64,000 bases of DNA from the NCBI RefSeq assembly GCF_019800885.1, contig NZ_JAHVKE010000001.1:1302001-1366000 (forward strand), given 5' to 3'. Positions within the stretch are counted from its first letter, which is position 1, and the number at the start of each line of letters is the position of its first letter. Positions 1 through 64,000 of the stretch are shown piece after piece. The notes under the pieces are model-generated. The model was not told the origin of the DNA and did not search any database. It worked only from the letters and a program-made list of their open reading frames with translations. The stretch comes from Maritalea mobilis (lineage in GTDB: Bacteria > Pseudomonadota > Alphaproteobacteria > Rhodobacterales > Rhodobacteraceae). The position numbers were made by a program, and so were the translations under genes.

Positions 1-1321
1 TGGCCGTCGATTTCCAGAACAGCGCACTCCCGGCGCGGGCGAAGCCCACGATGGTCAGCAGCGACCCGATCAGGATCGCCGACCATGCCCAGGGCATCTC
101 GCCCGGGGCGCGCAACGCGTCCAGCACCAGAAGCTTGCCCAGGAAACCGCTGAGGGGCGGCATCCCCGCCATGGCGATGGCGGCGGCAAAGAACAGCGCC
201 GCGAAAAGGCCGTTCTGCACCGTCGCCGGGACCGGTTGCAGGCTGTCGCTGTTGCGTTGCGTCACGATCAGATCGGCCACGAGGAACAGGCAGGCCGCGG
301 CGAAGGTCGAGTGGATCATGTAGTAGAGCGCCGCCGTCGTCGCCACGGGCGAGAATGCCGCCACCGCCACCAGAAGCGTGCCCATCGACCCCACCACCGA
401 GAAGGCGATCAACCCCATCAAGCGGCGCGCGCCCAGAACACCGAAGGCCCCGACCGCGATGGTCACGATCGCCGCCGGGAACAGCAGCGACGCGACCAGA
501 CCATCCGTGCCGGGAATGCCCGGACCGAAGGAAATCGTGTGCACCCGCAGGATGGCGTAGGCGCCGACCTTGGTCATGATCGCGAACAGTGCGGCCACCG
601 GTGCCGGCGCGTTGGCGTAAGTCGCGGGCAGCCAGAACTGCACCGGGAACAGCGCCGCTTTCACCGCAAATACGATCATCAACAGCGTTGCGGCGACCCG
701 CACCAGCGCCGCCTCTTCCGCCGGGATCTCGGCCACGCGCACGGCAAGGTCGGCGATGTTCAGCGTGCCCGTGGACGCGTAAAGCGTTCCCAATGCGAAA
801 AGGAACAGCGTCGATCCGGCGAGGTTCATCACCACGTATTGCAGGCCCGCGCGCATCCGCTCGCGCCCGCCGGAATGGATCATCAACCCGTAAGAGGCGA
901 TCAGAAGAACCTCGAAGAACACGAAAAGGTTGAAGACGTCGCCCGTCAGGAAAGCCCCGCAGATACCCATGAGCTGGAACTGGAACAGCGCATGGAAATG
1001 CCGCCCCCGCGCATCCCAGCCGGTCGCGATGGCATGGATCAAGGCGATCAACGCCAGGATTGAGGTCAACAGCACCATCAGCGCCGACAGGCGGTCGAGC
1101 ACCAGCACGATGCCGAAAGGCGCGGGCCAGTCGCCAAGCCGGTAGATATGCGTCTGCCCATCGGCGGCCAGCATGACCAGCCCGACCGCTATAGCGGCCA
1201 GCAAGGCCGTGCCCGCAACCGAGGCGGCGCGCGCCAGCGTGATGTCGTGGCGCATCACGAAACCGATCAGCGGCGCCAGCATCGCCGGCAGAACCACGGG
1301 CAGGATGATCCAGTGCATCAT
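1..1321 (-). CDS. mrpD: Mrp antiporter subunit D (MrpD/MnhD), partial
   Basis: Membrane subunit of the multi-subunit Mrp Na+(K+)/H+ antiporter, related to the proton-pumping subunits of complex I. The gene is cut by the left edge: about 440 of roughly 500 residues are present, including the N-terminus. Reading the minus strand from 1321 gives MMHWIILPVVLPAMLAPLIG, followed by many hydrophobic segments. The conserved proton-channel stretch is visible around 545-670, with VKAALFPVQFWLP and then APAPVAALF. The start ATG overlaps the mrpC stop (ATGA; a second ATG lies one codon downstream), so the genes are translationally coupled. mrpE, F and G are expected beyond the edge. Confidence 0.93.
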   Translation of the reverse strand, partial: MMHWIILPVVLPAMLAPLIGFVMRHDITLARAASVAGTALLAAIAVGLVMLAADGQTHIYRLGDWPAPFGIVLVLDRLSALMVLLTSILALIALIHAIATGWDARGRHFHALFQFQLMGICGAFLTGDVFNLFVFFEVLLIASYGLMIHSGGRERMRAGLQYVVMNLAGSTLFLFALGTLYASTGTLNIADLAVRVAEIPAEEAALVRVAATLLMIVFAVKAALFPVQFWLPATYANAPAPVAALFAIMTKVGAYAILRVHTISFGPGIPGTDGLVASLLFPAAIVTIAVGAFGVLGARRLMGLIAFSVVGSMGTLLVAVAAFSPVATTAALYYMIHSTFAAACLFLVADLIVTQRNSDSLQPVPATVQNGLFAALFFAAAIAMAGMPPLSGFLGKLLVLDALRAPGEMPWAWSAILIGSLLTIVGFARAGSALFWKSTA

Positions 1322-1683
1322 GCTTGGGTGTCCTTCTCGGGGGCGGCCGCGTCATCGGCGGTGTCGATATCGATGCGGTCGGTCTCGGACTCGAAGAACG
1401 CGCCCAGCCCGATCATCACCAGGACCGCCGTCATCCCGAAGGAGATCACGATCGCGGTCAGAACCAGAGCTTGCGGCAGCGGGTCGGTGTAGCTTGCCTC
1501 GCCATAGGGCGACAGGATCGGCGACTGGTCGATCGACAACCGTCCGCTGGCGAAGATGAACACGTTCACGGCATAGGACAGCAGCGCGAGTCCGAGGATC
1601 ACCGGGAATGTGCGCAGGCGCAGCATCAGGTAGACGCCCCCCGCGGTCAGCACGCCGACCGTGCTTGCAACGATCAACTCCAT
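1318..1683 (-). CDS. mrpC: Mrp antiporter subunit C (MrpC/MnhC)
   Basis: Small NuoK-like membrane subunit (121 aa) of the Mrp cation/proton antiporter. Three hydrophobic helices are visible: near residues 1-20 after the start MELIVAST, near 28-45 (FPVILGLALLSYAVNVFIF), and near 75-100 (ALVLTAIVISFGMTAVLV). The C-terminus is acidic and soluble. The start at 1683 was chosen because it lies one base after the mrpAB stop and gives the normal family length; an upstream in-frame ATG at 1719 would run back into mrpAB. It overlaps mrpD by 4 bases. Confidence 0.93.
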   Translation of the reverse strand: MELIVASTVGVLTAGGVYLMLRLRTFPVILGLALLSYAVNVFIFASGRLSIDQSPILSPYGEASYTDPLPQALVLTAIVISFGMTAVLVMIGLGAFFESETDRIDIDTADDAAAPEKDTQA

Positions 1684-1684
1684 C

Positions 1685-4546
1685 TCAGTCCTCCGTGTCG
1701 CGGTCTTTTGCCGCCTCACCCGGGTCGTAATCCATCGGACCCTCGTTCACCGTCTGACCGGCAAAGCGCGCGATGCGGCTGAGGCTGTAGAGCATCAGCA
1801 TCACCGCGCCCAGAACGGTCAGGAACACGCCCAGGTCGAACAGCATGGCCGTGGCCAGCTCGAACTCTTCGATGGGCGGCAGGTGGATATAGGTGAAGGC
1901 GCTGGTCAGGAAGGGCTGCCCGGCAAGCCACGCCCCTGCCCCCGTCAGCCCTGCAATCACCACGCCCAACCCGATCAGCGTGTGATACTCGATCCGCTTG
2001 CGCTCCTGCGTCCAGGCAAAGCCCGAGGCCATGTATTGCATCAACAGCGCAATGGCGACGACGAGGCCGGCAACGAAGCCGCCGCCCGGCTGGTTATGCC
2101 CGCGCAGGAAGATATAAAGGCCCACGACCATCGCGATGGGCATCAGCACGCGGGTCACGACCACCATCATTAGCGGGTGCCGGTCGCGCGAGCGATCCTC
2201 CGAGTAATCGGTGTTCTTCAGCCGCCGCGCCGACGGACCATCCAGCAGCGCGTGCATCAGGGCGTAGATCAACAGGCCCGCGATCCCCAGCACGATGATC
2301 TCGCCATAGGTGTCATAGCCCCGGAAATCGACGAGGATCACGTTCACCACGTTGGTGCCGCCCCCACCCTCGTAGCTGTTCGCGACATGGAAGCCCGAGA
2401 TCGTGTCGATATCGCGCATCAGGAAGGCATAGGCCAGCGCGCCGACACCACCACCCGCCGCCAGGCCGATCAGCCCGTCGCGCATTTTCAATCCGGTGGA
2501 GCTTTCCTTGGGCGTGAGTTTCGGCAGGAAATGCAGCGCCAGCAGCAACAGCATGATCGTGACCGTCTCGACCGAGATCTGCGTCAGCGCGAGGTCGGGC
2601 GCCGAGAGGTACACGAACCCGGCCGAGATCGACAGGCCGATGATCCCGATCAAGACCAGCGCGCGGAAGCGGTGGTGATGCATGCCGACGACCGAAATGG
2701 TGGACACGATCAGCATGATCCAGCCCACTGCGATCACCGGTGGCACGGGCAGCATGTCGCGCGTCGGGGCGGACAGGCCGCTGCCGGCATAGGCGATGTA
2801 GCCAAGCGCGACCGCGGTCACCGTGAAAATGGCAAGGTATCGGCTGATCGCGCCATTATGCGTGCTGTCGGTGATCCCGCGCGAGAGAGCCACGATACCA
2901 GCGACGAGGCGGTCGAAGATCGCCTTAGCCTCGGGGCGCGGCGCGGCGATCCATCCCTTGTCCAACGGGCGATGCAGCATCAGCAACAGCGCGCCGCCCG
3001 CCACCGCGATTACCGACATCCAGAGCGCGGGCGTGACGCCATGCCAGATTTTCAGATGCGGGTGCAGGTCGGCCCCGGTCACGGCATTGGCCGCCGCGGT
3101 CACGATACCCTCAGCAAGGAACGGCGCGACCCCGATCGCGATCACGAGCGTCGCCAGAAGCGCGGGCGCGGCCCACATGCCGAAGGGCGGATCATGCGGC
3201 GTGTGCGGATAGTCGTCGCGCTGCGGCCCGAGGAAAACATGGGCCACGAAGCGGAAGGAATAGGCCACCGATAGCAGCGCCCCCAGCGTCGCCAGAACCG
3301 GCACGGCGTAATGGCTGCCGAACCAGTCGGTGTGCGAGGCCTCTTCCAGCATCATCTCTTTCGACAGGAACCCGTTGAACAGCGGGATCCCCGCCATCGA
3401 CAGCGCCGCTACCGTCCCGATCAGAAAGGTGACCGGCATCAGGTGGCGCAGCCCCCCCAGCCGCTTGATGTCGCGGGTATGCGTTTCGTGATCGACGATC
3501 CCCGCAGTCATGAAGAGCGCGGCCTTGAAGGTCAGGTGGTTGATGATGTGGAACACGGCCGCGACGGCGGCCGCTTCGGTTCCGAACCCAAGCAGCATGG
3601 TCAAAAGGCCAAGGTGGCTGACCGTCGAAAAGGCCAGCAGCGCCTTCAGGTCATCCTTGAAGAGCGCGATCAGCGCGCCCAGCACCATCGTGACAAGACC
3701 AGTGGTCGCGACGATGTAGAACCACGCATCTGTGCCCGCCAAGACCGGCCACATCCGCGCCATCAGGAAAACGCCCGCCTTCACCATCGTGGCCGAATGC
3801 AGGTAGGCCGAAACGGGCGTCGGCGCGGCCATCGCGTGCGGCAGCCAGAAATGGAACGGGAACTGCGCCGACTTTGTGAAGGCCCCCAGCAGGATCAGGA
3901 TCAGCGCGGGCAAATACCACTCGGAGGCCCGGATCGCCTCGCCCGCCTGCAGGATGTCGGTCAGGTTGTAGCTGCCCGCGATATCGCCGAGGAGCAGCAT
4001 GCCCCCGATCATCGCCAGCCCCCCAGCGCCGGTCACGGCCAGCGCCATGCGCGCGCCCTGGCGGCCTTCGGGCAAGTGCTTCCAATAGCCGATCAACAGG
4101 AAGGACGAGAGCGAGGTCAGCTCCCAGAAAATAAGCAGAAGCAGGATGTTGTCCGAAATCACGATGCCAAGCATCGCGCCCTGGAACAGCAGCAGGTAGG
4201 TGTAGAACTGCCCCATCGGGTCGGCGCTCGACAGGTAGAACCGCGCATAAAGCGTGATCAGCAAGCCCATCCCGAGGATCATCCCGGCAAAGAGCAGGCC
4301 CAGCCCATCGAGGAAGAACGACGCCGAGAGGCCCAGTTGCGGCAACCACTCGATCTCGGCCTGGATCACCTCGCCACGCAACACGGCCGGGGCAAGGATC
4401 ATCAGCATGACAAGCGCCAGGGCGGTCGGTGCCGCCGTGAAAAAGGCGGATGCCGTGCGACCGGCGCGGATCATCAACCCCGGGACAAGCGCACCAATGA
4501 AAGGCAGCAACGCAATGATAAAGAGGAGATGCCCCGCGTGGCTCAT
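1685..4546 (-). CDS. mrpA: Fused Mrp antiporter subunits A and B
   Basis: Largest Mrp antiporter subunit, 953 aa, with MrpA (about residues 1-790) joined to MrpB (about 810-950), as in other alphaproteobacteria. The MrpA part shows the NuoL-like core: the conserved Glu in IFWELTSLSSFLL, the Lys/His pair in FTKSAQFPFHFWLPHAM, and HSATMVKAGVFL. The MrpB part is recognisable from RVLMPIAMVVGLYIFLRGHNQPGGGFVAGL. It is the first gene of the minus-strand mrp operon (mrpAB-mrpC-mrpD). The complex is expected in the inner membrane, exporting Na+ in exchange for protons for alkali and salt tolerance. The start is the only sensible ATG at the head of the hydrophobic N-terminus. Confidence 0.93.
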   Translation of the reverse strand: MSHAGHLLFIIALLPFIGALVPGLMIRAGRTASAFFTAAPTALALVMLMILAPAVLRGEVIQAEIEWLPQLGLSASFFLDGLGLLFAGMILGMGLLITLYARFYLSSADPMGQFYTYLLLFQGAMLGIVISDNILLLLIFWELTSLSSFLLIGYWKHLPEGRQGARMALAVTGAGGLAMIGGMLLLGDIAGSYNLTDILQAGEAIRASEWYLPALILILLGAFTKSAQFPFHFWLPHAMAAPTPVSAYLHSATMVKAGVFLMARMWPVLAGTDAWFYIVATTGLVTMVLGALIALFKDDLKALLAFSTVSHLGLLTMLLGFGTEAAAVAAVFHIINHLTFKAALFMTAGIVDHETHTRDIKRLGGLRHLMPVTFLIGTVAALSMAGIPLFNGFLSKEMMLEEASHTDWFGSHYAVPVLATLGALLSVAYSFRFVAHVFLGPQRDDYPHTPHDPPFGMWAAPALLATLVIAIGVAPFLAEGIVTAAANAVTGADLHPHLKIWHGVTPALWMSVIAVAGGALLLMLHRPLDKGWIAAPRPEAKAIFDRLVAGIVALSRGITDSTHNGAISRYLAIFTVTAVALGYIAYAGSGLSAPTRDMLPVPPVIAVGWIMLIVSTISVVGMHHHRFRALVLIGIIGLSISAGFVYLSAPDLALTQISVETVTIMLLLLALHFLPKLTPKESSTGLKMRDGLIGLAAGGGVGALAYAFLMRDIDTISGFHVANSYEGGGGTNVVNVILVDFRGYDTYGEIIVLGIAGLLIYALMHALLDGPSARRLKNTDYSEDRSRDRHPLMMVVVTRVLMPIAMVVGLYIFLRGHNQPGGGFVAGLVVAIALLMQYMASGFAWTQERKRIEYHTLIGLGVVIAGLTGAGAWLAGQPFLTSAFTYIHLPPIEEFELATAMLFDLGVFLTVLGAVMLMLYSLSRIARFAGQTVNEGPMDYDPGEAAKDRDTED

Positions 4547-5076
4547 GCTTTGACCTTATTCAGCTTTCAAGTCGTTTGACAGGTAACGTTCAACCCGCGG
4601 GGCTGTAAAACATAGCTTCCGCCTTTGCGTAAGACTGATTTTGCCGAGCAAAGGTCGAAAGGGCGTGATCGCACTGGATGAAAGCGCCCAATGCCGAGGG
4701 CGAAATGCCCGACGGCGGGGGCCAGCGCATGGCAGACGACCAACGCCAGCGCCCGAGGCTGTGCCGGGCCGGGCTGCGACATCCGGGCGGCATTCCTCTC
4801 TTCACAAAAGCGGCCAAATTTGATCTTCCCGCGATCGATGGAAAGGTTGAACCAGATTACCGGGGTCCGTGCGGGGAAACGTGGGTTCGCCCAGCGCACG
4901 GCGCTGCGCCTGAGCCATGCCTCGAAAGCTGAACCGGAATATTCGGGCCGAGGGTGGCAGATCTCACCCGAAATGCCTGTTCTCGCACCGGCCTCCATTT
5001 CCGTCATGCAAAGCGTCAAATGCGCCGTTGGCCTTGGGTTTTGCCTCGAAGATCCTCTCCTGAAAGTAAACGTTCG
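4547..5076. other. Intergenic region between mrpAB and cobT
   Basis: About 530 bases between two divergent genes. It must hold the promoters of the mrp operon (minus) and cobT (plus). I looked for a cobalamin riboswitch ahead of cobT and did not find a convincing B12 box. Short open frames occur here but none resembles a known protein. Confidence 0.5.
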
Positions 5077-6081
5077 ATGACCTCGCTTACCGATCTATCA
5101 AAGCTCGACGATATCCTCGCTCTGGACCTGCCCGCCCCGGATGCCGGCGCGATCGAGGGCGCGCGCGCGCGTCAGAACGCCCTGACCAAGCCACCGGGGT
5201 CCCTCGGGCGCCTCGAAGATCTTGCCGCCTTCATGGCCGGATGGCAGGGCACTGACCGTCCCACGATCGACCGCGCACAGGCCCTGGTGTTTGCTGGCAA
5301 TCACGGCGTCTGCGCGCAAGGCGTAAACCCTTTCCCGCAGGCGGTCACCGCCCTGATGGTCGCGAATTTCGAGGCAGGCGGCGCGGCGATCAACCAATTG
5401 GCCCGGACGGCTGGCGCTGACATGACCGTCGTCCCCCTCGACCTAGACCACCCGACCGCTGATTTCACGACCGGCTCCGCGATGACCGGGGCCGAGTGCC
5501 TCGACGCCTTTCTGAAAGGGGCGCAGGCCGTCGACAGCACGGCAAGCGTCGTGATCCTCGGCGAAATGGGCATCGGCAATTCGACCGTCTCGGCGGCCTT
5601 GGCCCATGCCATCTGCGGCGGCACGGCCCAGGATTGGGTCGGACGTGGCACGGGCAGCGATGAAGACGGACGTGCGCGCAAGGCCGACGTGGTGGCGCGC
5701 GGTGTCGAACGACATCGCCACCTGTCCCCGCTGGAGATCCTCGCCGCCCTCGGAGGCCGCGAGCAGGCCGCGATTTGTGGTGCGGTGGTGGCTGCACGTC
5801 TGGCGCGGATCCCGGTGCTGCTGGACGGATATATCTGCACGGCAGCCGTCGCCCCCCTCCACGGTGCAAACCCGGCCTTCCTCGATCACTGCCTGATCGG
5901 GCACCAGAGTGCCGAACCCGGCCACGCCCGCCTGTGTGGCGCGATGGAAAAGCAGCCGATCCTGCACCTCGGCATGGCCTTGGGGGAAGGCACCGGCGCG
6001 GCGCTGGCCCTTGGTATCCTGCGCGGGGCCCTCGCGTGCCACAATGGCATGGCCACCTTCGCCGAGGCTGGCATAGGATGA
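5077..6081 (+). CDS. cobT: Nicotinate-nucleotide--dimethylbenzimidazole phosphoribosyltransferase (CobT)
   Basis: Cytoplasmic enzyme (334 aa) that joins 5,6-dimethylbenzimidazole to the ribose phosphate of nicotinate mononucleotide, giving alpha-ribazole phosphate for the lower ligand of cobalamin. Family signatures are RQNALTKPPGSLGRLEDLA near the N-terminus, FAGNHGVCAQGVNPFPQ, GEMGIGNSTVSAAL and, near the end, LHLGMALGEGTGAALAL, which holds the expected catalytic Glu. The start at 5077 (MTSLTDLSK) gives the normal family length; the open frame reaches back to 4954 but that extension is basic and not family-like. Its stop overlaps the cobS start (ATGA), so the two genes form an operon. Confidence 0.95.
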   Translation: MTSLTDLSKLDDILALDLPAPDAGAIEGARARQNALTKPPGSLGRLEDLAAFMAGWQGTDRPTIDRAQALVFAGNHGVCAQGVNPFPQAVTALMVANFEAGGAAINQLARTAGADMTVVPLDLDHPTADFTTGSAMTGAECLDAFLKGAQAVDSTASVVILGEMGIGNSTVSAALAHAICGGTAQDWVGRGTGSDEDGRARKADVVARGVERHRHLSPLEILAALGGREQAAICGAVVAARLARIPVLLDGYICTAAVAPLHGANPAFLDHCLIGHQSAEPGHARLCGAMEKQPILHLGMALGEGTGAALALGILRGALACHNGMATFAEAGIG

Positions 6082-6836
6082 CCAATATTCTGCGCCGCAG
6101 GTGGGCCGAGATGCGCTTGGCAGTTGTGCTGCTGACGCGCCTGCCTGTGGGGCGGATGCAAGACTCGGCCACCACGCTCGCGGAAGCGCGGTGGGCCTTT
6201 CCCTTCGTCGGGGTAATCGCCGGTGGGGGCCTTTGGGCAATTCTGCACCTGGCGCTTGCCTTGGGAGTCAGCCCGCTTGGCGCAGCCTTTCTCGCGCTCG
6301 GCGGGCTGGTCCTGCTGACCGGCGGCTTGCACCATGACGGCCTTGCCGATTTCGCGGACGGGATCGGCGGCGGTTGGGATCGCGAGCGGCGGCTCGAGAT
6401 CATGCGCGACAGCCGCATCGGCAGTTACGGCGTGCTGGCCCTGATCTTCGCGGTGGGCATCGGCATGGCGGGTGTGGCCGACCTCGGGCCCAGCCTGACC
6501 TTGGCCGCCGCGATCTTCGTCTCGGTCCTCTCTCGCCTCGCCATGCTCGGGGTCCTGCTTTTCATGCCGGCTGCGAGAGCCGACGGCCTTGGCCATGCCG
6601 CCGCGGACAGTGCCAATCTTTCCTGGGTGCCGGCCGCCCTGTTCGTCGTTGCCCTTGGGTTGGTCATCGGACTGCCCGCCGCTGTCGTCCTGGCCGCCAT
6701 GAGCCTTGTGTCGTTGGTGATCGCCCGCCTTGCGCAAAGCCGCATCGGGGGGCAAACGGGCGATGTCCTTGGGGCAGTCCAATACATCGCCGAAACCACC
6801 GGCTGGCTCGTGTTGTCAGCGACCCTCGCGACCTGA
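6078..6836 (+). CDS. cobS: Adenosylcobinamide-GDP ribazoletransferase (cobalamin synthase, CobS/CobV)
   Basis: Polytopic membrane enzyme (252 aa) that condenses adenosylcobinamide-GDP with alpha-ribazole (phosphate), the last step of cobalamin assembly and the step right after CobT. Visible signatures are LLTRLPVG near the N-terminus, TGGLHHDGLADFADGIGGG with the metal-binding Asp residues, and RRLEIMRDSRIGSYG. Several hydrophobic segments follow. The start ATG at 6078 overlaps the cobT stop by four bases. Length and motif order match the family. Confidence 0.95.
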   Translation: MTNILRRRWAEMRLAVVLLTRLPVGRMQDSATTLAEARWAFPFVGVIAGGGLWAILHLALALGVSPLGAAFLALGGLVLLTGGLHHDGLADFADGIGGGWDRERRLEIMRDSRIGSYGVLALIFAVGIGMAGVADLGPSLTLAAAIFVSVLSRLAMLGVLLFMPAARADGLGHAAADSANLSWVPAALFVVALGLVIGLPAAVVLAAMSLVSLVIARLAQSRIGGQTGDVLGAVQYIAETTGWLVLSATLAT

Positions 6837-7731
6837 TCGGTATGGCCAAAAGGCAGGTGCGGGATTGGCGGCACAACATGCCAGCCGCCAGGGTGGCCGT
6901 GGTGGGACGCGCAATTCCTGCTATCCGGCCCGCGCAAGGCCATACGGCATGCAGAATGGGGTTTGTCCGCGTTCATCATGATAGATGCCCATGGTGAGGT
7001 CGGTTTTGTCCTGTCACGGATCATTCGCGAAATGTTCCGCCCCGATCATGACCGGATTGACAGGATAGTCATCGACTTTTTCGAACAATTATTGCGCCCA
7101 TTCCGGTTCTGAATCGCAAAATAATTTCATTTTCAAGATCTAACCCAAGGTTATCCACAACCATTCCAACCCCAACATCTGTCTATTCTGCATTGTCTGG
7201 CTCAACAACGGGAGACGCGCCCGAGCCGTCCGAAGTGGCGGTGGTCAACTGCATCGTCGAACCGATTACGCCGTCGATGCCATCCCGCTTTTCGCCATCA
7301 ACGCCACAACCGGGAGTCCGCTGACCGGAATCATCCGAGAAACTCGGCGCTTCGTTCGCGAGTCCCTTTTCGCGCCACTGCTTTTGATTGTTGCGCCCAT
7401 GGTGTCGCTCTGACGGCCCATGCAGTCTGGCACCAGGGGAACCTCAAGTGAATGCGCGCCCTAACCTCCTGCCTTCGAGAAACGACTCAGCAGGTCAGCC
7501 CGAGAATCCGACGTGTGAAACGGCCCCCAAATGACTCGGATCAGGGCCGGCGACCCGCGATATTTTCAAGTCCAGCCTCTGAAAACCTTGGCCCAACGCA
7601 CCTGTTGGGATGTGCGACATGTGGAAACATGTGCGCACCCACCGCCCAACATTCACGCAAGGCCAGATCTCAAGCCCATGAAAATTATAGAAATATTCTT
7701 CGTACTTTCATGCCGCCGCCCAGCCAGGCCA
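6837..7731. other. Long region without a recognisable gene, upstream of puc
   Basis: Roughly 900 bases between cobS and the puc promoter. Small open frames occur (for example 7452-7802) but their predicted proteins are low in complexity and match nothing I know. Part of it may be the distal regulatory region of the puc operon, which is long in related bacteria. I see no tRNA and no clear terminator. Confidence 0.4.
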
Positions 7732-7759
7732 TCAACTGTCCTCTCACGTTTACAGTTGA
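7732..7759 (+). promoter_or_regulatory. PpsR/CrtJ-type operator 1 of the puc operon
   Basis: Near-ideal inverted repeat TCAACTGT-N12-ACAGTTGA. It contains the TGT-N12-ACA core recognised by PpsR/CrtJ, the oxygen- and light-responsive repressor of photosynthesis genes. It overlaps the -35 hexamer and lies three bases before a second box, the tandem arrangement typical of bacteriochlorophyll and puc promoters. Confidence 0.8.
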
Positions 7760-7784
7760 AAGTGTAAACTCAACTGGACATAAT
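7756..7784 (+). promoter_or_regulatory. Probable sigma-70 promoter of pucBACE
   Basis: A -35 hexamer TTGAAA (7756-7761) and a -10 hexamer CATAAT (7779-7784) are separated by exactly 17 bases. The promoter is interleaved with two PpsR-type boxes, so repressor binding would block RNA polymerase directly. Transcription should begin near 7791, about 105 bases before pucB. Confidence 0.65.
7763..7780 (+). promoter_or_regulatory. PpsR/CrtJ-type operator 2 of the puc operon
   Basis: TGT-N12-ACA box starting TGTAAACT and ending GGACA, eight bases after the TGT-N12-ACA core of box 1. That spacing is the one favoured for cooperative PpsR binding. It covers the spacer and the first bases of the -10 element. 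Confidence 0.75.
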
Positions 7785-7897
7785 CAAGTCGGCGGGGCGT
7801 AGACCTGTTTCCGCCGGGGAAATGAGAGATTGATCGCCGACACGTCGTCCGGGGTCGTCGCTTGTTTCTGAACATCTGAACGGAAGAGGAGATCAGA

Positions 7898-8053
7898 ATG
7901 TCAGATGATCCAGACAAAGTATGGCCGACAGGCCTGACGCTGAGCGAGGCCGAGGAGGTGCATAGCTACCTCATCGACGGCACCCGTGTTTTCGGGGCCA
8001 TCGCTCTGCTGGCGCACCTGCTGGCCGCAGTTGCCACGCCGTGGCTCGGGTAA
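7898..8053 (+). CDS. pucB: Light-harvesting LH2 beta polypeptide (PucB)
   Basis: Small antenna protein of 51 aa that binds bacteriochlorophyll and carotenoid in the peripheral LH2 ring of the photosynthetic membrane. The beta-subunit signature is complete: [19 protein letters not shown], one transmembrane helix, and [17 protein letters not shown] at the C-terminus. His40 is the expected axial ligand of the B850 bacteriochlorophyll and His22 is the conserved upstream His. A good ribosome site (AGAGGAGA) lies just before the ATG. pucA follows after 12 bases. Confidence 0.95.
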
Positions 8054-8065
8054 GGAGGATACGTC

Positions 8066-8362
8066 ATGAACAATGCAAAACTCTGGTTGGTGGTTAAGCC
8101 GACCGTGGGCATTCCGGTGTTCCTCGGCGCGGTTGCGGTGGGCTCTTTCGCCGTCCACGTCGCCGTTCTGAGCCACACCACGTGGTACAACGACTACCTG
8201 ACCGGCCAGCCGCTGGGCAGCGGTGCAGCAGCCGTAACGGCCGAAGCAGCACTGGTCGCACCCGAGGCTGAAACGGCGTCGTATGCCGCTGCGCTCGATC
8301 AAGGCACGTTGCCCGACGACGTTCTTGCATCGGCAAGCGTCACAGCGCCGCTGGTGGAATAA
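8066..8362 (+). CDS. pucA: Light-harvesting LH2 alpha polypeptide with long C-terminal extension (PucA)
   Basis: Alpha subunit of the LH2 antenna, paired with PucB. Residues 1-52 are typical: MNNAKLWLVVKPTVGIPVF, a single transmembrane helix with His31 as the bacteriochlorophyll ligand, then LSHTTWYNDYLTG with the Trp40/Tyr41 pair expected to hydrogen-bond the pigments. The protein has 98 aa where most LH2 alpha chains have about 50-70. Residues 53-98 form an Ala- and acid-rich tail that probably lies on the periplasmic side. A strong ribosome site (AAGGAGGA) precedes the ATG. Confidence 0.93.
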   Translation: MNNAKLWLVVKPTVGIPVFLGAVAVGSFAVHVAVLSHTTWYNDYLTGQPLGSGAAAVTAEAALVAPEAETASYAAALDQGTLPDDVLASASVTAPLVE

Positions 8363-8374
8363 CGCTTCTGCAAG

Positions 8375-8405
8375 CCTGTGGCCCCATCGATATCGGGGCC
8401 ACAGG
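8375..8405 (+). terminator. Hairpin between pucBA and pucC
   Basis: Perfect 11-bp stem, CCTGTGGCCCC paired with GGGGCCACAGG, around a 9-base loop, starting 12 bases after the pucA stop. No T-run follows, so it is more likely a partial terminator or mRNA-stabilising hairpin. Such elements are known to keep pucBA transcript in excess over pucC. Confidence 0.75.
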
Positions 8406-8474
8406 AAATTCCTCCGGATTATCGCCACGCACCGCCTTGTCGGCGGTCGTGGCCCCCCGCCGAGACGCAAGGTG

Positions 8475-9917
8475 ATGCCGTTCAACTACCGCCAATATGC
8501 CCTGACAAAGCTGTCGCGCATCACGCCGCGGTATCTTCCTTTCGCCGATGTGGCGACCGAGGACGTCCCTCTCCGGCAACTTCTGCGCTTGTCGCTGTTC
8601 CAGGTCACGGTCGGCATGGCGCTGGTTCTACTGGTGGGCACGCTGAACCGGGTGATGATCGTGGAGCTTGGGGTGCCCGCGACATTGGTCGCCGGCATGC
8701 TCGCCCTGCCCCTTGTCTTCGCCCCGTTCAGAACCCTGATCGGGTTCAAGTCCGATACCCATGTCTCCGCCCTCGGGTGGCGTCGCGTTCCCTTCATCTG
8801 GAAGGGGACGCTGTACCAGTTCGGCGGTTTCGCCTGCATGCCCTTTGCGCTGCTGGTGCTGTCCGGCTACGCCGAGGCCGTGGATGCACCGCGCTGGATT
8901 GGCCTGTCATCGGCCGCGCTGTCCTTCCTTCTGGTCGGGGCGGGCGCCCATACCGTTCAGACGGCAGGCCTTGCCTTGGCGACCGATCTTGTCAGGGAAG
9001 AGGACCATCCCAAGGTCGTCGGCCTGATGTATGTCATGCTGTTGATCGGCATGGTGCTCAGCGCCCTAGTCTACGGCGCGCTGCTTACGAATTACACGCC
9101 CGGTCGACTGATCCAGGTAATCCAGGGCACGGCCGTCGTGACCGTTGCCCTGAACCTGACCGCGATCTGGCAGCAGGAGGCGCGCGACCGCGCCCGGGCC
9201 CAAAGGCTGGCCGGGTCGATGCCGCCCACCTTCCGAGAGGCCTGGCGCCTGCTGGTCGCCCGCCCCGACATGATACGCTTGCTGGTCGTGATCGGCCTTG
9301 GCACCTTCGGCTTCGGCATGGCGGATGTGCTTCTCGAACCCTACGGCGCGCAGGCGCTCGGCTTTTCCGTCGCCGAAACAACGCGGCTGACGGCGCTGCT
9401 TGCCGCAGGCACGCTTCTGGGCTTCGGCTATGCCTCCAAGGCGCTGGCCACCGGCGGGCGTCCGGCCCAACTGGGCTCGATCGGGGCGCTGATCGGCATC
9501 CCTGGCTTCATCGCCTTCATCCTGTCGCCCACGATCATGGGCACGCCCCTGTTCCTCGCCGGTACGCTGGCCACCGGGATCGGGGCCGGGCTCTTTGGCC
9601 ATGCGACCCTGACCGCCACGATGCGCGCGGCCTCGGCAGACCAGATCGGCCTGTCGCTCGGCGCATGGGGCGCTGTTCAGGCCACCTGCGCCGGCATCGG
9701 CGCCGCGCTTGCAGGCATCGTGCGCGATATTCTGGTCGAGCTGCGCCCCCTCGATGGGCTCGAAGCCTACACGCCCTATAATTTCGTATTCATGGTCGAA
9801 ATCGCATTCCTGGCAGCGGCGATCATGGTAGCGGTTCCAATGGTTATCCGGCAGCGCAAGACGCGCGCCAAAACGGTTGCTTCCGAGCAACAAAGCACCC
9901 AGATGGAGGTCCCATGA
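8475..9917 (+). CDS. pucC: LH2 assembly factor PucC (BCH/MFS family)
   Basis: Membrane protein of 480 aa from the PucC/LhaA branch of the major facilitator fold, needed to assemble or deliver pigments to the LH2 complex. The start MPFNYRQYALTKLSRITPRYLPFADV and the following LRLSLFQVTVGMALVLLVGTLNRVMIVEL are family hallmarks, as are GFKSDTHVSALGWRRVPFIWKGTL and the later GAWGAVQATCAGIGAALAGIVRD. About 12 hydrophobic segments are visible. The ATG at 8475 was chosen over further upstream frames because family similarity begins there; a GTG lies one codon before. It overlaps the next gene by ATGA. Confidence 0.93.
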   Translation: MPFNYRQYALTKLSRITPRYLPFADVATEDVPLRQLLRLSLFQVTVGMALVLLVGTLNRVMIVELGVPATLVAGMLALPLVFAPFRTLIGFKSDTHVSALGWRRVPFIWKGTLYQFGGFACMPFALLVLSGYAEAVDAPRWIGLSSAALSFLLVGAGAHTVQTAGLALATDLVREEDHPKVVGLMYVMLLIGMVLSALVYGALLTNYTPGRLIQVIQGTAVVTVALNLTAIWQQEARDRARAQRLAGSMPPTFREAWRLLVARPDMIRLLVVIGLGTFGFGMADVLLEPYGAQALGFSVAETTRLTALLAAGTLLGFGYASKALATGGRPAQLGSIGALIGIPGFIAFILSPTIMGTPLFLAGTLATGIGAGLFGHATLTATMRAASADQIGLSLGAWGAVQATCAGIGAALAGIVRDILVELRPLDGLEAYTPYNFVFMVEIAFLAAAIMVAVPMVIRQRKTRAKTVASEQQSTQMEVP

Positions 9918-10603
9918 CAACGGTAATTACACGGCTATTCGCCTCCAAGGCACCGGCGCTTGCGCTGGCAGAACGCATGAGAACCATGGGGTTCCCCCGT
10001 GATGAGGTCATCGTGGTCACGGCGGCGACCAAGGAACCCGCCGAAACCATGAGCAAGGCAGGCGTCAAGGACAAGACGGCCAGCGCCTACATGAAGCAGC
10101 TCGAAGGCGACGCGGCGGTGTTCATCGTGCGCGCCAGCTACAAGCCGCTGACCGCCACCACCATCGCACGCGATCTTCTGGCTGCCGAAGACACCGTGGA
10201 CATGGGCAAGGTGGACGAGGAAAACTTCGTCAAGGATGCGCCCGCCCAATCCGCCCCGAAGATCCTGAAGGATCACCCGCTGTTCTTCACCTCCCGCAAG
10301 AGCGTGGACAGCAAGCGCAACGGGTTGGTGACACCGGGTTGGGGCCTCAAGCTCATCAGCAAGCGGAAGCCGCCGGAAAATGCCGTGATGAAAGGCGGCA
10401 AGTTCATGTCGCAGGGCATCTGGCCGATGCCCCTTGTCTCGGACAAGCCGCGCAAGAAATCCGTCATGACAGATCACCGCTTCATGTCGGAATCGTTCTG
10501 GCCCACCCCCCTTCTGTCCGACAAGCCGCGCCACAAATCGGTGATCCCGGGCGGGGACAAACCGCTGTCGCGGATGCTGAACTGGCCGACGATTTCGCGC
10601 TGA
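9914..10603 (+). CDS. pucE: PucE-like protein of the puc operon, with an internal repeat
   Basis: Soluble-looking 229-aa protein, last gene of the puc operon and coupled to pucC by an ATGA overlap. Residues 1-95 look like a small alpha/beta domain (MTTVITRLFASKAPALALAERM, VIVVTAATKEPAE). The C-terminal half is basic and contains two copies of a 24-residue unit, residues 163-186 and 189-212, sharing FMS, WP, PL, SDKPR and KSV at equivalent places (about 15 of 24 identical by eye). Position and character fit PucE, reported to stabilise LH2 in Rhodovulum-type operons. The gene name rests on context more than on firm sequence recognition. Confidence 0.7.
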   Translation: MTTVITRLFASKAPALALAERMRTMGFPRDEVIVVTAATKEPAETMSKAGVKDKTASAYMKQLEGDAAVFIVRASYKPLTATTIARDLLAAEDTVDMGKVDEENFVKDAPAQSAPKILKDHPLFFTSRKSVDSKRNGLVTPGWGLKLISKRKPPENAVMKGGKFMSQGIWPMPLVSDKPRKKSVMTDHRFMSESFWPTPLLSDKPRHKSVIPGGDKPLSRMLNWPTISR

Positions 10604-10886
10604 TATCGCGGCGGTGAGGGGGACGGTCGCGCCCGCCAAGCCGGGACTAGGCAAGAGCGCCTAAAGCGGACTTCGGGAAGACCGCCCTTGAGCACGACAC
10701 ATTTACGCCCGGACCGGATGATTGCATCGTTCGGTCCGGGAAGCAGATCCGATTACACGCTTTCGGCATTGATCGGCGAGCCTTGGAAAGCAAACCGCTC
10801 GCCGGGTGCATATCGGCGGGTTGACGGCTCAGGACGCAGATCCAGCCGATTTCTCCCGAGACTAAGCTAAAGAACGTCCGAGCGTC
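10604..10886. other. Short spacer between convergent pucE and tetR
   Basis: About 280 bases between two convergent genes. No gene and no strong terminator hairpin with a T-run were seen. It presumably holds the ends of both transcripts. Confidence 0.4.
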
Positions 10887-11549
10887 TCACGTCGCCCTGC
10901 CGCCCGTGGCCCGCGCCGGGGCATCCACCTTGATCGACGCAAGGTGGCATTCGGCCAAACGCCGCGCCGTGCGGGCGAAACTGGGATCGCGGGAATGCTG
11001 CGCCGCGACGATCGCCCCGTCGATCAGGACAGCAATACTGCGCGCCATTTCCGGCACATCCGCCACCTTCATCTCGATCGCCTGGGCCCTGAGCCACGTG
11101 ATCAGGTGCTCCTTGTGCAAGTCCGCGGCCCGGCGCACGGCCTCGTTGCCGGTATCGAACTCGGCCACGGCGTTGATGAACGGGCAGCCATAGAAGCCCG
11201 GATCAGCGAACCATTCCTCCAGAACGTCGAACACGGCAAGGATGCGGTCCTGGGCGGGGCCCTCCACCTCCGCCAGTCGTCCGAAGAACCAGTTGCGCCA
11301 GGTTTCGCCCTCGGCCTCCAGGACGGCGGCGATCAATTCCTCTTTGGAACTGAAATGGTGGTAGAGCGTGGCCTTCGCGGTGCCCGCCCGATTCAGGATG
11401 GAATCGATCCCGGTCGCGGCGAAGCCATGATTGCAGAACAAGAAGGAGGCGGCGCTCATGATCTTGTCGCGCGCATTGTTTGGCGGCAGGGCGGCAAAGC
11501 TCCAGCCCGATCCGTCGCGGACACAGATGTCCTGAACACCGTCTTTCAT
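10887..11549 (-). CDS. TetR/AcrR-family regulator, LmrA/YxaF-like
   Basis: One-component repressor of 220 aa. The helix-turn-helix is clear: DKIMSAASFLFCNHGFAATGIDSILNRAGTAKATLYHHFSSKEELIAAVLE, about residues 28-78. The C-terminal ligand domain includes FYGCPFINAVAEF, as in LmrA/YxaF-type members. The start at 11549 has a proper ribosome site (GGAAAGG) and gives normal length; the frame remains open further upstream without family similarity. The gene is divergent from the ABC/cyanase gene array, which it most likely controls. The ligand is unknown. Confidence 0.88.
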   Translation of the reverse strand: MKDGVQDICVRDGSGWSFAALPPNNARDKIMSAASFLFCNHGFAATGIDSILNRAGTAKATLYHHFSSKEELIAAVLEAEGETWRNWFFGRLAEVEGPAQDRILAVFDVLEEWFADPGFYGCPFINAVAEFDTGNEAVRRAADLHKEHLITWLRAQAIEMKVADVPEMARSIAVLIDGAIVAAQHSRDPSFARTARRLAECHLASIKVDAPARATGGRAT

Positions 11550-11662
11550 CTTGCACCTTTCCTTCCGTGACCGGGTAAGTCGCGTCATGCGATTCGCGGC
11601 CGGCTGACCCGATACGTGTCGGGATCGCGCGCCATCTACCGCATACCCGGGCCGAAAAAACA

Positions 11663-11676
11663 AGACAGATCCGTCT
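11663..11676. promoter_or_regulatory. Candidate TetR operator (AGAC-N6-GTCT)
   Basis: AGACAGATCCGTCT is palindromic at 12 of 14 positions. It lies about 115 bases upstream of the tetR start. AGAC/GTCT half-sites are common for LmrA/YxaF-like TetR proteins. The assignment is by pattern and context only. Confidence 0.4.
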
Positions 11677-11895
11677 AACACCTGCGCTGTGGGGATTCCG
11701 GCGCACATCCGACGTCACCGTCGTGTCCGACAATATGAAAATCGGCCGCACGGCAGGGCGCGACCGCCATTTTCTGCCTGAAACGCAAAGCGGACACGCA
11801 GTCTAACAAAAATTTTGCCCAAAAAAGTGACGGCGAAAGAATCCCACGGCGATTCTGCGACGCGGCATTGACGGTCGGCCATTCGCCCCTCCGAA

Positions 11896-11914
11896 TTAGA
11901 CAGAACGGTATGTT
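11896..11914 (+). promoter_or_regulatory. Second candidate TetR operator ahead of the ABC operon
   Basis: TTAGACAGAACGGTATGTT shares TTAGAC-R-GA with the palindrome near tetR and ends about 50 bases before the ATPase start, where the promoter of the ABC/cyanase array should be. A weak -35-like TTGACG is at 11868. The match is imperfect. Confidence 0.3.
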
Positions 11915-11965
11915 CGGTGCGCGGGTCACCCCGCCCCGGAGCCCCGAGCCGGAGAGCAAGAAGAG

Positions 11966-12805
11966 ATGAACGTGACAAACGCCAAAGACTTTGCCGCGGC
12001 CCAGCAGCCCCCCGTCAAACCGCGCAGCACTCCGGTCCTCGGGGCGCATGTCGCCGTCAAGTCGCTGAGCCACACTTACCGCAAGTCGGATGGCCGCGTG
12101 CTCGAAACCGTCGATTTCGAGATTGGCCATGGCGAGGTCGTCGCCCTGCTCGGCCGCTCCGGCTGTGGCAAATCCACCCTGCTCCATATGCTTGCGGGTC
12201 TGACCAAACCGTCCGAGGGCGAGGTCGTCATCAACGGCAACCCGGTGCGGGAGCCGTCGCCCAAATGGGTGATGATGTTCCAGGCGCCGTCGCTTTATCC
12301 CTGGATGACGGTGGCGCAGAACGCCGCGCTCGGCCTCCGCTTCGGCCGCCGCAGCAACGAGATCGCAACCCGCGTGCCCGAGGTCCTGTCCCTCGTCGAC
12401 CTGGGGAGTTTCGCAGACCGCAATGCACAGGAACTTTCGGGCGGGCAGCAACAGCGCGTGGCCCTGGCCCGGTCGCTGGCGCCCAGCCCCGAGATGCTGC
12501 TGCTTGATGAACCCTTCTCGGCGCTCGACGCGTTCACCCGCCGGTCGCTGCAACAGGACGTGCGCAAGATCGCCAAGGATCTCGGCCTGACGCTGGTCAT
12601 CGTGACCCATGACGTCGGCGAGGCGGTTCGGATGGCCGACCGCGTCCTTGTCCTGAAATCCAACCCGGGCCGGATTGCCGAAGATACCAAGATCGACCTT
12701 TCGGACGACGAACGCAACGGCGGCTCCGATGCCTTCGCGGCCGAACATACGCGCCTGATGGGCCTGTATTCCCGCGTCGCCGAGATCGCGGAGATGCCCG
12801 ACTAG
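11966..12805 (+). CDS. ABC transporter ATP-binding protein (nitrate/sulfonate/taurine type)
   Basis: ATPase (279 aa) of a high-affinity importer in the SsuB/TauB/NrtD family. Walker A is LLGRSGCGKSTLL (about residue 62), the signature is LSGGQQQRVALARSL, and Walker B is MLLLDEPFSALDAF with the downstream switch His in VIVTHDVGEA. It is the first gene of the plus-strand array and is followed by its binding protein and permease. These families import small organic sulfur or nitrogen anions (sulfonates, nitrate, cyanate, thiamine precursors). Substrate cannot be read from the ATPase; the cyanase downstream suggests a cyanate-yielding compound. Confidence 0.92.
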   Translation: MNVTNAKDFAAAQQPPVKPRSTPVLGAHVAVKSLSHTYRKSDGRVLETVDFEIGHGEVVALLGRSGCGKSTLLHMLAGLTKPSEGEVVINGNPVREPSPKWVMMFQAPSLYPWMTVAQNAALGLRFGRRSNEIATRVPEVLSLVDLGSFADRNAQELSGGQQQRVALARSLAPSPEMLLLDEPFSALDAFTRRSLQQDVRKIAKDLGLTLVIVTHDVGEAVRMADRVLVLKSNPGRIAEDTKIDLSDDERNGGSDAFAAEHTRLMGLYSRVAEIAEMPD

Positions 12806-12870
12806 CGCCTTTCGCCGAATGACTGCCTGACCACCCTTCCCCCTCCACCCCCCTGCCAAGGATACCCGAG

Positions 12871-14121
12871 ATGAACGAAACCGATCTCCGCCGCGCCGAA
12901 CTGGAATGGGCGCGCACAGCCTACGCAGACGATTACACCCGCCGCGGTGCACTCAGCCTGTTCGCCAAAGGCGGTGTTTTCGCGGGCCTGTCGGGCCTGC
13001 TGGCCAGCTTGCCGCAGATGTCCTACGCGCAAGAGGACGAGGTTGTCCGCATCGGCTACCTGCCGATCACCGACGCGACCGCGCTTCTGGTGGCCCATGC
13101 CAATGGCTACTTCGCCGATGAAGGTCTCGAAGCCGAGGATCCGACCCTGATCCGGGGCTGGGCGCCGCTGATCGAAAGCTTCGTGGCAAACCGCTTCAAC
13201 CTCGTCCACTTCCTGAACCCGATCCCGATCTGGATGCGCTACAACAACAACATCCCGGTCAAGGTTCTGTCCTGGGCCCACACCAACGGCTCGGGCGTGG
13301 TGGTCGGGGCCCATACCGATGTCACGGATTTCGCGGGCCTTGGCGGCAAGCAGGTGGCGGTGCCGTTCTGGTACTCCATGCACAACATCGTGCTGCAATA
13401 CGCGCTGCGCCAATCCGGGATCACGCCGGTGATCCAGGATCAGACCGCGCCCCTCGCCGACAATGAATGTAACCTGCTGGTGATGCCGCCCCCCGACATG
13501 CCGCCGGCGTTGGCCGCCCGCTCGATCGACGCCTACATCGTGGCCGAGCCCTTCAACGCCCTTGGCGAGGTGATGGCCGGCGCGCGCATGCTGCGCTTCA
13601 CCGGCGACATCTGGAAAAACCACCCCTGCTGCGTCGTCGCCACCCATGAAGAGGCGATCAACGCCCGGCCCGAATGGGTGCAGGCCGTCACCAACGCCGT
13701 GGTGCGCGGCGCGATCTACGCCTCGAACAACAAGGAAGAGGTCGCGCAGATGATCAGTCGCGACGGACGGGGCTACCTGCCCGCACCGGCCGAGGTCGTG
13801 CTGCGCGCCATGACCCATTACGACAGCGCGGAATATGCCGAGAGCGGCGCACTGACCCATGCCGATTGGGGCAATGGCCGGATCGATTTCCAGCCCTGGC
13901 CCTATCCCAGCGCCGACGCGCTGACCGTGTCCTACCTGCGCGACACGGTGGTGTCGGGCGATGCGGCCTTCCTTGCCGATCTCGACCCGGCCTTCGTCTC
14001 CGAAGACCTCGTCGACCGCCGCTTCGTGCGCAACGCGGTGGAGCAGTTCCCCGAGTGGCTCGAAGATCCGTCGGTCAATCCCGGCAATCCGTTCGAGCGC
14101 GAAGAGGTTCTGTCGCTGTGA
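12871..14121 (+). CDS. ABC transporter substrate-binding protein (NMT1/SsuA-like, probable Tat substrate)
   Basis: Periplasmic binding protein of 416 aa for the importer encoded around it. The N-terminus has a twin-arginine-like motif (TRRGALSLFAKGG, about residues 24-36), a hydrophobic stretch, and a likely cleavage after QMSYA. The mature part opens VVRIGYLPITDATALLVAHANGYFADEGL, the standard NrtA/SsuA/ThiY opening in which the protein finds its ligand. It ends with the GTGA overlap to the permease gene. A Tat signal on such a protein suggests folding or cofactor loading before export, though this is an inference from the RR motif alone. Confidence 0.88.
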   Translation: MNETDLRRAELEWARTAYADDYTRRGALSLFAKGGVFAGLSGLLASLPQMSYAQEDEVVRIGYLPITDATALLVAHANGYFADEGLEAEDPTLIRGWAPLIESFVANRFNLVHFLNPIPIWMRYNNNIPVKVLSWAHTNGSGVVVGAHTDVTDFAGLGGKQVAVPFWYSMHNIVLQYALRQSGITPVIQDQTAPLADNECNLLVMPPPDMPPALAARSIDAYIVAEPFNALGEVMAGARMLRFTGDIWKNHPCCVVATHEEAINARPEWVQAVTNAVVRGAIYASNNKEEVAQMISRDGRGYLPAPAEVVLRAMTHYDSAEYAESGALTHADWGNGRIDFQPWPYPSADALTVSYLRDTVVSGDAAFLADLDPAFVSEDLVDRRFVRNAVEQFPEWLEDPSVNPGNPFEREEVLSL

Positions 14122-14942
14122 CCGACGTGACGCAATCCCCCTCCCCGGCCCGCGTTGGGCTGCCGCGACTTCCAAAGTCGCGCAGCCTGCTGAACGCGAT
14201 GCTCGGCCTCGCGATCCTGATGGGGTTGTGGTGGCTGGGCGGCTGGGCGGTGGCGGACAACCCGCGACTCTTCGCTTTCTCGAACTTCGCGCCCGAGCCG
14301 ACGCTGACCCGGCTCTGGCAGATGATCCAGTCCGGCGAGGTGATCGAGATGTCGGTTCCGTCGCTGGAACGGGTGGGGCTGGGGCTGATCTACGCGGTGG
14401 CCATCGGCGTGCCGGTGGGCATCCTGATCGGCCGCGCCCCGCGCGTGAACGAGATCTCGAACGTCCCGTTCCAGTTCCTGCGCATGATCTCGCCGCTGAG
14501 CTGGATGCCCATCGCGGTGCTGGCCTTCGACACGTGGGATGGGGCCATCGTGTTCCTGATCATCATGGCCGCCGTCTGGCCGATCCTGTTCTCGACGGCT
14601 GCTGGCGTCCGCCGCATCGACCCGGCCTGGCTGAAGGTGGCGCGCAACCTCGGGGCCAACCCGTTCCACACGCTCTTCGTGGTCATCCTGCCCGCGATCG
14701 CAGTGGATATCCTGACCGGCATCCGCCTTGCGCTGGGTGTGGCCTGGGTGGTGCTGGTGCCCGCCGAATACCTCGGCGTCACAAGCGGGCTTGGTTATGC
14801 GATCAACGATGCGCGCGACACGCTCGACTATGCCCGCCTTGCCGCCACGGTGGTGGTGATCGGGATCATCGGCTTCGGCCTCGACGCGATGGCCGGGCAA
14901 CTCATCCGCAAATTCAACTGGGTGCGCTCCGACGGGCACTGA
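14118..14942 (+). CDS. ABC transporter permease (SsuC/NrtB-like)
   Basis: Inner-membrane permease (274 aa) completing the importer. Six or so hydrophobic segments are present, and the EAA-like loop reads RRIDPAWLKVARNLGANPFHTLFVVILPAIAVDILTG, which docks to the ATPase. The start is taken as the GTG at 14118, which overlaps the binding-protein stop (GTGA) and gives a soluble N-terminus of normal length. Gene order ATPase, binding protein, permease is less common than the usual binding-protein-first order. Confidence 0.9.
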   Translation: MTDVTQSPSPARVGLPRLPKSRSLLNAMLGLAILMGLWWLGGWAVADNPRLFAFSNFAPEPTLTRLWQMIQSGEVIEMSVPSLERVGLGLIYAVAIGVPVGILIGRAPRVNEISNVPFQFLRMISPLSWMPIAVLAFDTWDGAIVFLIIMAAVWPILFSTAAGVRRIDPAWLKVARNLGANPFHTLFVVILPAIAVDILTGIRLALGVAWVVLVPAEYLGVTSGLGYAINDARDTLDYARLAATVVVIGIIGFGLDAMAGQLIRKFNWVRSDGH

Positions 14943-15002
14943 GCCCCGGCGCGCACCCGCAACGAACCCCTTACGACCCAGAGACGAAACGGAGGAAATC
15001 CA

Positions 15003-15554
15003 ATGTCTGAACCTGCAACTGCACTCACCGGCTGCCTCGTTCCCGAAGGCCTCGACCCTATCGACAAGGACGGCCTGAACGCCCTGATCGCGAAGGGCAA
15101 GGAAAACCCCCAGGCGATCAAGACGCTCAAGTGCAAGACCGTCGCAGAAGGCCGCTTCCGTCACGCCAACTACATCCGCGACCTCGAACCCTACATCGTG
15201 GACGAGCCGCCCGCGCTTCTGGGTGATGACACCGCGCCGAACCCGTCCGAGGCGTCGCTGGCCGCACTGGGCAGCTGCATCGCCGTCGGCCTTCACGCCA
15301 ACGCCGTCGCGCGCGGCATCGCCGTGAAGAAGCTGGAACTGGAACTGGAGGGCGATCTGAACATCACCGCCGTCTGGGGCACCGGCGACACGTCGGAAAA
15401 GCCGGTCGGCTTCACCGATGTGCGCATCAAGGTCGATATGGAAGCGGACTGCCCGCAGGACGAGATCGACGCCCTGATCACCCACGTGACCCAGTGGTCG
15501 CCCGTGTTCAACACCTTCTCGCGCCCGGTGAACATGATCGCCGAACGCGTCTGA
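15003..15554 (+). CDS. OsmC/Ohr-family thiol peroxidase-like protein
   Basis: Cytoplasmic OsmC-fold protein of 183 aa. The two conserved redox cysteines are present: Cys92 in LAALGSCIAVGLHANAVARG and Cys150 in MEADCPQDEI. The family reduces organic peroxides and persulfide-type species using paired Cys. A strong ribosome site (GGAGG) precedes the ATG. Placed between an importer and a sulfurtransferase, it may deal with reactive sulfur or peroxides made by the pathway. This role is inferred from neighbours. Confidence 0.88.
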   Translation: MSEPATALTGCLVPEGLDPIDKDGLNALIAKGKENPQAIKTLKCKTVAEGRFRHANYIRDLEPYIVDEPPALLGDDTAPNPSEASLAALGSCIAVGLHANAVARGIAVKKLELELEGDLNITAVWGTGDTSEKPVGFTDVRIKVDMEADCPQDEIDALITHVTQWSPVFNTFSRPVNMIAERV

Positions 15555-15566
15555 GCCTGACCGCTC

Positions 15567-15602
15567 GGGGCCGTGGCGTACACGCGCGCGCGCCACGGCC
15601 CC
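15567..15602 (+). terminator. Intercistronic hairpin after the OsmC gene
   Basis: Perfect 12-bp GC-rich stem, GGGGCCGTGGCG with CGCCACGGCCCC, around a 12-base loop. No T-run follows and the next gene starts 29 bases later, so attenuation or mRNA stabilisation is more likely than full termination. Confidence 0.65.
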
Positions 15603-15630
15603 GGCATCACCCTCGACAAGGAGTATCGAG

Positions 15631-16752
15631 ATGAATGTTGCAACGGCGCTCACCGCCTATGACTTTGACGAAATCGACCGCATCTCTCGGGAAGACCTGG
15701 CCGCGATGGCCCGCACGATCGACGAGGAACGGGTCTATGCCGAAGACATCATGCGCGCGTATGGCAAGGCCGGTGCGTATGGTACCCACCTCGGCGGGAT
15801 TGACGGCGATGTCGACCTGAGCTCTGCCGTCATGGCCATGGCGCGCGCCTCCGAGGAATGCCTGTCCACCGGCTTCTGCGTGTGGTGCCAGGACACGCTG
15901 GCCTGGTACATCGCCTCCTCGGACAACGGCTATCTGAAATCCGAGATCCTGCCAAAGATCGTGGCCGGCGACTCGCTTGGCGGAACCGGCATGTCGAACC
16001 CGATGAAGGCCATGGGCGAGATCGAGAAGATGCGCCTGCAGGGTGAGCGCGTCGCAGGCGGCTACAAGGTCAAGGGCATGCTGCCTTGGGTCTCGAACCT
16101 GCTGGAGGACGGCTATTTCGGCTCGATGTTCCATGTCGAGGTCGAAGGGGCTGACGAGCCCAAGCGCGTGATGGCGATTTTCCACGCGGCCTGGGACGGC
16201 ATCAAGATCAAGCTGGACCACGATTTCGTCGCCATGGGCGGCACCGCCACGGTCAACGTCCAATGCCGCGACGTGTTCGTGCCCGATGAATTCATCCTCG
16301 GCGACCCGGCGGGCGAATTCATCCAGCGCATCCGCCCCGGCTTCACCCTGCTGCAATGCGGCATGGCTGCGGGGATCATCAAGAATTGCATCGACCTGAT
16401 GAAGCAGGTCGAAGGCCCGCTGGGGCATATCAACCAGTATCTCGACAAGCAGCCCGCCGATATCGAGGCCGAGTACAATGCGCTGGTCGCCGACGTGCTG
16501 GAGATGTGCAAAACCCCCTATGACCTGTCCGACGCCTTCTACCTGCGCGTGCTAAAGGCCCGCCTGAAGGGCGGCGAACTGGCCATGGAGGCCGCCCATT
16601 GGGCGCAGCTTCACATGGGCGCGCGCGGCTATGTCAGCCGTGGCGCCGCGCAGCGCCGCCTGCGCGAGGCGTATTTCGTGGGCATCGTGACGCCCGCGAC
16701 CAAGCATCTGAAAATGCTGATCTCCAAACTGGAAGCAGCCCAAGCGGCCTGA
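15631..16752 (+). CDS. Acyl-CoA dehydrogenase-fold flavoprotein, probably atypical
   Basis: Flavin enzyme of the acyl-CoA dehydrogenase superfamily (373 aa). The middle domain is clear (GTGMSNPMKAMGEIEKMRLQ, then MAIFHAAWDGIKIKLDHDFVAMGGTATVNVQCRDVFVPDEFIL), and the C-terminal helical domain ends in MGARGYVSRGAAQRRLREAYFVGIVTPATKHL. In ordinary dehydrogenases the last segment carries YEG with the catalytic Glu; here the aligned stretch reads FVG (Val near residue 350), so the usual base appears absent. The branch that includes DszC-like monooxygenases and nitroalkane oxidase also deviates there. With ferredoxin and reductase in the same array, an oxidative or monooxygenase role is plausible but unproven. 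Confidence 0.75.
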   Translation: MNVATALTAYDFDEIDRISREDLAAMARTIDEERVYAEDIMRAYGKAGAYGTHLGGIDGDVDLSSAVMAMARASEECLSTGFCVWCQDTLAWYIASSDNGYLKSEILPKIVAGDSLGGTGMSNPMKAMGEIEKMRLQGERVAGGYKVKGMLPWVSNLLEDGYFGSMFHVEVEGADEPKRVMAIFHAAWDGIKIKLDHDFVAMGGTATVNVQCRDVFVPDEFILGDPAGEFIQRIRPGFTLLQCGMAAGIIKNCIDLMKQVEGPLGHINQYLDKQPADIEAEYNALVADVLEMCKTPYDLSDAFYLRVLKARLKGGELAMEAAHWAQLHMGARGYVSRGAAQRRLREAYFVGIVTPATKHLKMLISKLEAAQAA

Positions 16753-16763
16753 TCGGTCGCCAC

Positions 16764-16786
16764 GGGGCAGGCGACGCGCCTGCCCC
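16764..16786 (+). terminator. Intercistronic hairpin after the flavoprotein gene
   Basis: Perfect 10-bp stem, GGGGCAGGCG with CGCCTGCCCC, and a 3-base loop, 11 bases after the stop codon. No T-run follows. It is the second strong hairpin inside this array. Confidence 0.65.
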
Positions 16787-16850
16787 CCATAAGCACCACC
16801 ACCCGGTTACATCCCCCCCCCTCACGGAACCATCACAGGGAGTCCGAACC

Positions 16851-17708
16851 ATGGAATCTGCGCTCATCTCACCCGCCGACCTCAAGACCCTGTCCGAAGC
16901 CGATCTCGCCGTGATCATCGACACGCGTGACCCGGAAAGCTTTGCGGCCGGACACATCCCCGGTGCCGTCAACATGCACGACATCTTCACCTTCCTCGCC
17001 ACCTCGGACGCCGAGGGCATGGCCGCGCTGAAAGAGAAATTCGCGGCCGAGTTCGGCGCGGCGGGCCTCGACGGTGAAAAGACCGCCGTCATCTACGAGG
17101 CGTCCATGAACACCGGCTTCGGCCAGTCCTGTCGCGGCTTCTACCTGCTGTCCTTCCTCGGCTACCCCAAGGTCAAGGTCCTGCATGGTGGCTTCGCCGC
17201 CTGGACCGCCGAAGGCTTCACCGTCTCGACGGCGGTCGCCGCGCCCACCCCCGGCGGGTTCGAGATCGACGAGGCCGCCGGTGCCATCATGATGGATGCC
17301 GAAGCAATGAAGGCCGCCATCGACGACCCCGAGGCCGTGATCCTCGACGTGCGCGACATCGACGAATGGATCGGGACCTCGTCCTCGCCCTACGGTATTG
17401 ATTTCTGCCCGCGCAAGGGCCGCATCCCCGGTGCCGTGTGGATCGAATGGTATCGCATGATGAAGCCCTCGGCCCATGGCCCGATGATGAAGTCGCGCGA
17501 AGAGGTTCTGGCCGAATGCGCCACCGTCGGCATCACCCCCGACACGCCGGTCAAGCTTTACTGCTTCAAGGGCGCGCGCGCCTCCAACACCTTCCTCGCG
17601 CTCAAGGAGGCCGGGATCAAGGATGTCTCGATCTACTTCGGATCGTGGAACGAGTGGTCCCGCGACCCGGCGCTGCCGATCGAGGAAGGCCTGCCCTTCA
17701 CCGCCTGA
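16851..17708 (+). CDS. Two-domain sulfurtransferase (rhodanese / 3-mercaptopyruvate sulfurtransferase type)
   Basis: Transfers sulfane sulfur through a cysteine persulfide; 285 aa. Two rhodanese repeats are visible: residues about 1-125 (AVIIDTRDPESFAAGHIPGAVNM, without an active Cys loop) and 140-285 (VILDVRDIDEWIG, then IPGAVWIEWYRMM). The active loop of the second repeat reads CFKGARAS with Cys238, nearer to the CRKGVT loop of thiosulfate:cyanide sulfurtransferase than to the CGSGVT loop of mercaptopyruvate enzymes. Next to cyanase, a link with cyanide, thiocyanate or thiosulfate is attractive. The actual donor and acceptor are unknown. Confidence 0.88.
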   Translation: MESALISPADLKTLSEADLAVIIDTRDPESFAAGHIPGAVNMHDIFTFLATSDAEGMAALKEKFAAEFGAAGLDGEKTAVIYEASMNTGFGQSCRGFYLLSFLGYPKVKVLHGGFAAWTAEGFTVSTAVAAPTPGGFEIDEAAGAIMMDAEAMKAAIDDPEAVILDVRDIDEWIGTSSSPYGIDFCPRKGRIPGAVWIEWYRMMKPSAHGPMMKSREEVLAECATVGITPDTPVKLYCFKGARASNTFLALKEAGIKDVSIYFGSWNEWSRDPALPIEEGLPFTA

Positions 17709-17748
17709 ACATCCCTTTGCAAACATCTGACTATACGGAGAAAACCAG

Positions 17749-18201
17749 ATGACCACCCGTGCTGAACTGACCGAGAAGATCGTCGCGCACAAGACTTTCC
17801 ACGACATCAAGTGGGCCGATGTGGCCAAGGCCGTGGGCCAGTCCAAGGAATGGACCACCGCCGCGCTGATGGGCCAGATTTCCCTGACCAAGGACCAGGC
17901 CGAAAAGGCTGGCAACGCCCTGGGCATGAATTTCTCGGACGAAGAGATCGCGCTGCTGATGACGGTGCCCTATCGCGGCTCCTTGCCGACGGCGGTGCCG
18001 ACAGATCCGCTGATCTACCGCCTCTACGAGGTGGTGAACGTCTATGGCACCACGATGAAGGCGCTGATCGAGGAAGAGTTCGGCGACGGCATCATGTCGG
18101 CCATCGACTTCACCATGGATATCTCGCGCGAGGAAAACCCCGCGGGCGACCGGGTGAAGGTCGTGCTCGACGGCAAGTTCCTGCCCTACAAGATGTATTG
18201 A
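17749..18201 (+). CDS. cynS: Cyanate hydratase (cyanase, CynS)
   Basis: Cytoplasmic enzyme converting cyanate plus bicarbonate to ammonia and two CO2. At 150 aa it is close to the 156 aa of the E. coli enzyme. The active-site residues are all in place: Arg91 and Glu94 in IYRLYEVVNVYG, and Ser117 in FGDGIMSAIDF, offset by five from E. coli Arg96, Glu99 and Ser122. The N-terminal helix bundle and C-terminal dimer-forming segment (DRVKVVLDGKFLPYKMY) are also typical. It lies inside the importer/sulfurtransferase/ferredoxin array, so its cyanate may be made inside the cell by the neighbouring enzymes or imported by the ABC system. Confidence 0.96.
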   Translation: MTTRAELTEKIVAHKTFHDIKWADVAKAVGQSKEWTTAALMGQISLTKDQAEKAGNALGMNFSDEEIALLMTVPYRGSLPTAVPTDPLIYRLYEVVNVYGTTMKALIEEEFGDGIMSAIDFTMDISREENPAGDRVKVVLDGKFLPYKMY

Positions 18202-18207
18202 TCAGGC

Positions 18208-18236
18208 CGGGCGCGCCCGCCCGTCGCGCGCGCCCG
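18208..18236 (+). terminator. Intercistronic hairpin after cynS
   Basis: CGGGCGCGC pairs with GCGCGCCCG around an 11-base loop, seven bases after the cynS stop. It is the third strong GC hairpin in this array and, like the others, lacks a T-run. Confidence 0.55.
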
Positions 18237-18260
18237 ACCTTCGCCAAGGGGGTTCTCCAC

Positions 18261-19493
18261 ATGTCGCATATCGCTGTCATCGGTGCGGGCCAGGCCGGCT
18301 CGGCGCTTGCCGCCAAGCTGCGGACGCTGGGGTTCGACGGGCGGATCACCCTGATCGGGGCCGAGCCTGTGCCCCCCTACCAGCGCCCCCCGCTGTCCAA
18401 GAAATACATGGCCGGCGAGATGGCGCTCGAACGGCTCTATCTCAGGCCGACGCGTTTCTACGACGATCAAGACATCACGCTGGTGACCGACACTCGCGTG
18501 GCCGCGATCGACGCCGACAGCATGACCCTGCGGATGGAGGACGGAAGCACGCTCTCCACCGATCAGATTGCGCTGACCACCGGGGCCGACCCGATCTGCC
18601 TGCCGCCCGCCTTGGGGGGCGACCAGCCGGGCATCTACACGATGCGCAGCCTGGCCGATGCAGATGCCATGGCGCCTGAATTCGTGCCGGGACGCCGCGT
18701 GCTGATCGTCGGCGGCGGCTATATCGGCCTCGAGGCGGCGGCGGTCGCGGCCTCCAAGGGCCTGACCGTGACCTTGGTGGAAATGGCGCCGCGCATCCTC
18801 GCCCGTGTGGCGGCGGCTGAAACCGCCGACTGGATCCGCGCCATGCACAAGGGCCACGGCGTCGACATCCGCGAAGGCTGCGCGCTGAACGGGCTGGCGC
18901 GATCGGGTGACGGCCCGTTCACCGCGACCCTGTCCGACGGCAGCACGCTGGAGGCCGATTTCGTGATCTGCGGGATCGGCGTGCGTCCTGCAACCGCCCT
19001 AGCCGAAACCGCGGGCCTCGCGCTCGATAACGGGATCGCCGTGGATGAGTTCGGGCGCACCAGCCACGACCGGATCTTCGCCGCCGGGGATTGCGCCTCC
19101 TTCCCGTGGAAGGGACAGCGCATCCGCCTTGAAAGCGTGCCCAACGCCATCGACCAGGCCGAGGCAACCGCCGCGACCATGCTGGGGCAAGGCGCGCCCT
19201 ATGTCGCGCGGCCGTGGTTCTGGTCCGATCAATACGACGTCAAGCTTCAGATCGCGGGGCTGAACACCGGCTACGACCGGGTCATCGTGCGGCCCGGCGA
19301 CAAACCCGGCAGCCAGAGCCACTGGTATTTCCGGGGCGGGACGCTCCTGGCCGTCGACGCGATGAACGACCCGCGCGCCTACATGACCGGCAAACGGTTG
19401 ATCGAGGCCGGCCAATCCCCCCTGCCCGAGGCCGTGGCCGACGCCACCACGCCGCTCAAATCCCTGCCGCTTGCCGCAAGTATCGCCGCCTGA
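18261..19493 (+). CDS. FAD-dependent ferredoxin reductase (putidaredoxin/rhodocoxin reductase type)
   Basis: NAD(P)H:ferredoxin oxidoreductase of 410 aa. The FAD-binding Rossmann motif is at the N-terminus (IAVIGAGQAGSALAAKL), with PPYQRPPLSKKYM next, typical of the family. A second dinucleotide motif GGGYIGLEAAAVA lies near residue 155, and RIFAAGDCASF near 275 contacts FAD. It should pass electrons to the ferredoxin encoded 13 bases downstream. Such pairs usually feed a P450 or Rieske oxygenase, but neither is present here, so the partner may be the flavoprotein at 15631 or an enzyme elsewhere. Confidence 0.92.
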   Translation: MSHIAVIGAGQAGSALAAKLRTLGFDGRITLIGAEPVPPYQRPPLSKKYMAGEMALERLYLRPTRFYDDQDITLVTDTRVAAIDADSMTLRMEDGSTLSTDQIALTTGADPICLPPALGGDQPGIYTMRSLADADAMAPEFVPGRRVLIVGGGYIGLEAAAVAASKGLTVTLVEMAPRILARVAAAETADWIRAMHKGHGVDIREGCALNGLARSGDGPFTATLSDGSTLEADFVICGIGVRPATALAETAGLALDNGIAVDEFGRTSHDRIFAAGDCASFPWKGQRIRLESVPNAIDQAEATAATMLGQGAPYVARPWFWSDQYDVKLQIAGLNTGYDRVIVRPGDKPGSQSHWYFRGGTLLAVDAMNDPRAYMTGKRLIEAGQSPLPEAVADATTPLKSLPLAASIAA

Positions 19494-19506
19494 AGGACGA
19501 CCGCCG

Positions 19507-19830
19507 ATGATCAAGATCACCTTCATCACCGCCGACGGGGCCGAACATGTCACCGAAGGTCGTGCCGGCCTGTCGCTGATGGAGGTCGCGCGGATGGCCG
19601 ATGTGCCCGGGATCCTCGCCGAATGTGGCGGCGCGTGCAGTTGCTCGACCTGCCATGTCCATGTCGATCCGGGCTGGGTCGCCCAACTGCCCGAAAAGGA
19701 CGAAATGGAGGCCGACCTGCTCGATTTCGCCTCGGATGTGGACGAGGCGACGTCGCGCCTGTCCTGCCAGATCACCGTGACCGTTGACATGGACGGGCTG
19801 CGCGTCAGCATACCGGCAGAGCAGGGCTGA
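19507..19830 (+). CDS. [2Fe-2S] ferredoxin, adrenodoxin/putidaredoxin type
   Basis: Electron carrier of 107 aa. The cluster ligands form the pattern C-X5-C-X2-C (in ECGGACSCSTCHVHV, about residues 39-48) with the fourth Cys in SRLSCQITV. The segment EKDEMEADLLDFA is the acidic helix used for partner docking. The start at 19507 follows a ribosome-site-like GAAGGA and gives the normal family length. It is the last gene of the array and is expected to be reduced by the preceding FAD reductase. Confidence 0.93.
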   Translation: MIKITFITADGAEHVTEGRAGLSLMEVARMADVPGILAECGGACSCSTCHVHVDPGWVAQLPEKDEMEADLLDFASDVDEATSRLSCQITVTVDMDGLRVSIPAEQG

Positions 19831-19839
19831 GCGCCCTGC
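19821..19839 (+). terminator. Hairpin at the end of the ferredoxin gene
   Basis: Perfect 7-bp stem GCAGGGC with GCCCTGC and a 5-base loop; it spans the ferredoxin stop codon. It lies between two convergent genes whose stops are about 25 bases apart, so it could end transcription from both sides. No T-run. Confidence 0.45.
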
Positions 19840-19854
19840 CCTGACGCTGCGCTC

Positions 19855-20511
19855 TCAGGCCAGGTGTTTTGCCAGGAACGCCTCGGTCCGATCATGGGCC
19901 GATGCCGCGGCATCGGCCACATAGGACGGGCGCGCATCGTTGGCGAAGGCATGCCCGGCCTCGTAAAGGTGCACCTCCATCTCGGGCAGCGCGGCCTGGG
20001 CCTCGGCCCGCATCTCGGGCGGCACGTGATCGTCCTGCGCGCCGAAATGGGCCAGCACCGGGGCCTTCAGCGGTTTGTCGAGGTATTGCGGCAGCCGCGT
20101 GCCATAGAAGGACACGGCGCAAGCCACGTCCAGCACCTGCGCCGAGCGAATGGCCAGCCCGCCACCCCAGCAGAAACCGATGACACCGACCTTGCCGCCA
20201 CGCGCAGCAAGCGCCCCGACAGCCGCGTCGATATCCATCATCGTCTGGTCGAGATCCGAGGCCAGCATCATGTCACGGCCCCGCGGCGCCTCGTCAAAGG
20301 GGACAACCGCACCCTTCTCATGGCGGTCGAACAGAGCGGGAATCGCCACATCGTAGCCGAGCGCCGCGTAATGGTCGGCCACGCCCTTCAACTGATCGGT
20401 GATCCCGAAAATCTCCTGCACGATCACGAGGCCGCCGCGCCGCTCGCCCTGGGCGGTCGCCATCCAGCAGTCAAGTTCATGGCCATCGGCCGCGGTCAGG
20501 GTCGTCATCAT
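19855..20511 (-). CDS. Dienelactone hydrolase family protein
   Basis: Alpha/beta hydrolase of 218 aa with the dienelactone hydrolase triad: Cys114 in GFCWGGG, an Asp in GAQDDHVP (160 or 161) and His187 in EAGHAFAN. Glu33 in VQEIFGI matches the Glu that keeps Cys inactive until substrate binds. Members open cyclic ester (lactone) rings during aromatic or related catabolism. It is the last gene of the minus-strand cluster with a TRAP transporter and a LigI-like hydrolase, fitting a role in lactone breakdown. Substrate is unknown. Confidence 0.88.
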   Translation of the reverse strand: MMTTLTAADGHELDCWMATAQGERRGGLVIVQEIFGITDQLKGVADHYAALGYDVAIPALFDRHEKGAVVPFDEAPRGRDMMLASDLDQTMMDIDAAVGALAARGGKVGVIGFCWGGGLAIRSAQVLDVACAVSFYGTRLPQYLDKPLKAPVLAHFGAQDDHVPPEMRAEAQAALPEMEVHLYEAGHAFANDARPSYVADAAASAHDRTEAFLAKHLA

Positions 20512-20539
20512 GTCGCGTCATCCTCGCGCAAGGGAAGGC

Positions 20540-20568
20540 GTCCGCCCCGGACATGCACCGGGGCGGAC
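20540..20568 (-). terminator. Hairpin between the TAXI binding-protein and dienelactone hydrolase genes
   Basis: Perfect 11-bp stem GTCCGCCCCGG with CCGGGGCGGAC, 7-base loop, just after the binding-protein stop. No T-run. It may lift expression of the binding protein over the gene behind it. Confidence 0.6.
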
Positions 20569-20575
20569 AGTCAGG

Positions 20576-21547
20576 TCACTCGGGCGTCGCCACACCGGCC
20601 TCGGTATAATAGCGCAGCGCTCCGGGGTGGTAGGGCATGGCATTCGCCGGCGCCATGTTGGCAAAGTCCGCCCGCGCGAAGGCCCCGAAGGAGGCGGCCA
20701 GCGCTTCCTGGTTCTGATGGATGATCGAGGTCAGGTTGTAGACCACCTCTTCATCCACGTCGGCATTCGTCAGCAGCATCCAGGGGACCGCAACAAGGTT
20801 CGCGCCCCAATCCTGCAGGCCGTTGATATCCTCGTTCTGGGGCAGCGCCCGGATCGAGCCCGAGGGCAGAACCTCAGCATAGGCTGCGAAGCCCTCTTCG
20901 CTGTCATCCATCGAGATGTAGCACAGGCCGCCACGGTCCTGCATCTGCACCGCCGCCTGCTGGCCCGCACCGGCATTCAGGCTAACCAGCGCGATATCGA
21001 CAAGGCCATCGCCCAGCGCGTTGATCCCGTCGACGAAGGACGAGACCGGCACCTGCTCGAAATCGTCGTAGGACATCCCACCGGAGGCCAGGATGCCAGC
21101 GATGTAGTAGGGAATGATCGTGGACGAGGTATATTCCGACGCGATCCGCAGGTCGCCGCGCCCTTCGAGGTCGGCGACGGTCTGAAGGCCGAGGTCACAA
21201 GGTGCCATGACGCCGGTGGTCAGCGGGAACATGGTGCCGACAAGGCGGACGTTCGGATGCTCACGGTCGAAATTGCCGCTGCCGGTATAGGCAAAGGCGG
21301 CCTCGGCACCGTTCACGTAGCCGAAATCGACCTCGCCCGAGTTCAGAAGCGGCATGTAGCCGACCAGCGGCTGCGTGCGCACGGTCAGGCCATTGTCATT
21401 GGCGACCACGGCCACCGCCTGCCCGGAGTTATAGGCGAGCGAGCCTTGCGCACCGGTGGCCATCGAAATGACCTGCGCCATCGCGCCCCCGGTCGTTAGC
21501 GCCAGCGCGGTCAGGCCCGCGCCCGTGAGAAGTTTAAGATCCAACAT
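20576..21547 (-). CDS. TAXI-family TRAP transporter solute-binding protein
   Basis: Periplasmic binding protein of 323 aa. A signal peptide is clear (LLTGAGLTALALTTGGAMA, cleavage near residue 24). The mature start VISMATGAQGSLAYNSGQAVA and the later LVGYMPLLNSGEVDFGYVNGAEAAFAY are typical of TAXI proteins, which bind small carboxylates. It works with the fused membrane subunit encoded 29 bases upstream. Its ligand is probably the acid or lactone handled by the two hydrolases of this cluster. Confidence 0.9.
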   Translation of the reverse strand: MLDLKLLTGAGLTALALTTGGAMAQVISMATGAQGSLAYNSGQAVAVVANDNGLTVRTQPLVGYMPLLNSGEVDFGYVNGAEAAFAYTGSGNFDREHPNVRLVGTMFPLTTGVMAPCDLGLQTVADLEGRGDLRIASEYTSSTIIPYYIAGILASGGMSYDDFEQVPVSSFVDGINALGDGLVDIALVSLNAGAGQQAAVQMQDRGGLCYISMDDSEEGFAAYAEVLPSGSIRALPQNEDINGLQDWGANLVAVPWMLLTNADVDEEVVYNLTSIIHQNQEALAASFGAFARADFANMAPANAMPYHPGALRYYTEAGVATPE

Positions 21548-21576
21548 GGTGTCCTCCCTTTAGGATTGGTGTCGTC

Positions 21577-23523
21577 TCAGGTCGTCCGATTACTTGTGCT
21601 TCCCCGGCGCAGGACGATCAGCCCCAGCGCCAGCGACAAGGCCGCCGCCGCGGCGATGCCGTGGGCCGTGGTCGACAGCCCGATAAAGCCAAGCGGCAGC
21701 GTCAGCGCGCCGAGCGCCACGAACAGCAGCCGAAGAAGGATGTTCAGCGGCCCTGCCCAGTGGGCCGAGATGCCGATGGTCACCCCGGCGACGCCGATGG
21801 CGGTCAGGGTGGCGGCAATGGCAATATCCGTGGTCGAGCCGATGAAAAGCAACTCCGGCTTCGCGACGAACGCGAAAGGCAGGATGAAGGCCGCCCAGCC
21901 GATCCGCATCGCCGCAAGCCCCGTGGCCACCGCGCCGGCCTTGGAAATCGCGGCGGCGGCAAAGGCCGCCAGCGCCACGGGCGGGGTGATCATCGACATC
22001 ATGCCGAAATAGAGGATGAAGAGATGCGCCGCGATGGGCTGCACCCCGGCCTCGACCAGCGAGGGCGCGACCAGCGAGGCAAGCAGCACGTAAACCCCCG
22101 AGGTCGGCATCCCCATTCCGAGGATGATGCAGACCACCGCCGAGATCAGAAGCAGCAGGATAAGGCTGGAGCCCACGGCATCGACCAGCACCAGCGTCAG
22201 CGCAAAGCCCAGGCCCGTGACGTTCAGAACTCCGATCACGAAACCGGCCGCGGCAACGACCAGGATCAGGTCCACCATCGAGGTGCCGGTATCCACGAAA
22301 ACCTTGCCGAAGGTGCGCAACGTCAGGCGCGTTCCCTTGTACCCGCGCAACCAGCCCGCGACCGCGATGGCCACGGCGGCCAACAGCGCCGCGTCCTCGG
22401 GGTCCGAGCGCATCCCGAACAGCGCATAAAGCAGGATCGCGAAGGGGATCAGGAAATGCCAGCCCTGCGCCATGACCTTGCGCACGGTCAGGTCCGCATC
22501 CTCGGGCGCCGCGATATCGTCACGCGCCGCGATCAGGTCCACCTGCATGAAGGCGCCCAGATAGTAGAGAACCGCCGGGATCAGCGCCGCGGCCGCCACC
22601 TGGGCATAGGGAATGTCGAGAAATTCGGCCATCAGGAAGGCGGCCGCGCCCATGATCGGCGGCGTCAGCTGCCCCCCGGTCGAGGCGACGGCCTCGATCG
22701 CGCCCGCGTCTTCCTTGGAATAGCCGCCCCGCTGCATCAGCGGAATGGTGATGACCCCCGTGGTCGCCACGTTCGACACTGCCGAGCCCGAGATGGACCC
22801 GAACATCGCGGACCCCACCACAGCGATCTTGGCGCTGCCGCCCCGCGCCCGACCCGTCGCGGCCATGGCGAGGTCGGTGAAAAAGGCCCCGCCGCCCGCC
22901 GCGAACAGAAGTTGGCCGAAGAACACGAACAGCAGAACCGTGATCGTTCCCACCGCCAGCGGCGACGAGAAGACGGCAGAGCTGTCGAAGCCGACGTAAT
23001 CCACCAGCCGCTGCGGTGACAGTTCACGCCCCACCAGGCGCCCCGGCACAAGATCGGCGAACAGGGCGTAGACCAGGAAAACCGCCACGATCCCGAACAG
23101 CATCAGCCCGGCGCGGCGGCGGATCCCTTCCATCACGCCCAGAACCACGATCGCGCCGACCATGGTGATCTGCCACGGGCGGTAAAACTGCTCCTGCAAC
23201 AGCCAGACGAAATCGATGGCCGCGTAGATCAGCGCCCCGAAACAGGCGACCGCGATGGCAAGATCGACGATGTTTGGCCGCGCCACGGGTCGCCCGCGCG
23301 GGCCGAACCGCAAGAAGGCGATGGTCAGGGCCAGCCCCAGTTGCAGCGCCATGTATTGTTGGCGCAGCAGGGCAAAGCCCAGCCGCGTGTGCAGCTCCAG
23401 ATTGTAGGCGATGCAGGCCAGCACCATCACGCTTGCGAGAATGGCCACGGCCCAATGGACCCAGCCGCCCGACGGCACCTCATCGGGGACGGCACCGGCT
23501 TCGACCGATGGCGAAACGCTCAT
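21577..23523 (-). CDS. TRAP transporter fused membrane subunits (4TM/12TM)
   Basis: Inner-membrane subunit of 648 aa, the fused small and large subunits that go with TAXI binding proteins. The N-terminal small-subunit part (about residues 25-170) carries four hydrophobic segments. The large part contains the DctM-like motifs GSAMFGSISGSAVSNVATTGVITIPLM and GGQLTPPIMGAAAFLMAEF, and later GMGMPTSGVYVLLA and SMITPPVALAAFAAAAI. Transport is driven by an ion gradient, usually Na+. The start ATG overlaps the amidohydrolase stop by four bases. Confidence 0.93.
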   Translation of the reverse strand: MSVSPSVEAGAVPDEVPSGGWVHWAVAILASVMVLACIAYNLELHTRLGFALLRQQYMALQLGLALTIAFLRFGPRGRPVARPNIVDLAIAVACFGALIYAAIDFVWLLQEQFYRPWQITMVGAIVVLGVMEGIRRRAGLMLFGIVAVFLVYALFADLVPGRLVGRELSPQRLVDYVGFDSSAVFSSPLAVGTITVLLFVFFGQLLFAAGGGAFFTDLAMAATGRARGGSAKIAVVGSAMFGSISGSAVSNVATTGVITIPLMQRGGYSKEDAGAIEAVASTGGQLTPPIMGAAAFLMAEFLDIPYAQVAAAALIPAVLYYLGAFMQVDLIAARDDIAAPEDADLTVRKVMAQGWHFLIPFAILLYALFGMRSDPEDAALLAAVAIAVAGWLRGYKGTRLTLRTFGKVFVDTGTSMVDLILVVAAAGFVIGVLNVTGLGFALTLVLVDAVGSSLILLLLISAVVCIILGMGMPTSGVYVLLASLVAPSLVEAGVQPIAAHLFILYFGMMSMITPPVALAAFAAAAISKAGAVATGLAAMRIGWAAFILPFAFVAKPELLFIGSTTDIAIAATLTAIGVAGVTIGISAHWAGPLNILLRLLFVALGALTLPLGFIGLSTTAHGIAAAAALSLALGLIVLRRGSTSNRTT

Positions 23524-24428
23524 GCCCCGACCTCCTCAGGCCAGTATAGCCGCATCGGATTGTCGATCAGAAGCTTGCGCTGCAAGGCGTCGTTCGGTGC
23601 GATCTGCGGGATCATGTCGACCAGCGCGCCTTCGTCGGGCATGTGGCTTTTCATGTTGGGATGGGGCCAGTCCGTGCCCCAAAGCACGCGATCCGGGAAA
23701 CGCTCGACCAGCGTGCGGGCAAAGGGCACCACGTCGTCATAGGGCGGCCCGGCGACACTCAGCCGCTCGGGGCAGGACACCTTGATCCAGAAGCGTTGAT
23801 CGCTCTCCATCAGGTCCAGCACATGGCCGAAGCCTTCGCCCTCCAGGCCATCGGCCACCTCGGGCCGGCCCATGTGGTCGATCACGATCACGCCCGGCAG
23901 CGCGGTGATGAAAGGGGCCAGTTCTAGCAGCTCGGCGCTTTCGAAATAGACAACCGTGTGCCAGCCCAGGTCGGCGATGATCTCGGCGATGCGCACGTAG
24001 TCATCCTTGGGCGCATCCCCCACAAGACGCTTGAGGAAGTTGAAGCGCACGCCGCGCACGCCGCCCTCGTGAAGCGCATTCAACTCGGCGCGCGAGATAT
24101 CGGCATCGACCACCGCGACGCCGCGCGCCCGCCCCTCGGACCGGGCGATGGCATCCAGCATGGCGGCGTTGTCGGACCCGTGGCAGGTGGCCTGCACGAT
24201 CACGTTGCGCGACAGGCCGAGATGATCGCGCAGCGCGAACAGGGTTTCGGCAGGCGCATCGACCGGCGTGTATTTCCGACGAGGCGAGAAGGGAAAGACC
24301 GCAGCCGGTCCGAAGACATGGCAATGCGCATCGACCGCGCCCGCAGGCGGGCTATAGGCCGGCTTGGACGGTTCCGCGAGATAGGGCAGGTAATCCGGGT
24401 CGGGTCCGGTACGTTCGACGAGTTCCAT
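23520..24428 (-). CDS. Amidohydrolase, 2-pyrone-4,6-dicarboxylate lactonase (LigI) family
   Basis: TIM-barrel metal-dependent hydrolase of 302 aa. The strand-1 HxH is His35/His37 in VDAHCHVFGPAAVFPFSPRRKYTP, a segment highly characteristic of LigI, which opens the lactone ring of 2-pyrone-4,6-dicarboxylate in lignin-type aromatic catabolism. Other matches are VIDHMGRPEV and VLWGTDWPHPNMK (metal-ligand or substrate Asp). It is the first gene of the minus-strand transport/hydrolysis operon and is divergent from the LysR gene. The true substrate could be another lactone or dicarboxylate, because no other lig genes are nearby. Confidence 0.85.
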   Translation of the reverse strand: MELVERTGPDPDYLPYLAEPSKPAYSPPAGAVDAHCHVFGPAAVFPFSPRRKYTPVDAPAETLFALRDHLGLSRNVIVQATCHGSDNAAMLDAIARSEGRARGVAVVDADISRAELNALHEGGVRGVRFNFLKRLVGDAPKDDYVRIAEIIADLGWHTVVYFESAELLELAPFITALPGVIVIDHMGRPEVADGLEGEGFGHVLDLMESDQRFWIKVSCPERLSVAGPPYDDVVPFARTLVERFPDRVLWGTDWPHPNMKSHMPDEGALVDMIPQIAPNDALQRKLLIDNPMRLYWPEEVGA

Positions 24429-24466
24429 GACGCTCCTCCTTCGTCCTTACCACTCTGACCAAGTCG

Positions 24467-24491
24467 CGACTATTTTTGAAATGGATAGTCG
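24467..24491. promoter_or_regulatory. LysR-type operator (T-N11-A box)
   Basis: Perfect inverted repeat CGACTAT-N11-ATAGTCG in the 101-base gap between the divergent amidohydrolase and LysR genes. It satisfies the T-N11-A rule of LysR-type binding sites exactly. It lies 38 bases before the LysR start and 38 before the amidohydrolase start, so one bound regulator could control both directions. Confidence 0.82.
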
Positions 24492-24529
24492 TGTTCCAAT
24501 CCATCATTCAGAATGATATGGAGATTGAA

Positions 24530-25474
24530 ATGAAACTGAATTTCGACCTGAATCTTCTGATCGTTCTCCATGTTCTGCTGGAGGAACGCAGCGTCACCCG
24601 AACGGGCGAGCGACTCGGGCGCACCCAGTCGGCCATCTCGAACGCGCTGAAACGGCTGCGCGATCACTTCGATGATCCGCTCCTCGTGCGCACGCCCGAC
24701 GGGCTCAGCCCGACCCCGCGCGCGGCGGAACTGGCCCCGCTCGTCGCGCGGATCCTGCGCGACGCGGGCACGGCCATCGCCCCGCGCGGCGGGTTCGACC
24801 CCGCCACGGCCAGCGCACAATTCGCCATCGGCGCGCCGGATCGGTTCAACCTGCCCGTCTTCCTGCCCCTTCTGGAACATCTGGGCCGCGTCGCGCCCGG
24901 CATCGTGATCAACCTGCGCACCACCGACCGCGACTATGCCATCCGCCTGATCGACGAGGGCGAGATCGACATGGCCGTGGGCTGGTTCGACGCGACACCC
25001 CCGCATCTGCAACGCCGCCTCGCGTTCGAAGACCGCTTTGTCTGCCTCTGCCGCCGCGATCATCCGCTGGTCGCAGGCGGCCTGCATCCCACGCTCGACG
25101 AAATCCTGTCCTATGCGCACCTTGTCGTCAGCTCGACCGGCGACCGCCGCGCCGCGTTCGATGCCGTGCTCGACCGGCATGGTGTGCAGCGCAACATCGC
25201 GGCGACCCTGATGAGTTTCACCATCGTGCCCGAATTGCTGCTGACCTCGGACCTGATCGGGGTCTTCACACACCGCACGGCCGAGTATTTCGTCGAACGA
25301 TACCCATTGGTGACCGCGCCCGTCCCGCTCGAAGTCGCGCCCATCGCCAATCACCTGATCTGGCATTCGAGGTTTGATGCCGACGAGGCCCATGGCTGGT
25401 TGCGCGGCCGGATCGAGATGGCCTGCGCGGACAAGCTCGACGAGGGCGCGCGCGCAATCCGGCTCCGCGCCTGA
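24530..25474 (+). CDS. LysR-family transcriptional regulator
   Basis: Regulator of 314 aa. The winged helix-turn-helix is at the N-terminus: DLNLLIVLHVLLEERSVTRTGERLGRTQSAISNALKRLRDHFDDPLLVRT. The effector domain follows (about residues 90-300). The start at 24530 has a GGAG six bases upstream; another in-frame ATG lies at 24518. The pattern DLNLL plus DDPLLVR resembles NodD/NahR-like members, which respond to aromatic or phenolic effectors. It faces the LigI-like/TRAP operon across a perfect T-N11-A box and is the obvious candidate controller. Confidence 0.92.
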   Translation: MKLNFDLNLLIVLHVLLEERSVTRTGERLGRTQSAISNALKRLRDHFDDPLLVRTPDGLSPTPRAAELAPLVARILRDAGTAIAPRGGFDPATASAQFAIGAPDRFNLPVFLPLLEHLGRVAPGIVINLRTTDRDYAIRLIDEGEIDMAVGWFDATPPHLQRRLAFEDRFVCLCRRDHPLVAGGLHPTLDEILSYAHLVVSSTGDRRAAFDAVLDRHGVQRNIAATLMSFTIVPELLLTSDLIGVFTHRTAEYFVERYPLVTAPVPLEVAPIANHLIWHSRFDADEAHGWLRGRIEMACADKLDEGARAIRLRA

Positions 25475-25588
25475 TCTTCGGCCAGCGTCGTCCGGGACCA
25501 AAACCAACACGAGGCACGCGGGGCATCGTCCCCTGGCCCTGCCCCACAGGTTCCGGCTTGCACCAAAGCCGCATTGCGGCGCCCAGTG

Positions 25589-26647
25589 TCACTGCCAGTG
25601 CATGCGGAACAGCTCTGCAGCCACCTCGGCCTCGGAATCGAAGGTGATCGTTCTGGCCAGCGCCTGCCCTTCCTCGGCAATGGCCCGGGCCTCGGTCGGG
25701 TTGCTGCGCACCCAGTCGATCTTTTCTTCCAGATCGGACATGTCCGCGGCGACCGGCACGAAATGGCGGCCGGGTTCGAGGCGGTGCGAGAACCACTGCC
25801 TGAAGCCGAACGGACTGGCCACTTTCAGCACGCAACAGCCCATCTTCATCCGCTCCAGCATGTTGTCCCACGAGTTCGTGTTGCCATCGACATCCAGCGC
25901 GTATTTCCGTCCGGCCCATTGCGTGCGCACGATCCTCTCTCCGAGCAGACCGGCCGCCTTGAGTTGCGAGCGGAACCGAAGCCCCGGGGTGTCGACGAAC
26001 CGGAAATCCACGCCGGCGATGTCGCGGCACTTCATGGCCATCCGCAGGCGCTGCACGACACCGGGGTTGTCGACATGCGCCGGATCGACCGAGAGCAGCC
26101 CCAACCCGTTGGACTGGCCGCGCCAGATAATCTCGTCGCGGCGCTCATCCCAACTTGGGGCCGCCTGCCCGACCAGATGGGCCGCGTGATACCCGGCGGC
26201 GTTGAAGAAATAGTAATCGGGAACCGGCACGATGCCCGAAAAACAGGTGCAGTACGAAAAGCGCGCAAAGCCCGGGTCTTCGCCGTCGGACAGGTCGCAG
26301 ACCGCGTGCCGCACCTCCCTGCCGGCCAGGGAAAACCAGTAAACATGGGCGCCGCCGCGCTCGTAAATCCGTTCGGTGTATCCCTCGACCTTGTCGGGCC
26401 GCGCGGCCACCACGATGGTATCGCCATCCCAGTGCAGATGCATTTCCTGCCAGCACGGGATGGTGGGGTCGGATACCGCGCGCAACCGAAGCGGGGCAAA
26501 GCCCAGCGATCGGATCCGCTCCGACATGCGTTCTTCGATCAATGACAGTTTCTGCGCGGTGTCCACCGAATGTCCCTCTCGCCCGCCACGACCGTCAAAG
26601 GATGCAAGCCACCTGTCAATGACGGACCACTCCAATCCCGGTCGCAT
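25589..26647 (-). CDS. Glycosyltransferase family 90 (CAP10/LPS-modifying type)
   Basis: Glycosyltransferase-like protein of 352 aa. Family features are EIIWRGQSNGLGLL in the middle, then the C-terminal GT-B-like half with YALDVDGNTNSWDNMLERMKMGCCVLKVASPF and WFSHRLEPGRHFVPVAADMSDL, matching GT90 proteins that add xylose or glucose to capsule, LPS or protein. It forms an operon with the FG-GAP/UnbV gene 29 bases upstream. The glycan acceptor is unknown. Confidence 0.8.
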   Translation of the reverse strand: MRPGLEWSVIDRWLASFDGRGGREGHSVDTAQKLSLIEERMSERIRSLGFAPLRLRAVSDPTIPCWQEMHLHWDGDTIVVAARPDKVEGYTERIYERGGAHVYWFSLAGREVRHAVCDLSDGEDPGFARFSYCTCFSGIVPVPDYYFFNAAGYHAAHLVGQAAPSWDERRDEIIWRGQSNGLGLLSVDPAHVDNPGVVQRLRMAMKCRDIAGVDFRFVDTPGLRFRSQLKAAGLLGERIVRTQWAGRKYALDVDGNTNSWDNMLERMKMGCCVLKVASPFGFRQWFSHRLEPGRHFVPVAADMSDLEEKIDWVRSNPTEARAIAEEGQALARTITFDSEAEVAAELFRMHWQ

Positions 26648-26676
26648 GACAATGCGCGCCCTCCCATACCCGACGC

Positions 26677-28323
26677 CTAGTCCGGCGCCATGTCGGGGTG
26701 GCGTAGCGTAACGATCCGGCCCGCCTCGACGGTGTCGCGCGTCAGCGCGCCATCGGGCCAGGAGACTTCGACAACGGCCGTGTCATGCGCGCCCAGCCCG
26801 ACATGCAACCGCACGTGATCCTGTGCCGCCCAATGGCTGCCGCCCGTCTGGCCAAGGGCCTGAACCCGCCCGCCCGCAGAGACCCATACCCGCGCGCCCA
26901 GACCGTCGAGCGACCATGGATCGCGCAGATCGATCTGCACCCAGTTTCCCCTTGGTGCGGCGCCCATCAACAGCGTGTAGCTTGTATCCGTCGTCCTGCC
27001 CCCGTCCCCGATCACAAGGTCGAGCGCCCCGTCGAGGTTCAGGTCCCCAACGGCGATCGCGATGGGCTCGCCCATCCCGCCATGGGGCAAGCTGTGGGCC
27101 TCGAACCGGTCTGTCCCGTCATTCTCCCAGAAGATCAGGCGCCAGCCCCCCTCCCCGTCCGAAACCAGCGTCATGGCGTCGGCATCCATGTCATTGTCGA
27201 AATCGCCCTGCGTCACCGCGTGGGAGGCCGCCTCGGGCGGCACCCCGTGAAACGGATGCCAATCGCCCTCCTCCATGCCGCAACACCGCAGAACCGTGTC
27301 GAACCAGGGGGCGAACCGCCGGTTCCTGTTGGTCAGCCAGATGCTGTCGGGTGCCCCCGACGCCGAGCGCAGCGCGACCCCGTCCGTGGACCATCCGTTG
27401 AGCAAGTCCTCGCCCGTGGTCACGAAAACCCCGTCTTCCGTGCCTCGGAACAGCACGGTATGCGGCGGCTCGGTGCTTTGGGCAAAGACGAGGTCCAAGA
27501 CATCATCCGCATCGAAAAAGCCCGGGATCACCTGCCGGTACTGGGCGAGATTGGCCACCATCCCGTTCGGCGACCCGACGCGAAAGCGCCCGGGCTCAGG
27601 CGCCCAGGTGCCGTCCTCCTGCGCGACGTAAAGTGTGGTCGAGAACAACCAATCCGACCGCGGCCGCGCGCCGAAGATCAGCCCCAGACGCCCTCCCAGG
27701 TTCACGGGTGTCACGACATAGGCGCTGCCCAGATCATGGGCCAAACCGAAACGGTCCACGGCGTTTTCATCGACGAACCCTTCGGGCGCATTCAGGAACA
27801 CGCGATTGGCGGATTGCGCCCGTTGATCCCACGTCGCCCTGCCGAACTCTCCGCCCTGCGCTTCGACCAGATCGCGGTCGCCGTCTCCATCGAGGTCGAC
27901 AAGAACAGCGCCATGCTGGTCCCAGGCATTGAGAACCTGCCAGTCGGTCGGCCCGTCGGGCGCGCCCGGGTCGTACACGACCTGCGCATCCGGGAAAGCC
28001 GCCGCGCCCGACACCCAGCGGTGATGATGGTTGAGGTAGACGTCCGGCTCCGGCCCGCCGCCCATGTCTCCGATCACGATGCCAAAGGCCTCGGCGGTGA
28101 AAGGCCGCCGCACGCCCTCTCGGTCCGGCAGATGCAGGCGCTCCGATTGATCGAGGAAGACCACGAGCGCGGCCCCGACCTCGGCCAAGCCAGGCGCGGC
28201 CAAGGCCAGATGGAGAGCCAGCCCTTTGGCCAGCACGCCCCAGGCACGGCTTGGACACGGCCCCTGCGGTCTGGCCCCGCGCCCGGCAATGGGCCAAGCC
28301 CGACCACGCATCACGTCCCTCAT
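26677..28323 (-). CDS. FG-GAP (VCBS) repeat protein with UnbV/ASPIC C-terminal domain
   Basis: Protein of 548 aa with several calcium-binding FG-GAP blades: VLVDLDGDGDRDLVEA, GFFDADDVLDLVFAQ, AVTQGDFDNDMDADAMTLV and AIAVGDLNLDGALDLVIGDGG. The C-terminus is an UnbV/ASPIC domain (LGARVWVSAGGRVQALG then VEVSWPDGALTRDTVEAGRIVTL), so it resembles CRTAC1-type extracellular proteins. A hydrophobic stretch near residues 30-50 may be a signal or anchor, but the first 30 residues are unusually basic, so the start is uncertain (28311 is another ATG). Co-transcribed with the GT90 gene. Probably surface or secreted and possibly glycan-binding. Confidence 0.8.
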   Translation of the reverse strand: MRDVMRGRAWPIAGRGARPQGPCPSRAWGVLAKGLALHLALAAPGLAEVGAALVVFLDQSERLHLPDREGVRRPFTAEAFGIVIGDMGGGPEPDVYLNHHHRWVSGAAAFPDAQVVYDPGAPDGPTDWQVLNAWDQHGAVLVDLDGDGDRDLVEAQGGEFGRATWDQRAQSANRVFLNAPEGFVDENAVDRFGLAHDLGSAYVVTPVNLGGRLGLIFGARPRSDWLFSTTLYVAQEDGTWAPEPGRFRVGSPNGMVANLAQYRQVIPGFFDADDVLDLVFAQSTEPPHTVLFRGTEDGVFVTTGEDLLNGWSTDGVALRSASGAPDSIWLTNRNRRFAPWFDTVLRCCGMEEGDWHPFHGVPPEAASHAVTQGDFDNDMDADAMTLVSDGEGGWRLIFWENDGTDRFEAHSLPHGGMGEPIAIAVGDLNLDGALDLVIGDGGRTTDTSYTLLMGAAPRGNWVQIDLRDPWSLDGLGARVWVSAGGRVQALGQTGGSHWAAQDHVRLHVGLGAHDTAVVEVSWPDGALTRDTVEAGRIVTLRHPDMAPD

Positions 28324-28665
28324 CCCAGCAACAACTCTCGATACCCAAGGGCAATAAGTGCAGGCTTTTGACCCGGTGACAAACCCAAGCGACCGCGCAG
28401 GAAGAAAAAAACGGGCGCGCGCACGATCTGCCCCCCAGCTTTAATTCGATGTCTACCTTTTGCGGGTAAGTCTGGGACTCACGGGAGCGTTCCGCCAAGG
28501 CCGCCCCCGCATTTCCCACAGAGAGCCGACATCATCCCGCCCCGCCTTTTCGCGTGGGGCATCGCAGCCTGTCGCGCCCTCGGCCAAACGACAGGTTTTC
28601 GACGCATGACCATGATCCATGCCACATCTGCCGAAAGGGACCGCGCGCTCCTGCCCGCCGGGATG
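28324..28665. other. Gap of about 340 bases between two minus-strand glycan genes
   Basis: No gene was recognised. It should hold the promoter of the FG-GAP/GT90 pair and the end of the glycosyltransferase transcript. No convincing terminator hairpin was seen. Confidence 0.4.
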
Positions 28666-29658
28666 TCAGACCGGCGCGACGTCGAACTCCGGCAGAACCG
28701 CCGCGGAGGATCGCGTGCGCCAGAGATCGACCTTGCCCAGATCGTCGAAGGTCAGGTCGTCACAAGCATCGCCGAACACCTCCCGAAGATGCGGGCGGAG
28801 AAGATCGACCACTCCCGCCCGGTTCGACGCCAACCGTTCGAGGACCGAGGCGCGCACCGCGCCTGTTGGAAAACCGCGGTCGACAAGGTCGCGAACCGCG
28901 TCGGCCACCGCGTCCGGATCGGGCGGAACCACGCGGCTATAGGCCGGGTCCATCATCTCGACACGTCCCCCGCCGGATTCGACCGTCACCACGGGAAGAT
29001 CCAGCAATTGATACTCGATGCTGGCGCGCATCGGCCCCTCCCGCTTGGACAGGCACAGCCCGACCCGCGCCCCCTGCACGGCACGGGCGTACTCCGCCCC
29101 CTGCAGCAGCAAGAAGGCGCCGTCGCCAATCTCGTGATTGTAGAACTCCGCAGCGGGCAGCAGGGTGCGCACCCGGGCAAGCGCGGCAGCGGTCGGCCTC
29201 CAATACAGCAACCGCAGGCTTGGGATCGCACGGGCAAGCTCGTGCCGCTTGTAGCCTTCAAGCCCGGCGACATAGACGGCATCCACGGTCTTCTCGACCC
29301 CGCCCGCCCGATCGAACTGGCTCTCGTCGACGAAGTTGAGCGAACTGAAATGAATCGCCGGAAGGCCAGCACGCTGGCACAGGCCCAGCTCATCCATCGT
29401 GTTGGCCAGGACAAGGAACCGCCCCGCGGGCCACGCCTGCCTATAGGCGCTGATCTCATCGGCCAGCGCCTCGGCCTCCTGGACGGTGGCGATGCCCCAG
29501 GCCAGCGCCAGGAGATGCAAGGCCGGACGCGCGCGCATCGCCTCCGGCAGCAACGGGGCAATCCCCAGGGTACAGCCGTGAAACAGGCTCCGCTTGGACA
29601 GCGTGACCAACGGATCAAGCGACACCACGCCTCCGAAATATTGATCCGCTCCAGTCAT
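28666..29658 (-). CDS. Glycosyltransferase, GT-B fold (GT4-like)
   Basis: Protein of 330 aa. The C-terminal half has the GT4-like nucleotide-sugar site: ARVGLCLSKREGPMRASIEYQLLDLPVVTVESGGG, followed by DPDAVADAVRDLVDRG. The N-terminal half (HLLALAWGIATVQEAEALADEI and similar) lacks a clear acceptor motif. It is divergent from the GT32-like gene at 29791, suggesting shared regulation in a glycan locus. Sugar and acceptor are unknown. Confidence 0.72.
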   Translation of the reverse strand: MTGADQYFGGVVSLDPLVTLSKRSLFHGCTLGIAPLLPEAMRARPALHLLALAWGIATVQEAEALADEISAYRQAWPAGRFLVLANTMDELGLCQRAGLPAIHFSSLNFVDESQFDRAGGVEKTVDAVYVAGLEGYKRHELARAIPSLRLLYWRPTAAALARVRTLLPAAEFYNHEIGDGAFLLLQGAEYARAVQGARVGLCLSKREGPMRASIEYQLLDLPVVTVESGGGRVEMMDPAYSRVVPPDPDAVADAVRDLVDRGFPTGAVRASVLERLASNRAGVVDLLRPHLREVFGDACDDLTFDDLGKVDLWRTRSSAAVLPEFDVAPV

Positions 29659-29790
29659 CCGTGCCCCGTTCGCCCGTCGCGTCCCCGCCCCCCGAGGGTG
29701 CGTTCAATCCTGTATCACGTGCCGGCCGCAAAGAAATTGCGCTTTCCGGCCCGCTTTCCTATCACACGCTGGTCGGTATGAGGAGCCGAG

Positions 29791-31653
29791 ATGGACAAGG
29801 AACACCTCCTGCGGGCGGCGGAAGCTCTCGATGCCGAAGACGCCGAGACTGCGTGGAGTACACTCTCTGATCTGCGCGGCCTGTCCGCGACCGCGGCGGA
29901 ACGGCGCCTGACGTTGAGCCTGTGGAAACGCGCCGTCCAGTTAAGCTTGGCGAAAGAGCGTTTGTCGTCGCCCGATGCCCTCGCGATCCTGCGCTTTCTG
30001 GGCGAGTTGGACCGCATTGTCGCAAGCGGCAATCATTGGCGTCTCTACGATGACCTGACCGCGGTGGACTCGGCGATCGACGCCAATGCCCTTGCATCGA
30101 TCCTTGTCACTGCGTTGGGCGACGTGCTGCCCGACATGCCGCTGGAATTGCGCCAGGAAATTCTCATCCGCTGCTTCATGGCCGGGCAGTCGGACACGCT
30201 GACCGAGCTTTGGGGCCTGTATTTCCGAACTGCACCGGATTTCGTGCCGGATTTCTGGCTGTTCCAGGCCTTCTTCCGGTCGCTGCACGAAACCGGGGAC
30301 GATGCGCCCGGGGCCCGGATTCTCGAGCTCTGCCGTGACGCGGAACGCGACGATCTGCTGCCGCTTCTGGAAATCTACCGCGCCTTGCTGCACCAGCGCG
30401 ACCTGACGGATGCCTTCACCAAGGCGCGCGACCTGACCAATCCGATGCAGCGGCGCATGATGGTGCTGTGGCTGCGCGGCGCGTCCCACAAGCACGACCT
30501 CATCGCCGAAGCGGTGCGGCTGCATGCCGAGCTCAGTGGCCCGGATGACGTCGACGAACGCGCCTATATGCAGGCCCGCCAGAAAGCGTCCGAAGGCGCC
30601 TGGGACGAGGTTCGCTCCATCACCGCGACCCTGCCCGCCGATGTCGATTTCCGAGGCGAGGCCCTCTGCCTCGAAGCGCTGGCCGAGGCTCATTGCGGGA
30701 ATTTCGACGCCGCCCATTCTGCGCTGCGCCACGTCCGGGCGCGCCGGGATGTGCCTTGGTTTCTTGCCGGTCGCGCGGCCCTTGTCGGCTGCGTCGTGTC
30801 GCGCATGGAGCGCGGCGCGCTGCCGCCCGAGCTTGCCAGCCCCCCGACCCTGTCGGTTGTCGCGGGGCGTCCCTTGGCGCAGTCGCTCTGGATCGGCCCG
30901 CGGCTCAGGTGGATCGAGGAGATGTCGATCCGCTCCTACCTGCGCAACGGATGGCGCTACCAGCTTTTCGTCTATGACCTGCCCGAGAACGTGCCCGACG
31001 GGGTCGAGGTGATGGATGCAACAGCCATCCTGCCGCGCAATACCGTGTTCCGCGAGGGCGCGGGCAGCGGCATGCACCGGGGATCGCTGGGCGCGTTTTC
31101 CGATCTTTTCCGCTACGCGCTCCTGTCGCGGCGGGGCGGGCTCTGGACCGATACCGACGTCATCAACCTCGACCGGTTCGAGCCTGACGGCGCCCGCTTC
31201 ATCGCCAGCGAGTGGACCGATGCGGGCATTGTCGGGCCAAACGGCGCGCTTATGGCCGCGCCGGCGGGATGCGCGTTTCAGTCCGCCGCGCTCGAACGCG
31301 CCCGGATGCTGCATGCCCGGCCGGACATGCATTTCGCAAGAATCGGGCCAGAGCTCCTGGCCGAGATGATGTGGCTCGGGGATGCACAAGACTACGACCT
31401 TTTGCCGCCCGACTACCTGAACCCGATCGGCTGGATGGAAACCGGCCGCCTGCTGGGCCCGTTCGAGGAAACGGCCGCGGCCCTGTCGCGGACGCAGGCG
31501 CGATGCCTTCATGTCTATACCGAAACCTGGCGGCTGATCGGCCTCGGCCTCGACGCGGAACCGGCAGAGGACGGCAGCTTCCTGGCAACCCTGAACGAGC
31601 GGCTGAAGGACGCCCCCGCCGACCGTTCCGTCCGCGACCTGCTGGAGGCATGA
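29791..31653 (+). CDS. GT32-like glycosyltransferase with helical N-terminal region
   Basis: Protein of 620 aa. The first 330 or so residues are alpha-helical and TPR-like (for example AEALDAEDAETAWSTLSDL and AEAHCGNFDAAHSAL). The rest is a GT-A glycosyltransferase: LAQSLWIGPRLRWIEEMSIRSYLRNGWRYQLFVYD, then YALLSRRGGLWTDTDVINL with a DxD metal site near residue 455, as in GT32/Gb3-synthase-type enzymes. It ends four bases before the next gene. The helical domain may hold the enzyme to a partner or a polymerising glycan. Confidence 0.78.
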   Translation: MDKEHLLRAAEALDAEDAETAWSTLSDLRGLSATAAERRLTLSLWKRAVQLSLAKERLSSPDALAILRFLGELDRIVASGNHWRLYDDLTAVDSAIDANALASILVTALGDVLPDMPLELRQEILIRCFMAGQSDTLTELWGLYFRTAPDFVPDFWLFQAFFRSLHETGDDAPGARILELCRDAERDDLLPLLEIYRALLHQRDLTDAFTKARDLTNPMQRRMMVLWLRGASHKHDLIAEAVRLHAELSGPDDVDERAYMQARQKASEGAWDEVRSITATLPADVDFRGEALCLEALAEAHCGNFDAAHSALRHVRARRDVPWFLAGRAALVGCVVSRMERGALPPELASPPTLSVVAGRPLAQSLWIGPRLRWIEEMSIRSYLRNGWRYQLFVYDLPENVPDGVEVMDATAILPRNTVFREGAGSGMHRGSLGAFSDLFRYALLSRRGGLWTDTDVINLDRFEPDGARFIASEWTDAGIVGPNGALMAAPAGCAFQSAALERARMLHARPDMHFARIGPELLAEMMWLGDAQDYDLLPPDYLNPIGWMETGRLLGPFEETAAALSRTQARCLHVYTETWRLIGLGLDAEPAEDGSFLATLNERLKDAPADRSVRDLLEA

Positions 31654-31657
31654 GCCC

Positions 31658-33952
31658 ATGATCATCGCCCATGACGACATGATGCGCCGCGCCGGAATCG
31701 AGGGGCCGGTGGCCTCGCTCGAGGCTTTCCTGCAAGGCACCCGCGCGCCGATCGGGGCGATTGCCGCCTCGGGCGCCGACCCCGTGCACCTGATCGACGC
31801 AGAAACGGACGCGGCCACCCTTCGCATGGCCTTGCGCCGGGCCGGTGCCGTCGAAGACCGGTACTGGCAGATCCGCATTGCCGAGCGTCTCCTGTCCCTG
31901 GAGGAGAATGCACGTGTGTCCGCGGACCTGATCGGCTGGCTGATCGAGGCGGGCGAAACCGGGCGCGCCCGCGTCGTGCACGACGCGGTGGCGGGCGGTC
32001 GCGGGCCGGGCGCGGACCGCACGCTCGACCTGCTGCTGGCCGAGGGAGATTTCGACGCGGCCCTGAGCTGTGACGATGCGGGCGGTCGGGAGGCACGGAT
32101 CGGTCGGGCGGCCCTTGCCGCGGGCCGCTGGGACCTCGCCGCCGAGATGATCGGGGCGGCGGAACGGGACCACCCCGACAGTGCGGATGTCGCCAGCCTT
32201 GTGATCCGCCAGATCGCCTTGCGCGATGGCCCCGACGCCGCGATTGCCGCCCTTGCGGACGGCCAGACAGGTCTGGCCCGGCACAGCGCGGCCGCCCGCG
32301 TGCTGCGCTACCGTCTGCAGATGGATTGCGGGCGACACCTCGAAACATTCGAGGAGTTGCAGGCAAAGCTCGAACAACAGCGCGATGCCTGGGGCTTCTA
32401 CTGGCTGGCCGAGGAAGCGGCGGCTCAGTGTGACAGCCTGCTGGAGTTCGGCGCATTGCTTGACGGCACGCTGGCGCTTTACCCGCTTCAGCGGCAGATG
32501 ATCCGGCAGAAGGCCGGGCTGGCCGCCACGCTCGGTGATTTCGAGACCACCGAGGCCCTTCTGCCGACGATCCGCCTGTTCTCGGAATGGGCGTGGCACG
32601 AAACACGGGTCACAACCGCCTGTCAGAACGCCGCGAGCAACGTTGTCGAGGACGTGCTTTCGGAAGCGGCGGCGGTTTCCGTGCCAAGGGAGCGCGTGAA
32701 CCTCACCGTCGCCCACTATTACTATTACTACAATGGCACCCCCGAGGGCCTTGAACGCGCGGGTGATCTTGCCGCACCGCTGGCAAGAAGCCTGTCCGAC
32801 GATCCGCAGTTCCAATGCCTCAGGCTGCGACTGGCTCTCGCGCGTGGCGAACGGGACGCGGCGGAACAGGACTATGATGCGCTTCCCGGTGGCCTTGCGC
32901 GGACCGCGGCACTGGCCCCCTTCGCGGCGCGGTTTGCCGCCGATGCCGGCGAACACGCGCGCGCCGCCGAGATCTGGCGGGACCACCTGACCTGCAGCCG
33001 CGCCATGGCGCTGAACGCAAGATCCGCCCATCCCGAAACCGTGCATCTGCAATGGCATCCGGGGCAGCGTGATGTCCTGCTGTTCATGACGGTGTTCAAC
33101 GGGATCGAGTTTCTCGACTGGTTCTTCGACCATTACCGGCGGCTTGGCGTCGACCATTTCTTCGTCGTCGACAACGGGTCGACCGACGGGTCATTCGAGT
33201 GGCTGGCCGCGCAGGGGGATGTGTCGCTGTTCCGGCAGACCGGCAGTTTCCGCCAATCCGCATGCGGGCTGACATGGGTCAATCACCTGATCCGTCGTTT
33301 CGGGGTCGGCCATTGGTGCTTCTACGTCGACGTGGACGAGGCCTTTGTCTTTCCGGGCATGGAAATCGGACGCACCCTGGCCGACCTGCTCTCCTATGCC
33401 GATGCGCAGGGGTGGCGGAGCATTCCCGCCATGATGCTCGACATCTACCCCGAGGACCTGAGCGCCGGAGCCGGGGAAAACCCGTTCGAGCGCAGCAGAT
33501 ACATCGACCGCGACTACCTGTCCTTCGCCAACGAAGTGCCGCCCTATCACTTCGTGCAAGGCGGTATCCGGGCGCGTCTGTCGGGGCGCAGCCTGATGAT
33601 GACCAAGGCGCCTCTGGTCCGCCCCGACCGCGATTTCTGCTTTCTCGCCAACAACCACCAACACAGTCACGTGCCGGTGGCCGACCTGTCTGGCGCGCTT
33701 CTTCATTACAAGTTCATCGGGGACCTTCTGGCGCGCGTGGACGAAGCCATCGAACGTGACGAGCACTTCATGGGCGCCCGTTTCTACAAGGCCTTGCAGT
33801 CCCCGCTGCGCGCCTCACGGGGCAAGGATGTTCTTCTGAGCGAGCACACGGTCGCCTACGAAGGCCCGGCGCAACTTGTCGAAATGGGCCTGATGTCGGC
33901 CCCCGAAGATTCGTGCCTGTTGCCTATCGGGCCCACATCGCGTTCTAGATGA
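31658..33952 (+). CDS. Glycosyltransferase family 2/92-like, with long helical N-terminal region
   Basis: Protein of 764 aa. Residues 1 to about 460 are helical, repeat-like and TPR-type. The catalytic part opens RDVLLFMTVFNGIEFLDWFFDHYRRLGVDHFFVVDNGSTDGS (about 470-510), continues with WCFYVDVDEAFVF (DxD near 556) and ends in a putative acceptor-binding segment, as in the Glyco_tranf_2_4/GT92 group. It follows the GT32-like gene by four bases and shares its domain plan, so the two probably act on the same glycan. No membrane helices are obvious. Confidence 0.8.
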   Translation: MIIAHDDMMRRAGIEGPVASLEAFLQGTRAPIGAIAASGADPVHLIDAETDAATLRMALRRAGAVEDRYWQIRIAERLLSLEENARVSADLIGWLIEAGETGRARVVHDAVAGGRGPGADRTLDLLLAEGDFDAALSCDDAGGREARIGRAALAAGRWDLAAEMIGAAERDHPDSADVASLVIRQIALRDGPDAAIAALADGQTGLARHSAAARVLRYRLQMDCGRHLETFEELQAKLEQQRDAWGFYWLAEEAAAQCDSLLEFGALLDGTLALYPLQRQMIRQKAGLAATLGDFETTEALLPTIRLFSEWAWHETRVTTACQNAASNVVEDVLSEAAAVSVPRERVNLTVAHYYYYYNGTPEGLERAGDLAAPLARSLSDDPQFQCLRLRLALARGERDAAEQDYDALPGGLARTAALAPFAARFAADAGEHARAAEIWRDHLTCSRAMALNARSAHPETVHLQWHPGQRDVLLFMTVFNGIEFLDWFFDHYRRLGVDHFFVVDNGSTDGSFEWLAAQGDVSLFRQTGSFRQSACGLTWVNHLIRRFGVGHWCFYVDVDEAFVFPGMEIGRTLADLLSYADAQGWRSIPAMMLDIYPEDLSAGAGENPFERSRYIDRDYLSFANEVPPYHFVQGGIRARLSGRSLMMTKAPLVRPDRDFCFLANNHQHSHVPVADLSGALLHYKFIGDLLARVDEAIERDEHFMGARFYKALQSPLRASRGKDVLLSEHTVAYEGPAQLVEMGLMSAPEDSCLLPIGPTSRSR

Positions 33953-34035
33953 ATTTGCAGAGAAACCGGACTGGCCCACATCGCGCGGCCACGGTATGTT
34001 TGACCCAACGTCATTCCGAGTCACGGAGATAACCC

Positions 34036-34332
34036 ATGAACTTTTTTGGACGTGTCGCCCGTTTGGCGCTTTCCATCCTTCCCATTGCGTCCGCTGCCTC
34101 CGCTGGCCAGCCGACGATGCCGAGCGACTGGGAAATCGCGCAGCGCACCGACAGCGTGGCAGCCTATTCGCGCTTCATCCTCGATAACCCCGACAGCCCC
34201 TATGTCGAAGAGGCCCAAAGCCGGATCGAGGCGCTCGGCCAGCTGGAAGCGTCCATCACCGCACGCGTTGCCCCCGTTGTCGATGCCGGTCTCCAGTCGG
34301 CAGGCAGCGGCGCTCGCCTGATGAACATCTGA
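34036..34332 (+). CDS. Small secreted protein of unknown function
   Basis: Protein of 98 aa with a signal peptide (residues 1 to about 22, RVARLALSILPIASAASA). The mature part contains SVAAYSRFILDNPDSPYVEEAQSRIEAL, a single TPR-like hairpin of the kind found in periplasmic lipoproteins. It precedes a probable outer-membrane protein by 26 bases. I do not recognise a family. The ATG at 34036 gives the signal peptide; no further function can be stated. Confidence 0.6.
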   Translation: MNFFGRVARLALSILPIASAASAGQPTMPSDWEIAQRTDSVAAYSRFILDNPDSPYVEEAQSRIEALGQLEASITARVAPVVDAGLQSAGSGARLMNI

Positions 34333-34358
34333 GCCAACGCGTAGGCAGGAGAGCAGAC

Positions 34359-35060
34359 ATGAACATTCGGACGTCCACCGCCGCCGCATTGACGGCTGCC
34401 ACCCTCGCAGCCGCGGCCGGCGCGCCGGCTCTGGCGCAACAAAGCGAATTCATCGCCATCGGCAACGTCGCCGAGAACGACTCGAGCTTCGGGATGCTCA
34501 GCTTCCGCCACGGGCTTGGCATGAGCCTTTACGACGGGATCGTCCTGCGGTTCGACGCAGCGCGCAGCGCCTACGAGGCCGGCGCTTCGGACGGAACGCT
34601 CGACAACTTCCGCCTCCTCGTCGGTTACGCGATGCCGCTCGATGCGACCTCGCGCCTGACCTTCTTTGGTGGTCTGTCCTATCGCGAACGGTCCTACTCG
34701 CCCTCCGCGCCGTTCCTCGACGAGGTGGATGAAGCAGGGGTGTTCCTGTCGGTGGAATACAACATCGACCAGACGAACGGGAACGAAGGCTTCGCCCTGG
34801 CCGAGTACGACTCGGTCGAGGACACGTTCTACACCAGCGCGTTCTACCTGTTCGGCCTGAACAACGACATTCGCGTGGGTCCGACCTTCAACTATCTCGA
34901 CGAAGGCGACTATTCCCGTCACGCCGCCGGTGTGCGGGCCGCGTTCGACATCGGTGACTCCAGCGAGATCAGTGTCACCGGCGCATGGGCCGAAGGTGAC
35001 ACGGGCGCTGCAACGATCGACTCCTCCTATGTCGAAGTGCAGTTCCGCCTGACCTTCTGA
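34359..35060 (+). CDS. Probable outer-membrane beta-barrel protein
   Basis: Protein of 233 aa with a cleavable signal peptide (ending GAPALAQ, about residue 26). The mature chain alternates polar and hydrophobic residues in strands and ends in VEVQFRLTF, the aromatic C-terminus used for outer-membrane insertion. Its layout recalls the BcsS-like barrel family linked to exopolysaccharide, but I cannot confirm that. It lies between glycosyltransferases and a sulfotransferase, consistent with surface or glycan export. A terminator-like hairpin follows. Confidence 0.7.
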   Translation: MNIRTSTAAALTAATLAAAAGAPALAQQSEFIAIGNVAENDSSFGMLSFRHGLGMSLYDGIVLRFDAARSAYEAGASDGTLDNFRLLVGYAMPLDATSRLTFFGGLSYRERSYSPSAPFLDEVDEAGVFLSVEYNIDQTNGNEGFALAEYDSVEDTFYTSAFYLFGLNNDIRVGPTFNYLDEGDYSRHAAGVRAAFDIGDSSEISVTGAWAEGDTGAATIDSSYVEVQFRLTF

Positions 35061-35073
35061 CGCAAAATAAGGC

Positions 35074-35095
35074 AGCCGCCCCCATCGGGGCGGCT
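35074..35095 (+). terminator. Hairpin after the beta-barrel gene
   Basis: Perfect 9-bp stem AGCCGCCCC with GGGGCGGCT and a 4-base loop (CATC), 13 bases after the stop. No long T-run follows, but position and strength fit a terminator. Confidence 0.6.
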
Positions 35096-35134
35096 CCTTC
35101 ACCTGCCGGCACCCAAAGGATCGGGGCACGTTTC

Positions 35135-36055
35135 ATGGTCTTCGGGTTCTTGCGCGCTCTGTTGGGGGATCGCACCCCAGAGTCTGGCGAAATCGAGCCG
35201 TCTCAAGACGACGCGACGCTGGAAATCCTGCCACAACCCTTGGACAAGCCTGACCCGCTGCTGGATGGCGGTTACGAGGTCCTGCGCCGATCCGCGCTGA
35301 TCTACTCGAACTTCCGTTCCGGTACGCACATGTTGCGCTCGTCGCTGCTTCAGCTGACGGACCTTCAGACGGGCGGCGAGCTGTTCGCGCGGGCCAACCG
35401 GGAACCGGGCTCTTTCTCGGACTACGCCGCGCAACCCGATACCGAGGCCGCCGAGCTGCTGCTGGACCCGGAACGCCATCTCCCGCATTTCCTTGCGCAT
35501 CACTTGTCGACGCTTGCCCCGTCGCAGCCGGTGGTCTTCGATATCAAATACTCGCAGGCCGCTCGGCTGGGGGTGGACGACCTTACGCAGGCGCCGACCA
35601 TTCTGAAGTTTTTCACCGCCCTGCATGTGCCTGTTCTTCATGTCATCCGCCGCGATGTCGTGGCTCAGGCCGTGTCGCATCTGCTTGCCGAAAAGCGCGA
35701 CCAGTTCTTTGCCGACGCGGCCCTGTCCAATGGCCAGGGCAAGTCGGCCTCCCCGGTCTGGCTGAACCCGACCGAGGTCTGCGACCTTGCGCAAGCGCGC
35801 AGCGAAGAACAGCGCCGCGCACAAGCGCATCTTGCGGCCGTTTCGGCCGATGTCTGCACGCTCTACTACGAGGATTTGGCCGGGCCGAATTTCGTGCCCG
35901 AGCTGCGACGGATCTTCCAGTTTCTCGACCGCTATGCGCGGGTCGCGCCCGGCTACCGGGCACCGACGCGCCCGCAGAACAGCCGCCTCGATGTCGCGAA
36001 CCTCAACGAGATTTACGACATGGCCATGGAACGCATGCCGGGTCTGCTCCGCTAG
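35135..36055 (+). CDS. Sulfotransferase family protein (Stf0-like)
   Basis: Enzyme of 306 aa that should transfer sulfate from PAPS to a hydroxyl group. The 5'-phosphosulfate loop is NFRSGTHMLRSSLLQ (about residues 59-73) and the 3'-phosphate site is HVIRRDVVAQAVSHLL (about 172-187), the Stf0/sulfotransferase layout. It follows glycan genes and converges on the NRPS gene, sharing CTAG so that the two stop codons overlap. Substrate could be the local surface glycan or the NRPS product; I cannot choose. Confidence 0.82.
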   Translation: MVFGFLRALLGDRTPESGEIEPSQDDATLEILPQPLDKPDPLLDGGYEVLRRSALIYSNFRSGTHMLRSSLLQLTDLQTGGELFARANREPGSFSDYAAQPDTEAAELLLDPERHLPHFLAHHLSTLAPSQPVVFDIKYSQAARLGVDDLTQAPTILKFFTALHVPVLHVIRRDVVAQAVSHLLAEKRDQFFADAALSNGQGKSASPVWLNPTEVCDLAQARSEEQRRAQAHLAAVSADVCTLYYEDLAGPNFVPELRRIFQFLDRYARVAPGYRAPTRPQNSRLDVANLNEIYDMAMERMPGLLR

Positions 36056-39000
36056 CCGCCCGTATCGGCCTTTTCCTCGGCAGCCTGAGCGCGGGCTTCC
36101 CATTGCGACCTTGTATGTTGGATCGCGGGGTCATCCTTGAAATATTCGAGGGCTCCGTCGATCACGCGCAGGGCGAACTGGTGGTCCTCCGGAGCCAGTA
36201 TGCGGTTCAGCGCGGCGCGGACATGCCCGATATTGACCGTGCTGCGACTGAGCGCGTCAAGCAGAAGGACGTGGCACTGCCCTATCTGGCCGGTGCTCTT
36301 GGCAATCGCCGCGCGCGCCATCAGCGCCGGGATCGGAGTGACGGCCTGGCGTTCAATCTCGGTCGCGATGGCGTTGGCCTTCGACACTTCCCTGGTATTG
36401 AGCAGGCTCAAAACCAATTCAAAGCCGCCAAGGACGTCTTTCCCGGATTTCCGCATGGCCCGGCGCCAAGCGATGCGCGCCAAGCGGCGGTATCCGGCCG
36501 CCTGGCAGTATTTGCCGATAATACTCCAATGCAACGCCGTGTAGTCGTCGCGGAGCATCCCGCGCATCACGTCACGCGGAAATATCGTGCGATCCCCGGC
36601 CTTGGCATGGGTCGAGAGGCGGGCGGCATACAGCCATTCCGAACTGGCGCCGTAGCGGCGGGCCAGATCGTCGTAGATCCGGGCTGCCTCGGCATTCCGG
36701 CCCTCGAGGCTGAGGTCGCGGGCCGTATATGCGCGGTCGAGGTCATCGGCCGAAAACCGGGTCTCGATCGGTCTTCCGGATCGGGTGTCGCCCGCAAGAA
36801 TTTCGTCAACCATGCACGCCAGTTTCCTGGCGTGCACCCCGTGAATGACCGCCAGATGCGACGTCGCGATCTCATGAACATTCAGGCCGCCCTCGGCCAA
36901 GAGGGCGTATTCCTCGGCCCCGTTGTTTGGCGGGCCCGGGAAGGTTTCAGGACAAAAGATGTAGTCGATCCCAACAGGGGTCAGGCGCAATCGATGCCCC
37001 CAGCGCAGGCGGTTGAGCCGCGCCTGAACGGGAAACGGGGCATCGTGATCGAACCGCGGCAGCTCTGGCGCGAGGTTCGAGTTGGGATCGATCAGTATCG
37101 TGTGTCCAAGCTCACCGCCCTTTGCCTGCAACGCCCCGGACAGGACGAAGGCAAGGAACCCGGCGAATGAATACCCGACGAGGTGCAGTTCGCGTTGGCC
37201 GAACTCGGCCAGAAGCTCTTCGGCCATGGCGTCGGCGAGGGACTGGAGGCTGTCATGGTTCGCGACCAGAGGATCGTCTTCCGCCAGGTTCAGGCCGAAT
37301 ACGGGGCGCCCGTCCCGGGGCAGGTTCTCGACCATCTCTCGCGCCCAAAGACACGCCCCGCGCAATCCCGCAACCGCGATGAGGGGCGTCTTGGTGGCAT
37401 CGCCGTCCCGCAAGGTGACAAGGAACCGCCGCCGCGGCCCGGTCTTGGAACTGGCGGCCATGGCGTGCAGCCGATTGAGCGTCGCCTCGGCAAAGAACCG
37501 GTCGATATCGAGGCGACGGTCGAACGCCTCCTCGGCGGCGAGGAGGAGTTGCATGGCCGACAGCGAGTTGCCGCCGGCGAGAAAGAAATCTGTATCTGGC
37601 CCGGCCGGCGGCGTCCCGAGGATGGACGACCATGCAGCCACCAGCCGCTCATCGACCTGGGACAGGGCCGCGGTTTCGGCGTCGGTGTCGGCGACCTTGC
37701 GGCGGTCAGACAAGACGGCACGCAGGGCAGCCCGGTCGACTTTGCCGTTCGGTGTCAACGGCAATTCGTCGAACACATGGAACTCGGTGGGCAGATGGCT
37801 GCGCGGGAGTGTCCGGGCGAGCTGGGCTCTGAGCGACGGGATGTCCACGGTCGCATCGGGCACGATGGCCGCCGCAATCCCTGTGACGCGGGTTTTGTCG
37901 TCCGACCAAAGCGGCAGGACCGCAGCCGTCGCGACGCCACCGCACTTCTGCACGGCATCTTCGACCTCGGCAGGTTCGATGCGATGGCCGTTGAACTTGA
38001 TCTGGCTATCGATGCGGCCGTGGAAATGGAGGCATCCATCGCTGTCCCGGCTGACCCGGTCGCCGGTCTTGTAGAGGCGCACCTCGCCCGGCCCCGGCAG
38101 GCCAAGCCGCTTGGCCGGGAAGGTCCGGAAACGGTCTGCCGTCAGGTCTGGCTGGCCGATGTATTCACGGGCAAGCCCCGGGCCGCCGATCCACAATTCG
38201 CCAGCGAAACCATGCGCAAGGACATGGCCGATCGGGTCCAGAACAAAGGCCATGTTGTTGGGCAATGGCCGCCCAAGCGGAACTGGGCCGGTTTCGCCCG
38301 GCGCGATGGGGTGGATCGTCGTCAGTGCGCTGTTCTCCGTCGGGCCGTAGACGTTGAACAAGGTGGTGTCGGGGTGGTTGCGAAAGAACCGGCCGGTGTG
38401 TTCGCGGCTTGTCGCTTCGCCACCGGTGGCGACCCAGCGCAGCGTCCGGAACACCTTGGGTCGCGTGTCGACCAGCAGGTTGAACAGGCCGGTTGTCAGG
38501 AAGGCCTTGGTGACCTCGTAGTCTTCGAGGAGGTCACCGATTGCCCGCGCATCCCCCAAGGGACCCTCTGGCGAGACCAGTTCCGCCCCGTTCAGCAGCG
38601 CGCCCCAGATCTCGATGAAGGTGGCATCGAACCCCGGCGATGCGAGTTGCGGGACGCGGTCGCCGGGTCCGGGCGGCTCGGGGGTCAGCCCTGCCGCAAG
38701 GCGGGCAATGCCGCGATGCGGGATGGCCACGCCCTTGGGGCGCCCGGTCGACCCCGAAGTGAACACGATCACGGCTGTGCGGTCTGGATCTCCGGTTGCG
38801 GGGGTGGGCAACGGCGCCTGGCTCATCACATCCGTTGGTATGGCGGGTGGCAAACGCTCGATTTTCGCGTCAGAGGACAGGTCTGCGCCATCGACGCCGG
38901 TCGAGATGACCGTCGCACAACCTGCAATGGCGATCATGTCCCGCAAGCGCGCAGCCGGAAGGGACGGATCGAGCGGCACCACGACGTGACCGGCAAGCAT

Positions 39001-40617
39001 CGCGCCCAGCAACGCCCGAACGTGGTCTGCACCACGATCGGCCATCAAACCGATGGGCGTACCCGGTTCCAGCCCCTGCCCGCGCACCCAGTCGCACACG
39101 GCCAGCGCCTGGGCCGCAAGCTCTCGATAGCTCCACCGCAGACGAGGCGTTCGCAACGCTGGGGCCTCCGGCGTGCGGCGGACCTGTTGAAGAAAGAGCG
39201 CGCCGATATCTGCCCCGTCAGGATAAGCGGCTGGGGCCGTTGCATGGCGCGCAAACTGCACCAGATCCCCCTGCCGCGGCACGAGCGGAAGGGTTGTCGG
39301 GCGGATACCCGCGGGATCGTCGGCACAGGCGACCTGCAACAGCATGGCCCGATACGCGGCAAGCGCGCTTTCGAGCGTGGCGCGGGTGAAGAGAAGCCTC
39401 TGACCCCTCAGGCGGAATCGCAGCCCTCCATCCGCGCGAAAGATGGCCAGGTGCAATCCAACCGGCAGGGGTTTCGCATCCGGCTCGACCCGGTCGACGC
39501 GGCAATCTGCGAAGACCGGTTCAGCCGTTTCATCCCCGTAATAGATCACCGACGCACTGCTTGGGCCCATCGGCGCCACCGGGGCCGCCCCGAGCGGGAG
39601 TCGAGACAGGGTCCGGCTCACGTCCCCGGCGAGGCGCGCCACAGTCGGCCCCTCTTCGAGCGACGCGCTCAGTTGGACATTCTCGACGCACATGCCGACC
39701 ACGGCCTCGGCGGCGGCGTCGGTCCGTGTCGTGCGCGATACCGAAACCGCCACCTCGGGTTGGTCGCAGATCCGGCTGACCAAGACCTGGAACAAAGCGG
39801 CGGACAGGCCGAAGACCGTCGCATTGCAGGCCAGCGCGGCACGCTGCACGAGATCGCTGTCACCCGGGTCGAACACGGTCTCGGCATGATGCGCCATTGA
39901 ACCCTGCGGCTCGGCAGCCCCTTCGCCCTGCGTGGGCCAGGCAGGATCTGCGACCGGTTGAGCCGGGGATGGATCCATCTTGCGGCGTGCCCCCCCGGAC
40001 AGAAAACTGCGGTAACTCGCTGGCGTCGGGAGTGAAGGGCGATCGGACGAGCCGCCGGCCTCAAGCGCATAAAGGCGCGAAAGATCCTCGGCCAGGATGC
40101 TGAATGTGCTGTGATCCGCCATGATGTGATGGGTAAGGCAGACCAGCACGTGATCGTCCGGGCCGCAGAGCAGCAGGTGAAAGGCGTGAAGCGGGCCCTC
40201 GGCGAGGTCGAACCGCCGCTGCGACAGCGCGGCAAGGCGACGTTGCACCCAGGCCTCCGGATCCGTTTCGGCACGGGGGCATAGCTCGGCCTCCATCCCG
40301 GCCCATCGCGGCGCTGCACTGAAATCGGGCATGGCCTGACCATCGCGCACCGAGATCCGCAACCGGAACGCGTCGTGACGCTCCAGGAGCCGCCCGATTG
40401 CCCGATCGAGCGCCTCCAGATCCAGCGCGCCCCGGATGCGCCACGCGCGGATCTGGTTGAAACGCGCGCCCGCCTTGCCGAAGCGTTCGGCCATCCACAT
40501 CGCGGTCTGCGCCTGCGTCAGGCGTGCAGCCCGGTCGGTCGGGGCTGACTCCGCCTGCCGTTTCGCGGCAAGCCTTTGCCGCGCGCGCGCCGCCTGCTGC
40601 AGCAGGTCCTCGCTCAT
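36052..40617 (-). CDS. Non-ribosomal peptide synthetase, C-A-T-TE with TPR-like tail
   Basis: Multidomain enzyme of 1521 aa. A condensation domain (about 20-450) has HHIMADH in place of the usual HHxxxDG. The adenylation domain (about 480-985) has TSGSTGRPKG and FNVYGPTE; by hand alignment its specificity pocket reads about D-A-I-F-A-G-V-A-L, suggesting a hydrophobic amino acid. The carrier site is LAGGNSLSAMQ (Ser near 1015). The thioesterase has GYSFAG (Ser near 1148). After it come about 220 residues of TPR-like helices, an unusual addition. The gene is coupled to the upstream acyl ligase by ATGA. Together they should make an N-acyl amino acid or short lipopeptide. Confidence 0.9.
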   Translation of the reverse strand: MSEDLLQQAARARQRLAAKRQAESAPTDRAARLTQAQTAMWMAERFGKAGARFNQIRAWRIRGALDLEALDRAIGRLLERHDAFRLRISVRDGQAMPDFSAAPRWAGMEAELCPRAETDPEAWVQRRLAALSQRRFDLAEGPLHAFHLLLCGPDDHVLVCLTHHIMADHSTFSILAEDLSRLYALEAGGSSDRPSLPTPASYRSFLSGGARRKMDPSPAQPVADPAWPTQGEGAAEPQGSMAHHAETVFDPGDSDLVQRAALACNATVFGLSAALFQVLVSRICDQPEVAVSVSRTTRTDAAAEAVVGMCVENVQLSASLEEGPTVARLAGDVSRTLSRLPLGAAPVAPMGPSSASVIYYGDETAEPVFADCRVDRVEPDAKPLPVGLHLAIFRADGGLRFRLRGQRLLFTRATLESALAAYRAMLLQVACADDPAGIRPTTLPLVPRQGDLVQFARHATAPAAYPDGADIGALFLQQVRRTPEAPALRTPRLRWSYRELAAQALAVCDWVRGQGLEPGTPIGLMADRGADHVRALLGAMLAGHVVVPLDPSLPAARLRDMIAIAGCATVISTGVDGADLSSDAKIERLPPAIPTDVMSQAPLPTPATGDPDRTAVIVFTSGSTGRPKGVAIPHRGIARLAAGLTPEPPGPGDRVPQLASPGFDATFIEIWGALLNGAELVSPEGPLGDARAIGDLLEDYEVTKAFLTTGLFNLLVDTRPKVFRTLRWVATGGEATSREHTGRFFRNHPDTTLFNVYGPTENSALTTIHPIAPGETGPVPLGRPLPNNMAFVLDPIGHVLAHGFAGELWIGGPGLAREYIGQPDLTADRFRTFPAKRLGLPGPGEVRLYKTGDRVSRDSDGCLHFHGRIDSQIKFNGHRIEPAEVEDAVQKCGGVATAAVLPLWSDDKTRVTGIAAAIVPDATVDIPSLRAQLARTLPRSHLPTEFHVFDELPLTPNGKVDRAALRAVLSDRRKVADTDAETAALSQVDERLVAAWSSILGTPPAGPDTDFFLAGGNSLSAMQLLLAAEEAFDRRLDIDRFFAEATLNRLHAMAASSKTGPRRRFLVTLRDGDATKTPLIAVAGLRGACLWAREMVENLPRDGRPVFGLNLAEDDPLVANHDSLQSLADAMAEELLAEFGQRELHLVGYSFAGFLAFVLSGALQAKGGELGHTILIDPNSNLAPELPRFDHDAPFPVQARLNRLRWGHRLRLTPVGIDYIFCPETFPGPPNNGAEEYALLAEGGLNVHEIATSHLAVIHGVHARKLACMVDEILAGDTRSGRPIETRFSADDLDRAYTARDLSLEGRNAEAARIYDDLARRYGASSEWLYAARLSTHAKAGDRTIFPRDVMRGMLRDDYTALHWSIIGKYCQAAGYRRLARIAWRRAMRKSGKDVLGGFELVLSLLNTREVSKANAIATEIERQAVTPIPALMARAAIAKSTGQIGQCHVLLLDALSRSTVNIGHVRAALNRILAPEDHQFALRVIDGALEYFKDDPAIQHTRSQWEARAQAAEEKADTGG

Positions 40618-42446
40618 TCGAGTTGCCCGCTTTCGGTCGGGGCCTCGGCAAAGGCCTCGGCAATGCGGGGGCGCACCGTGTCGCCGCGATGTGCTTCCAA
40701 CCAGGACGCAAGGCTGGCGACATCGCGTTCGATCGCCAGGATGTCGCCCGGCACAAGGACGCCTAGCTCCTCCTCGATGCGCAGTTGAAACCGCATGAGC
40801 GATAGCGAGTCGCCGCCGGAGAGGAAGAAATCGTCATGTCGGCCATGACCCTCGCGGATCAGGATCTCCTCGATCATCAGGACCAGCAGCGCCTCGAGCG
40901 CCGTTTGCGGCGCGGCATAGACCGGGGTGAACTTGTCCTGCAAGCGGGCGGCCGCCTCGATCCGGGCCGGTTTGCCAATGCGATTGAGCGGGATCTCGGA
41001 CACCGGGAAGACGCTGCGCGGAACCGCCTCGGCCGGGAGCCGGTCAGCCACCCTCCGAAGGATCGCATCGGGATCGAAGGCATCGGCATCCACGGGCACG
41101 ACCGCGGCCAGCACATCCTGCCCAAGGGAGGGATGCGGCGCGCCGAAGACGATCGCGGCGGCGACGTTGTCGTCCTGCAAAAGCGCAGCCTCGACCATGA
41201 CCGGGGACGCCATGGCGCCACCGCGATTGATCAATTCCTTGAGGCGGGCATGGATGCGCACGTGCCCGCGCTCGTCCAGTTCCGCAAGGTCGCCCGAGCG
41301 AAGCCACCCTTCGTGAAACGCCTCGGCCCGATCGCCGGGATAATCCGCGTATCGCGTGATGACGTTCGGACCGCGCAGCAGAAGCTCGCCCTTTTCCGAG
41401 GGCGCCGTCGTGACCTCGCCTGCCTCCGTCAGGATCGCGACCTCGGTGCCTTGCGCAGGACCGATGGTGCCGTGGATCGGCACCTCTCCAAACGGTTGGT
41501 GCGCGACCCAACTGGACGCCTCCGTCATACCCATCCCTTCGAGCAACGGGCAGCCGAGATGATTCTGAAGCAGGTCGCGGGTGACGCCATCCATTGCCGA
41601 GGAAGAAGACCGCGCAAACCGGAGCGACACATCCCGCGCAAGACCCGCATCCCGTTCAAGCGCCTGCGCGACGCTGTGATGGATGGTCGGCACCGCGGTG
41701 TACCAGTTGGCACGAGTTACCGCGCAGGCGGATAGAACCTGCGCCCCATCCCCGTTGGCCAGAGGCACGGTCGCCCCCCCTGAAAATACCGGCGTGAGGG
41801 TGCCGATGCACAGGCCATGCACGTGGAACAGCGGCATCGGGTTCACGCAGACCTCACCGGGCGACAGGGCGAGGGTTCGGGCCGCCGATTGCGCGCCGCT
41901 GGCCAGGTTGGCCTGGGTCAGTTCCACGACCTTGGGGCGGCCGGTCGTGCCGGATGTCTCGATCACGAGGGCCGGAGCGGCATCGTCCACCGGCTCAAGC
42001 GCTGCCTGCCCGCCACTGGACTGAGCCTCCGGCTCGAGATGGAACTCCGCAAAACGCGTGGCCGGAGAGAGCCGGAGCACCGGAACATCCACCGGCGGCA
42101 GATCGAGACCGGAAGGGACAACAAGGGCCTTGACCGATAGCCGCTGCATAAGGTCCGGCAATTGGCGCCCGGTCGAGGGATCGACGGGCACCACCGGGAC
42201 ATGGGCGAGGAGGCCGAGAAAGGCCGAAACGGTAAGCGGCCCCCGCTCTGCCCAGAGTGCAACGCGGTCGCGGCCCCGAACCCCGGCTTGCGCGAGGGCG
42301 GATCCGACGCTGGCCAGAAGGTCCGACAGGGCCGCGTAGGACAACCCATCGCGCCCATCCGCCGACAGGATCACGGGCGCAGACGGCGCGGTTCGGGCAA
42401 ATGCCTCGATCCGTTGGCCGATGAGAGGCGGTCTGACGTCTGGCAC
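40614..42446 (-). CDS. Acyl ligase (AMP-forming) fused to a carrier domain
   Basis: Protein of about 610 aa that likely activates a carboxylic acid and loads it on its own carrier for the NRPS next door. The adenylation core has VIETSGTTGRPKVVELTQANL and, where amino-acid enzymes have the Asp of FDxS, reads MPLFHVHGL, as in fatty-acyl or small-acid CoA ligases, so its substrate is not an amino acid. The carrier site is FLSGGDSLSLM (Ser near residue 545). The start is uncertain: GTG at 42446 with a weak AGG site is preferred, GTG at 42470 is an alternative, and an upstream ATG at 42827 would run over another gene. It overlaps the NRPS start. Confidence 0.85.
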   Translation of the reverse strand: MPDVRPPLIGQRIEAFARTAPSAPVILSADGRDGLSYAALSDLLASVGSALAQAGVRGRDRVALWAERGPLTVSAFLGLLAHVPVVPVDPSTGRQLPDLMQRLSVKALVVPSGLDLPPVDVPVLRLSPATRFAEFHLEPEAQSSGGQAALEPVDDAAPALVIETSGTTGRPKVVELTQANLASGAQSAARTLALSPGEVCVNPMPLFHVHGLCIGTLTPVFSGGATVPLANGDGAQVLSACAVTRANWYTAVPTIHHSVAQALERDAGLARDVSLRFARSSSSAMDGVTRDLLQNHLGCPLLEGMGMTEASSWVAHQPFGEVPIHGTIGPAQGTEVAILTEAGEVTTAPSEKGELLLRGPNVITRYADYPGDRAEAFHEGWLRSGDLAELDERGHVRIHARLKELINRGGAMASPVMVEAALLQDDNVAAAIVFGAPHPSLGQDVLAAVVPVDADAFDPDAILRRVADRLPAEAVPRSVFPVSEIPLNRIGKPARIEAAARLQDKFTPVYAAPQTALEALLVLMIEEILIREGHGRHDDFFLSGGDSLSLMRFQLRIEEELGVLVPGDILAIERDVASLASWLEAHRGDTVRPRIAEAFAEAPTESGQLE

Positions 42447-42623
42447 GGGGCGATGCCTTTCATGGAACACGGATGCCGAGAAGTGGTAACACTCCGGCAA
42501 GTTTGGGCGCAATCGCGGGGTTTTGACGAAGCCCGCGGTTTCATCCGCTTCCTCTTCGATCGAGATAGCCACGCGGCTTGTCTCGCACGCTCGAAACCGC
42601 AACACACACTCCGACCCGCGAGC

Positions 42624-42641
42624 AAAAGCCCGGTCCCGGGC
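42624..42641 (-). terminator. Terminator-like hairpin after the transglutaminase gene
   Basis: On the minus strand GCCCGG-GA-CCGGGC is followed by TTTTGC, nine bases after the stop codon. The stem is short with an effective tetraloop-like centre, but stem plus T-run matches a factor-independent terminator. Confidence 0.45.
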
Positions 42642-42649
42642 CTCCTCGG

Positions 42650-43525
42650 TCAGACCGGTTTCACGTCGACACTGTGATGGCTGGTCTGGTCGCCCGAGGT
42701 CCGCAACACGCCCTTGACCGGCGCCACGTCGGCGTAGTCGCGGCCATGGGCGACGGTGATGTGGTCGGCGCCGACGATACAGGCATTGGTGGGGTCGACC
42801 TCGATCCAGCCGGCCTCGGACCCGCACCAGGCCGAAACCCAGGCATGCATGGCATCCGCGCCCTCCAAGCGGGGCTGCCCCGGCGGCGGAATGGTGCGCA
42901 GGAAGCCCGAGACATAGCCCGCGGGAATACCCAGGGATCTGAGCGCGGTGATCGTTATGTGCGAGAAATCCTGGCAGACGCCGTGGCGATTGGCGAAGGC
43001 CTCCTGCGCGGGTGTATCGACATCGGTGGCCTCCGGATCGAAGCGCATTTCCGCATGCACGGCGTTCGAGATCGCCTCGACCGTTTGCCGCACGGTCGAG
43101 CCCGGCGCGCGAAGCGACGCGGCAAAGTCGGCAATGGCGGGATCCTGCAGGATCCGGGGCGAGGCCCCGAGGAAATGATGCGGCGCGGCGGGATCGAGGC
43201 TGCGATAGGCCGCGATGTCCGCGGCGAGGTCGCTCAGCCGTGGCGAGAGGTCCAGGCTGCCCGCCGGCGCGAGACGCTCGGCCGAGGCACTGAGCGTGAA
43301 TTCGATCTGGTCGATCGGCTGGTGAAAGGCGAGGACGCTCATCGCATTGCCGAAGAAATCCGTCGTGTCGCGCCGCTCGTTCGGCATCGGATCGACGGTC
43401 AGCAGGCGCGAGCTGACGGTCTGGCGCCCCGGAAGGTCGGACGGCAGCAGATGCACCAGGGTGCGCGCATGATCCGACAGGGCGCCGTAATTGTAACCGA
43501 TCGACAGGCTGATTTCGTATCGCAT
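42650..43525 (-). CDS. Transglutaminase-like cysteine protease family protein
   Basis: Protein of 291 aa with an N-terminal bacterial transglutaminase-associated domain (MRYEISLSIGYNYGALSD...) and a papain-fold core: catalytic Cys in RHGVCQDFSHITITALRSLGIPAGYVSGF, His in DAMHAWVSAWCG, Asp in IEVDPTN. The start at 43525 gives family length; the open frame extends to 43603 into the preceding gene. It is the last member of the three-gene module with ATP-grasp/alpha-E and transglutaminase/DUF2126 proteins. Enzymatic target is unknown. Confidence 0.88.
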   Translation of the reverse strand: MRYEISLSIGYNYGALSDHARTLVHLLPSDLPGRQTVSSRLLTVDPMPNERRDTTDFFGNAMSVLAFHQPIDQIEFTLSASAERLAPAGSLDLSPRLSDLAADIAAYRSLDPAAPHHFLGASPRILQDPAIADFAASLRAPGSTVRQTVEAISNAVHAEMRFDPEATDVDTPAQEAFANRHGVCQDFSHITITALRSLGIPAGYVSGFLRTIPPPGQPRLEGADAMHAWVSAWCGSEAGWIEVDPTNACIVGADHITVAHGRDYADVAPVKGVLRTSGDQTSHHSVDVKPV

Positions 43526-43533
43526 GGCGCCCC

Positions 43534-45936
43534 TCAGACCAGGTAGGCCGCTGACAGCGCCGCCGAGGCCTCGGCCAGTGACGCGCGCACGTGGTGCAGA
43601 CAATCCAGGGTCACGGTGTCGGGATGGGCCACGACAAGCTCCGTTTCAAGCCGGAGCAGGACGCCCAGCACGTCCGACACGCGCCCCTCGACCTTCGCGT
43701 CGGGCAGGTCTTCGGCAATCTTTCGCATCGCGCTGACCTGAAACAGGATCGAGCGCGGGTTGTGAACGTCCAGCGTCAGAAGGTCGGCCACGGTATCCCG
43801 CGTCGGATCGATGCGGTAGCGGCGCTGGTGAGAAATCCGGCTGTCGCCGTATTCGAGCGCCATGTCGAGCAGGCCCGAGGACGGATCCTCGCCCGGGATG
43901 GCCGCCGCCAGAACGGCGGCAGCGGCATCCGCGCGTTCGATCGCGCGCCCGAAGGTCAGGAAGCGCCAGCCCGAGGTGCGATGCATGTTTTCATGCACCA
44001 GGCCGTTGAACCCGGTGATCTTGCGCAGCAGGACGCCAAGCGCGCGGGCGGACTCGTCGCCGGGCTGGAGCGCGCCAGACATCGCCTCAAGGCTGTTGAC
44101 GAGATCGGTCAGCGCCGCCCAGCCATCGACGGAGAAGCGGTCGCGGACCTTGCCGGCACAGACCCGCGCGGCCCCGAGGGCGGGCGCGATGGCGGCATGC
44201 GCCGGCTGGGTCACGTCGATGAAGAGCGCACCGAGGAGGTTCCCGACCTCAACGAGGCTGGCATCCGCCGGATCGCCGGTTTCCGCCAGCCGCAGGTGGT
44301 AGCCGCGCAAAAGCCGGATCGCGCCCTCGGTCCGCTCGACATAGCGGCCCAGCCAGTAAAGGTTATCAGCCGCGCGGCTGGGCAAGGCCCCCGTGTCCTC
44401 GCGCCGGAAACTCTCGCGGTCGAACAGGGTCTCGGCCGCCGCCGGTGCGTCGCACATCACCCAGACATCGGCCACCGACCCGCCCTGCTGCATGGACAGC
44501 GCCGTGGCATCTCCGGTGCGCCCGACGCGGGCATAGCCGCCCGGCAGGAAAACCCAGCCCTGCGGGGTGCGCGCAGCGAAGACGCGAATGCTCATCGGGC
44601 GGGGCTGCATCCGGCCTTCGACCCAGCAGGGCGTCGTGGACAGGGTCACCGCCTCCTGCCCGACAAGGTTCGGCGCGTTCTCGTCGATCCAGTCGGGCAG
44701 CGCGTTGGTTTGCAGATTGCGCGCCTCTCCGGCCAGGGCCGCCGCGCTGCCGATGTCGAAGGGAAGCGCCCGGCTGAGCGCGTCGCCGATGAACATCTTG
44801 TCTGCGTTCTGCTTGACGAAATCGCGTTCCGCGGGCTGTCCGCACCACCAGGTCGCGATATTCGGCAGGCGCAGCGGTTCGCCCAGGACGACCTCTGCGA
44901 TCTTGGGCAGGAAGGCGAGGAGCACCCGGGTTTCGAGGATGCCAGAGCCCAGCGCGTTTACGATATTGACGTTCGACTGCCGCAGGGCATCGACCAGCCC
45001 CGGCGTTCCGATCCGCGATGTCTCGTCCAGCTCCAGCGGGTCGGCATAGGCCGCGTCAAGCCGCCGCCAGAGGACCCCGACGGGTTGCGGACCGGACACG
45101 GTGTTGACCTGCACCTCGCCGTTCTTGACGATCAGATCCTCGCCTTCGAGGAGCGGCAGGCCGAGATAACGCGCGATATAGGTGTGTTCGAAATAGGTGT
45201 CATTGCCGGGACCCGGTGACAGGACGGCAACGCGCCGCCCCGCCACCCCCGGCAGCGCGTCCATGGCGTTGCGGAAGGCGCGGAAGAACCCGGCAAGGCG
45301 GCGCACGTTGGTCCGCGAGAACGGGTCGGAGAAGATGCGCGCCGTGGCCATCCGGTTTTCCAGCGCGAAGCCCGCGCCCGACGGCGTCTGTGTCCGGTCG
45401 CCCAGCACCAGCCACGAGCCGTCGGGGCTGCGCCCGATCTCGAAGGCGATGTGATGCAGGAAATGCCCCGACGCGGGGGCGATGCCGACAAGGGGACGGT
45501 GCCACTCGGGGTTCTGCGCGATCAGGCGTGCGGGCAGATGCCCGTCGCGCACGAGTTGCCCCGGGCCATAGAGATCGGCCACCACCCGTTCCAGCAGCTC
45601 GGCGCGTTGCGCAAGGCCCGCGCAGATATCCTCCCATTCGCTGGCGTGCAGGATGACGGGAACGTGGCTTAGCGGCCATTCGCGTTCCTGCAACGGATCG
45701 GCGCTGTATTGGCGATAGAAGACGCCCGCATCGCGCAGGTACTGGTCGCCGCGAGCGAAGCGTTCGGTCACCTGGTCTGGCGTAAGCTGCGAGAGCTGCC
45801 GGATGAAGCCCGCCCAGACCGGGCGCATATTGCCATTGGCGTCGAACAGCTCGTCCGCGACCCCCGGCGCGACGTGGTAGTCGGCCAGAAACGAAGGGAG
45901 CCCCTCGGGCCCCGGCTGTTGTGCCCCGCCACTCAT
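43534..45936 (-). CDS. Circularly permuted ATP-grasp protein fused to alpha-E domain
   Basis: Protein of 800 aa. The N-terminal two thirds match the circularly permuted ATP-grasp type (CP_ATPgrasp, DUF404/407): [53 protein letters not shown] and [18 protein letters not shown]. The last 300 residues are an alpha-E domain, starting near [31 protein letters not shown]-grasp enzymes form amide or peptide bonds; here the product is unknown. The start at 45936 overlaps the DUF2126 stop by four bases; the downstream transglutaminase ATG lies only nine bases beyond its stop. The three genes are typically neighbours in bacteria. Confidence 0.88.
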
Positions 45937-48900
45937 GCGAGGCCCGGTGCGCGGCGCAGATCGAGTGTCATCGGGAACTCCGGATGCGGCAGGTCCATCG
46001 CGGGGGTGTAAGCGCCCGTGCTGTGGCCATGCGCCTCGAACCGGGCAAGGCGGCGCGCCTCCGCCTCGTTGCCGTTGACGGGGAAGGTCTCGTAATTCCG
46101 CCCGCCGGGATGCGCCACGTGGTAGACGCAGCCGCCGATCGGTCGCCCGGTCCATGTATCGTAGATATCGAAGGTCAGCGGCGCGTTGACCGGAAGCACG
46201 GGGTGCAGCGCCTCGGCCGGTTGCCACGCCTTGAAGCGGACCGCGCCGACGCTGGTGCCGGATGTGCCGCTGTCGGCCATCGGGACGGGGCGGCGGTTGC
46301 ACATGATGCGGTACCGGTCCTTTGCGGCGGTCGTCATCTTGACCTGCAAGCGCTCGACCGAGCTGTCGGTGTAGCGCACCGTGCCCCCGATGGCCCCGGT
46401 TTCACCAAGCACGTGCCATGGCTCCAGCGCCTGCCGCAGTTCGAGATGAACGCCCTCGGCCTCGACCTCACCGCAGAAGGGGAACCGGAACTCGGCCTGC
46501 GCCTCGTACCAGACGGGATCGAGATCGAAGCCGTGGTCGCGCAGGTCGCGCAAGACCGTCAGAAAGTCCTCCCACAGGAAATGGGGCAGCATGTAGCGAT
46601 CATGCAGCACGGTGCCCCACCGCACGGGCCGCCCCTCGACCGGGTCGGCCCAGGCCCGAGCGATGATCGCCCGCAAAAGCAGTTGCTGGGCAAGGTTCAT
46701 GCGCGGATGGGGCGGCATCTCGAAGCCTCGGAACTCCACCAGGCCCAGGCGCCCGGTCGGGCCGTCCGGCGAATAGAGCTTGTCGATACAGATCTCGGCG
46801 CGGTGCGTATTGCCGGTGACATCCGTCAGCATGTTGCGCAGAAGCCGATCCACCAGCCAGGGCGGCGGGGCGGCCCCCTCCCCCGGTTTGGGGATCTGCG
46901 ACAGCGCGATTTCCAGCTCGTAAAGCGTGTCGTGCCGCGCCTCGTCGATGCGGGGTGCCTGGCTGGTCGGGCCGATGAAAAGGCCCGAGAACAGGTAGCT
47001 GAGCGACGGGTGCCGCTGCCACAGCAGGATCAGCGATTTCAGAACATCGGGGCGGCGCAGGAACGGGCTGTCATTGGTCGTCGCCCCACCCACGACAACA
47101 TGGTTGCCGCCGCCCGTGCCGGTGTGACGGCCGTCGATCATGAACTTGTCCGCGCCAAGGCGGCAGAGCCGCGCCTCCTCGTAGATCGCCTCGGTCGTCG
47201 CCACGCAATCGTCCCAGCTTTCGGCCGGGTGGATGTTGACCTCGATCACCCCGGGATCGGGCGCGACCCGGATCACGTTGAGGCGCGGATCGTGCGGGGG
47301 CGCGTATCCCTCGATATGGACAGGCAGGCCCATTTCCTTGGCCGTCGCCTCGGCTGCGCGCAGGAGATCGAGGTAATCCTCTGCATCCTCGACCGGCGGC
47401 ATGAAGACACAAAGGCGGCCATCGCGCGGCTCGACCGAGATCGCGGTGCGCACCGCGCCGCCGATGGTCAGCTCCTGCTCGACAAGGTCTTGCACAGGGC
47501 CGGCGGGCGCGGGGGCCGACACGGGCTGGCGGTGTCCTGCGCTCGCCTCGGGCAGGGCGTCGCCCGCCTCGGCATGGTAATCGGGCAGCGGGTCGCGCGG
47601 GGCCGTCGGGTCGGTGACATAGGTGTAGGGGAACTGCGACGGCGGGACGTAGGGCAAGGTGCCCAGCGGCAAGCGATAGCCCACCGCGCTGTCGCCGGGC
47701 ACGAGAAAGACCTTGCCACGGCGCAGCTTCCATTTCTCGGACCGCCAGCGATGCCCCGTGGCCCTGGATTGCCAGCGCTGGATCGGCAGGACATGGCCCG
47801 CCGCTTCGGTCAGCCCGCGCGCAAAGACCCGCGCGATCCGCGCCCGTTCCTCGGGATCCTTGAGCTTGGAATTCTCCGGCGAGACATTCTCGGGCAGGTT
47901 GCCTTCCTTTAGGATCCATTCGGCGGGATCCTCGTAGGCGGGGGTAACGAACTCGGGCTCGACGCCCAGCTTTTCCGCCATGGTCTGAAGGAACTGCGCG
48001 GACTGCTCGGCGGTGACGCCGGTATCCTGATCTTCGCGGGCGACGAGGGCATCATCGGCCCAGACCGGTTTGCCATCGCGCCGCCAATACAGCGAAAAGG
48101 TCCAGCGTGGCAGGCTTTCGCCGGGATACCATTTGCCCTGCCCGTAATGCAGAAAACCGCCCGGCGCGAACCGGTCGCGCAGCCGACGGATCAGCTTGTC
48201 GGCGAGGCCACGCTTCATCGGGCCCACGGCCGCGGTGTTCCATTCGTCGCTTTCGAAATCGTCGATCGACACGAAGGTGGGCTCTCCCCCCATCGTCAGC
48301 CGGACATCGTTCGACCTCAGCGCGGCGTCCACCTTGCGCCCGGTCTCGTTCAGCTTGTCCCAGGCCTCGTCCGAGAAGGGCTTGGTGATCCGGGGGTGTT
48401 CGGCCACGCGCGAGATCTGCATGTCGAAGGCGAAATCGGTCTCGGCAAAGGTGGCCGTCCCGCTGATCGGGGCTGCGTTCTTGTAATGCGGGGTGGCTGC
48501 AAGCGGGATGTGGCTTTCCCCGGTCAGAAGCCCCGAGGTCGGATCGAGGCCGATCCACCCCGCCCCGGGGATATAGACCTCGACCCAGGCGTGCAGGTCG
48601 GTGAAATCGTGATCCGTGCCTGACGGGCCATCAAGCGCCTGCACGTCGGGTTTCAGCTGGACCAGGTAGCCCGAGACGAACCGCGCCGCGAAGCCGAGGT
48701 GGCGCAGCACCTGCACGAGAAGCCAGCTTGAATCCCGGCAGGACCCTGAGCGTTTTTGCAGTGTTTCTTCCGGGGTCTGAACGCCCGGTTCCAGCCGGAT
48801 GGTGTAACTGATCTCCTGCGCGACACGGGCATTCAGCTCGACAAGGAAATCCACCGTCCGGGTCTGATCAAAAGCGATCGAACCGATGAACTGCGCCAGA

Positions 48901-49277
48901 AGCGGCCCCTCGCCTTCGGGTGTCCGGTAGATGACGAGATCATCCTTGAGATCTGCGGGATAATCGAAGGGCCAATGCTCGGCGCTGTCTTCGACGAAGA
49001 AGTCGAAGGGGTTGTAGACCGTCATGTCGGCGACAAGATCGACCTCGATCTTGAACTCGCGCACCGGCTCGGGGAAGACGAACCGCGCCATCCAGTTGCC
49101 ATACGGATCCTGCTGATGGTTCACGAAATGCCCGCCGGGCGACACCTTCAGACTATGGGAAATCACCCGTGTCCGGCTATGTGGCGCGGGCCGCAGCCTG
49201 ACGATCTGCGGTGAAAGCGTGACCGGCCGGTCATACTGGTAATGGGTGAGGTGGTAGAGGCTGGCGTAGATTGACAT
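45933..49277 (-). CDS. Transglutaminase-like protein with DUF2126 domain
   Basis: Large protein (1114 aa). The N-terminal third is a transglutaminase module: [23 protein letters not shown], catalytic Cys in [30 protein letters not shown] (about residue 180), His in [11 protein letters not shown] and Asp in GLDPTSGLL. The remaining 650 residues belong to DUF2126, with conserved stretches such as [26 protein letters not shown] and [25 protein letters not shown]. It heads the three-gene minus-strand module. A peptide-ligating or hydrolysing system acting on small peptides or proteins has been proposed for such modules from comparative genomics. Confidence 0.9.
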
Positions 49278-49614
49278 GTCACTCGGGGTCCGGGGCGTTT
49301 GAGGTCGTTATCGCAGGTTTCTTTTGCCCGTCCCAGCGTGGCCCGACACCAGCGGCCATTTATTTTGGCTTGCAGCACGGCAAGCCCGCGCATTGGGCGA
49401 TCCGCCCCGACCCTGCCGCGCGGATACGCGCATGCGCGAGGGGGCCAAGGTTCCGCCTGCCGTTTCGTTCCTGTCCCCCGCAGCCAACGCCACCCCGGCA
49501 CGCGACAGCCAAAGCCGCCTTTGGGGACGGCTCATTGTTATTGCAACGGAGTTTGACCTGAGTCATGTCGCCCCGTCACCGCCATGCACACACTGTCGGC
49601 GGGAGGATACACCG
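49278..49614. other. Divergent promoter region between the transglutaminase/DUF2126 gene and acsA
   Basis: About 340 bases without a recognisable gene. It must contain promoters in both directions. I see no clear operator. Confidence 0.4.
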
Positions 49615-51357
49615 ATGATACGGGACAGCGAAATGCCGCTGCCCGGTGCCAGTTCGGGTGCCGGAGTGCCGGCGACGCAAGCCGATACATCCTCGGAGGT
49701 CTGGGCCGAGGCCCAACGCTTCATCGACGGATGGAAGGGAGGCATCAACATCGCGCATGAGGCGCTGGACCGGCATGTGGCCGCGGGCCATGGCGGCGAC
49801 CTTGCGATCCGATGGCTTGGGAAGAACGGCACGCGGCGCGACCTGCTCTATGCAGATCTGCTGGCCGAGGCGAACCGCTTTGCCAATGTTCTGACGGACC
49901 ACGGGCTGCACCCCGGCGACAAGGTCTTCGTGATGGCCGGCCGTGTGCCCGAGATCTATGCCGCCGCACTCGGGACGTTGAAGGCCGGACTGGTGTTCAC
50001 GCCGCTCTTCTCCGCCTTCGGGCCGGAACCCGTCCGCACCCGCATGGAGATCGGCGGCGCGAATGTGCTGGTGACGACGGAAGGGATATACCGACGCAAG
50101 GTCGCGGCTTGGGCGCATGAGATCGAGACCCTGAAGCTTGTCCTGATCCTTGGCGACACGGCGCCGGAGGGCTGTGTCGCGCTTGGGCCTGCCCTGGCGG
50201 CGGCGTCGCCCGCCTTCGACACGGTGGCCACACGGCCCGAGGACCCGGCGCTGATCCATTTCACCTCCGGCACCACTGGAAAACCGAAAGGCGCGGTGCA
50301 CGTCCACAACGCGGTCCTCTACCATGCCTATTCGGGGCGCAAGGCGCTTGGCCTGGAACCCGGGGTCAAATACTGGTGCACCGCCGACCCGGGTTGGGTC
50401 ACCGGCACCTCTTACGGGATCATCTCACCGCTCGTGAACCGCGCGACGATGCTGATCGACGAGGCCGAGTTCGACCTCGAACGCTGGTATTCGACCGTGC
50501 AGGACGAGCGCGTGGAGGTCTGGTATTCTGCCCCAACCGCGATCCGCATGATGATGCGCGAAGGCGCGGAGGTGGCCAAGCCCTTCGACTTCTCGTCGCT
50601 GAGGTTCTTGGCTTCGGTCGGCGAACCCCTGAACCCCGAGGCCGTCGTCTGGAGCGAAAAGGTCTTCGGCCAGCCCTTCCACGACAACTGGTGGCAGACC
50701 GAGACGGGCGGCATCATGATCGCCAATCAGCCGGGCATGGAGGTGAAGCCGGGCTCGATGGGCAAGCCGCTGCCGGGCATCACGGCGGGCATCGTCGAGC
50801 GCGTGGATGGTGCGGTCAGGGAACTTGGCCCCGGCGAGATCGGCGAGCTTGCGCTGCGTCCTGGCTGGCCCTCGATGATGCGCGCCTACCTCCACGAGCA
50901 GGCGCGCTACGACAAGTGCTTTGTCGACGGATGGTATCTGTCTGGCGACCTCGCGATGCGGGACGCCGATGGCTACTTCTGGTTCGTGGGCCGTGCCGAC
51001 GACCTGATCAAGAGCTCCGGCCACCTGATCGGGCCGTTCGAGGTGGAAAGCGCGCTGATCGAGCATGACGCCGTCGCCGAGGCGGGCGTGATCGGCGTGC
51101 CGGACGAGACAGCGGGCGAGGTGGTGAAGGCCTATATCACGCTGAACCCCGGCTTCGACCCTTCCGAGGCGCTGGAACGCGACATCCGCGGACATGCACG
51201 GAAAAAGCTCGGCCCCGCCGTCGCGCCGCGCGAAGTGGTGTTCCGCAAGACGCTGCCCAAGACCCGCTCGGGCAAAATCATGCGCCGCCTGCTGAAGGCG
51301 CGCGAGCTGGGCCTGCCCGAGGGGGATATTTCCACACTGGAGACCGACGAGACATGA
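49615..51357 (+). CDS. acsA: Acetyl-CoA synthetase-like ligase (AcsA)
   Basis: AMP-forming acetate (or short acid)--CoA ligase of 580 aa, cytoplasmic. Motifs: [18 protein letters not shown] (P-loop), [24 protein letters not shown] (acetate-type pocket including the Trp), and [10 protein letters not shown] at the end with the reactive Lys. A ribosome site GGGAGG sits eight bases before the ATG at 49615. It overlaps the E1 gene by ATGA. Together with the dehydrogenase genes it forms an acetyl-unit cluster. Confidence 0.88.
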
Positions 51358-53348
51358 GTGCGATCGACAAGCCCCGCCTCGACCGGGCGCACGTGCTGGA
51401 CCTGCTGCGCCAGATGATCCGCATCCGCCGCTTCGAGGACAAATGCGCCGAGCTTTACACCCAGGAAAAGATCCGAGGTTTCCTGCATCTCTATGACGGG
51501 GAGGAGGCGATCGCGGCAAGCGTGATCCCGGCGCTCCGCGAGACGGATCGCATCGTTGCAACCTATCGCGAACACGGCCACGCGCTAGCGCGCGGCGTCC
51601 CTATGACGACCGTCATGGCCGAGATGTTCGGCAAGGCCGAGGGGTGCTCGGGCGGGCGCGGCGGATCGATGCATATCTTCGACGCGGCAACCAACTTCTA
51701 TGGCGGGAATGCCATCGTGGGCGGGGGCCTGCCGCTTGCCGGTGGTCTCGCGCTTGCCGACCGGATGCAGGGCGCGGCGAATGTCACCGCCTGTTTCTTC
51801 GGGGAAGGTGCGGTGGCCGAAGGAGAATTCCACGAGACGCTGAACCTTGCCGAACTCTGGGATCTGCCGGTGCTGTTCGTCTGCGAAAACAATGGCTACG
51901 CCATGGGCTCGGCCATCGCACGGACGGAATCCGAGACCGAGATTTTCCATAAGGCCCAAGCCTACGGCATCGAGGCCGAGCGCGTGGACGGTATGGACGT
52001 GGTCGCTGTGGAGGTTGCCGCGCGCCGCGCGATTGCCCGCATCCGCGAAACGGGACGGCCGCATTTCCTTGAATGCAACACCTACCGGTTCCGCGCGCAT
52101 TCGATGTTCGACGCCCAGCTTTACCGCGACAAGGACGAGGTGGCCGCGTGGCGGGCCAGGGGCCCCATCGTGCGATTCCAGGGCTGGCTGCTGGAGAACG
52201 GGCTGATCCACCAATCCGACGTCGACGTGATCGAGGCGCAGGTGGCCGCCGAAATTGCCGAGGCCGTCGACTTCGCCGAACGCGGCAGTTGGGAACCGGT
52301 CGAGACGTTGGAGCACCACGTCCTCGGACCGCAGCCTGCACCACCAGCGCCGCCTGACCCCGCCGGAAAGATGGTGGAGACGACCTATCGCGAAGCGGTC
52401 AAGCAAGGCATCCGCGACGCGATGCTGCGCGACGAACGGGTGTTCCTGATGGGCGAGGACGTGGGCGCCTATGGTGGATGCTACGCGGTCTCCAAGGGTC
52501 TGATGGCCGAGTTCGGCGAAGACCGCATCCGGGACACGCCCCTGAGCGAATCCGGGTTCACGGGCGCGGGCATCGGCGCGGCGGCGGCGGGCATGCGGCC
52601 CATCGTGGAGCTGATGACGGTGAACTTCAGCCTTCTCGCGCTCGACCAGATCATTAACACGGCCGCTACGATCCGGCATATGTCGGGCGGGCAGTTCGGG
52701 GTGCCGTTGGTAATCCGCATGGCCACGGGCGCGGGCAAGCAGCTTGCCGCGCAGCATTCGCATTCGCTGGAAGGGTGGTATGCGCATATCCCCGGGCTGA
52801 AGGTGCTGGCGCCCGCAACGCTCGAGGATGCAAGGGGGATGCTCTGGACCGCGCTGGAGGATCCCGACCCGGTGCTGATCTTCGAGAACGTGATGCTCTA
52901 CAACATGAGCGGTCAGATCGACGAGGCCGCCGGACCGGTCGACATCTCGAAGGCCGCGGTACGACGCACGGGGAAGGACCTCAGCCTCATCACCTATGGC
53001 GGGTCGCTTTTCAAAACGCTGGAGGCGGCGGAGGCGCTGGCGAAGGACGGGATCGAGGCCGAGGTGATCGACCTGCGCAGCCTGCGCCCCCTTGATGACG
53101 CGACCATTCTGGCATCGTTGGAGAAAACCCGGCGCTCGGTGATCGTCGACGAGGGCTGGCGCAGCGGCTCGCTTTCCGCCGAGATCATGGCGCGGATCAT
53201 GGAACAGGGGTTCTGGTTCCTCGACGGGCCCGTCGCCCGCGTCTGCTCGGAGGAGGTCCCGATCCCCTACCCCGCGCATCTCGAACAGGCCGCGATACCG
53301 CAGGTCGAAAAGATCGTCGCCGCCGCCCGCGCGCAGATGGGGCGCTGA
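51354..53348 (+). CDS. 2-oxoacid dehydrogenase E1, fused alpha and beta subunits
   Basis: Thiamine-diphosphate-dependent decarboxylase component, 664 aa. The alpha half (1 to about 325) has [23 protein letters not shown] and the thiamine site [34 protein letters not shown], with GEG in place of the usual GDG. The beta half (about 345-664) has [17 protein letters not shown] and [13 protein letters not shown]. Usual bacteria encode alpha and beta separately; fusion forms are found in acetoin and some pyruvate dehydrogenases. Substrate could be pyruvate, acetoin or another 2-oxo acid. One base separates it from the E2 gene. No E3 gene is near. Confidence 0.9.
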
Positions 53349-53349
53349 C

Positions 53350-54597
53350 ATGAGCGTCTTCACAATGCCGTCCCTCGGTGCGGACATGGAGGCCGGACGG
53401 CTGGTCGAATGGCTAGTGAAGCCGGGCGACACGGTCAGACGCGGCGATGTCGTGGCGGTGGTCGAAACCCAGAAAGGCGCGATCGAGATCGAGATCTTCA
53501 AGGATGGCACGGTAACGGAGTTGCTGGCTGACCTCGGAAGTGAGCTTTCCGTGGGCGCGCCGCTTGCCACGGTGCTGGCCGAGGGAGAAGCCCCAGGCGC
53601 GAGACCCGGAGCGCCCGCCCCGTCTCCGCCCGCGCCAGAAAACGCCAAAGCCCGCGCGGCAGAACCGGACGTCGCACCGGCGACCACGGAGCCCCCCGAG
53701 GCCAAACCCGCGCCGCAGTCGCCACCGGCGTCTGTCCGTCAGCCGAGTCCCGTGCCGACCGCGCCACCCGCTGCCCCCGGCCCCAGGCGCGCATCACCCG
53801 CCGCGCGGCAACTGGCCGAGGCGCATGGCATCGACCTGGCCACCCTGACCGGGAGCGGACCCGGCGGGGCGATCCTGTTCGCCGACGTGGAGCACGCGAC
53901 CAGTGGCGCGCGCGACACGAAGGCGTCGCCTATAGCGGAAATGCGCAAGGCCATCGCCGCCGCCATGACCCGCGCGAAGCGCACCATCCCGCATTTCTAC
54001 CTGTCCCAGACCATCGACGTGGACCCCGCGATCGCCTTCCTCGAACGCCGGAACGCGGGATGTCCGCCCGAGGACCGCATCCTGCTTGGCGCGCTGTTCG
54101 TCCGCGCCACGGTGTTGGCCGCTACCAAGGTTCCGGAAATGAACGGCCACTACCTTGACGAGCAGGGCTTTGTCCTGTCACCCGCGGTGAATGCCGGCGT
54201 CGCCATCGCGCTGCGCGGTGGCGGCCTGGTTGCGCCTGCCCTCATCGATGCCGTGTCCATGACGCTGGAGGAGACCATGGCAGGGATGCGCGACCTTGTC
54301 GGACGTGCCCGCGCCGGTCGGCTGCGCGGCTCGGAAATGACGCAAGGCACGATCACCATCTCAAGCCTCGGCGAAAGCGGGGCCGAGGCCATGACCGGTG
54401 TCATCTTCCCGCCGCAGGTCGCGCTTGTCGGAATCGGCGCGCCGCAACTGCGCCCATGGGTGGTCGACGGGGCCGTGGTGCCACGCCACGTCGTGACGCT
54501 GACCATATCCGCGGATCACCGCGTCAGCGACGGGCGCAAGGTCGCCCGCTTCATCGCGGCCTTCGAAACCCTCATTCAAAAGCCGGAGACCCTATGA
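53350..54597 (+). CDS. 2-oxoacid dehydrogenase E2 (lipoyl acyltransferase)
   Basis: E2 component of 415 aa. The N-terminal lipoyl domain has the lipoylation Lys in VVETQKGAIEIEIF (about residue 42). A Pro/Ala-rich linker (about 80-135) follows, then a peripheral-subunit-binding domain (RASPAARQLAEAHGIDLATLTGSGPGGAILFADVE). The catalytic domain starts near IAEMRKAIAAAMTRAKRTIPHFYLSQ and ends with the active site SADHRVSDGRKVARFI (His and Asp of HxxxDG). It transfers the acyl group from lipoate to CoA or possibly to the carrier protein encoded next (ATGA overlap). Confidence 0.93.
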   Translation: MSVFTMPSLGADMEAGRLVEWLVKPGDTVRRGDVVAVVETQKGAIEIEIFKDGTVTELLADLGSELSVGAPLATVLAEGEAPGARPGAPAPSPPAPENAKARAAEPDVAPATTEPPEAKPAPQSPPASVRQPSPVPTAPPAAPGPRRASPAARQLAEAHGIDLATLTGSGPGGAILFADVEHATSGARDTKASPIAEMRKAIAAAMTRAKRTIPHFYLSQTIDVDPAIAFLERRNAGCPPEDRILLGALFVRATVLAATKVPEMNGHYLDEQGFVLSPAVNAGVAIALRGGGLVAPALIDAVSMTLEETMAGMRDLVGRARAGRLRGSEMTQGTITISSLGESGAEAMTGVIFPPQVALVGIGAPQLRPWVVDGAVVPRHVVTLTISADHRVSDGRKVARFIAAFETLIQKPETL

Positions 54598-54839
54598 CCT
54601 CACCTGATTACCGGGCGGTTTTCCTCGAGGAACTCTGCCGTATCGCGCCGGACATCGACCCCGAAACCGTGGGCGACAACGACCATATTCAGGACGACCT
54701 GGAACTGGATTCGATGGATATCCTCAATCTCGTCACCGCCCTGAGCGAACGTCTGGGCATCGACATTCCTGAAAAGGATTACCCCGCGATATCAACCGTC
54801 AAATCGGCGGCCGATTACTTGTCGCGGCAAGGGGCGTAG
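54594..54839 (+). CDS. Stand-alone acyl carrier protein
   Basis: Small acidic carrier, 81 aa, with phosphopantetheine site DLELDSMDILNLVTALSE (Ser near residue 41) and helix pattern of an ACP. It overlaps the E2 stop (ATGA), so it is coupled to the 2-oxoacid dehydrogenase genes, an unusual neighbour for an ACP. It could accept an acyl group from E2 for use in a biosynthetic route, or act in fatty-acid-like chemistry. The adjacent thiolase/FadJ genes point convergently and may or may not be related. Confidence 0.9.
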   Translation: MTSPDYRAVFLEELCRIAPDIDPETVGDNDHIQDDLELDSMDILNLVTALSERLGIDIPEKDYPAISTVKSAADYLSRQGA

Positions 54840-54950
54840 GCCCGGCGCCTTGAACGGAACGTCGCTTGGGTGTTGCGAGGGTTCATCGACCGCGCCTCCG
54901 CCCGGACAGTTGTGCCGCGCAGGGGGCGCGCAACCCGCCACCCGCCCCGG

Positions 54951-56156
54951 TCAGACCCGCTCCAGCGCCGTGGCGATGCCCTGGCCCACGCCAATGCACA
55001 TGGTGGCGAGCGCCATGGTGCCGCCGGTAAGCGACAGCTCCAACGCCGCCGTGCCGACAAGCCGCGCGCCAGACATGCCAAGGGGATGGCCAAGCGCGAT
55101 GGCCCCGCCGTTCGGGTTCACCCGCGGGTCGTCATCTGCGATGCCGAGGTCACGGAGCGTGGCAAGCCCCTGGCTGGCGAAGGCCTCGTTCAGCTCGATC
55201 ACGTCGAACTGGTCCGCGCCAAGACCGAGGCGCGCCATCAGCTTTTTCGAGGCTGGCGCAGGCCCGATGCCCATGATGCGCGGCGGAACGCCTGCCGTCG
55301 CACCGCCAAGGATGCGCGCGATGGGCGTCAGGCCGTGGGCTTTCGCCGCCGCCTCGGAGGCGATGATCAAGGCCGCCGCCCCGTCATTGACGCCCGAGGC
55401 ATTGCCCGCCGTGACCGTCCCCCCGGCGCGGAAGGGGGCCTTGAGCTTGGCGAGCGACTCTGCCGTGGTGTCGGGGCGTGGATGCTCGTCGGCGTCGACA
55501 AGCACCGGATCGCCCCGCCGCTGCGGGATGCTCACCGGGGTGATTTCCCGCGCGAGGCGTCCACTGGCCATCGCCGCCCCGGCCTTTTGCTGCGAGCGGA
55601 GCGCGAACGCGTCCTGATCGGCGCGGCTGACGGCGAAGTCCTCAGCCACGTTCTCGGCCGTCTCGGGCATCGAATCGACGCCGTATTGGGCCTTCATGAC
55701 CGGGTTCACGAAGCGCCAGCCGATCGTCGTGTCATGGATCTCGGCCGCGCGGGAAAAGGCGCTTTCGGCCTTCGGCATGACGAAGGGCGCGCGCGACATG
55801 CTTTCGACCCCGCCCGCGATGGCCAGGTCGATCTCGCCCGCCCGGATCGCGCGCGCCGCCGTCATCACGGCGTCCATGCCGGAGCCGCAAAGCCGGTTGA
55901 TCGTGCTGCCCGGAACCTCGACCGGCAAACCGGCCAGAAGCGCGGCCATGCGCGCGACATTGCGGTTGTCCTCTCCCGCCTGGTTGGCGCAGCCGAGGAT
56001 CACCTCCTCCACGGCGGCCCAGTCCAAGCCGGCGTTGCGCTCCATCAGCGCGCGGATCGGGATCGCGGCCAGATCATCGGCGCGCACCGAGGACAGGGCC
56101 CCACCATAGCGCCCGATGGGTGTGCGGATGTAGTCGCAGATGAAGGCCTCAGGCAT
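54951..56156 (-). CDS. Acyl-CoA thiolase (3-ketoacyl / 3-oxoadipyl-CoA thiolase type)
   Basis: Thiolase of 401 aa. Active-site residues: Cys in STINRLCGSGMDAVMTAARAI (about residue 91), His in NPNGGAIALGHPLGMSGARL, second Cys in MALATMCIGVGQG near the end. Opening [34 protein letters not shown] resembles PcaF/PaaJ 3-oxoadipyl-CoA thiolases. The start at 56156 gives the normal length; the frame remains open upstream but overlaps fadJ-like coding. It overlaps the stop of the hydratase/dehydrogenase gene by eight bases and is its operon partner. Confidence 0.9.
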   Translation of the reverse strand: MPEAFICDYIRTPIGRYGGALSSVRADDLAAIPIRALMERNAGLDWAAVEEVILGCANQAGEDNRNVARMAALLAGLPVEVPGSTINRLCGSGMDAVMTAARAIRAGEIDLAIAGGVESMSRAPFVMPKAESAFSRAAEIHDTTIGWRFVNPVMKAQYGVDSMPETAENVAEDFAVSRADQDAFALRSQQKAGAAMASGRLAREITPVSIPQRRGDPVLVDADEHPRPDTTAESLAKLKAPFRAGGTVTAGNASGVNDGAAALIIASEAAAKAHGLTPIARILGGATAGVPPRIMGIGPAPASKKLMARLGLGADQFDVIELNEAFASQGLATLRDLGIADDDPRVNPNGGAIALGHPLGMSGARLVGTAALELSLTGGTMALATMCIGVGQGIATALERV

Positions 56157-58266
56157 CGCCGCGTTTCCTTTTCTCGTTCTCGGCCCGCTCGGCCCGGAAC
56201 GGGGCCAGCATGTCTTCGACCGGTCCCCTGCGGAAGGTCTTGCCCGCCGCCCTGGCGACCGCGTCGAGCATGCCAGCGATCTTGGCCTCGGACTGGCCCG
56301 AGCCCCACCAGATCGGCCCGCCCCGCCAACGTGGAAAGCCGAAGCCATGCACAAGCGCCACGTCGATATCGCCCGGCCGTTGCGCGATGCCCTCTTCAAG
56401 GACCAGCGCCGCTTCGTTCAGGATTGCCCCCAGCAGCCGCGCCTCGATTTCTTCAACAGGAATATCGCGCGGGGTCACACCGGCCGCCGCGCGGGCCTCG
56501 GCCATGATCCGGGCCGTCGTCTCGGATGGCTCGGCGCGGCCCGAAGGGTAGTCATGCCAGCCACCGCCCGTCTTGCGGCCAAGCCGTCCGGCCTCGCAAA
56601 GACGGTCGGGGATGGTGCAGTAGCGTTCCTTCGGGTCGCGCGTGGCGGCCAGGCGCTGGCGCGTTTTCCATGCGATGTCGAGGCCGGACAGGTCGCTCAC
56701 CGCAAGCGGCCCCATGGCGAAGCCGAACCCGGTGGCGGCGGCATCGACGGCCTGCGGGGTCGCGCCATCCTCGACCAGGAACTCGGCATGGCGGCGATAG
56801 GCGGCGTAGATCCGGTTGCCGATGAACCCCTCGGCCACCCGCGCGACGACGGGCTGCTTGCCAAGGCGCTTGGTCAGCGACAGGGCCGTGGCCAGCGCGC
56901 TGTCATCGGTCGCGTCGGCCCGGACGATTTCCAGCAACCGCATCACGTCGGCGGGCGCGAAGAAATGCAGGCCCAGCACGCGCGCCCGATGGGACACCCC
57001 TGCTGCCATCTCGTCGATATCAAGATAGGAGGTGTTCGTGGCGAGGATCGCATCGGGCCTAATGTGGTGTTCCAGATCGGCCAGCAGGTCCTTCTTGATC
57101 TGCATGTCCTCGAACACCGCCTCGATCACCACGTCGCAGTCCGAAAGATCGGCGCGTGAAGCACTGGATGTCAGTGCATCGAGGCGGCGCTGCGCCTCGT
57201 CCGGCGCGATGCGGCCTTTCTGCACCTGCCCCTGCAAGTTGTCCGCGACCGCCATGGCCGATGCGCGGGCAGCCTCGGCATCGCGTTCGACCAGCGTGAC
57301 GGGCAGACCGGCCTTCAACGCCGCGCGGGCAATCCCCTGCCCCATCGTGCCGCCGCCGACGATGCCGATGCGGGTGATCGCCATTGGCCGCGCTTCCAGC
57401 CCGTCGATCCGTCCGGCGACGCGTTCGGCGAAAAACAGGTGGCGCAGGGCATAGGCATCCTCCTCGCCCCGCAACTGCTGGAACACGCGCCGTTCCTCGG
57501 CCAGGGCCGTGTCCGCATCCGTGTCCGCCGACAGGCGGGTCAGGCGGATCGCCTCGCGCAGGTTCGGGCGCCCCTTGCCGCGTTTGAGCGCCGAGGCCTC
57601 GGCGGCGTCGATTTCGTCCGGTGTATCCACGGGCACCGGCAGATCCCGGAGGATGCGTTTGGTTGGGGCGGCCCGGATCGCCGAGATGGCGGCCGCGATC
57701 AGGTCATCCGGCGCGTCACTGTCGGCGATGGCGTCGATCATGCCAAGGTCCAGCGCCTGTTGCGCCGGAACCCGCGTGCCGCCTGCGATGAGCCCGATGG
57801 ATTTGGCAACGCCCACAAGCCGCGGCAGGCGTTGGGTGCCGCCCGCCCCCGGCACGATCCCCAGCGTGACCTCGGGCAGACCCACGACCGCGCGGGGCGC
57901 GGCAATGCGCAGGTCGCAGCCGAGGGCCAATTCGTAGCCCCCGCCGAGCGCCGCGCCATGGATCGCGGCGGCGACGGGATGCGGGCAGGCCTCGATCGCG
58001 GCGATCACGTCGGGCAATTGCGGCGCAGCAAGGGGCGCGCCGAATTCGCGGATATCGGCCCCGGCGATGAAGGTCCGCCCCGCCCCGATCAGGACGACGC
58101 CCGAAAGCGTGTCATCGCCCGAGGCCCGCCCGATCGCCGCCAGGAGCCCCTCGCGCACCGCGAGGCTGCCCGCATTCACAGGCGGGTTGTCGATGGTGAC
58201 GATCGCGACCCCGTCGCGGTTCTCGACGCGGATCACGTCACTCTCGGCGGTTATCTCGGCAGTCAT
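56149..58266 (-). CDS. FadJ-type enoyl-CoA hydratase / 3-hydroxyacyl-CoA dehydrogenase
   Basis: Bifunctional beta-oxidation enzyme, 705 aa. The N-terminal hydratase part has [20 protein letters not shown] and [25 protein letters not shown] with both catalytic Glu residues. The dehydrogenase part begins near residue 300 with [18 protein letters not shown] (NAD site) and contains [13 protein letters not shown] and [18 protein letters not shown] with the catalytic His. The C-terminal helical half includes [23 protein letters not shown] and [16 protein letters not shown]. It should work with the thiolase downstream in fatty- or aromatic-acid oxidation. Confidence 0.93.
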
Positions 58267-58791
58267 TTCGGCAAATCCAGGCTAAAGCGGACAACAACGT
58301 TGCGTATGACGTGGGTGGAGCTGCCGAACACCATCACCTGCCACTCCGCAGGATCGGTCCGAGCATCATCTGACCGACGATCTCGCGTGGCGCCAAGGCG
58401 TCAAGTCAACTCCATCATCTCCCCAGATATACTCTGATAAAGCGCGCTTTGGAAAACCCTGAGCAGACCGGCATCCGCACCGGTCGGATCGCTATGCCGG
58501 ACTGCTCGATGACGGTCTCGAACAGGCCCGACAGATCGCGCACGTCCGAGGTAAAGTGTGCGACCCGCTGTCCGCGCGAGGACGCCGACAATAAGGCGCG
58601 ACGGATCATTGGGTTTGCGCGCCCCCACAATTCAACGCCCGGCAGCAGCGCGGACACGACCACCTATCTTGGGCCGCCCCCCCTGTGATGCCACTCCGCG
58701 GTCCCTTTAAGCGTCGTGAGCGCGCGGAAAAGCGTGCTCTCGTGATGTAAGACCGAAACAGATCGGCACCGCTACCGCGGGTATGCCGGGT
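58267..58791. other. Intergenic region with a possible gene remnant
   Basis: About 525 bases between two minus-strand genes. A minus-strand frame at 58415-58663 encodes a protein-like stretch (82 aa, ELWGRANPMIRRALLSA and DLSGLFETVIEQSG) with no start context, ending in a second overlapping frame. It may be a decayed gene. No family could be named. The promoter of the FadJ/thiolase pair should also lie here. Confidence 0.35.
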
Positions 58792-59697
58792 CTATCCCCC
58801 CTCCCGCCAGGACAGTGCAAACGGCACCGCAGCGGTGCCCTGGGCCCCCGGCATGACAAACTCCCCGGTCAGGCCGGCCGCGTCGATCTCGGCCGTCCAG
58901 GTGCCGGACATCGGAACATCGCGCGTGAAGGGCGTGCAGGAGGCCCCAAGTTCCCCGGCAACATGGCTGACCACCGACAGATCGCCCGCCGCGCGGCCGG
59001 TCAGACCGGTGCCGTCATCCAGCCTGCGACCAATCAAGGTCAGCTCCGAGGTGATGACCCAATCGGCGCAGGCCGTCGCGCTGCCGCCGGGCTGGCCGTC
59101 TGTGCCCGGGCGAACCAGCGTGATGCGCCCCTGCCCCTCGACCACACCGGTGTCGCCGAGCGCAATGGACAGACTATTTTCGGAGAGGGTACAGCCCGCG
59201 GGCAGGCCGTTGCCAGCACAGACCGCCGCGGCATCCAGGATGCCCACAGCTACCGTCGGGTCGGCGAAGATCGACTCCACAGACATGTCGGGATCGATGC
59301 CCAAGGCCAGAAGTTCAGCGCCACTCAGCAACCCGAAGGCCGCGGCGCGGAAGCGATCGGCGGCCAACTCGCCGTCACCGGATCCGATACCGCCCATGAA
59401 CTCGAGCATCTCGAGGGCGAACATCTGTTCGAACCGCTCGAAAAGGCAGTCGAACACGTCCTGCCTGTGGAGATCGTCACCGACATGCACCCGCTGCGCG
59501 CCGAGCAGAGCCCCCATCATCTCGGGGCCATTCTTGGCCGACATGCGCTCCTGCCATTGCAGGACCAAGGCAGCGCGCTCTGGCAGGGCCCGAAACTCCG
59601 CATCGCTCATGCTACAGGCCGCCTCAGCCGCGCTGGCCGCAATGCACAGGACGGCGGCGCAAGCGAGCCCTCCGATCCGGTGAGATGTCCTGTCCAT
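58792..59697 (-). CDS. Secreted protein of unknown function
   Basis: Protein of 301 aa with a signal peptide (IGGLACAAVLCIAASAAEA, cleavage before ACSMSDAEF). Mature segments include LLSGAELLALGIDPDMSVESIFADPTVAVGILDAAAVCAGNGLPAGC, and several Cys residues (six or more) suggest periplasmic disulfides. The start at 59697 is preceded by GGAGGAG. I recognise no family. It is the last gene before the acquired segment starting near 59.7-60.1 kb. Confidence 0.75.
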   Translation of the reverse strand: MDRTSHRIGGLACAAVLCIAASAAEAACSMSDAEFRALPERAALVLQWQERMSAKNGPEMMGALLGAQRVHVGDDLHRQDVFDCLFERFEQMFALEMLEFMGGIGSGDGELAADRFRAAAFGLLSGAELLALGIDPDMSVESIFADPTVAVGILDAAAVCAGNGLPAGCTLSENSLSIALGDTGVVEGQGRITLVRPGTDGQPGGSATACADWVITSELTLIGRRLDDGTGLTGRAAGDLSVVSHVAGELGASCTPFTRDVPMSGTWTAEIDAAGLTGEFVMPGAQGTAAVPFALSWREGG

Positions 59698-60094
59698 GCT
59701 CTCCTCCTGTCTGGCTTGGCCGCGGGCATAGCAGAGAAAAAGAATGCCGCCGCATGAAAGGCACTTATAACCAGCACCGCAGAAAGGACCAAAACCTTCG
59801 GGTCTATCAATCAATGCCCCTCGTTCATCTCAGGTCACCAGGCAGCGAGGGGCGACGGCTCACCGTCCAAACTCAGCCGCCTCACAAGCGTCTGGAAAGG
59901 CGCGCAAAATTCTTGGGATTTTTTTACCGGGAAATGAAACGGACGCAGTGGCGGAGGAGGTGAAAGGCAAAGGATGGTATCAGCGTGGTTCGTGCCGCTT
60001 CATGAAAACCCGCTAGCCAATTGATTTACTTTTCCTTTCTGGATCATGGCGTTCCAATCCGTCTTATGGCGGAGTCTGGCAGGCCATCGCCATT
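59698..60094. other. Region before the integrase gene; possible island boundary
   Basis: About 400 bases with no recognisable gene. It becomes AT-richer than the flanking chromosome on the left, with T- and A-runs near 59918-59933. P4-type integrases usually act at a tRNA end, but I do not see a tRNA here. A plausible left boundary of acquired DNA lies in it. Confidence 0.4.
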
Positions 60095-60121
60095 TGCTAC
60101 CTTTTCGACAGCAAGGTAGCA
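60095..60121 (+). promoter_or_regulatory. Hairpin / inverted repeat just before the integrase start
   Basis: Perfect 9-bp inverted repeat TGCTACCTT-N9-AAGGTAGCA, immediately upstream of the integrase ribosome site (AAGGAG at 60123). Could be an mRNA hairpin limiting integrase translation, or an operator for a self-regulating integrase. Confidence 0.5.
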
Positions 60122-60137
60122 CAAGGAGATCCGACCA

Positions 60138-61439
60138 ATGGCATTGACGGTGAAGCAAATCGAAGCCGCCCGTTTTGGAATTGAAAAGGAACGGTTGAGC
60201 GATGGAGGCGGCCTTTATCTACGGCTCTTTCCGAACGGTTCCAAAAGATTTCAGGTTCAGGTCGCCCGGGCGCCAGGCAGCAAGTCTCGCGGCTGGATCA
60301 CCCTGGGTGCTTACCCTGAACTTAGTCTGAAAGCGGCCCGTGGGATGGCAGCGCAAGTGCGGGCGATGGCAGATGAAGGGAAGACTATTGACGACATCCG
60401 GGGCGTCATGAAGGGCGAATGCGTGGGCGGGCCGGAAACGATGGGAAGTGCTGCGAACCTTTCGCGCTCTGGCCACCATCCGAACGACGCGGACCTGCCG
60501 CCAGATGGATCTGACTTGCTTTTGCGCGAGGCGGCCAAGGAATGGTTCGAGAACAAACGCAAATCCCTCAGTAGCGGCAAGCACATCGACCAAAACTGGA
60601 ACACCATCGCGGCCTACGTTCTGCCCACTCTTGGAGATATGCCCGTGTCCACGATTCACATGTACGACATTATCGAGACGTTGGCGCCAATCTGGCACGC
60701 CAAGAACACGACGGCTTCCCGGACCCTTGCAAGACTGAGAGAAATCATCGAGCGGGCGCGGATCAAGTACAGGCTTGAGATCGCGAACCCGGCGGTATTT
60801 TGCACGCGCACCGCATTCGGATACACACGTCATCGTACGAAACACCATGCCGCCTTACCGCTCGGGCGAGTACAAGAATTCTGGCAATGGCTTGAAGAGG
60901 TGCGTTGTGACGAGACGACCCGCCTTGCAACACAACTCTTGGTGCTGACGGGCAAACGGACCAATGAGGTTCGTTTTGCGGAATGGGCCTTGATCGACGC
61001 CGCCCAGCGTATCTGGAATACGGATGCGCGCCTGATGAAATCCCGCCTTCCTCATCGGGTCCCATTGAGCCATCAAGCAACCCGGGTGCTGGAAAACGCA
61101 AGCTTCCTGACTGGTGGAAAGAAACTGGTTTTTGCGAAACCGAGTACGAAAAGCGGATCCTTCAGCGAGAATACGATCCTCAACCTTGTGAAACGGTTTG
61201 ACCCTGAACTCACCGGTCACGGGTTTCGTGCAAACTTCAAAACGTGGTCTAGGCGGGCGAAAGGGTATGACTTCGACGCGATCGAGTTCTCGCTGGCGCA
61301 TGTGCAAACGAAGCTTGAAGAAGCGTACATGCGCGACGACCTCATTGAGGAACGGGCAGAGTTGATGCAGGACTGGGCGGACTTCGTCACCGACGGGAGC
61401 CTGCCGCAGTCGCTTCGCCAGCAGTTGGGCCGTGGCTAA
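60138..61439 (+). CDS. Tyrosine recombinase, P4/CP4-57-type phage integrase
   Basis: Site-specific recombinase of 433 aa. The N-terminal DUF4102 arm-binding domain reads LTVKQIEAARFGIEKERLSDGGGLYLRLFPNGSKRF. The core-binding region follows (about 140-230). Catalytic residues: Arg near 279 (TGKRTNEVRFAEW), H361-x-x-R364 in GHGFRANF, His in SLAHVQ, and nucleophile Tyr397 in EEAYMRD. All are present, so it looks active. Such integrases mobilise genomic islands. A ribosome site AAGGAG lies ten bases before the ATG. Base composition is more AT-rich than in the genes to the left. Confidence 0.92.
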   Translation: MALTVKQIEAARFGIEKERLSDGGGLYLRLFPNGSKRFQVQVARAPGSKSRGWITLGAYPELSLKAARGMAAQVRAMADEGKTIDDIRGVMKGECVGGPETMGSAANLSRSGHHPNDADLPPDGSDLLLREAAKEWFENKRKSLSSGKHIDQNWNTIAAYVLPTLGDMPVSTIHMYDIIETLAPIWHAKNTTASRTLARLREIIERARIKYRLEIANPAVFCTRTAFGYTRHRTKHHAALPLGRVQEFWQWLEEVRCDETTRLATQLLVLTGKRTNEVRFAEWALIDAAQRIWNTDARLMKSRLPHRVPLSHQATRVLENASFLTGGKKLVFAKPSTKSGSFSENTILNLVKRFDPELTGHGFRANFKTWSRRAKGYDFDAIEFSLAHVQTKLEEAYMRDDLIEERAELMQDWADFVTDGSLPQSLRQQLGRG

Positions 61440-61658
61440 CGCATTTTGCAATTGAAGGCCCGGCACCAGTGCATCGTTCGCGATCCAAAAGTGTCACGGA
61501 CCGGCAACCGTGGTGCGGGCCACCGTTGAGATGGGCGGAAAGCAGACCTTCGCTGCGCATCGCATGAAGGACCAAAGGCAGTGACATGATCCGCGTGCTG
61601 ATCCATCTGAAGCTACGCAAGAAGGACTGGCGACCGACATTTATGTTGCCAAAAATTA
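61440..61658. other. Region between the integrase and the IS1595-like element
   Basis: About 220 bases with no gene. Small frames exist but none is family-like. Its right end is the 8-base A/T-rich sequence AAAAATTA (61651-61658), which I read as a possible target duplication of the transposable element that follows. Confidence 0.35.
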
Positions 61659-61681
61659 GGGGGCTATATACTTAACTAGCC
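61659..61681 (+). repeat. Candidate terminal inverted repeat of the IS1595-like element (left end)
   Basis: Begins GGGGGCTATATACTTAACTA, about 125 bases beyond the DUF3800 stop, with the 8-base AAAAATTA directly outside. No partner repeat is visible because the other end lies outside the window. Confidence 0.4.
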
Positions 61682-61804
61682 AAGCGGTCGGTTCTTGAAG
61701 CCGGGGCATCTACGTGCTATTCGATAGCGTAGCAGCCTTTGCTTGGTGAACGGCCCCTGGGCCTCCTCGTGATAGCCAAGATCGCCGATATGGCGGGCTG
61801 CCCA

Positions 61805-62473
61805 TCAATAGTACAGCGTCGTCCCGTGTGACCAGAGATCGTACTCGTAAGTTATCTGGTGCTTGATCAAGTCATAAGACCTTTGATCCTGTCGTTCCCA
61901 TTTCCTCTGGATCGCCCAAGCGCAGTAGTCTGCGACCTGTAGGCATGGATCACACTGGGATGGCCTGAAATCCACCGCCCAGTTTGCACTGACGGTCTGC
62001 GACATTACATCATTGAGCTCTCTGCAGAACGTCATTCGTTCCTTCTTCGTCCCGATGGATGCCGCTGTCACCAAGAGGTTGTCTCCGTCACCGAGTTGCG
62101 GAGCGATGGCGTGTTTGAACTGGTAAAACCACGGATACTTATAGAACCGCGCTTTGCTGGTTGTGATTTTCGGATGCGCCTTCGCCTTCTCGCAAATTGT
62201 GGCCTGAATACTTACCTCGTGCCGGCGGATCACATCAAATACTTGATCTCGGATCTCCTGCTTGTCGGTAGTCGCATGAAAATAGTCCGAGACAGGCTCT
62301 TTACCCCAAACCATTTTTCGCCGCAGCCTCACTAAATCTGCGGCAACGCTCAAGTCTGACAAGGTAACGGTGCAGATTATGAAGTAGTCAGATATGTTCT
62401 GGCCGCGCTTGAACGTGAAGCAACCAGCTTCGTCGGCAAACAGATATTTCTTAGCCAATTTCGACCTATTCAA
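61805..62473 (-). CDS. DUF3800 domain protein
   Basis: Protein of 222 aa of the DUF3800 family, with an RNase-H-like fold. The N-terminal YLFADEAGCFTF carries the conserved DE(A/S)G (Asp14, Glu15). Near the C-terminus DPCLQVADYCAWAIQRKWERQDQRSYDLIK has the second conserved acidic residue and the family's ending. DUF3800 proteins are often near mobile elements and phage-defence loci; a nuclease-like role is suspected. It overlaps the P63C gene by eight bases and is the last gene before the element's end. Confidence 0.82.
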   Translation of the reverse strand: MNRSKLAKKYLFADEAGCFTFKRGQNISDYFIICTVTLSDLSVAADLVRLRRKMVWGKEPVSDYFHATTDKQEIRDQVFDVIRRHEVSIQATICEKAKAHPKITTSKARFYKYPWFYQFKHAIAPQLGDGDNLLVTAASIGTKKERMTFCRELNDVMSQTVSANWAVDFRPSQCDPCLQVADYCAWAIQRKWERQDQRSYDLIKHQITYEYDLWSHGTTLYY

Positions 62474-63440
62474 TAATTTTATTCATTTCGTCAAACAAGA
62501 ATGGTGCAATAGAGACGGTTTTTTGCTTCTTTGCCGCTGCCTTAAAATGCTCAATATCAGTGCACATCTCCATCAACCCTTGAACACGTCCGATCTGGTG
62601 AATCAGCATGTTCCGGCCATCCTGATTGAGCCACTGGTGAAAACGGGCGCGCCGCTTGCCTTCGTCTGTGATGTTTAGGCGGTCAAGTTCCTTTTTGACG
62701 TAACCATTTTCGAGAGGTTCATAGACATACTTGTTGATGAACTTGCCATAGTACTGCGGGCGCTTGCCGTGGCTAGTGTCGTTTCCATAAAGCCTGTCCA
62801 ACTCGCCAAAGAACGCGGCAGGAAAGGTTTGAATCCACTTTTGCAATCCCTCGGCAATGTACTTCGATAGCAATATCCGAAGGGCCTGATGGGATCGGTC
62901 AAGTTGGTAGCCTGTGGCTTCGTCTACCAGGGCAATGATGCCAACTTGTGCAAGTGCCCTGACAAGCACTTCGGCCTTCTGGGCAATGTGCCGTTGATTA
63001 TGGGGAAGCACATCCGCGTCGCGCGCTTGAAGAAATACCTCGCAAACCATCGGCAGGATTTCCGCGCGGTATCCACTTGCTACCGCACCTGACGGAAGAT
63101 GAAAATGAATGGGGCGGCTCTTCTCCAAAAGTTCTTTTGAAATAAATGGCTTAATTGATTTTCCCTGCAGGATTGCAGGAAGCTGCTCTTCACCCCCTTC
63201 TTTCCTCACGTTGGCTTTTCGGTGCCTGCCCATAGCCTCCAAGAATGTCGCTTGGGTCAGCACTCGTGTTTCATCGTCAAGCACATAGCACTCAATTTCG
63301 GTTTCGCCGATTTGAATCGGAGTGTGAGGTGCCCCCGCGACCGTCTTGCGCATGTTCGACTTGAGTTTTCCTAGCATGGCGTCTGCGACACTCTCGAACG
63401 CGTCGGGAATTGGCTCAATCAGGTTCTTCTTCTCAGGCAT
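62466..63440 (-). CDS. P63C domain protein
   Basis: Protein of 324 aa. The middle and C-terminal part match the P63C domain: EILPMVCEVFLQARDADVLPHNQRHIAQKAEVLVRALAQVGIIALVDEATGYQ, then KYIAEGLQKWIQTFPAAFFGELDRLYG and FHQWLNQDGRNMLIHQIGRVQGLMEM. Its function is not known; members often sit on mobile elements or prophages. Its ATG (63440) lies inside the end of the transposase gene, overlapping by eight bases, so translation is probably coupled to the transposase. Confidence 0.85.
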   Translation of the reverse strand: MPEKKNLIEPIPDAFESVADAMLGKLKSNMRKTVAGAPHTPIQIGETEIECYVLDDETRVLTQATFLEAMGRHRKANVRKEGGEEQLPAILQGKSIKPFISKELLEKSRPIHFHLPSGAVASGYRAEILPMVCEVFLQARDADVLPHNQRHIAQKAEVLVRALAQVGIIALVDEATGYQLDRSHQALRILLSKYIAEGLQKWIQTFPAAFFGELDRLYGNDTSHGKRPQYYGKFINKYVYEPLENGYVKKELDRLNITDEGKRRARFHQWLNQDGRNMLIHQIGRVQGLMEMCTDIEHFKAAAKKQKTVSIAPFLFDEMNKIIE

Positions 63441-64000
63441 TAATTAGGCTCCTGTAGGTCAGCCGCTTATTAACCATGCGGTCGATGGTCATTTCGATGA
63501 AATCCATAGTGCCGAACTGCGCTGTGTTGTGACGGAAGGAGAACTCCTTCACGTAGCGATGCAAGTGCTTGGCGCTCATGTAGTGATAGATGCCGATGTA
63601 GCCGCGCTTGAGCAGCGACCAGAAGCTTTCGATGCCATTGGTGTGAGCCATGTCGCGGATGTATTCGCCAGCCGAATGGTTCACGCGGATATGCTTGTAG
63701 CCCGCCGCAGAAAGACCAATGTAGCCGCCATGTGTGTCGGTCACGATGGTCGCGCCGCTCTTGCAGTGATCGCGAACAAACTTTTCCAGCTTAGGTGCTT
63801 TGGTGTTCTCGACCACTACTGCACGAACTGCGCCATTTTGATCGCGGACGCCAACCACAGCAGTTTTGCCGACTACGCCACGGCCCGCCCGAAGTTTCTT
63901 GTTGGCGTGTTTGTTCTTTTCACGCCCGCCCACATAGGTCTCATCAACCTGCATCTGACCGTCCATATGATCGTCGCGGTCTTTCAGCCAAGTCTCACGA
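63433..64000 (-). CDS. IS1595-family (ISXO2-like) transposase, N-terminus beyond the window
   Basis: DDE transposase; about 189 residues are visible and the frame remains open to the right edge, reading RETWLKDRDDH just before MDGQMQ. Catalytic residues: Asp in MQVDETYVGGREKNKHANKKL, second Asp in TIVTDTHGGYIGLSAAGY, and the Asn/Glu in MAHTNGIESFWSLLKRGYIGIYHYMS. The C-terminus (HLHRYVKEFSFRHNTAQFGTMDF) is characteristic. The stop codon overlaps the start of the P63C gene. An N-terminal zinc ribbon is expected outside the window. Confidence 0.9.
   Translation of the reverse strand, partial: RETWLKDRDDHMDGQMQVDETYVGGREKNKHANKKLRAGRGVVGKTAVVGVRDQNGAVRAVVVENTKAPKLEKFVRDHCKSGATIVTDTHGGYIGLSAAGYKHIRVNHSAGEYIRDMAHTNGIESFWSLLKRGYIGIYHYMSAKHLHRYVKEFSFRHNTAQFGTMDFIEMTIDRMVNKRLTYRSLINA

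Follow-up and report, generated by a model that had tools for sequence, protein, structure and literature searches.

Comparison with described assembly systems

In the EntE/EntB-EntF system, the single C-A-T-TE module (condensation, adenylation, carrier and thioesterase domains) takes an aryl-acid starter from a separate ligase and carrier, and in lipopeptide NRPS systems initiated by FAAL/ACP, an acyl ligase and a carrier are followed by a C domain. An excerpt of PMC9113097 gives acyl ligase, carrier and C domain as the usual lipoinitiation set. In an excerpt of PMC9935904, the oxalyl-AMP of plant AAE3, an oxalate-CoA ligase, serves the synthesis of an N-oxalyl amino acid. The locus described here lies in a window of 64,000 nucleotides from Maritalea mobilis (contig NZ_JAHVKE010000001.1, positions 1,302,001 to 1,366,000), and coordinates below are those of the window unless stated otherwise. 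As in EntE/EntB-EntF, a ligase and a carrier separate from the module feed a single C-A-T-TE module; however, the ligase is of the oxalate type and fused to its carrier, unlike EntE/EntB, and the C-A-T-TE protein ends in a TPR-like tail, unlike EntF. The EntF model matched this protein over residues 33-1177 with 266.3 bits, far under the 2400-bit cut-off. The acyl ligase, carrier and following C domain are shared with the FAAL/ACP-initiated systems, but the ligase is not nearest to fatty-acyl ligases and there is a single module. The closest solved structures of the ligase are oxalate-CoA ligases (plant AAE3, yeast Pcs60), three of whose four motifs it possesses; unlike these enzymes, it is fused to a carrier, lies next to an NRPS gene and has Ser in place of the His in MTEAxH.

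Related ligase-carrier proteins with a thioesterase but no C-A module were found in other Rhodobacteraceae, namely in La 6, on a Gemmobacter aquarius plasmid and in genomes G153 and G133. The La 6 protein (pLA6_008) joins ligase, T, TE and TPR in one chain, and its TPR scores above the Pfam cut-off. None of these proteins has all four oxalate-type motifs, and those of La 6 and G133 retain just the HxH of the first.

Organization of the two-gene locus

The C-A-T-TE protein (P0001, 1521 aa) is encoded on the minus strand by an intact ORF at 36052..40617. The gene of the acyl ligase-carrier (P0002, 40614..42446) lies on the same strand, and its stop at 40614 gives the two genes a 4-base overlap. 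The longest ORF of P0002 begins at 42827; the putative start is a GTG at 42446, nine bases 5' of which a GAAAGG ends, and it yields a protein of 610 aa in which the first 127 residues of the longest frame are dropped.

The sequence-only reading had described an acyl ligase-carrier lacking the amino-acid Asp that feeds a C-A-T-TE module, and the profile searches agreed with it on both points. Pfam matched AMP-binding, AMP-binding_C and PP-binding in P0002, whose ligase reads MPLFHVHGL where amino-acid A domains have FDxx; its adenylation domain spans 40971..42407 and its T domain, DDFFLSGGDSLS, 40698..40859 (PP-binding, E 3.4e-07). In P0001, Condensation (residues 31-339, E 7e-29), AMP-binding (477-819, 9e-66), AMP-binding_C (884-959), PP-binding (990-1050, 2e-12) and Thioesterase (1119-1188, 5e-07) all scored above their cut-offs and follow the order of one NRPS module. 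Among the best 25 of 106 NCBIfam matches of P0001, the generic amino-acid adenylation domain was alone in exceeding its cut-off (TIGR01733, 336.8 bits against 317.4). P0001 was also the sole Condensation match in the genome at E<=0.001.

Transglutaminase, ATP-grasp and DUF2126 genes lie directly upstream of the pair; operons of this type are described with Anbu in an excerpt of PMC5666114. A functional link to this trio is unsupported because genome G279, which has a related gene pair, carries the trio on another contig, colinear and with 47-74% identity (one comparison). Also adjoining the pair are glycosyltransferase genes at 29791-33952 and, at 35135-36055, a sulfotransferase-like gene. This arrangement raises the possibility that the pair supplies surface sugars with an acyl group, acting together with the glycosyltransferase and sulfotransferase-like genes at 25.6-36.1 kb, and the G133 ligase protein has a sulfotransferase domain between its carrier and thioesterase. 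However, these neighbours are on the opposite strand, and in G279 the seven further ORFs tested next to the gene pair included none of this kind, though its contig stops 379 bases upstream of the ligase gene. We consider this explanation very unlikely.

Sister loci and distribution

The plan is not a unique one-off. In G279 and in locus L069, both uncharacterised, a ligase-carrier gene and a gene for a C-A-T-TE protein with a long tail occur together as in the window, and these two loci rule out a singular arrangement. The earlier statement that no characterised assembly line has this plan held insofar as the searches led to no family whose product is known: such an assembly line was absent from the top literature matches listed and from the NCBIfam matches of P0001 given above. 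In both sister loci, an oxalyl-CoA-decarboxylase-like ThDP gene lies between the ligase and NRPS genes with overlapping ends; in G279, each junction is a 4-base overlap if the NRPS start is 14297 in the G279 numbering. The ThDP enzymes of G279 (a 526-aa frame) and L069 share 28% identity (1e-33), and the best solved relatives of the former belong to the oxalyl-CoA decarboxylase/2-hydroxyacyl-CoA lyase family (2e-32), as the L069 enzyme does. Both sister enzymes have a Gln where Glu is usual. The Glu of ThDP enzymes, like the His of AAE3, has a catalytic role. In contrast to the sisters, the window has neither the MTEAxH His nor a ThDP gene; tblastn of the window with both sister enzymes gave a best E of 2.0.

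Searches with P0001 in the family matched 46 of 295 genomes at 1e-60, two candidates being scored per genome, and G279 gave the one listed match that extends beyond the thioesterase. Apart from the window itself, no tail-reaching match was listed in the phylum sample (398 genomes, 1e-120) or the class sample (385 genomes, 1e-110). P0002 had no match elsewhere when 390 genomes from the same order were searched at 1e-90, a cut-off that may exclude ligases like that of G279. The loci of this plan listed from a contig scan with patterns common to ordinary NRPSs include at least L069.

The gene order of the sisters leaves room for a scenario in which the window system also starts from oxalate and draws on an unlinked ThDP enzyme of the same genome, giving an N-formyl or 2-hydroxyacyl amino acid. 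Several ThDP enzymes are indeed encoded there, the best match to the oxalyl-CoA decarboxylase model being C1:784860 (180.5 bits, cut-off 739); however, this model finds matches in 14 of 14 control genomes, the window-genome ThDP proteins tested are just 23-25% identical to those of the sisters over their length, and, at the position of the sisters' Gln, the two that were read keep the usual Glu. The Ser in the window ligase also speaks against this scenario, which we regard as quite unlikely.

The pair was not found in the two same-genus genomes tested, and the DNA shared with them begins at window position 49532. In the window genome, AcpS alone was found by PF01648 at E<=0.1, and PF17837 gave chance-level matches, a model that fails to detect the second PPTase of G120 as well; a second PPTase is present in G279, G067, G263 and G120. 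AcpS alone, with no Sfp-type activator found, may speak against function in this strain. Together with the missing ThDP gene of the sisters, these observations would fit an acquired or decaying remnant that is inactive here. But neither frame is short or interrupted, the A, T and TE domains retain their core motifs, and a single broad AcpS could serve, as is the case in some bacteria. A remnant is unlikely, although it is the likeliest of the competing explanations that we weighed.

Kinship of the starter ligase

The best solved relatives of the ligase are the oxalate-CoA ligases 5ie0 (2.1e-63) and 6qjz (3.5e-62), followed by a malonyl-CoA ligase (3nyq, 1.5e-44). Among the best 60 of 181 solved relatives, none is named a fatty acyl-AMP ligase, and several fatty-acyl-CoA ligases rank far below the oxalate-CoA ligases. 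Four motifs are common to oxalate-CoA ligases: HxHGL, WxxxVPTxH, RSxS and MTEAxH. The window ligase has the first three, and PLFHVHGL, WYTAVPTIH and the RSxS stretch are common to it, the plant oxalate-CoA ligase and free-standing bacterial enzymes of its own family. The fourth reads MTEASS, with Ser 312 (41511..41513) instead of the His that is kept in oxalate-CoA ligases and in the G279 and L069 ligases. Patterns that overlooked or mislocated some motifs found MTEAxH in 25 of the 27 free-standing enzymes; the carrier-fused rows were re-read in an alignment. Both sister ligase-T proteins have all four motifs, and that of L069 matches 5ie0 at 1e-106.

In the phylogenetic tree, the ligases of the window and of G279 form a sister pair (98/96), which groups with the 27 free-standing enzymes of the oxalate-CoA-ligase type (90/80), a join that is not starred; the window branch is long (4.85). 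The tree leaves out L069 and contains the G266 protein twice, so its 9 fused rows stand for 8 proteins.

A fatty acid as the starter, with a lipo-amino acid as the product, would suit the combination of acyl ligase, carrier and C domain, which is the usual lipoinitiation set (PMC9113097), and the NCBIfam model that fits the ligase best is named FadD7 family fatty acid--CoA ligase, at 289.5 bits against a cut-off of 650. However, the FadD7 model is also the top model (431 bits) on a free-standing relative that matches oxalate-CoA ligase 5ie0 at 3e-118 against 2e-62 for malonyl-CoA synthetase, so the name is no pointer to fatty acids. With the ligase nearest to oxalate-CoA ligases and no fatty acyl-AMP ligase named among the solved relatives just mentioned, a long-chain starter is not favoured, and we consider it rather unlikely. 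The sequence-only reading had implied an N-acyl amino acid or very small lipopeptide; the N-acyl amino acid is probable, while a lipid is unsupported.

Condensation, adenylation and thioesterase domains

The condensation domain of P0001 covers approximately residues 30-445 (39283..40530, end set by eye). Its motif is HHxxxDH and not HHxxxDG, as had been read: HHIMADH at residues 163-169 (40111..40131) retains both His and the Asp, and the Gly is replaced by His. HHxxxDH was counted in 6 of 380 distinct C domains bearing [HR]HxxxD in the fetched loci, the window included, a figure that is too low given that a raw pattern scan finds DH three times per locus in two Xenorhabdus loci. DG occurs in 331 of the 380; a further 23 of 403 C domains without the pattern were left out, and the sample is biased towards relatives of the window. 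HHxxxDH is uncommon, and besides the window it occurs in C domains of Burkholderia turbans, the two Xenorhabdus loci and locus L017. Since 49 of the 380 lack the Gly, its absence does not exclude an NRPS. The motif was also rejected as a mark of the gene plan because the sister loci carry HHxxxDD (G279) and HHxxxDG (L069).

The adenylation domain (37741..39189) retains the amino-acid Asp in GFDATF (D664). With the code positions placed by the motif that we take to mark them, it reads DAIFAGVALK, and its G279 counterpart reads DGVFSGVALK; we know of no A-domain code that matches either. The T domain (37468..37650) has DFFLAGGNSL with Ser 1018. In the thioesterase (36778..37440, GYSFAG), S1150, D1177 and H1254 align across the window, G279 and L069 and presumably form the catalytic triad.

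A TPR-like tail behind the thioesterase

About 220 TPR-like residues had been proposed to follow the thioesterase. The tail comprises 241 residues (1281-1521; 36055..36777) and is TPR-like as a model, but a Pfam TPR match is absent: no TPR family matched whole P0001 at E<=1, and the best match of the tail alone was TPR_14 with E 6.6. AlphaFold2, run with no alignment, gave 13 helices with a mean pLDDT of 72.5; an earlier model of thioesterase and tail together was poor in its thioesterase part (mean pLDDT 46.7). The Foldseek matches listed were mostly TPR or TPR-bearing proteins, with 8chy best (E 1.4e-4). VIA-align superposed the tail on MamA with Z 14.1 and an rmsd of 3.0 over 172 aligned residues; for helical repeats, according to the tool, Z values under ~13 are often reached. 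The tail thus models as stacked TPR-like helical hairpins that superpose on TPR structures. In phmmer searches, it had no relative among the fetched ORFs but itself, and the G279 tail was likewise unmatched; a thioesterase-tail query against plasmids gave one weak match, to the thioesterase part.

Proposed chemistry

The recurring plan, the domain order, the ligase kinship, the helical-repeat tail and the extra gene of the sisters are established here, and the chemistry proposed from them is as follows. A minimal ligase/carrier with one C-A-T-TE module probably makes an N-acyl amino acid, and we give an even chance to the proposal that this two-protein NRPS N-acylates one amino acid with one small carboxylic acid. 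The ligase would adenylate a small, polar acid of the oxalate type and load it on the carrier domain of the same protein, the C domain would couple it to the amino acid loaded by the A domain on the second carrier, and the thioesterase would release the N-acyl amino acid. The TPR-like tail may dock a partner protein or tether the two proteins. Substrate prediction here is motif reading at best.

The four motifs of the sister ligases and their ThDP gene suggest that this ligase/NRPS family probably starts from oxalate. To our knowledge, oxalate is not an NRPS starter acid elsewhere, and the literature matches listed contained no such starter. In the sisters, the ThDP enzyme probably acts on carrier-bound oxalyl before condensation, by decarboxylation to formyl or by carbon-carbon coupling. 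The window looks like a two-gene variant in which the acid may have changed: Ser for His and the lack of a ThDP gene suggest that its acid is no longer oxalate itself, and with no ThDP enzyme the ligase probably takes the final acid directly. Our fuller scheme is tentative, and we rate it as somewhat less probable than the bare acylation proposed above. In it, a small nonribosomal family starts from oxalate, the Gln-for-Glu ThDP enzyme changes the carrier-bound oxalyl, a C-A-T-TE protein with a TPR docking tail couples the outcome to an amino acid, and the window has lost the ThDP step. Within this scheme, the window would make N-oxalyl amino acids directly or use another small acid.

Significance

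The plan looks like a small, unexplored enzyme family. If the oxalate scheme is true, it would offer bacterial routes to N-oxalyl amino acids, of which N-oxalylglycine is a blocker of 2-oxoglutarate enzymes, or one-carbon chemistry on a carrier protein. The window and the G279 and L069 loci form a natural experiment on the effect of one His and one ThDP enzyme, and the fusion of a thioesterase to a TPR-like arm is a site for asking what TPR arms do on assembly lines. Whatever the acid, the system consists of two or three proteins and is small enough to be rebuilt completely in vitro.

The gene pair and its condensation motif

Two minus-strand genes of the window overlap by four bases, and the best interpretation is that their two proteins form an N-acyl amino acid synthetase whose starter acid is small. 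The first gene (42446-40614, in a frame that is open back to 42827) encodes a protein combining an acyl ligase with a carrier domain, and the second (40617-36052) encodes condensation (C), adenylation (A), carrier (T) and thioesterase (TE) domains followed by a tail of 241 residues. The core motifs of the A, carrier and TE domains are intact. As the sequence-only reading had claimed, the starter ligase lacks the Asp typical of amino-acid activation, and the condensation motif is indeed of the form HHxxxDH (HHIMADH). In the second protein, the A domain retains this Asp. Across the 3.67-Mb genome, no other Condensation domain matched at E<=0.001.

The fetched loci contain 403 distinct C domains, of which 380 carry [HR]HxxxD, and the residue after Asp gives 331 DG, 18 DA, 8 DE, 6 DH, 6 DS and 11 others. 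DH was found outside the window in Burkholderia turbans, Xenorhabdus and genome G068, with Xenorhabdus undercounted (one per locus in the survey vs. three in each of two loci by another scan). A review (PMC11546977) describes differing roles of the active-site His among C domains and cites a functional HQxxxDM example; a DH motif therefore need not mean an inactive C domain.

Sister loci and their ThDP enzymes

The same pair occurs in G279, a genome of the same family as the window organism, and in L069, a locus of an uncultured Rhodobacteraceae bacterium (CANMAI010000011.1). In G279 (locus L032), the ligase-carrier (17721-15871, 616 aa) is followed by a ThDP enzyme (15874-14294, 526 aa) and a C-A-T-TE-tail protein (1529 aa, listed from 14390; an alternative in-frame start at 14297 would give a 4-base overlap with the ThDP stop) that shows 33% identity to the window protein across residues 33 to 1421. 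In L069, the order is ligase-carrier (6440-8260), ThDP enzyme (8257-9894) and C-A-T-TE-tail (9854-14275 as listed; ATG at 9887 is the likelier start).

The two ThDP enzymes share 28% identity (1e-33), and the top solved relatives of both are 2-hydroxyacyl-CoA lyase/synthase and oxalyl-CoA decarboxylase (L069 1.5e-57, G279 2e-32). The L069 enzyme falls well under the NCBIfam cut-off (189.7 bits vs. 557). By eye, both carry Gln at the usual Glu position (CRSQ, CRTQ); two of the window genome's own ThDP enzymes have Glu there (RHEQ, RQEG). A tblastn search of the window with the sister enzymes found no ThDP gene of this type (best E 2.0). Those ThDP proteins from other parts of the genome that were tested are ordinary ones, with 23-25% identity to the sister enzymes over their length. 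Thus, the sisters have a three-gene set and the window a two-gene version. The oxalyl idea would be tested best on these three-gene sets (L069:6440-14275 and L032:9801-17721).

The tail after the thioesterase

TPR-like residues had been proposed to follow the thioesterase, and the AlphaFold2 model of the window tail alone supports a helical, TPR-like fold (13 helices, pLDDT 72.5, pTM 0.62), the structure matches listed for it being mainly TPR proteins. The TE profile ends short of the true TE end, so residues past the match are not tail lengths: at least 290 were found in 4 of the 63 TE-bearing ORFs of the fetched loci (window, G279, strain La 6 and, with a transporter as the additional part, a protein of Kitasatospora), 254 in L069, and 130-161 in 17 of the 25 ORFs listed. 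The L069 tail has weak Pfam TPR matches under the cut-off (E 1e-4; TPR_1 22.5 bits vs. 27.8). The aligned tails share 15-25% identity, and the tail therefore drifts fast; it may act in docking or as a scaffold.

Kinship of the starter ligase

Against solved structures, the window ligase matched oxalate-CoA ligases best (5ie0, 2.1e-63; 6qjz, 3.5e-62), followed by malonyl-CoA ligase (1.5e-44). The ligase-carrier profile has matches in 184 of 290 family genomes (threshold 1e-75), and most of the matches listed are frames of about 500-600 residues ending before the carrier. One such free-standing enzyme matched 5ie0 at 2.6e-118 vs. malonyl-CoA synthetase at 1.8e-62, which makes the free-standing group one of the oxalate-CoA ligase type. 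The window genome also holds a free-standing copy (L186:6182-7708; 37% identity with the window ligase). In the 27 free-standing enzymes examined, from 30 loci returned, PLFHIHGL and RSSS occur in all, and MTEAxH could be identified in 25. Three motifs of the window ligase are PLFHVHGL, WYTAVPTIH and RSSSSAM; the fourth reads MTEASS, with Ser replacing the His that binds oxalate in AAE3; G279 and L069 retain all four motifs. The window ligase pairs with that of G279 in the tree (98/96), and the two adjoin the free-standing group (90/80, not starred; branches are long and L069 was left out).

Simpler ligase-carrier relatives were also found, and all four motifs together occur in none of the five (La 6, Gemmobacter, G153, G133 and G266). 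Plasmid pLA6_008 of La 6 encodes a ligase-T-TE-TPR protein (L149:7950-11303, 1117 aa; TPR_8 47.5 bits, cut-off 25.7), annotated as a long-chain fatty-acid CoA ligase and overlapping a gene annotated as trimethyllysine dioxygenase. Ligase-T-TE occurs on a Gemmobacter plasmid and in G153. In G133, a single protein (L182:2997-6431) reads ligase-T-sulfotransferase-TE (Thioesterase 25.6 bits, slightly under the 26.4 cut-off), a carrier-sulfotransferase-thioesterase order resembling curacin-type chain release. The G266 frame (L180:7414-11357) joins ligase-T to 300 residues without assignment and overlaps a P450 gene.

Genomic setting and carrier activation

The pair was found in neither of two same-genus genomes tested. 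DNA common with these genomes begins at 49532, inside an acyl-CoA ligase gene, and extends right; otherwise only short scraps are shared. The G+C content of the pair (65-68%) is similar to most of the window. At 60000-64000, G+C falls to 51-56% vs. about 65% elsewhere, and by this lower value the stretch is likely another acquired one. Upstream on the minus strand (42650-49277) lie a transglutaminase, a circularly permuted ATP-grasp/Alpha-E fusion and a transglutaminase-DUF2126 gene; this trio is colinear in G279 at 47-74% identity, at a distance from the NRPS of that genome, and was therefore taken as a separate system. In the two same-genus genomes, matches to its ATP-grasp protein are at only 30%. 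Downstream, a sulfotransferase-like gene (35135-36055) converges on the NRPS stop with a 4-base overlap; it contains an RSGT stretch, matches Sulfotransfer_3 under the cut-off (E 0.0066; 17.2 bits vs. 27) and gave no solved relative at E 0.1. Beyond it lie a gene with a signal-peptide-like start and no Pfam match (34359-35060) and then glycosyltransferase genes.

For PPTases, PF01648 at E<=0.1 matches one protein of the window genome, a plain AcpS by its sequence (MILGIGTDLANIERI), and there is likewise one match in each of the two same-genus genomes. At least two matches occur in G279, G067, G263 and G120, all with NRPS matches, and one in G196 (64% complete, NRPS present). PF17837 is above cut-off in G279, G263 and G067; no match above cut-off was found in the window genome, where the best (0.075) lies in a ribosomal protein S6-like frame. 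Because PF17837 misses the second PPTase of G120, the window genome may have a divergent PPTase.

Oxalate as a proposed starter acid

For the sister loci, oxalate is the candidate acid to which ligase kinship, the complete set of four motifs and the ThDP gene all point. In the two-gene version of the window, absence of the ThDP gene appears together with the changed ligase His, and the Ser, the absent ThDP gene and the failure to find an Sfp-type PPTase weaken the oxalate reading there. Judged from sequence, the family to which the window pair belongs probably handles oxalate; because of the Ser and since neither a ThDP gene nor an Sfp-type PPTase was found, the window pair may use another acid or may be inactive.
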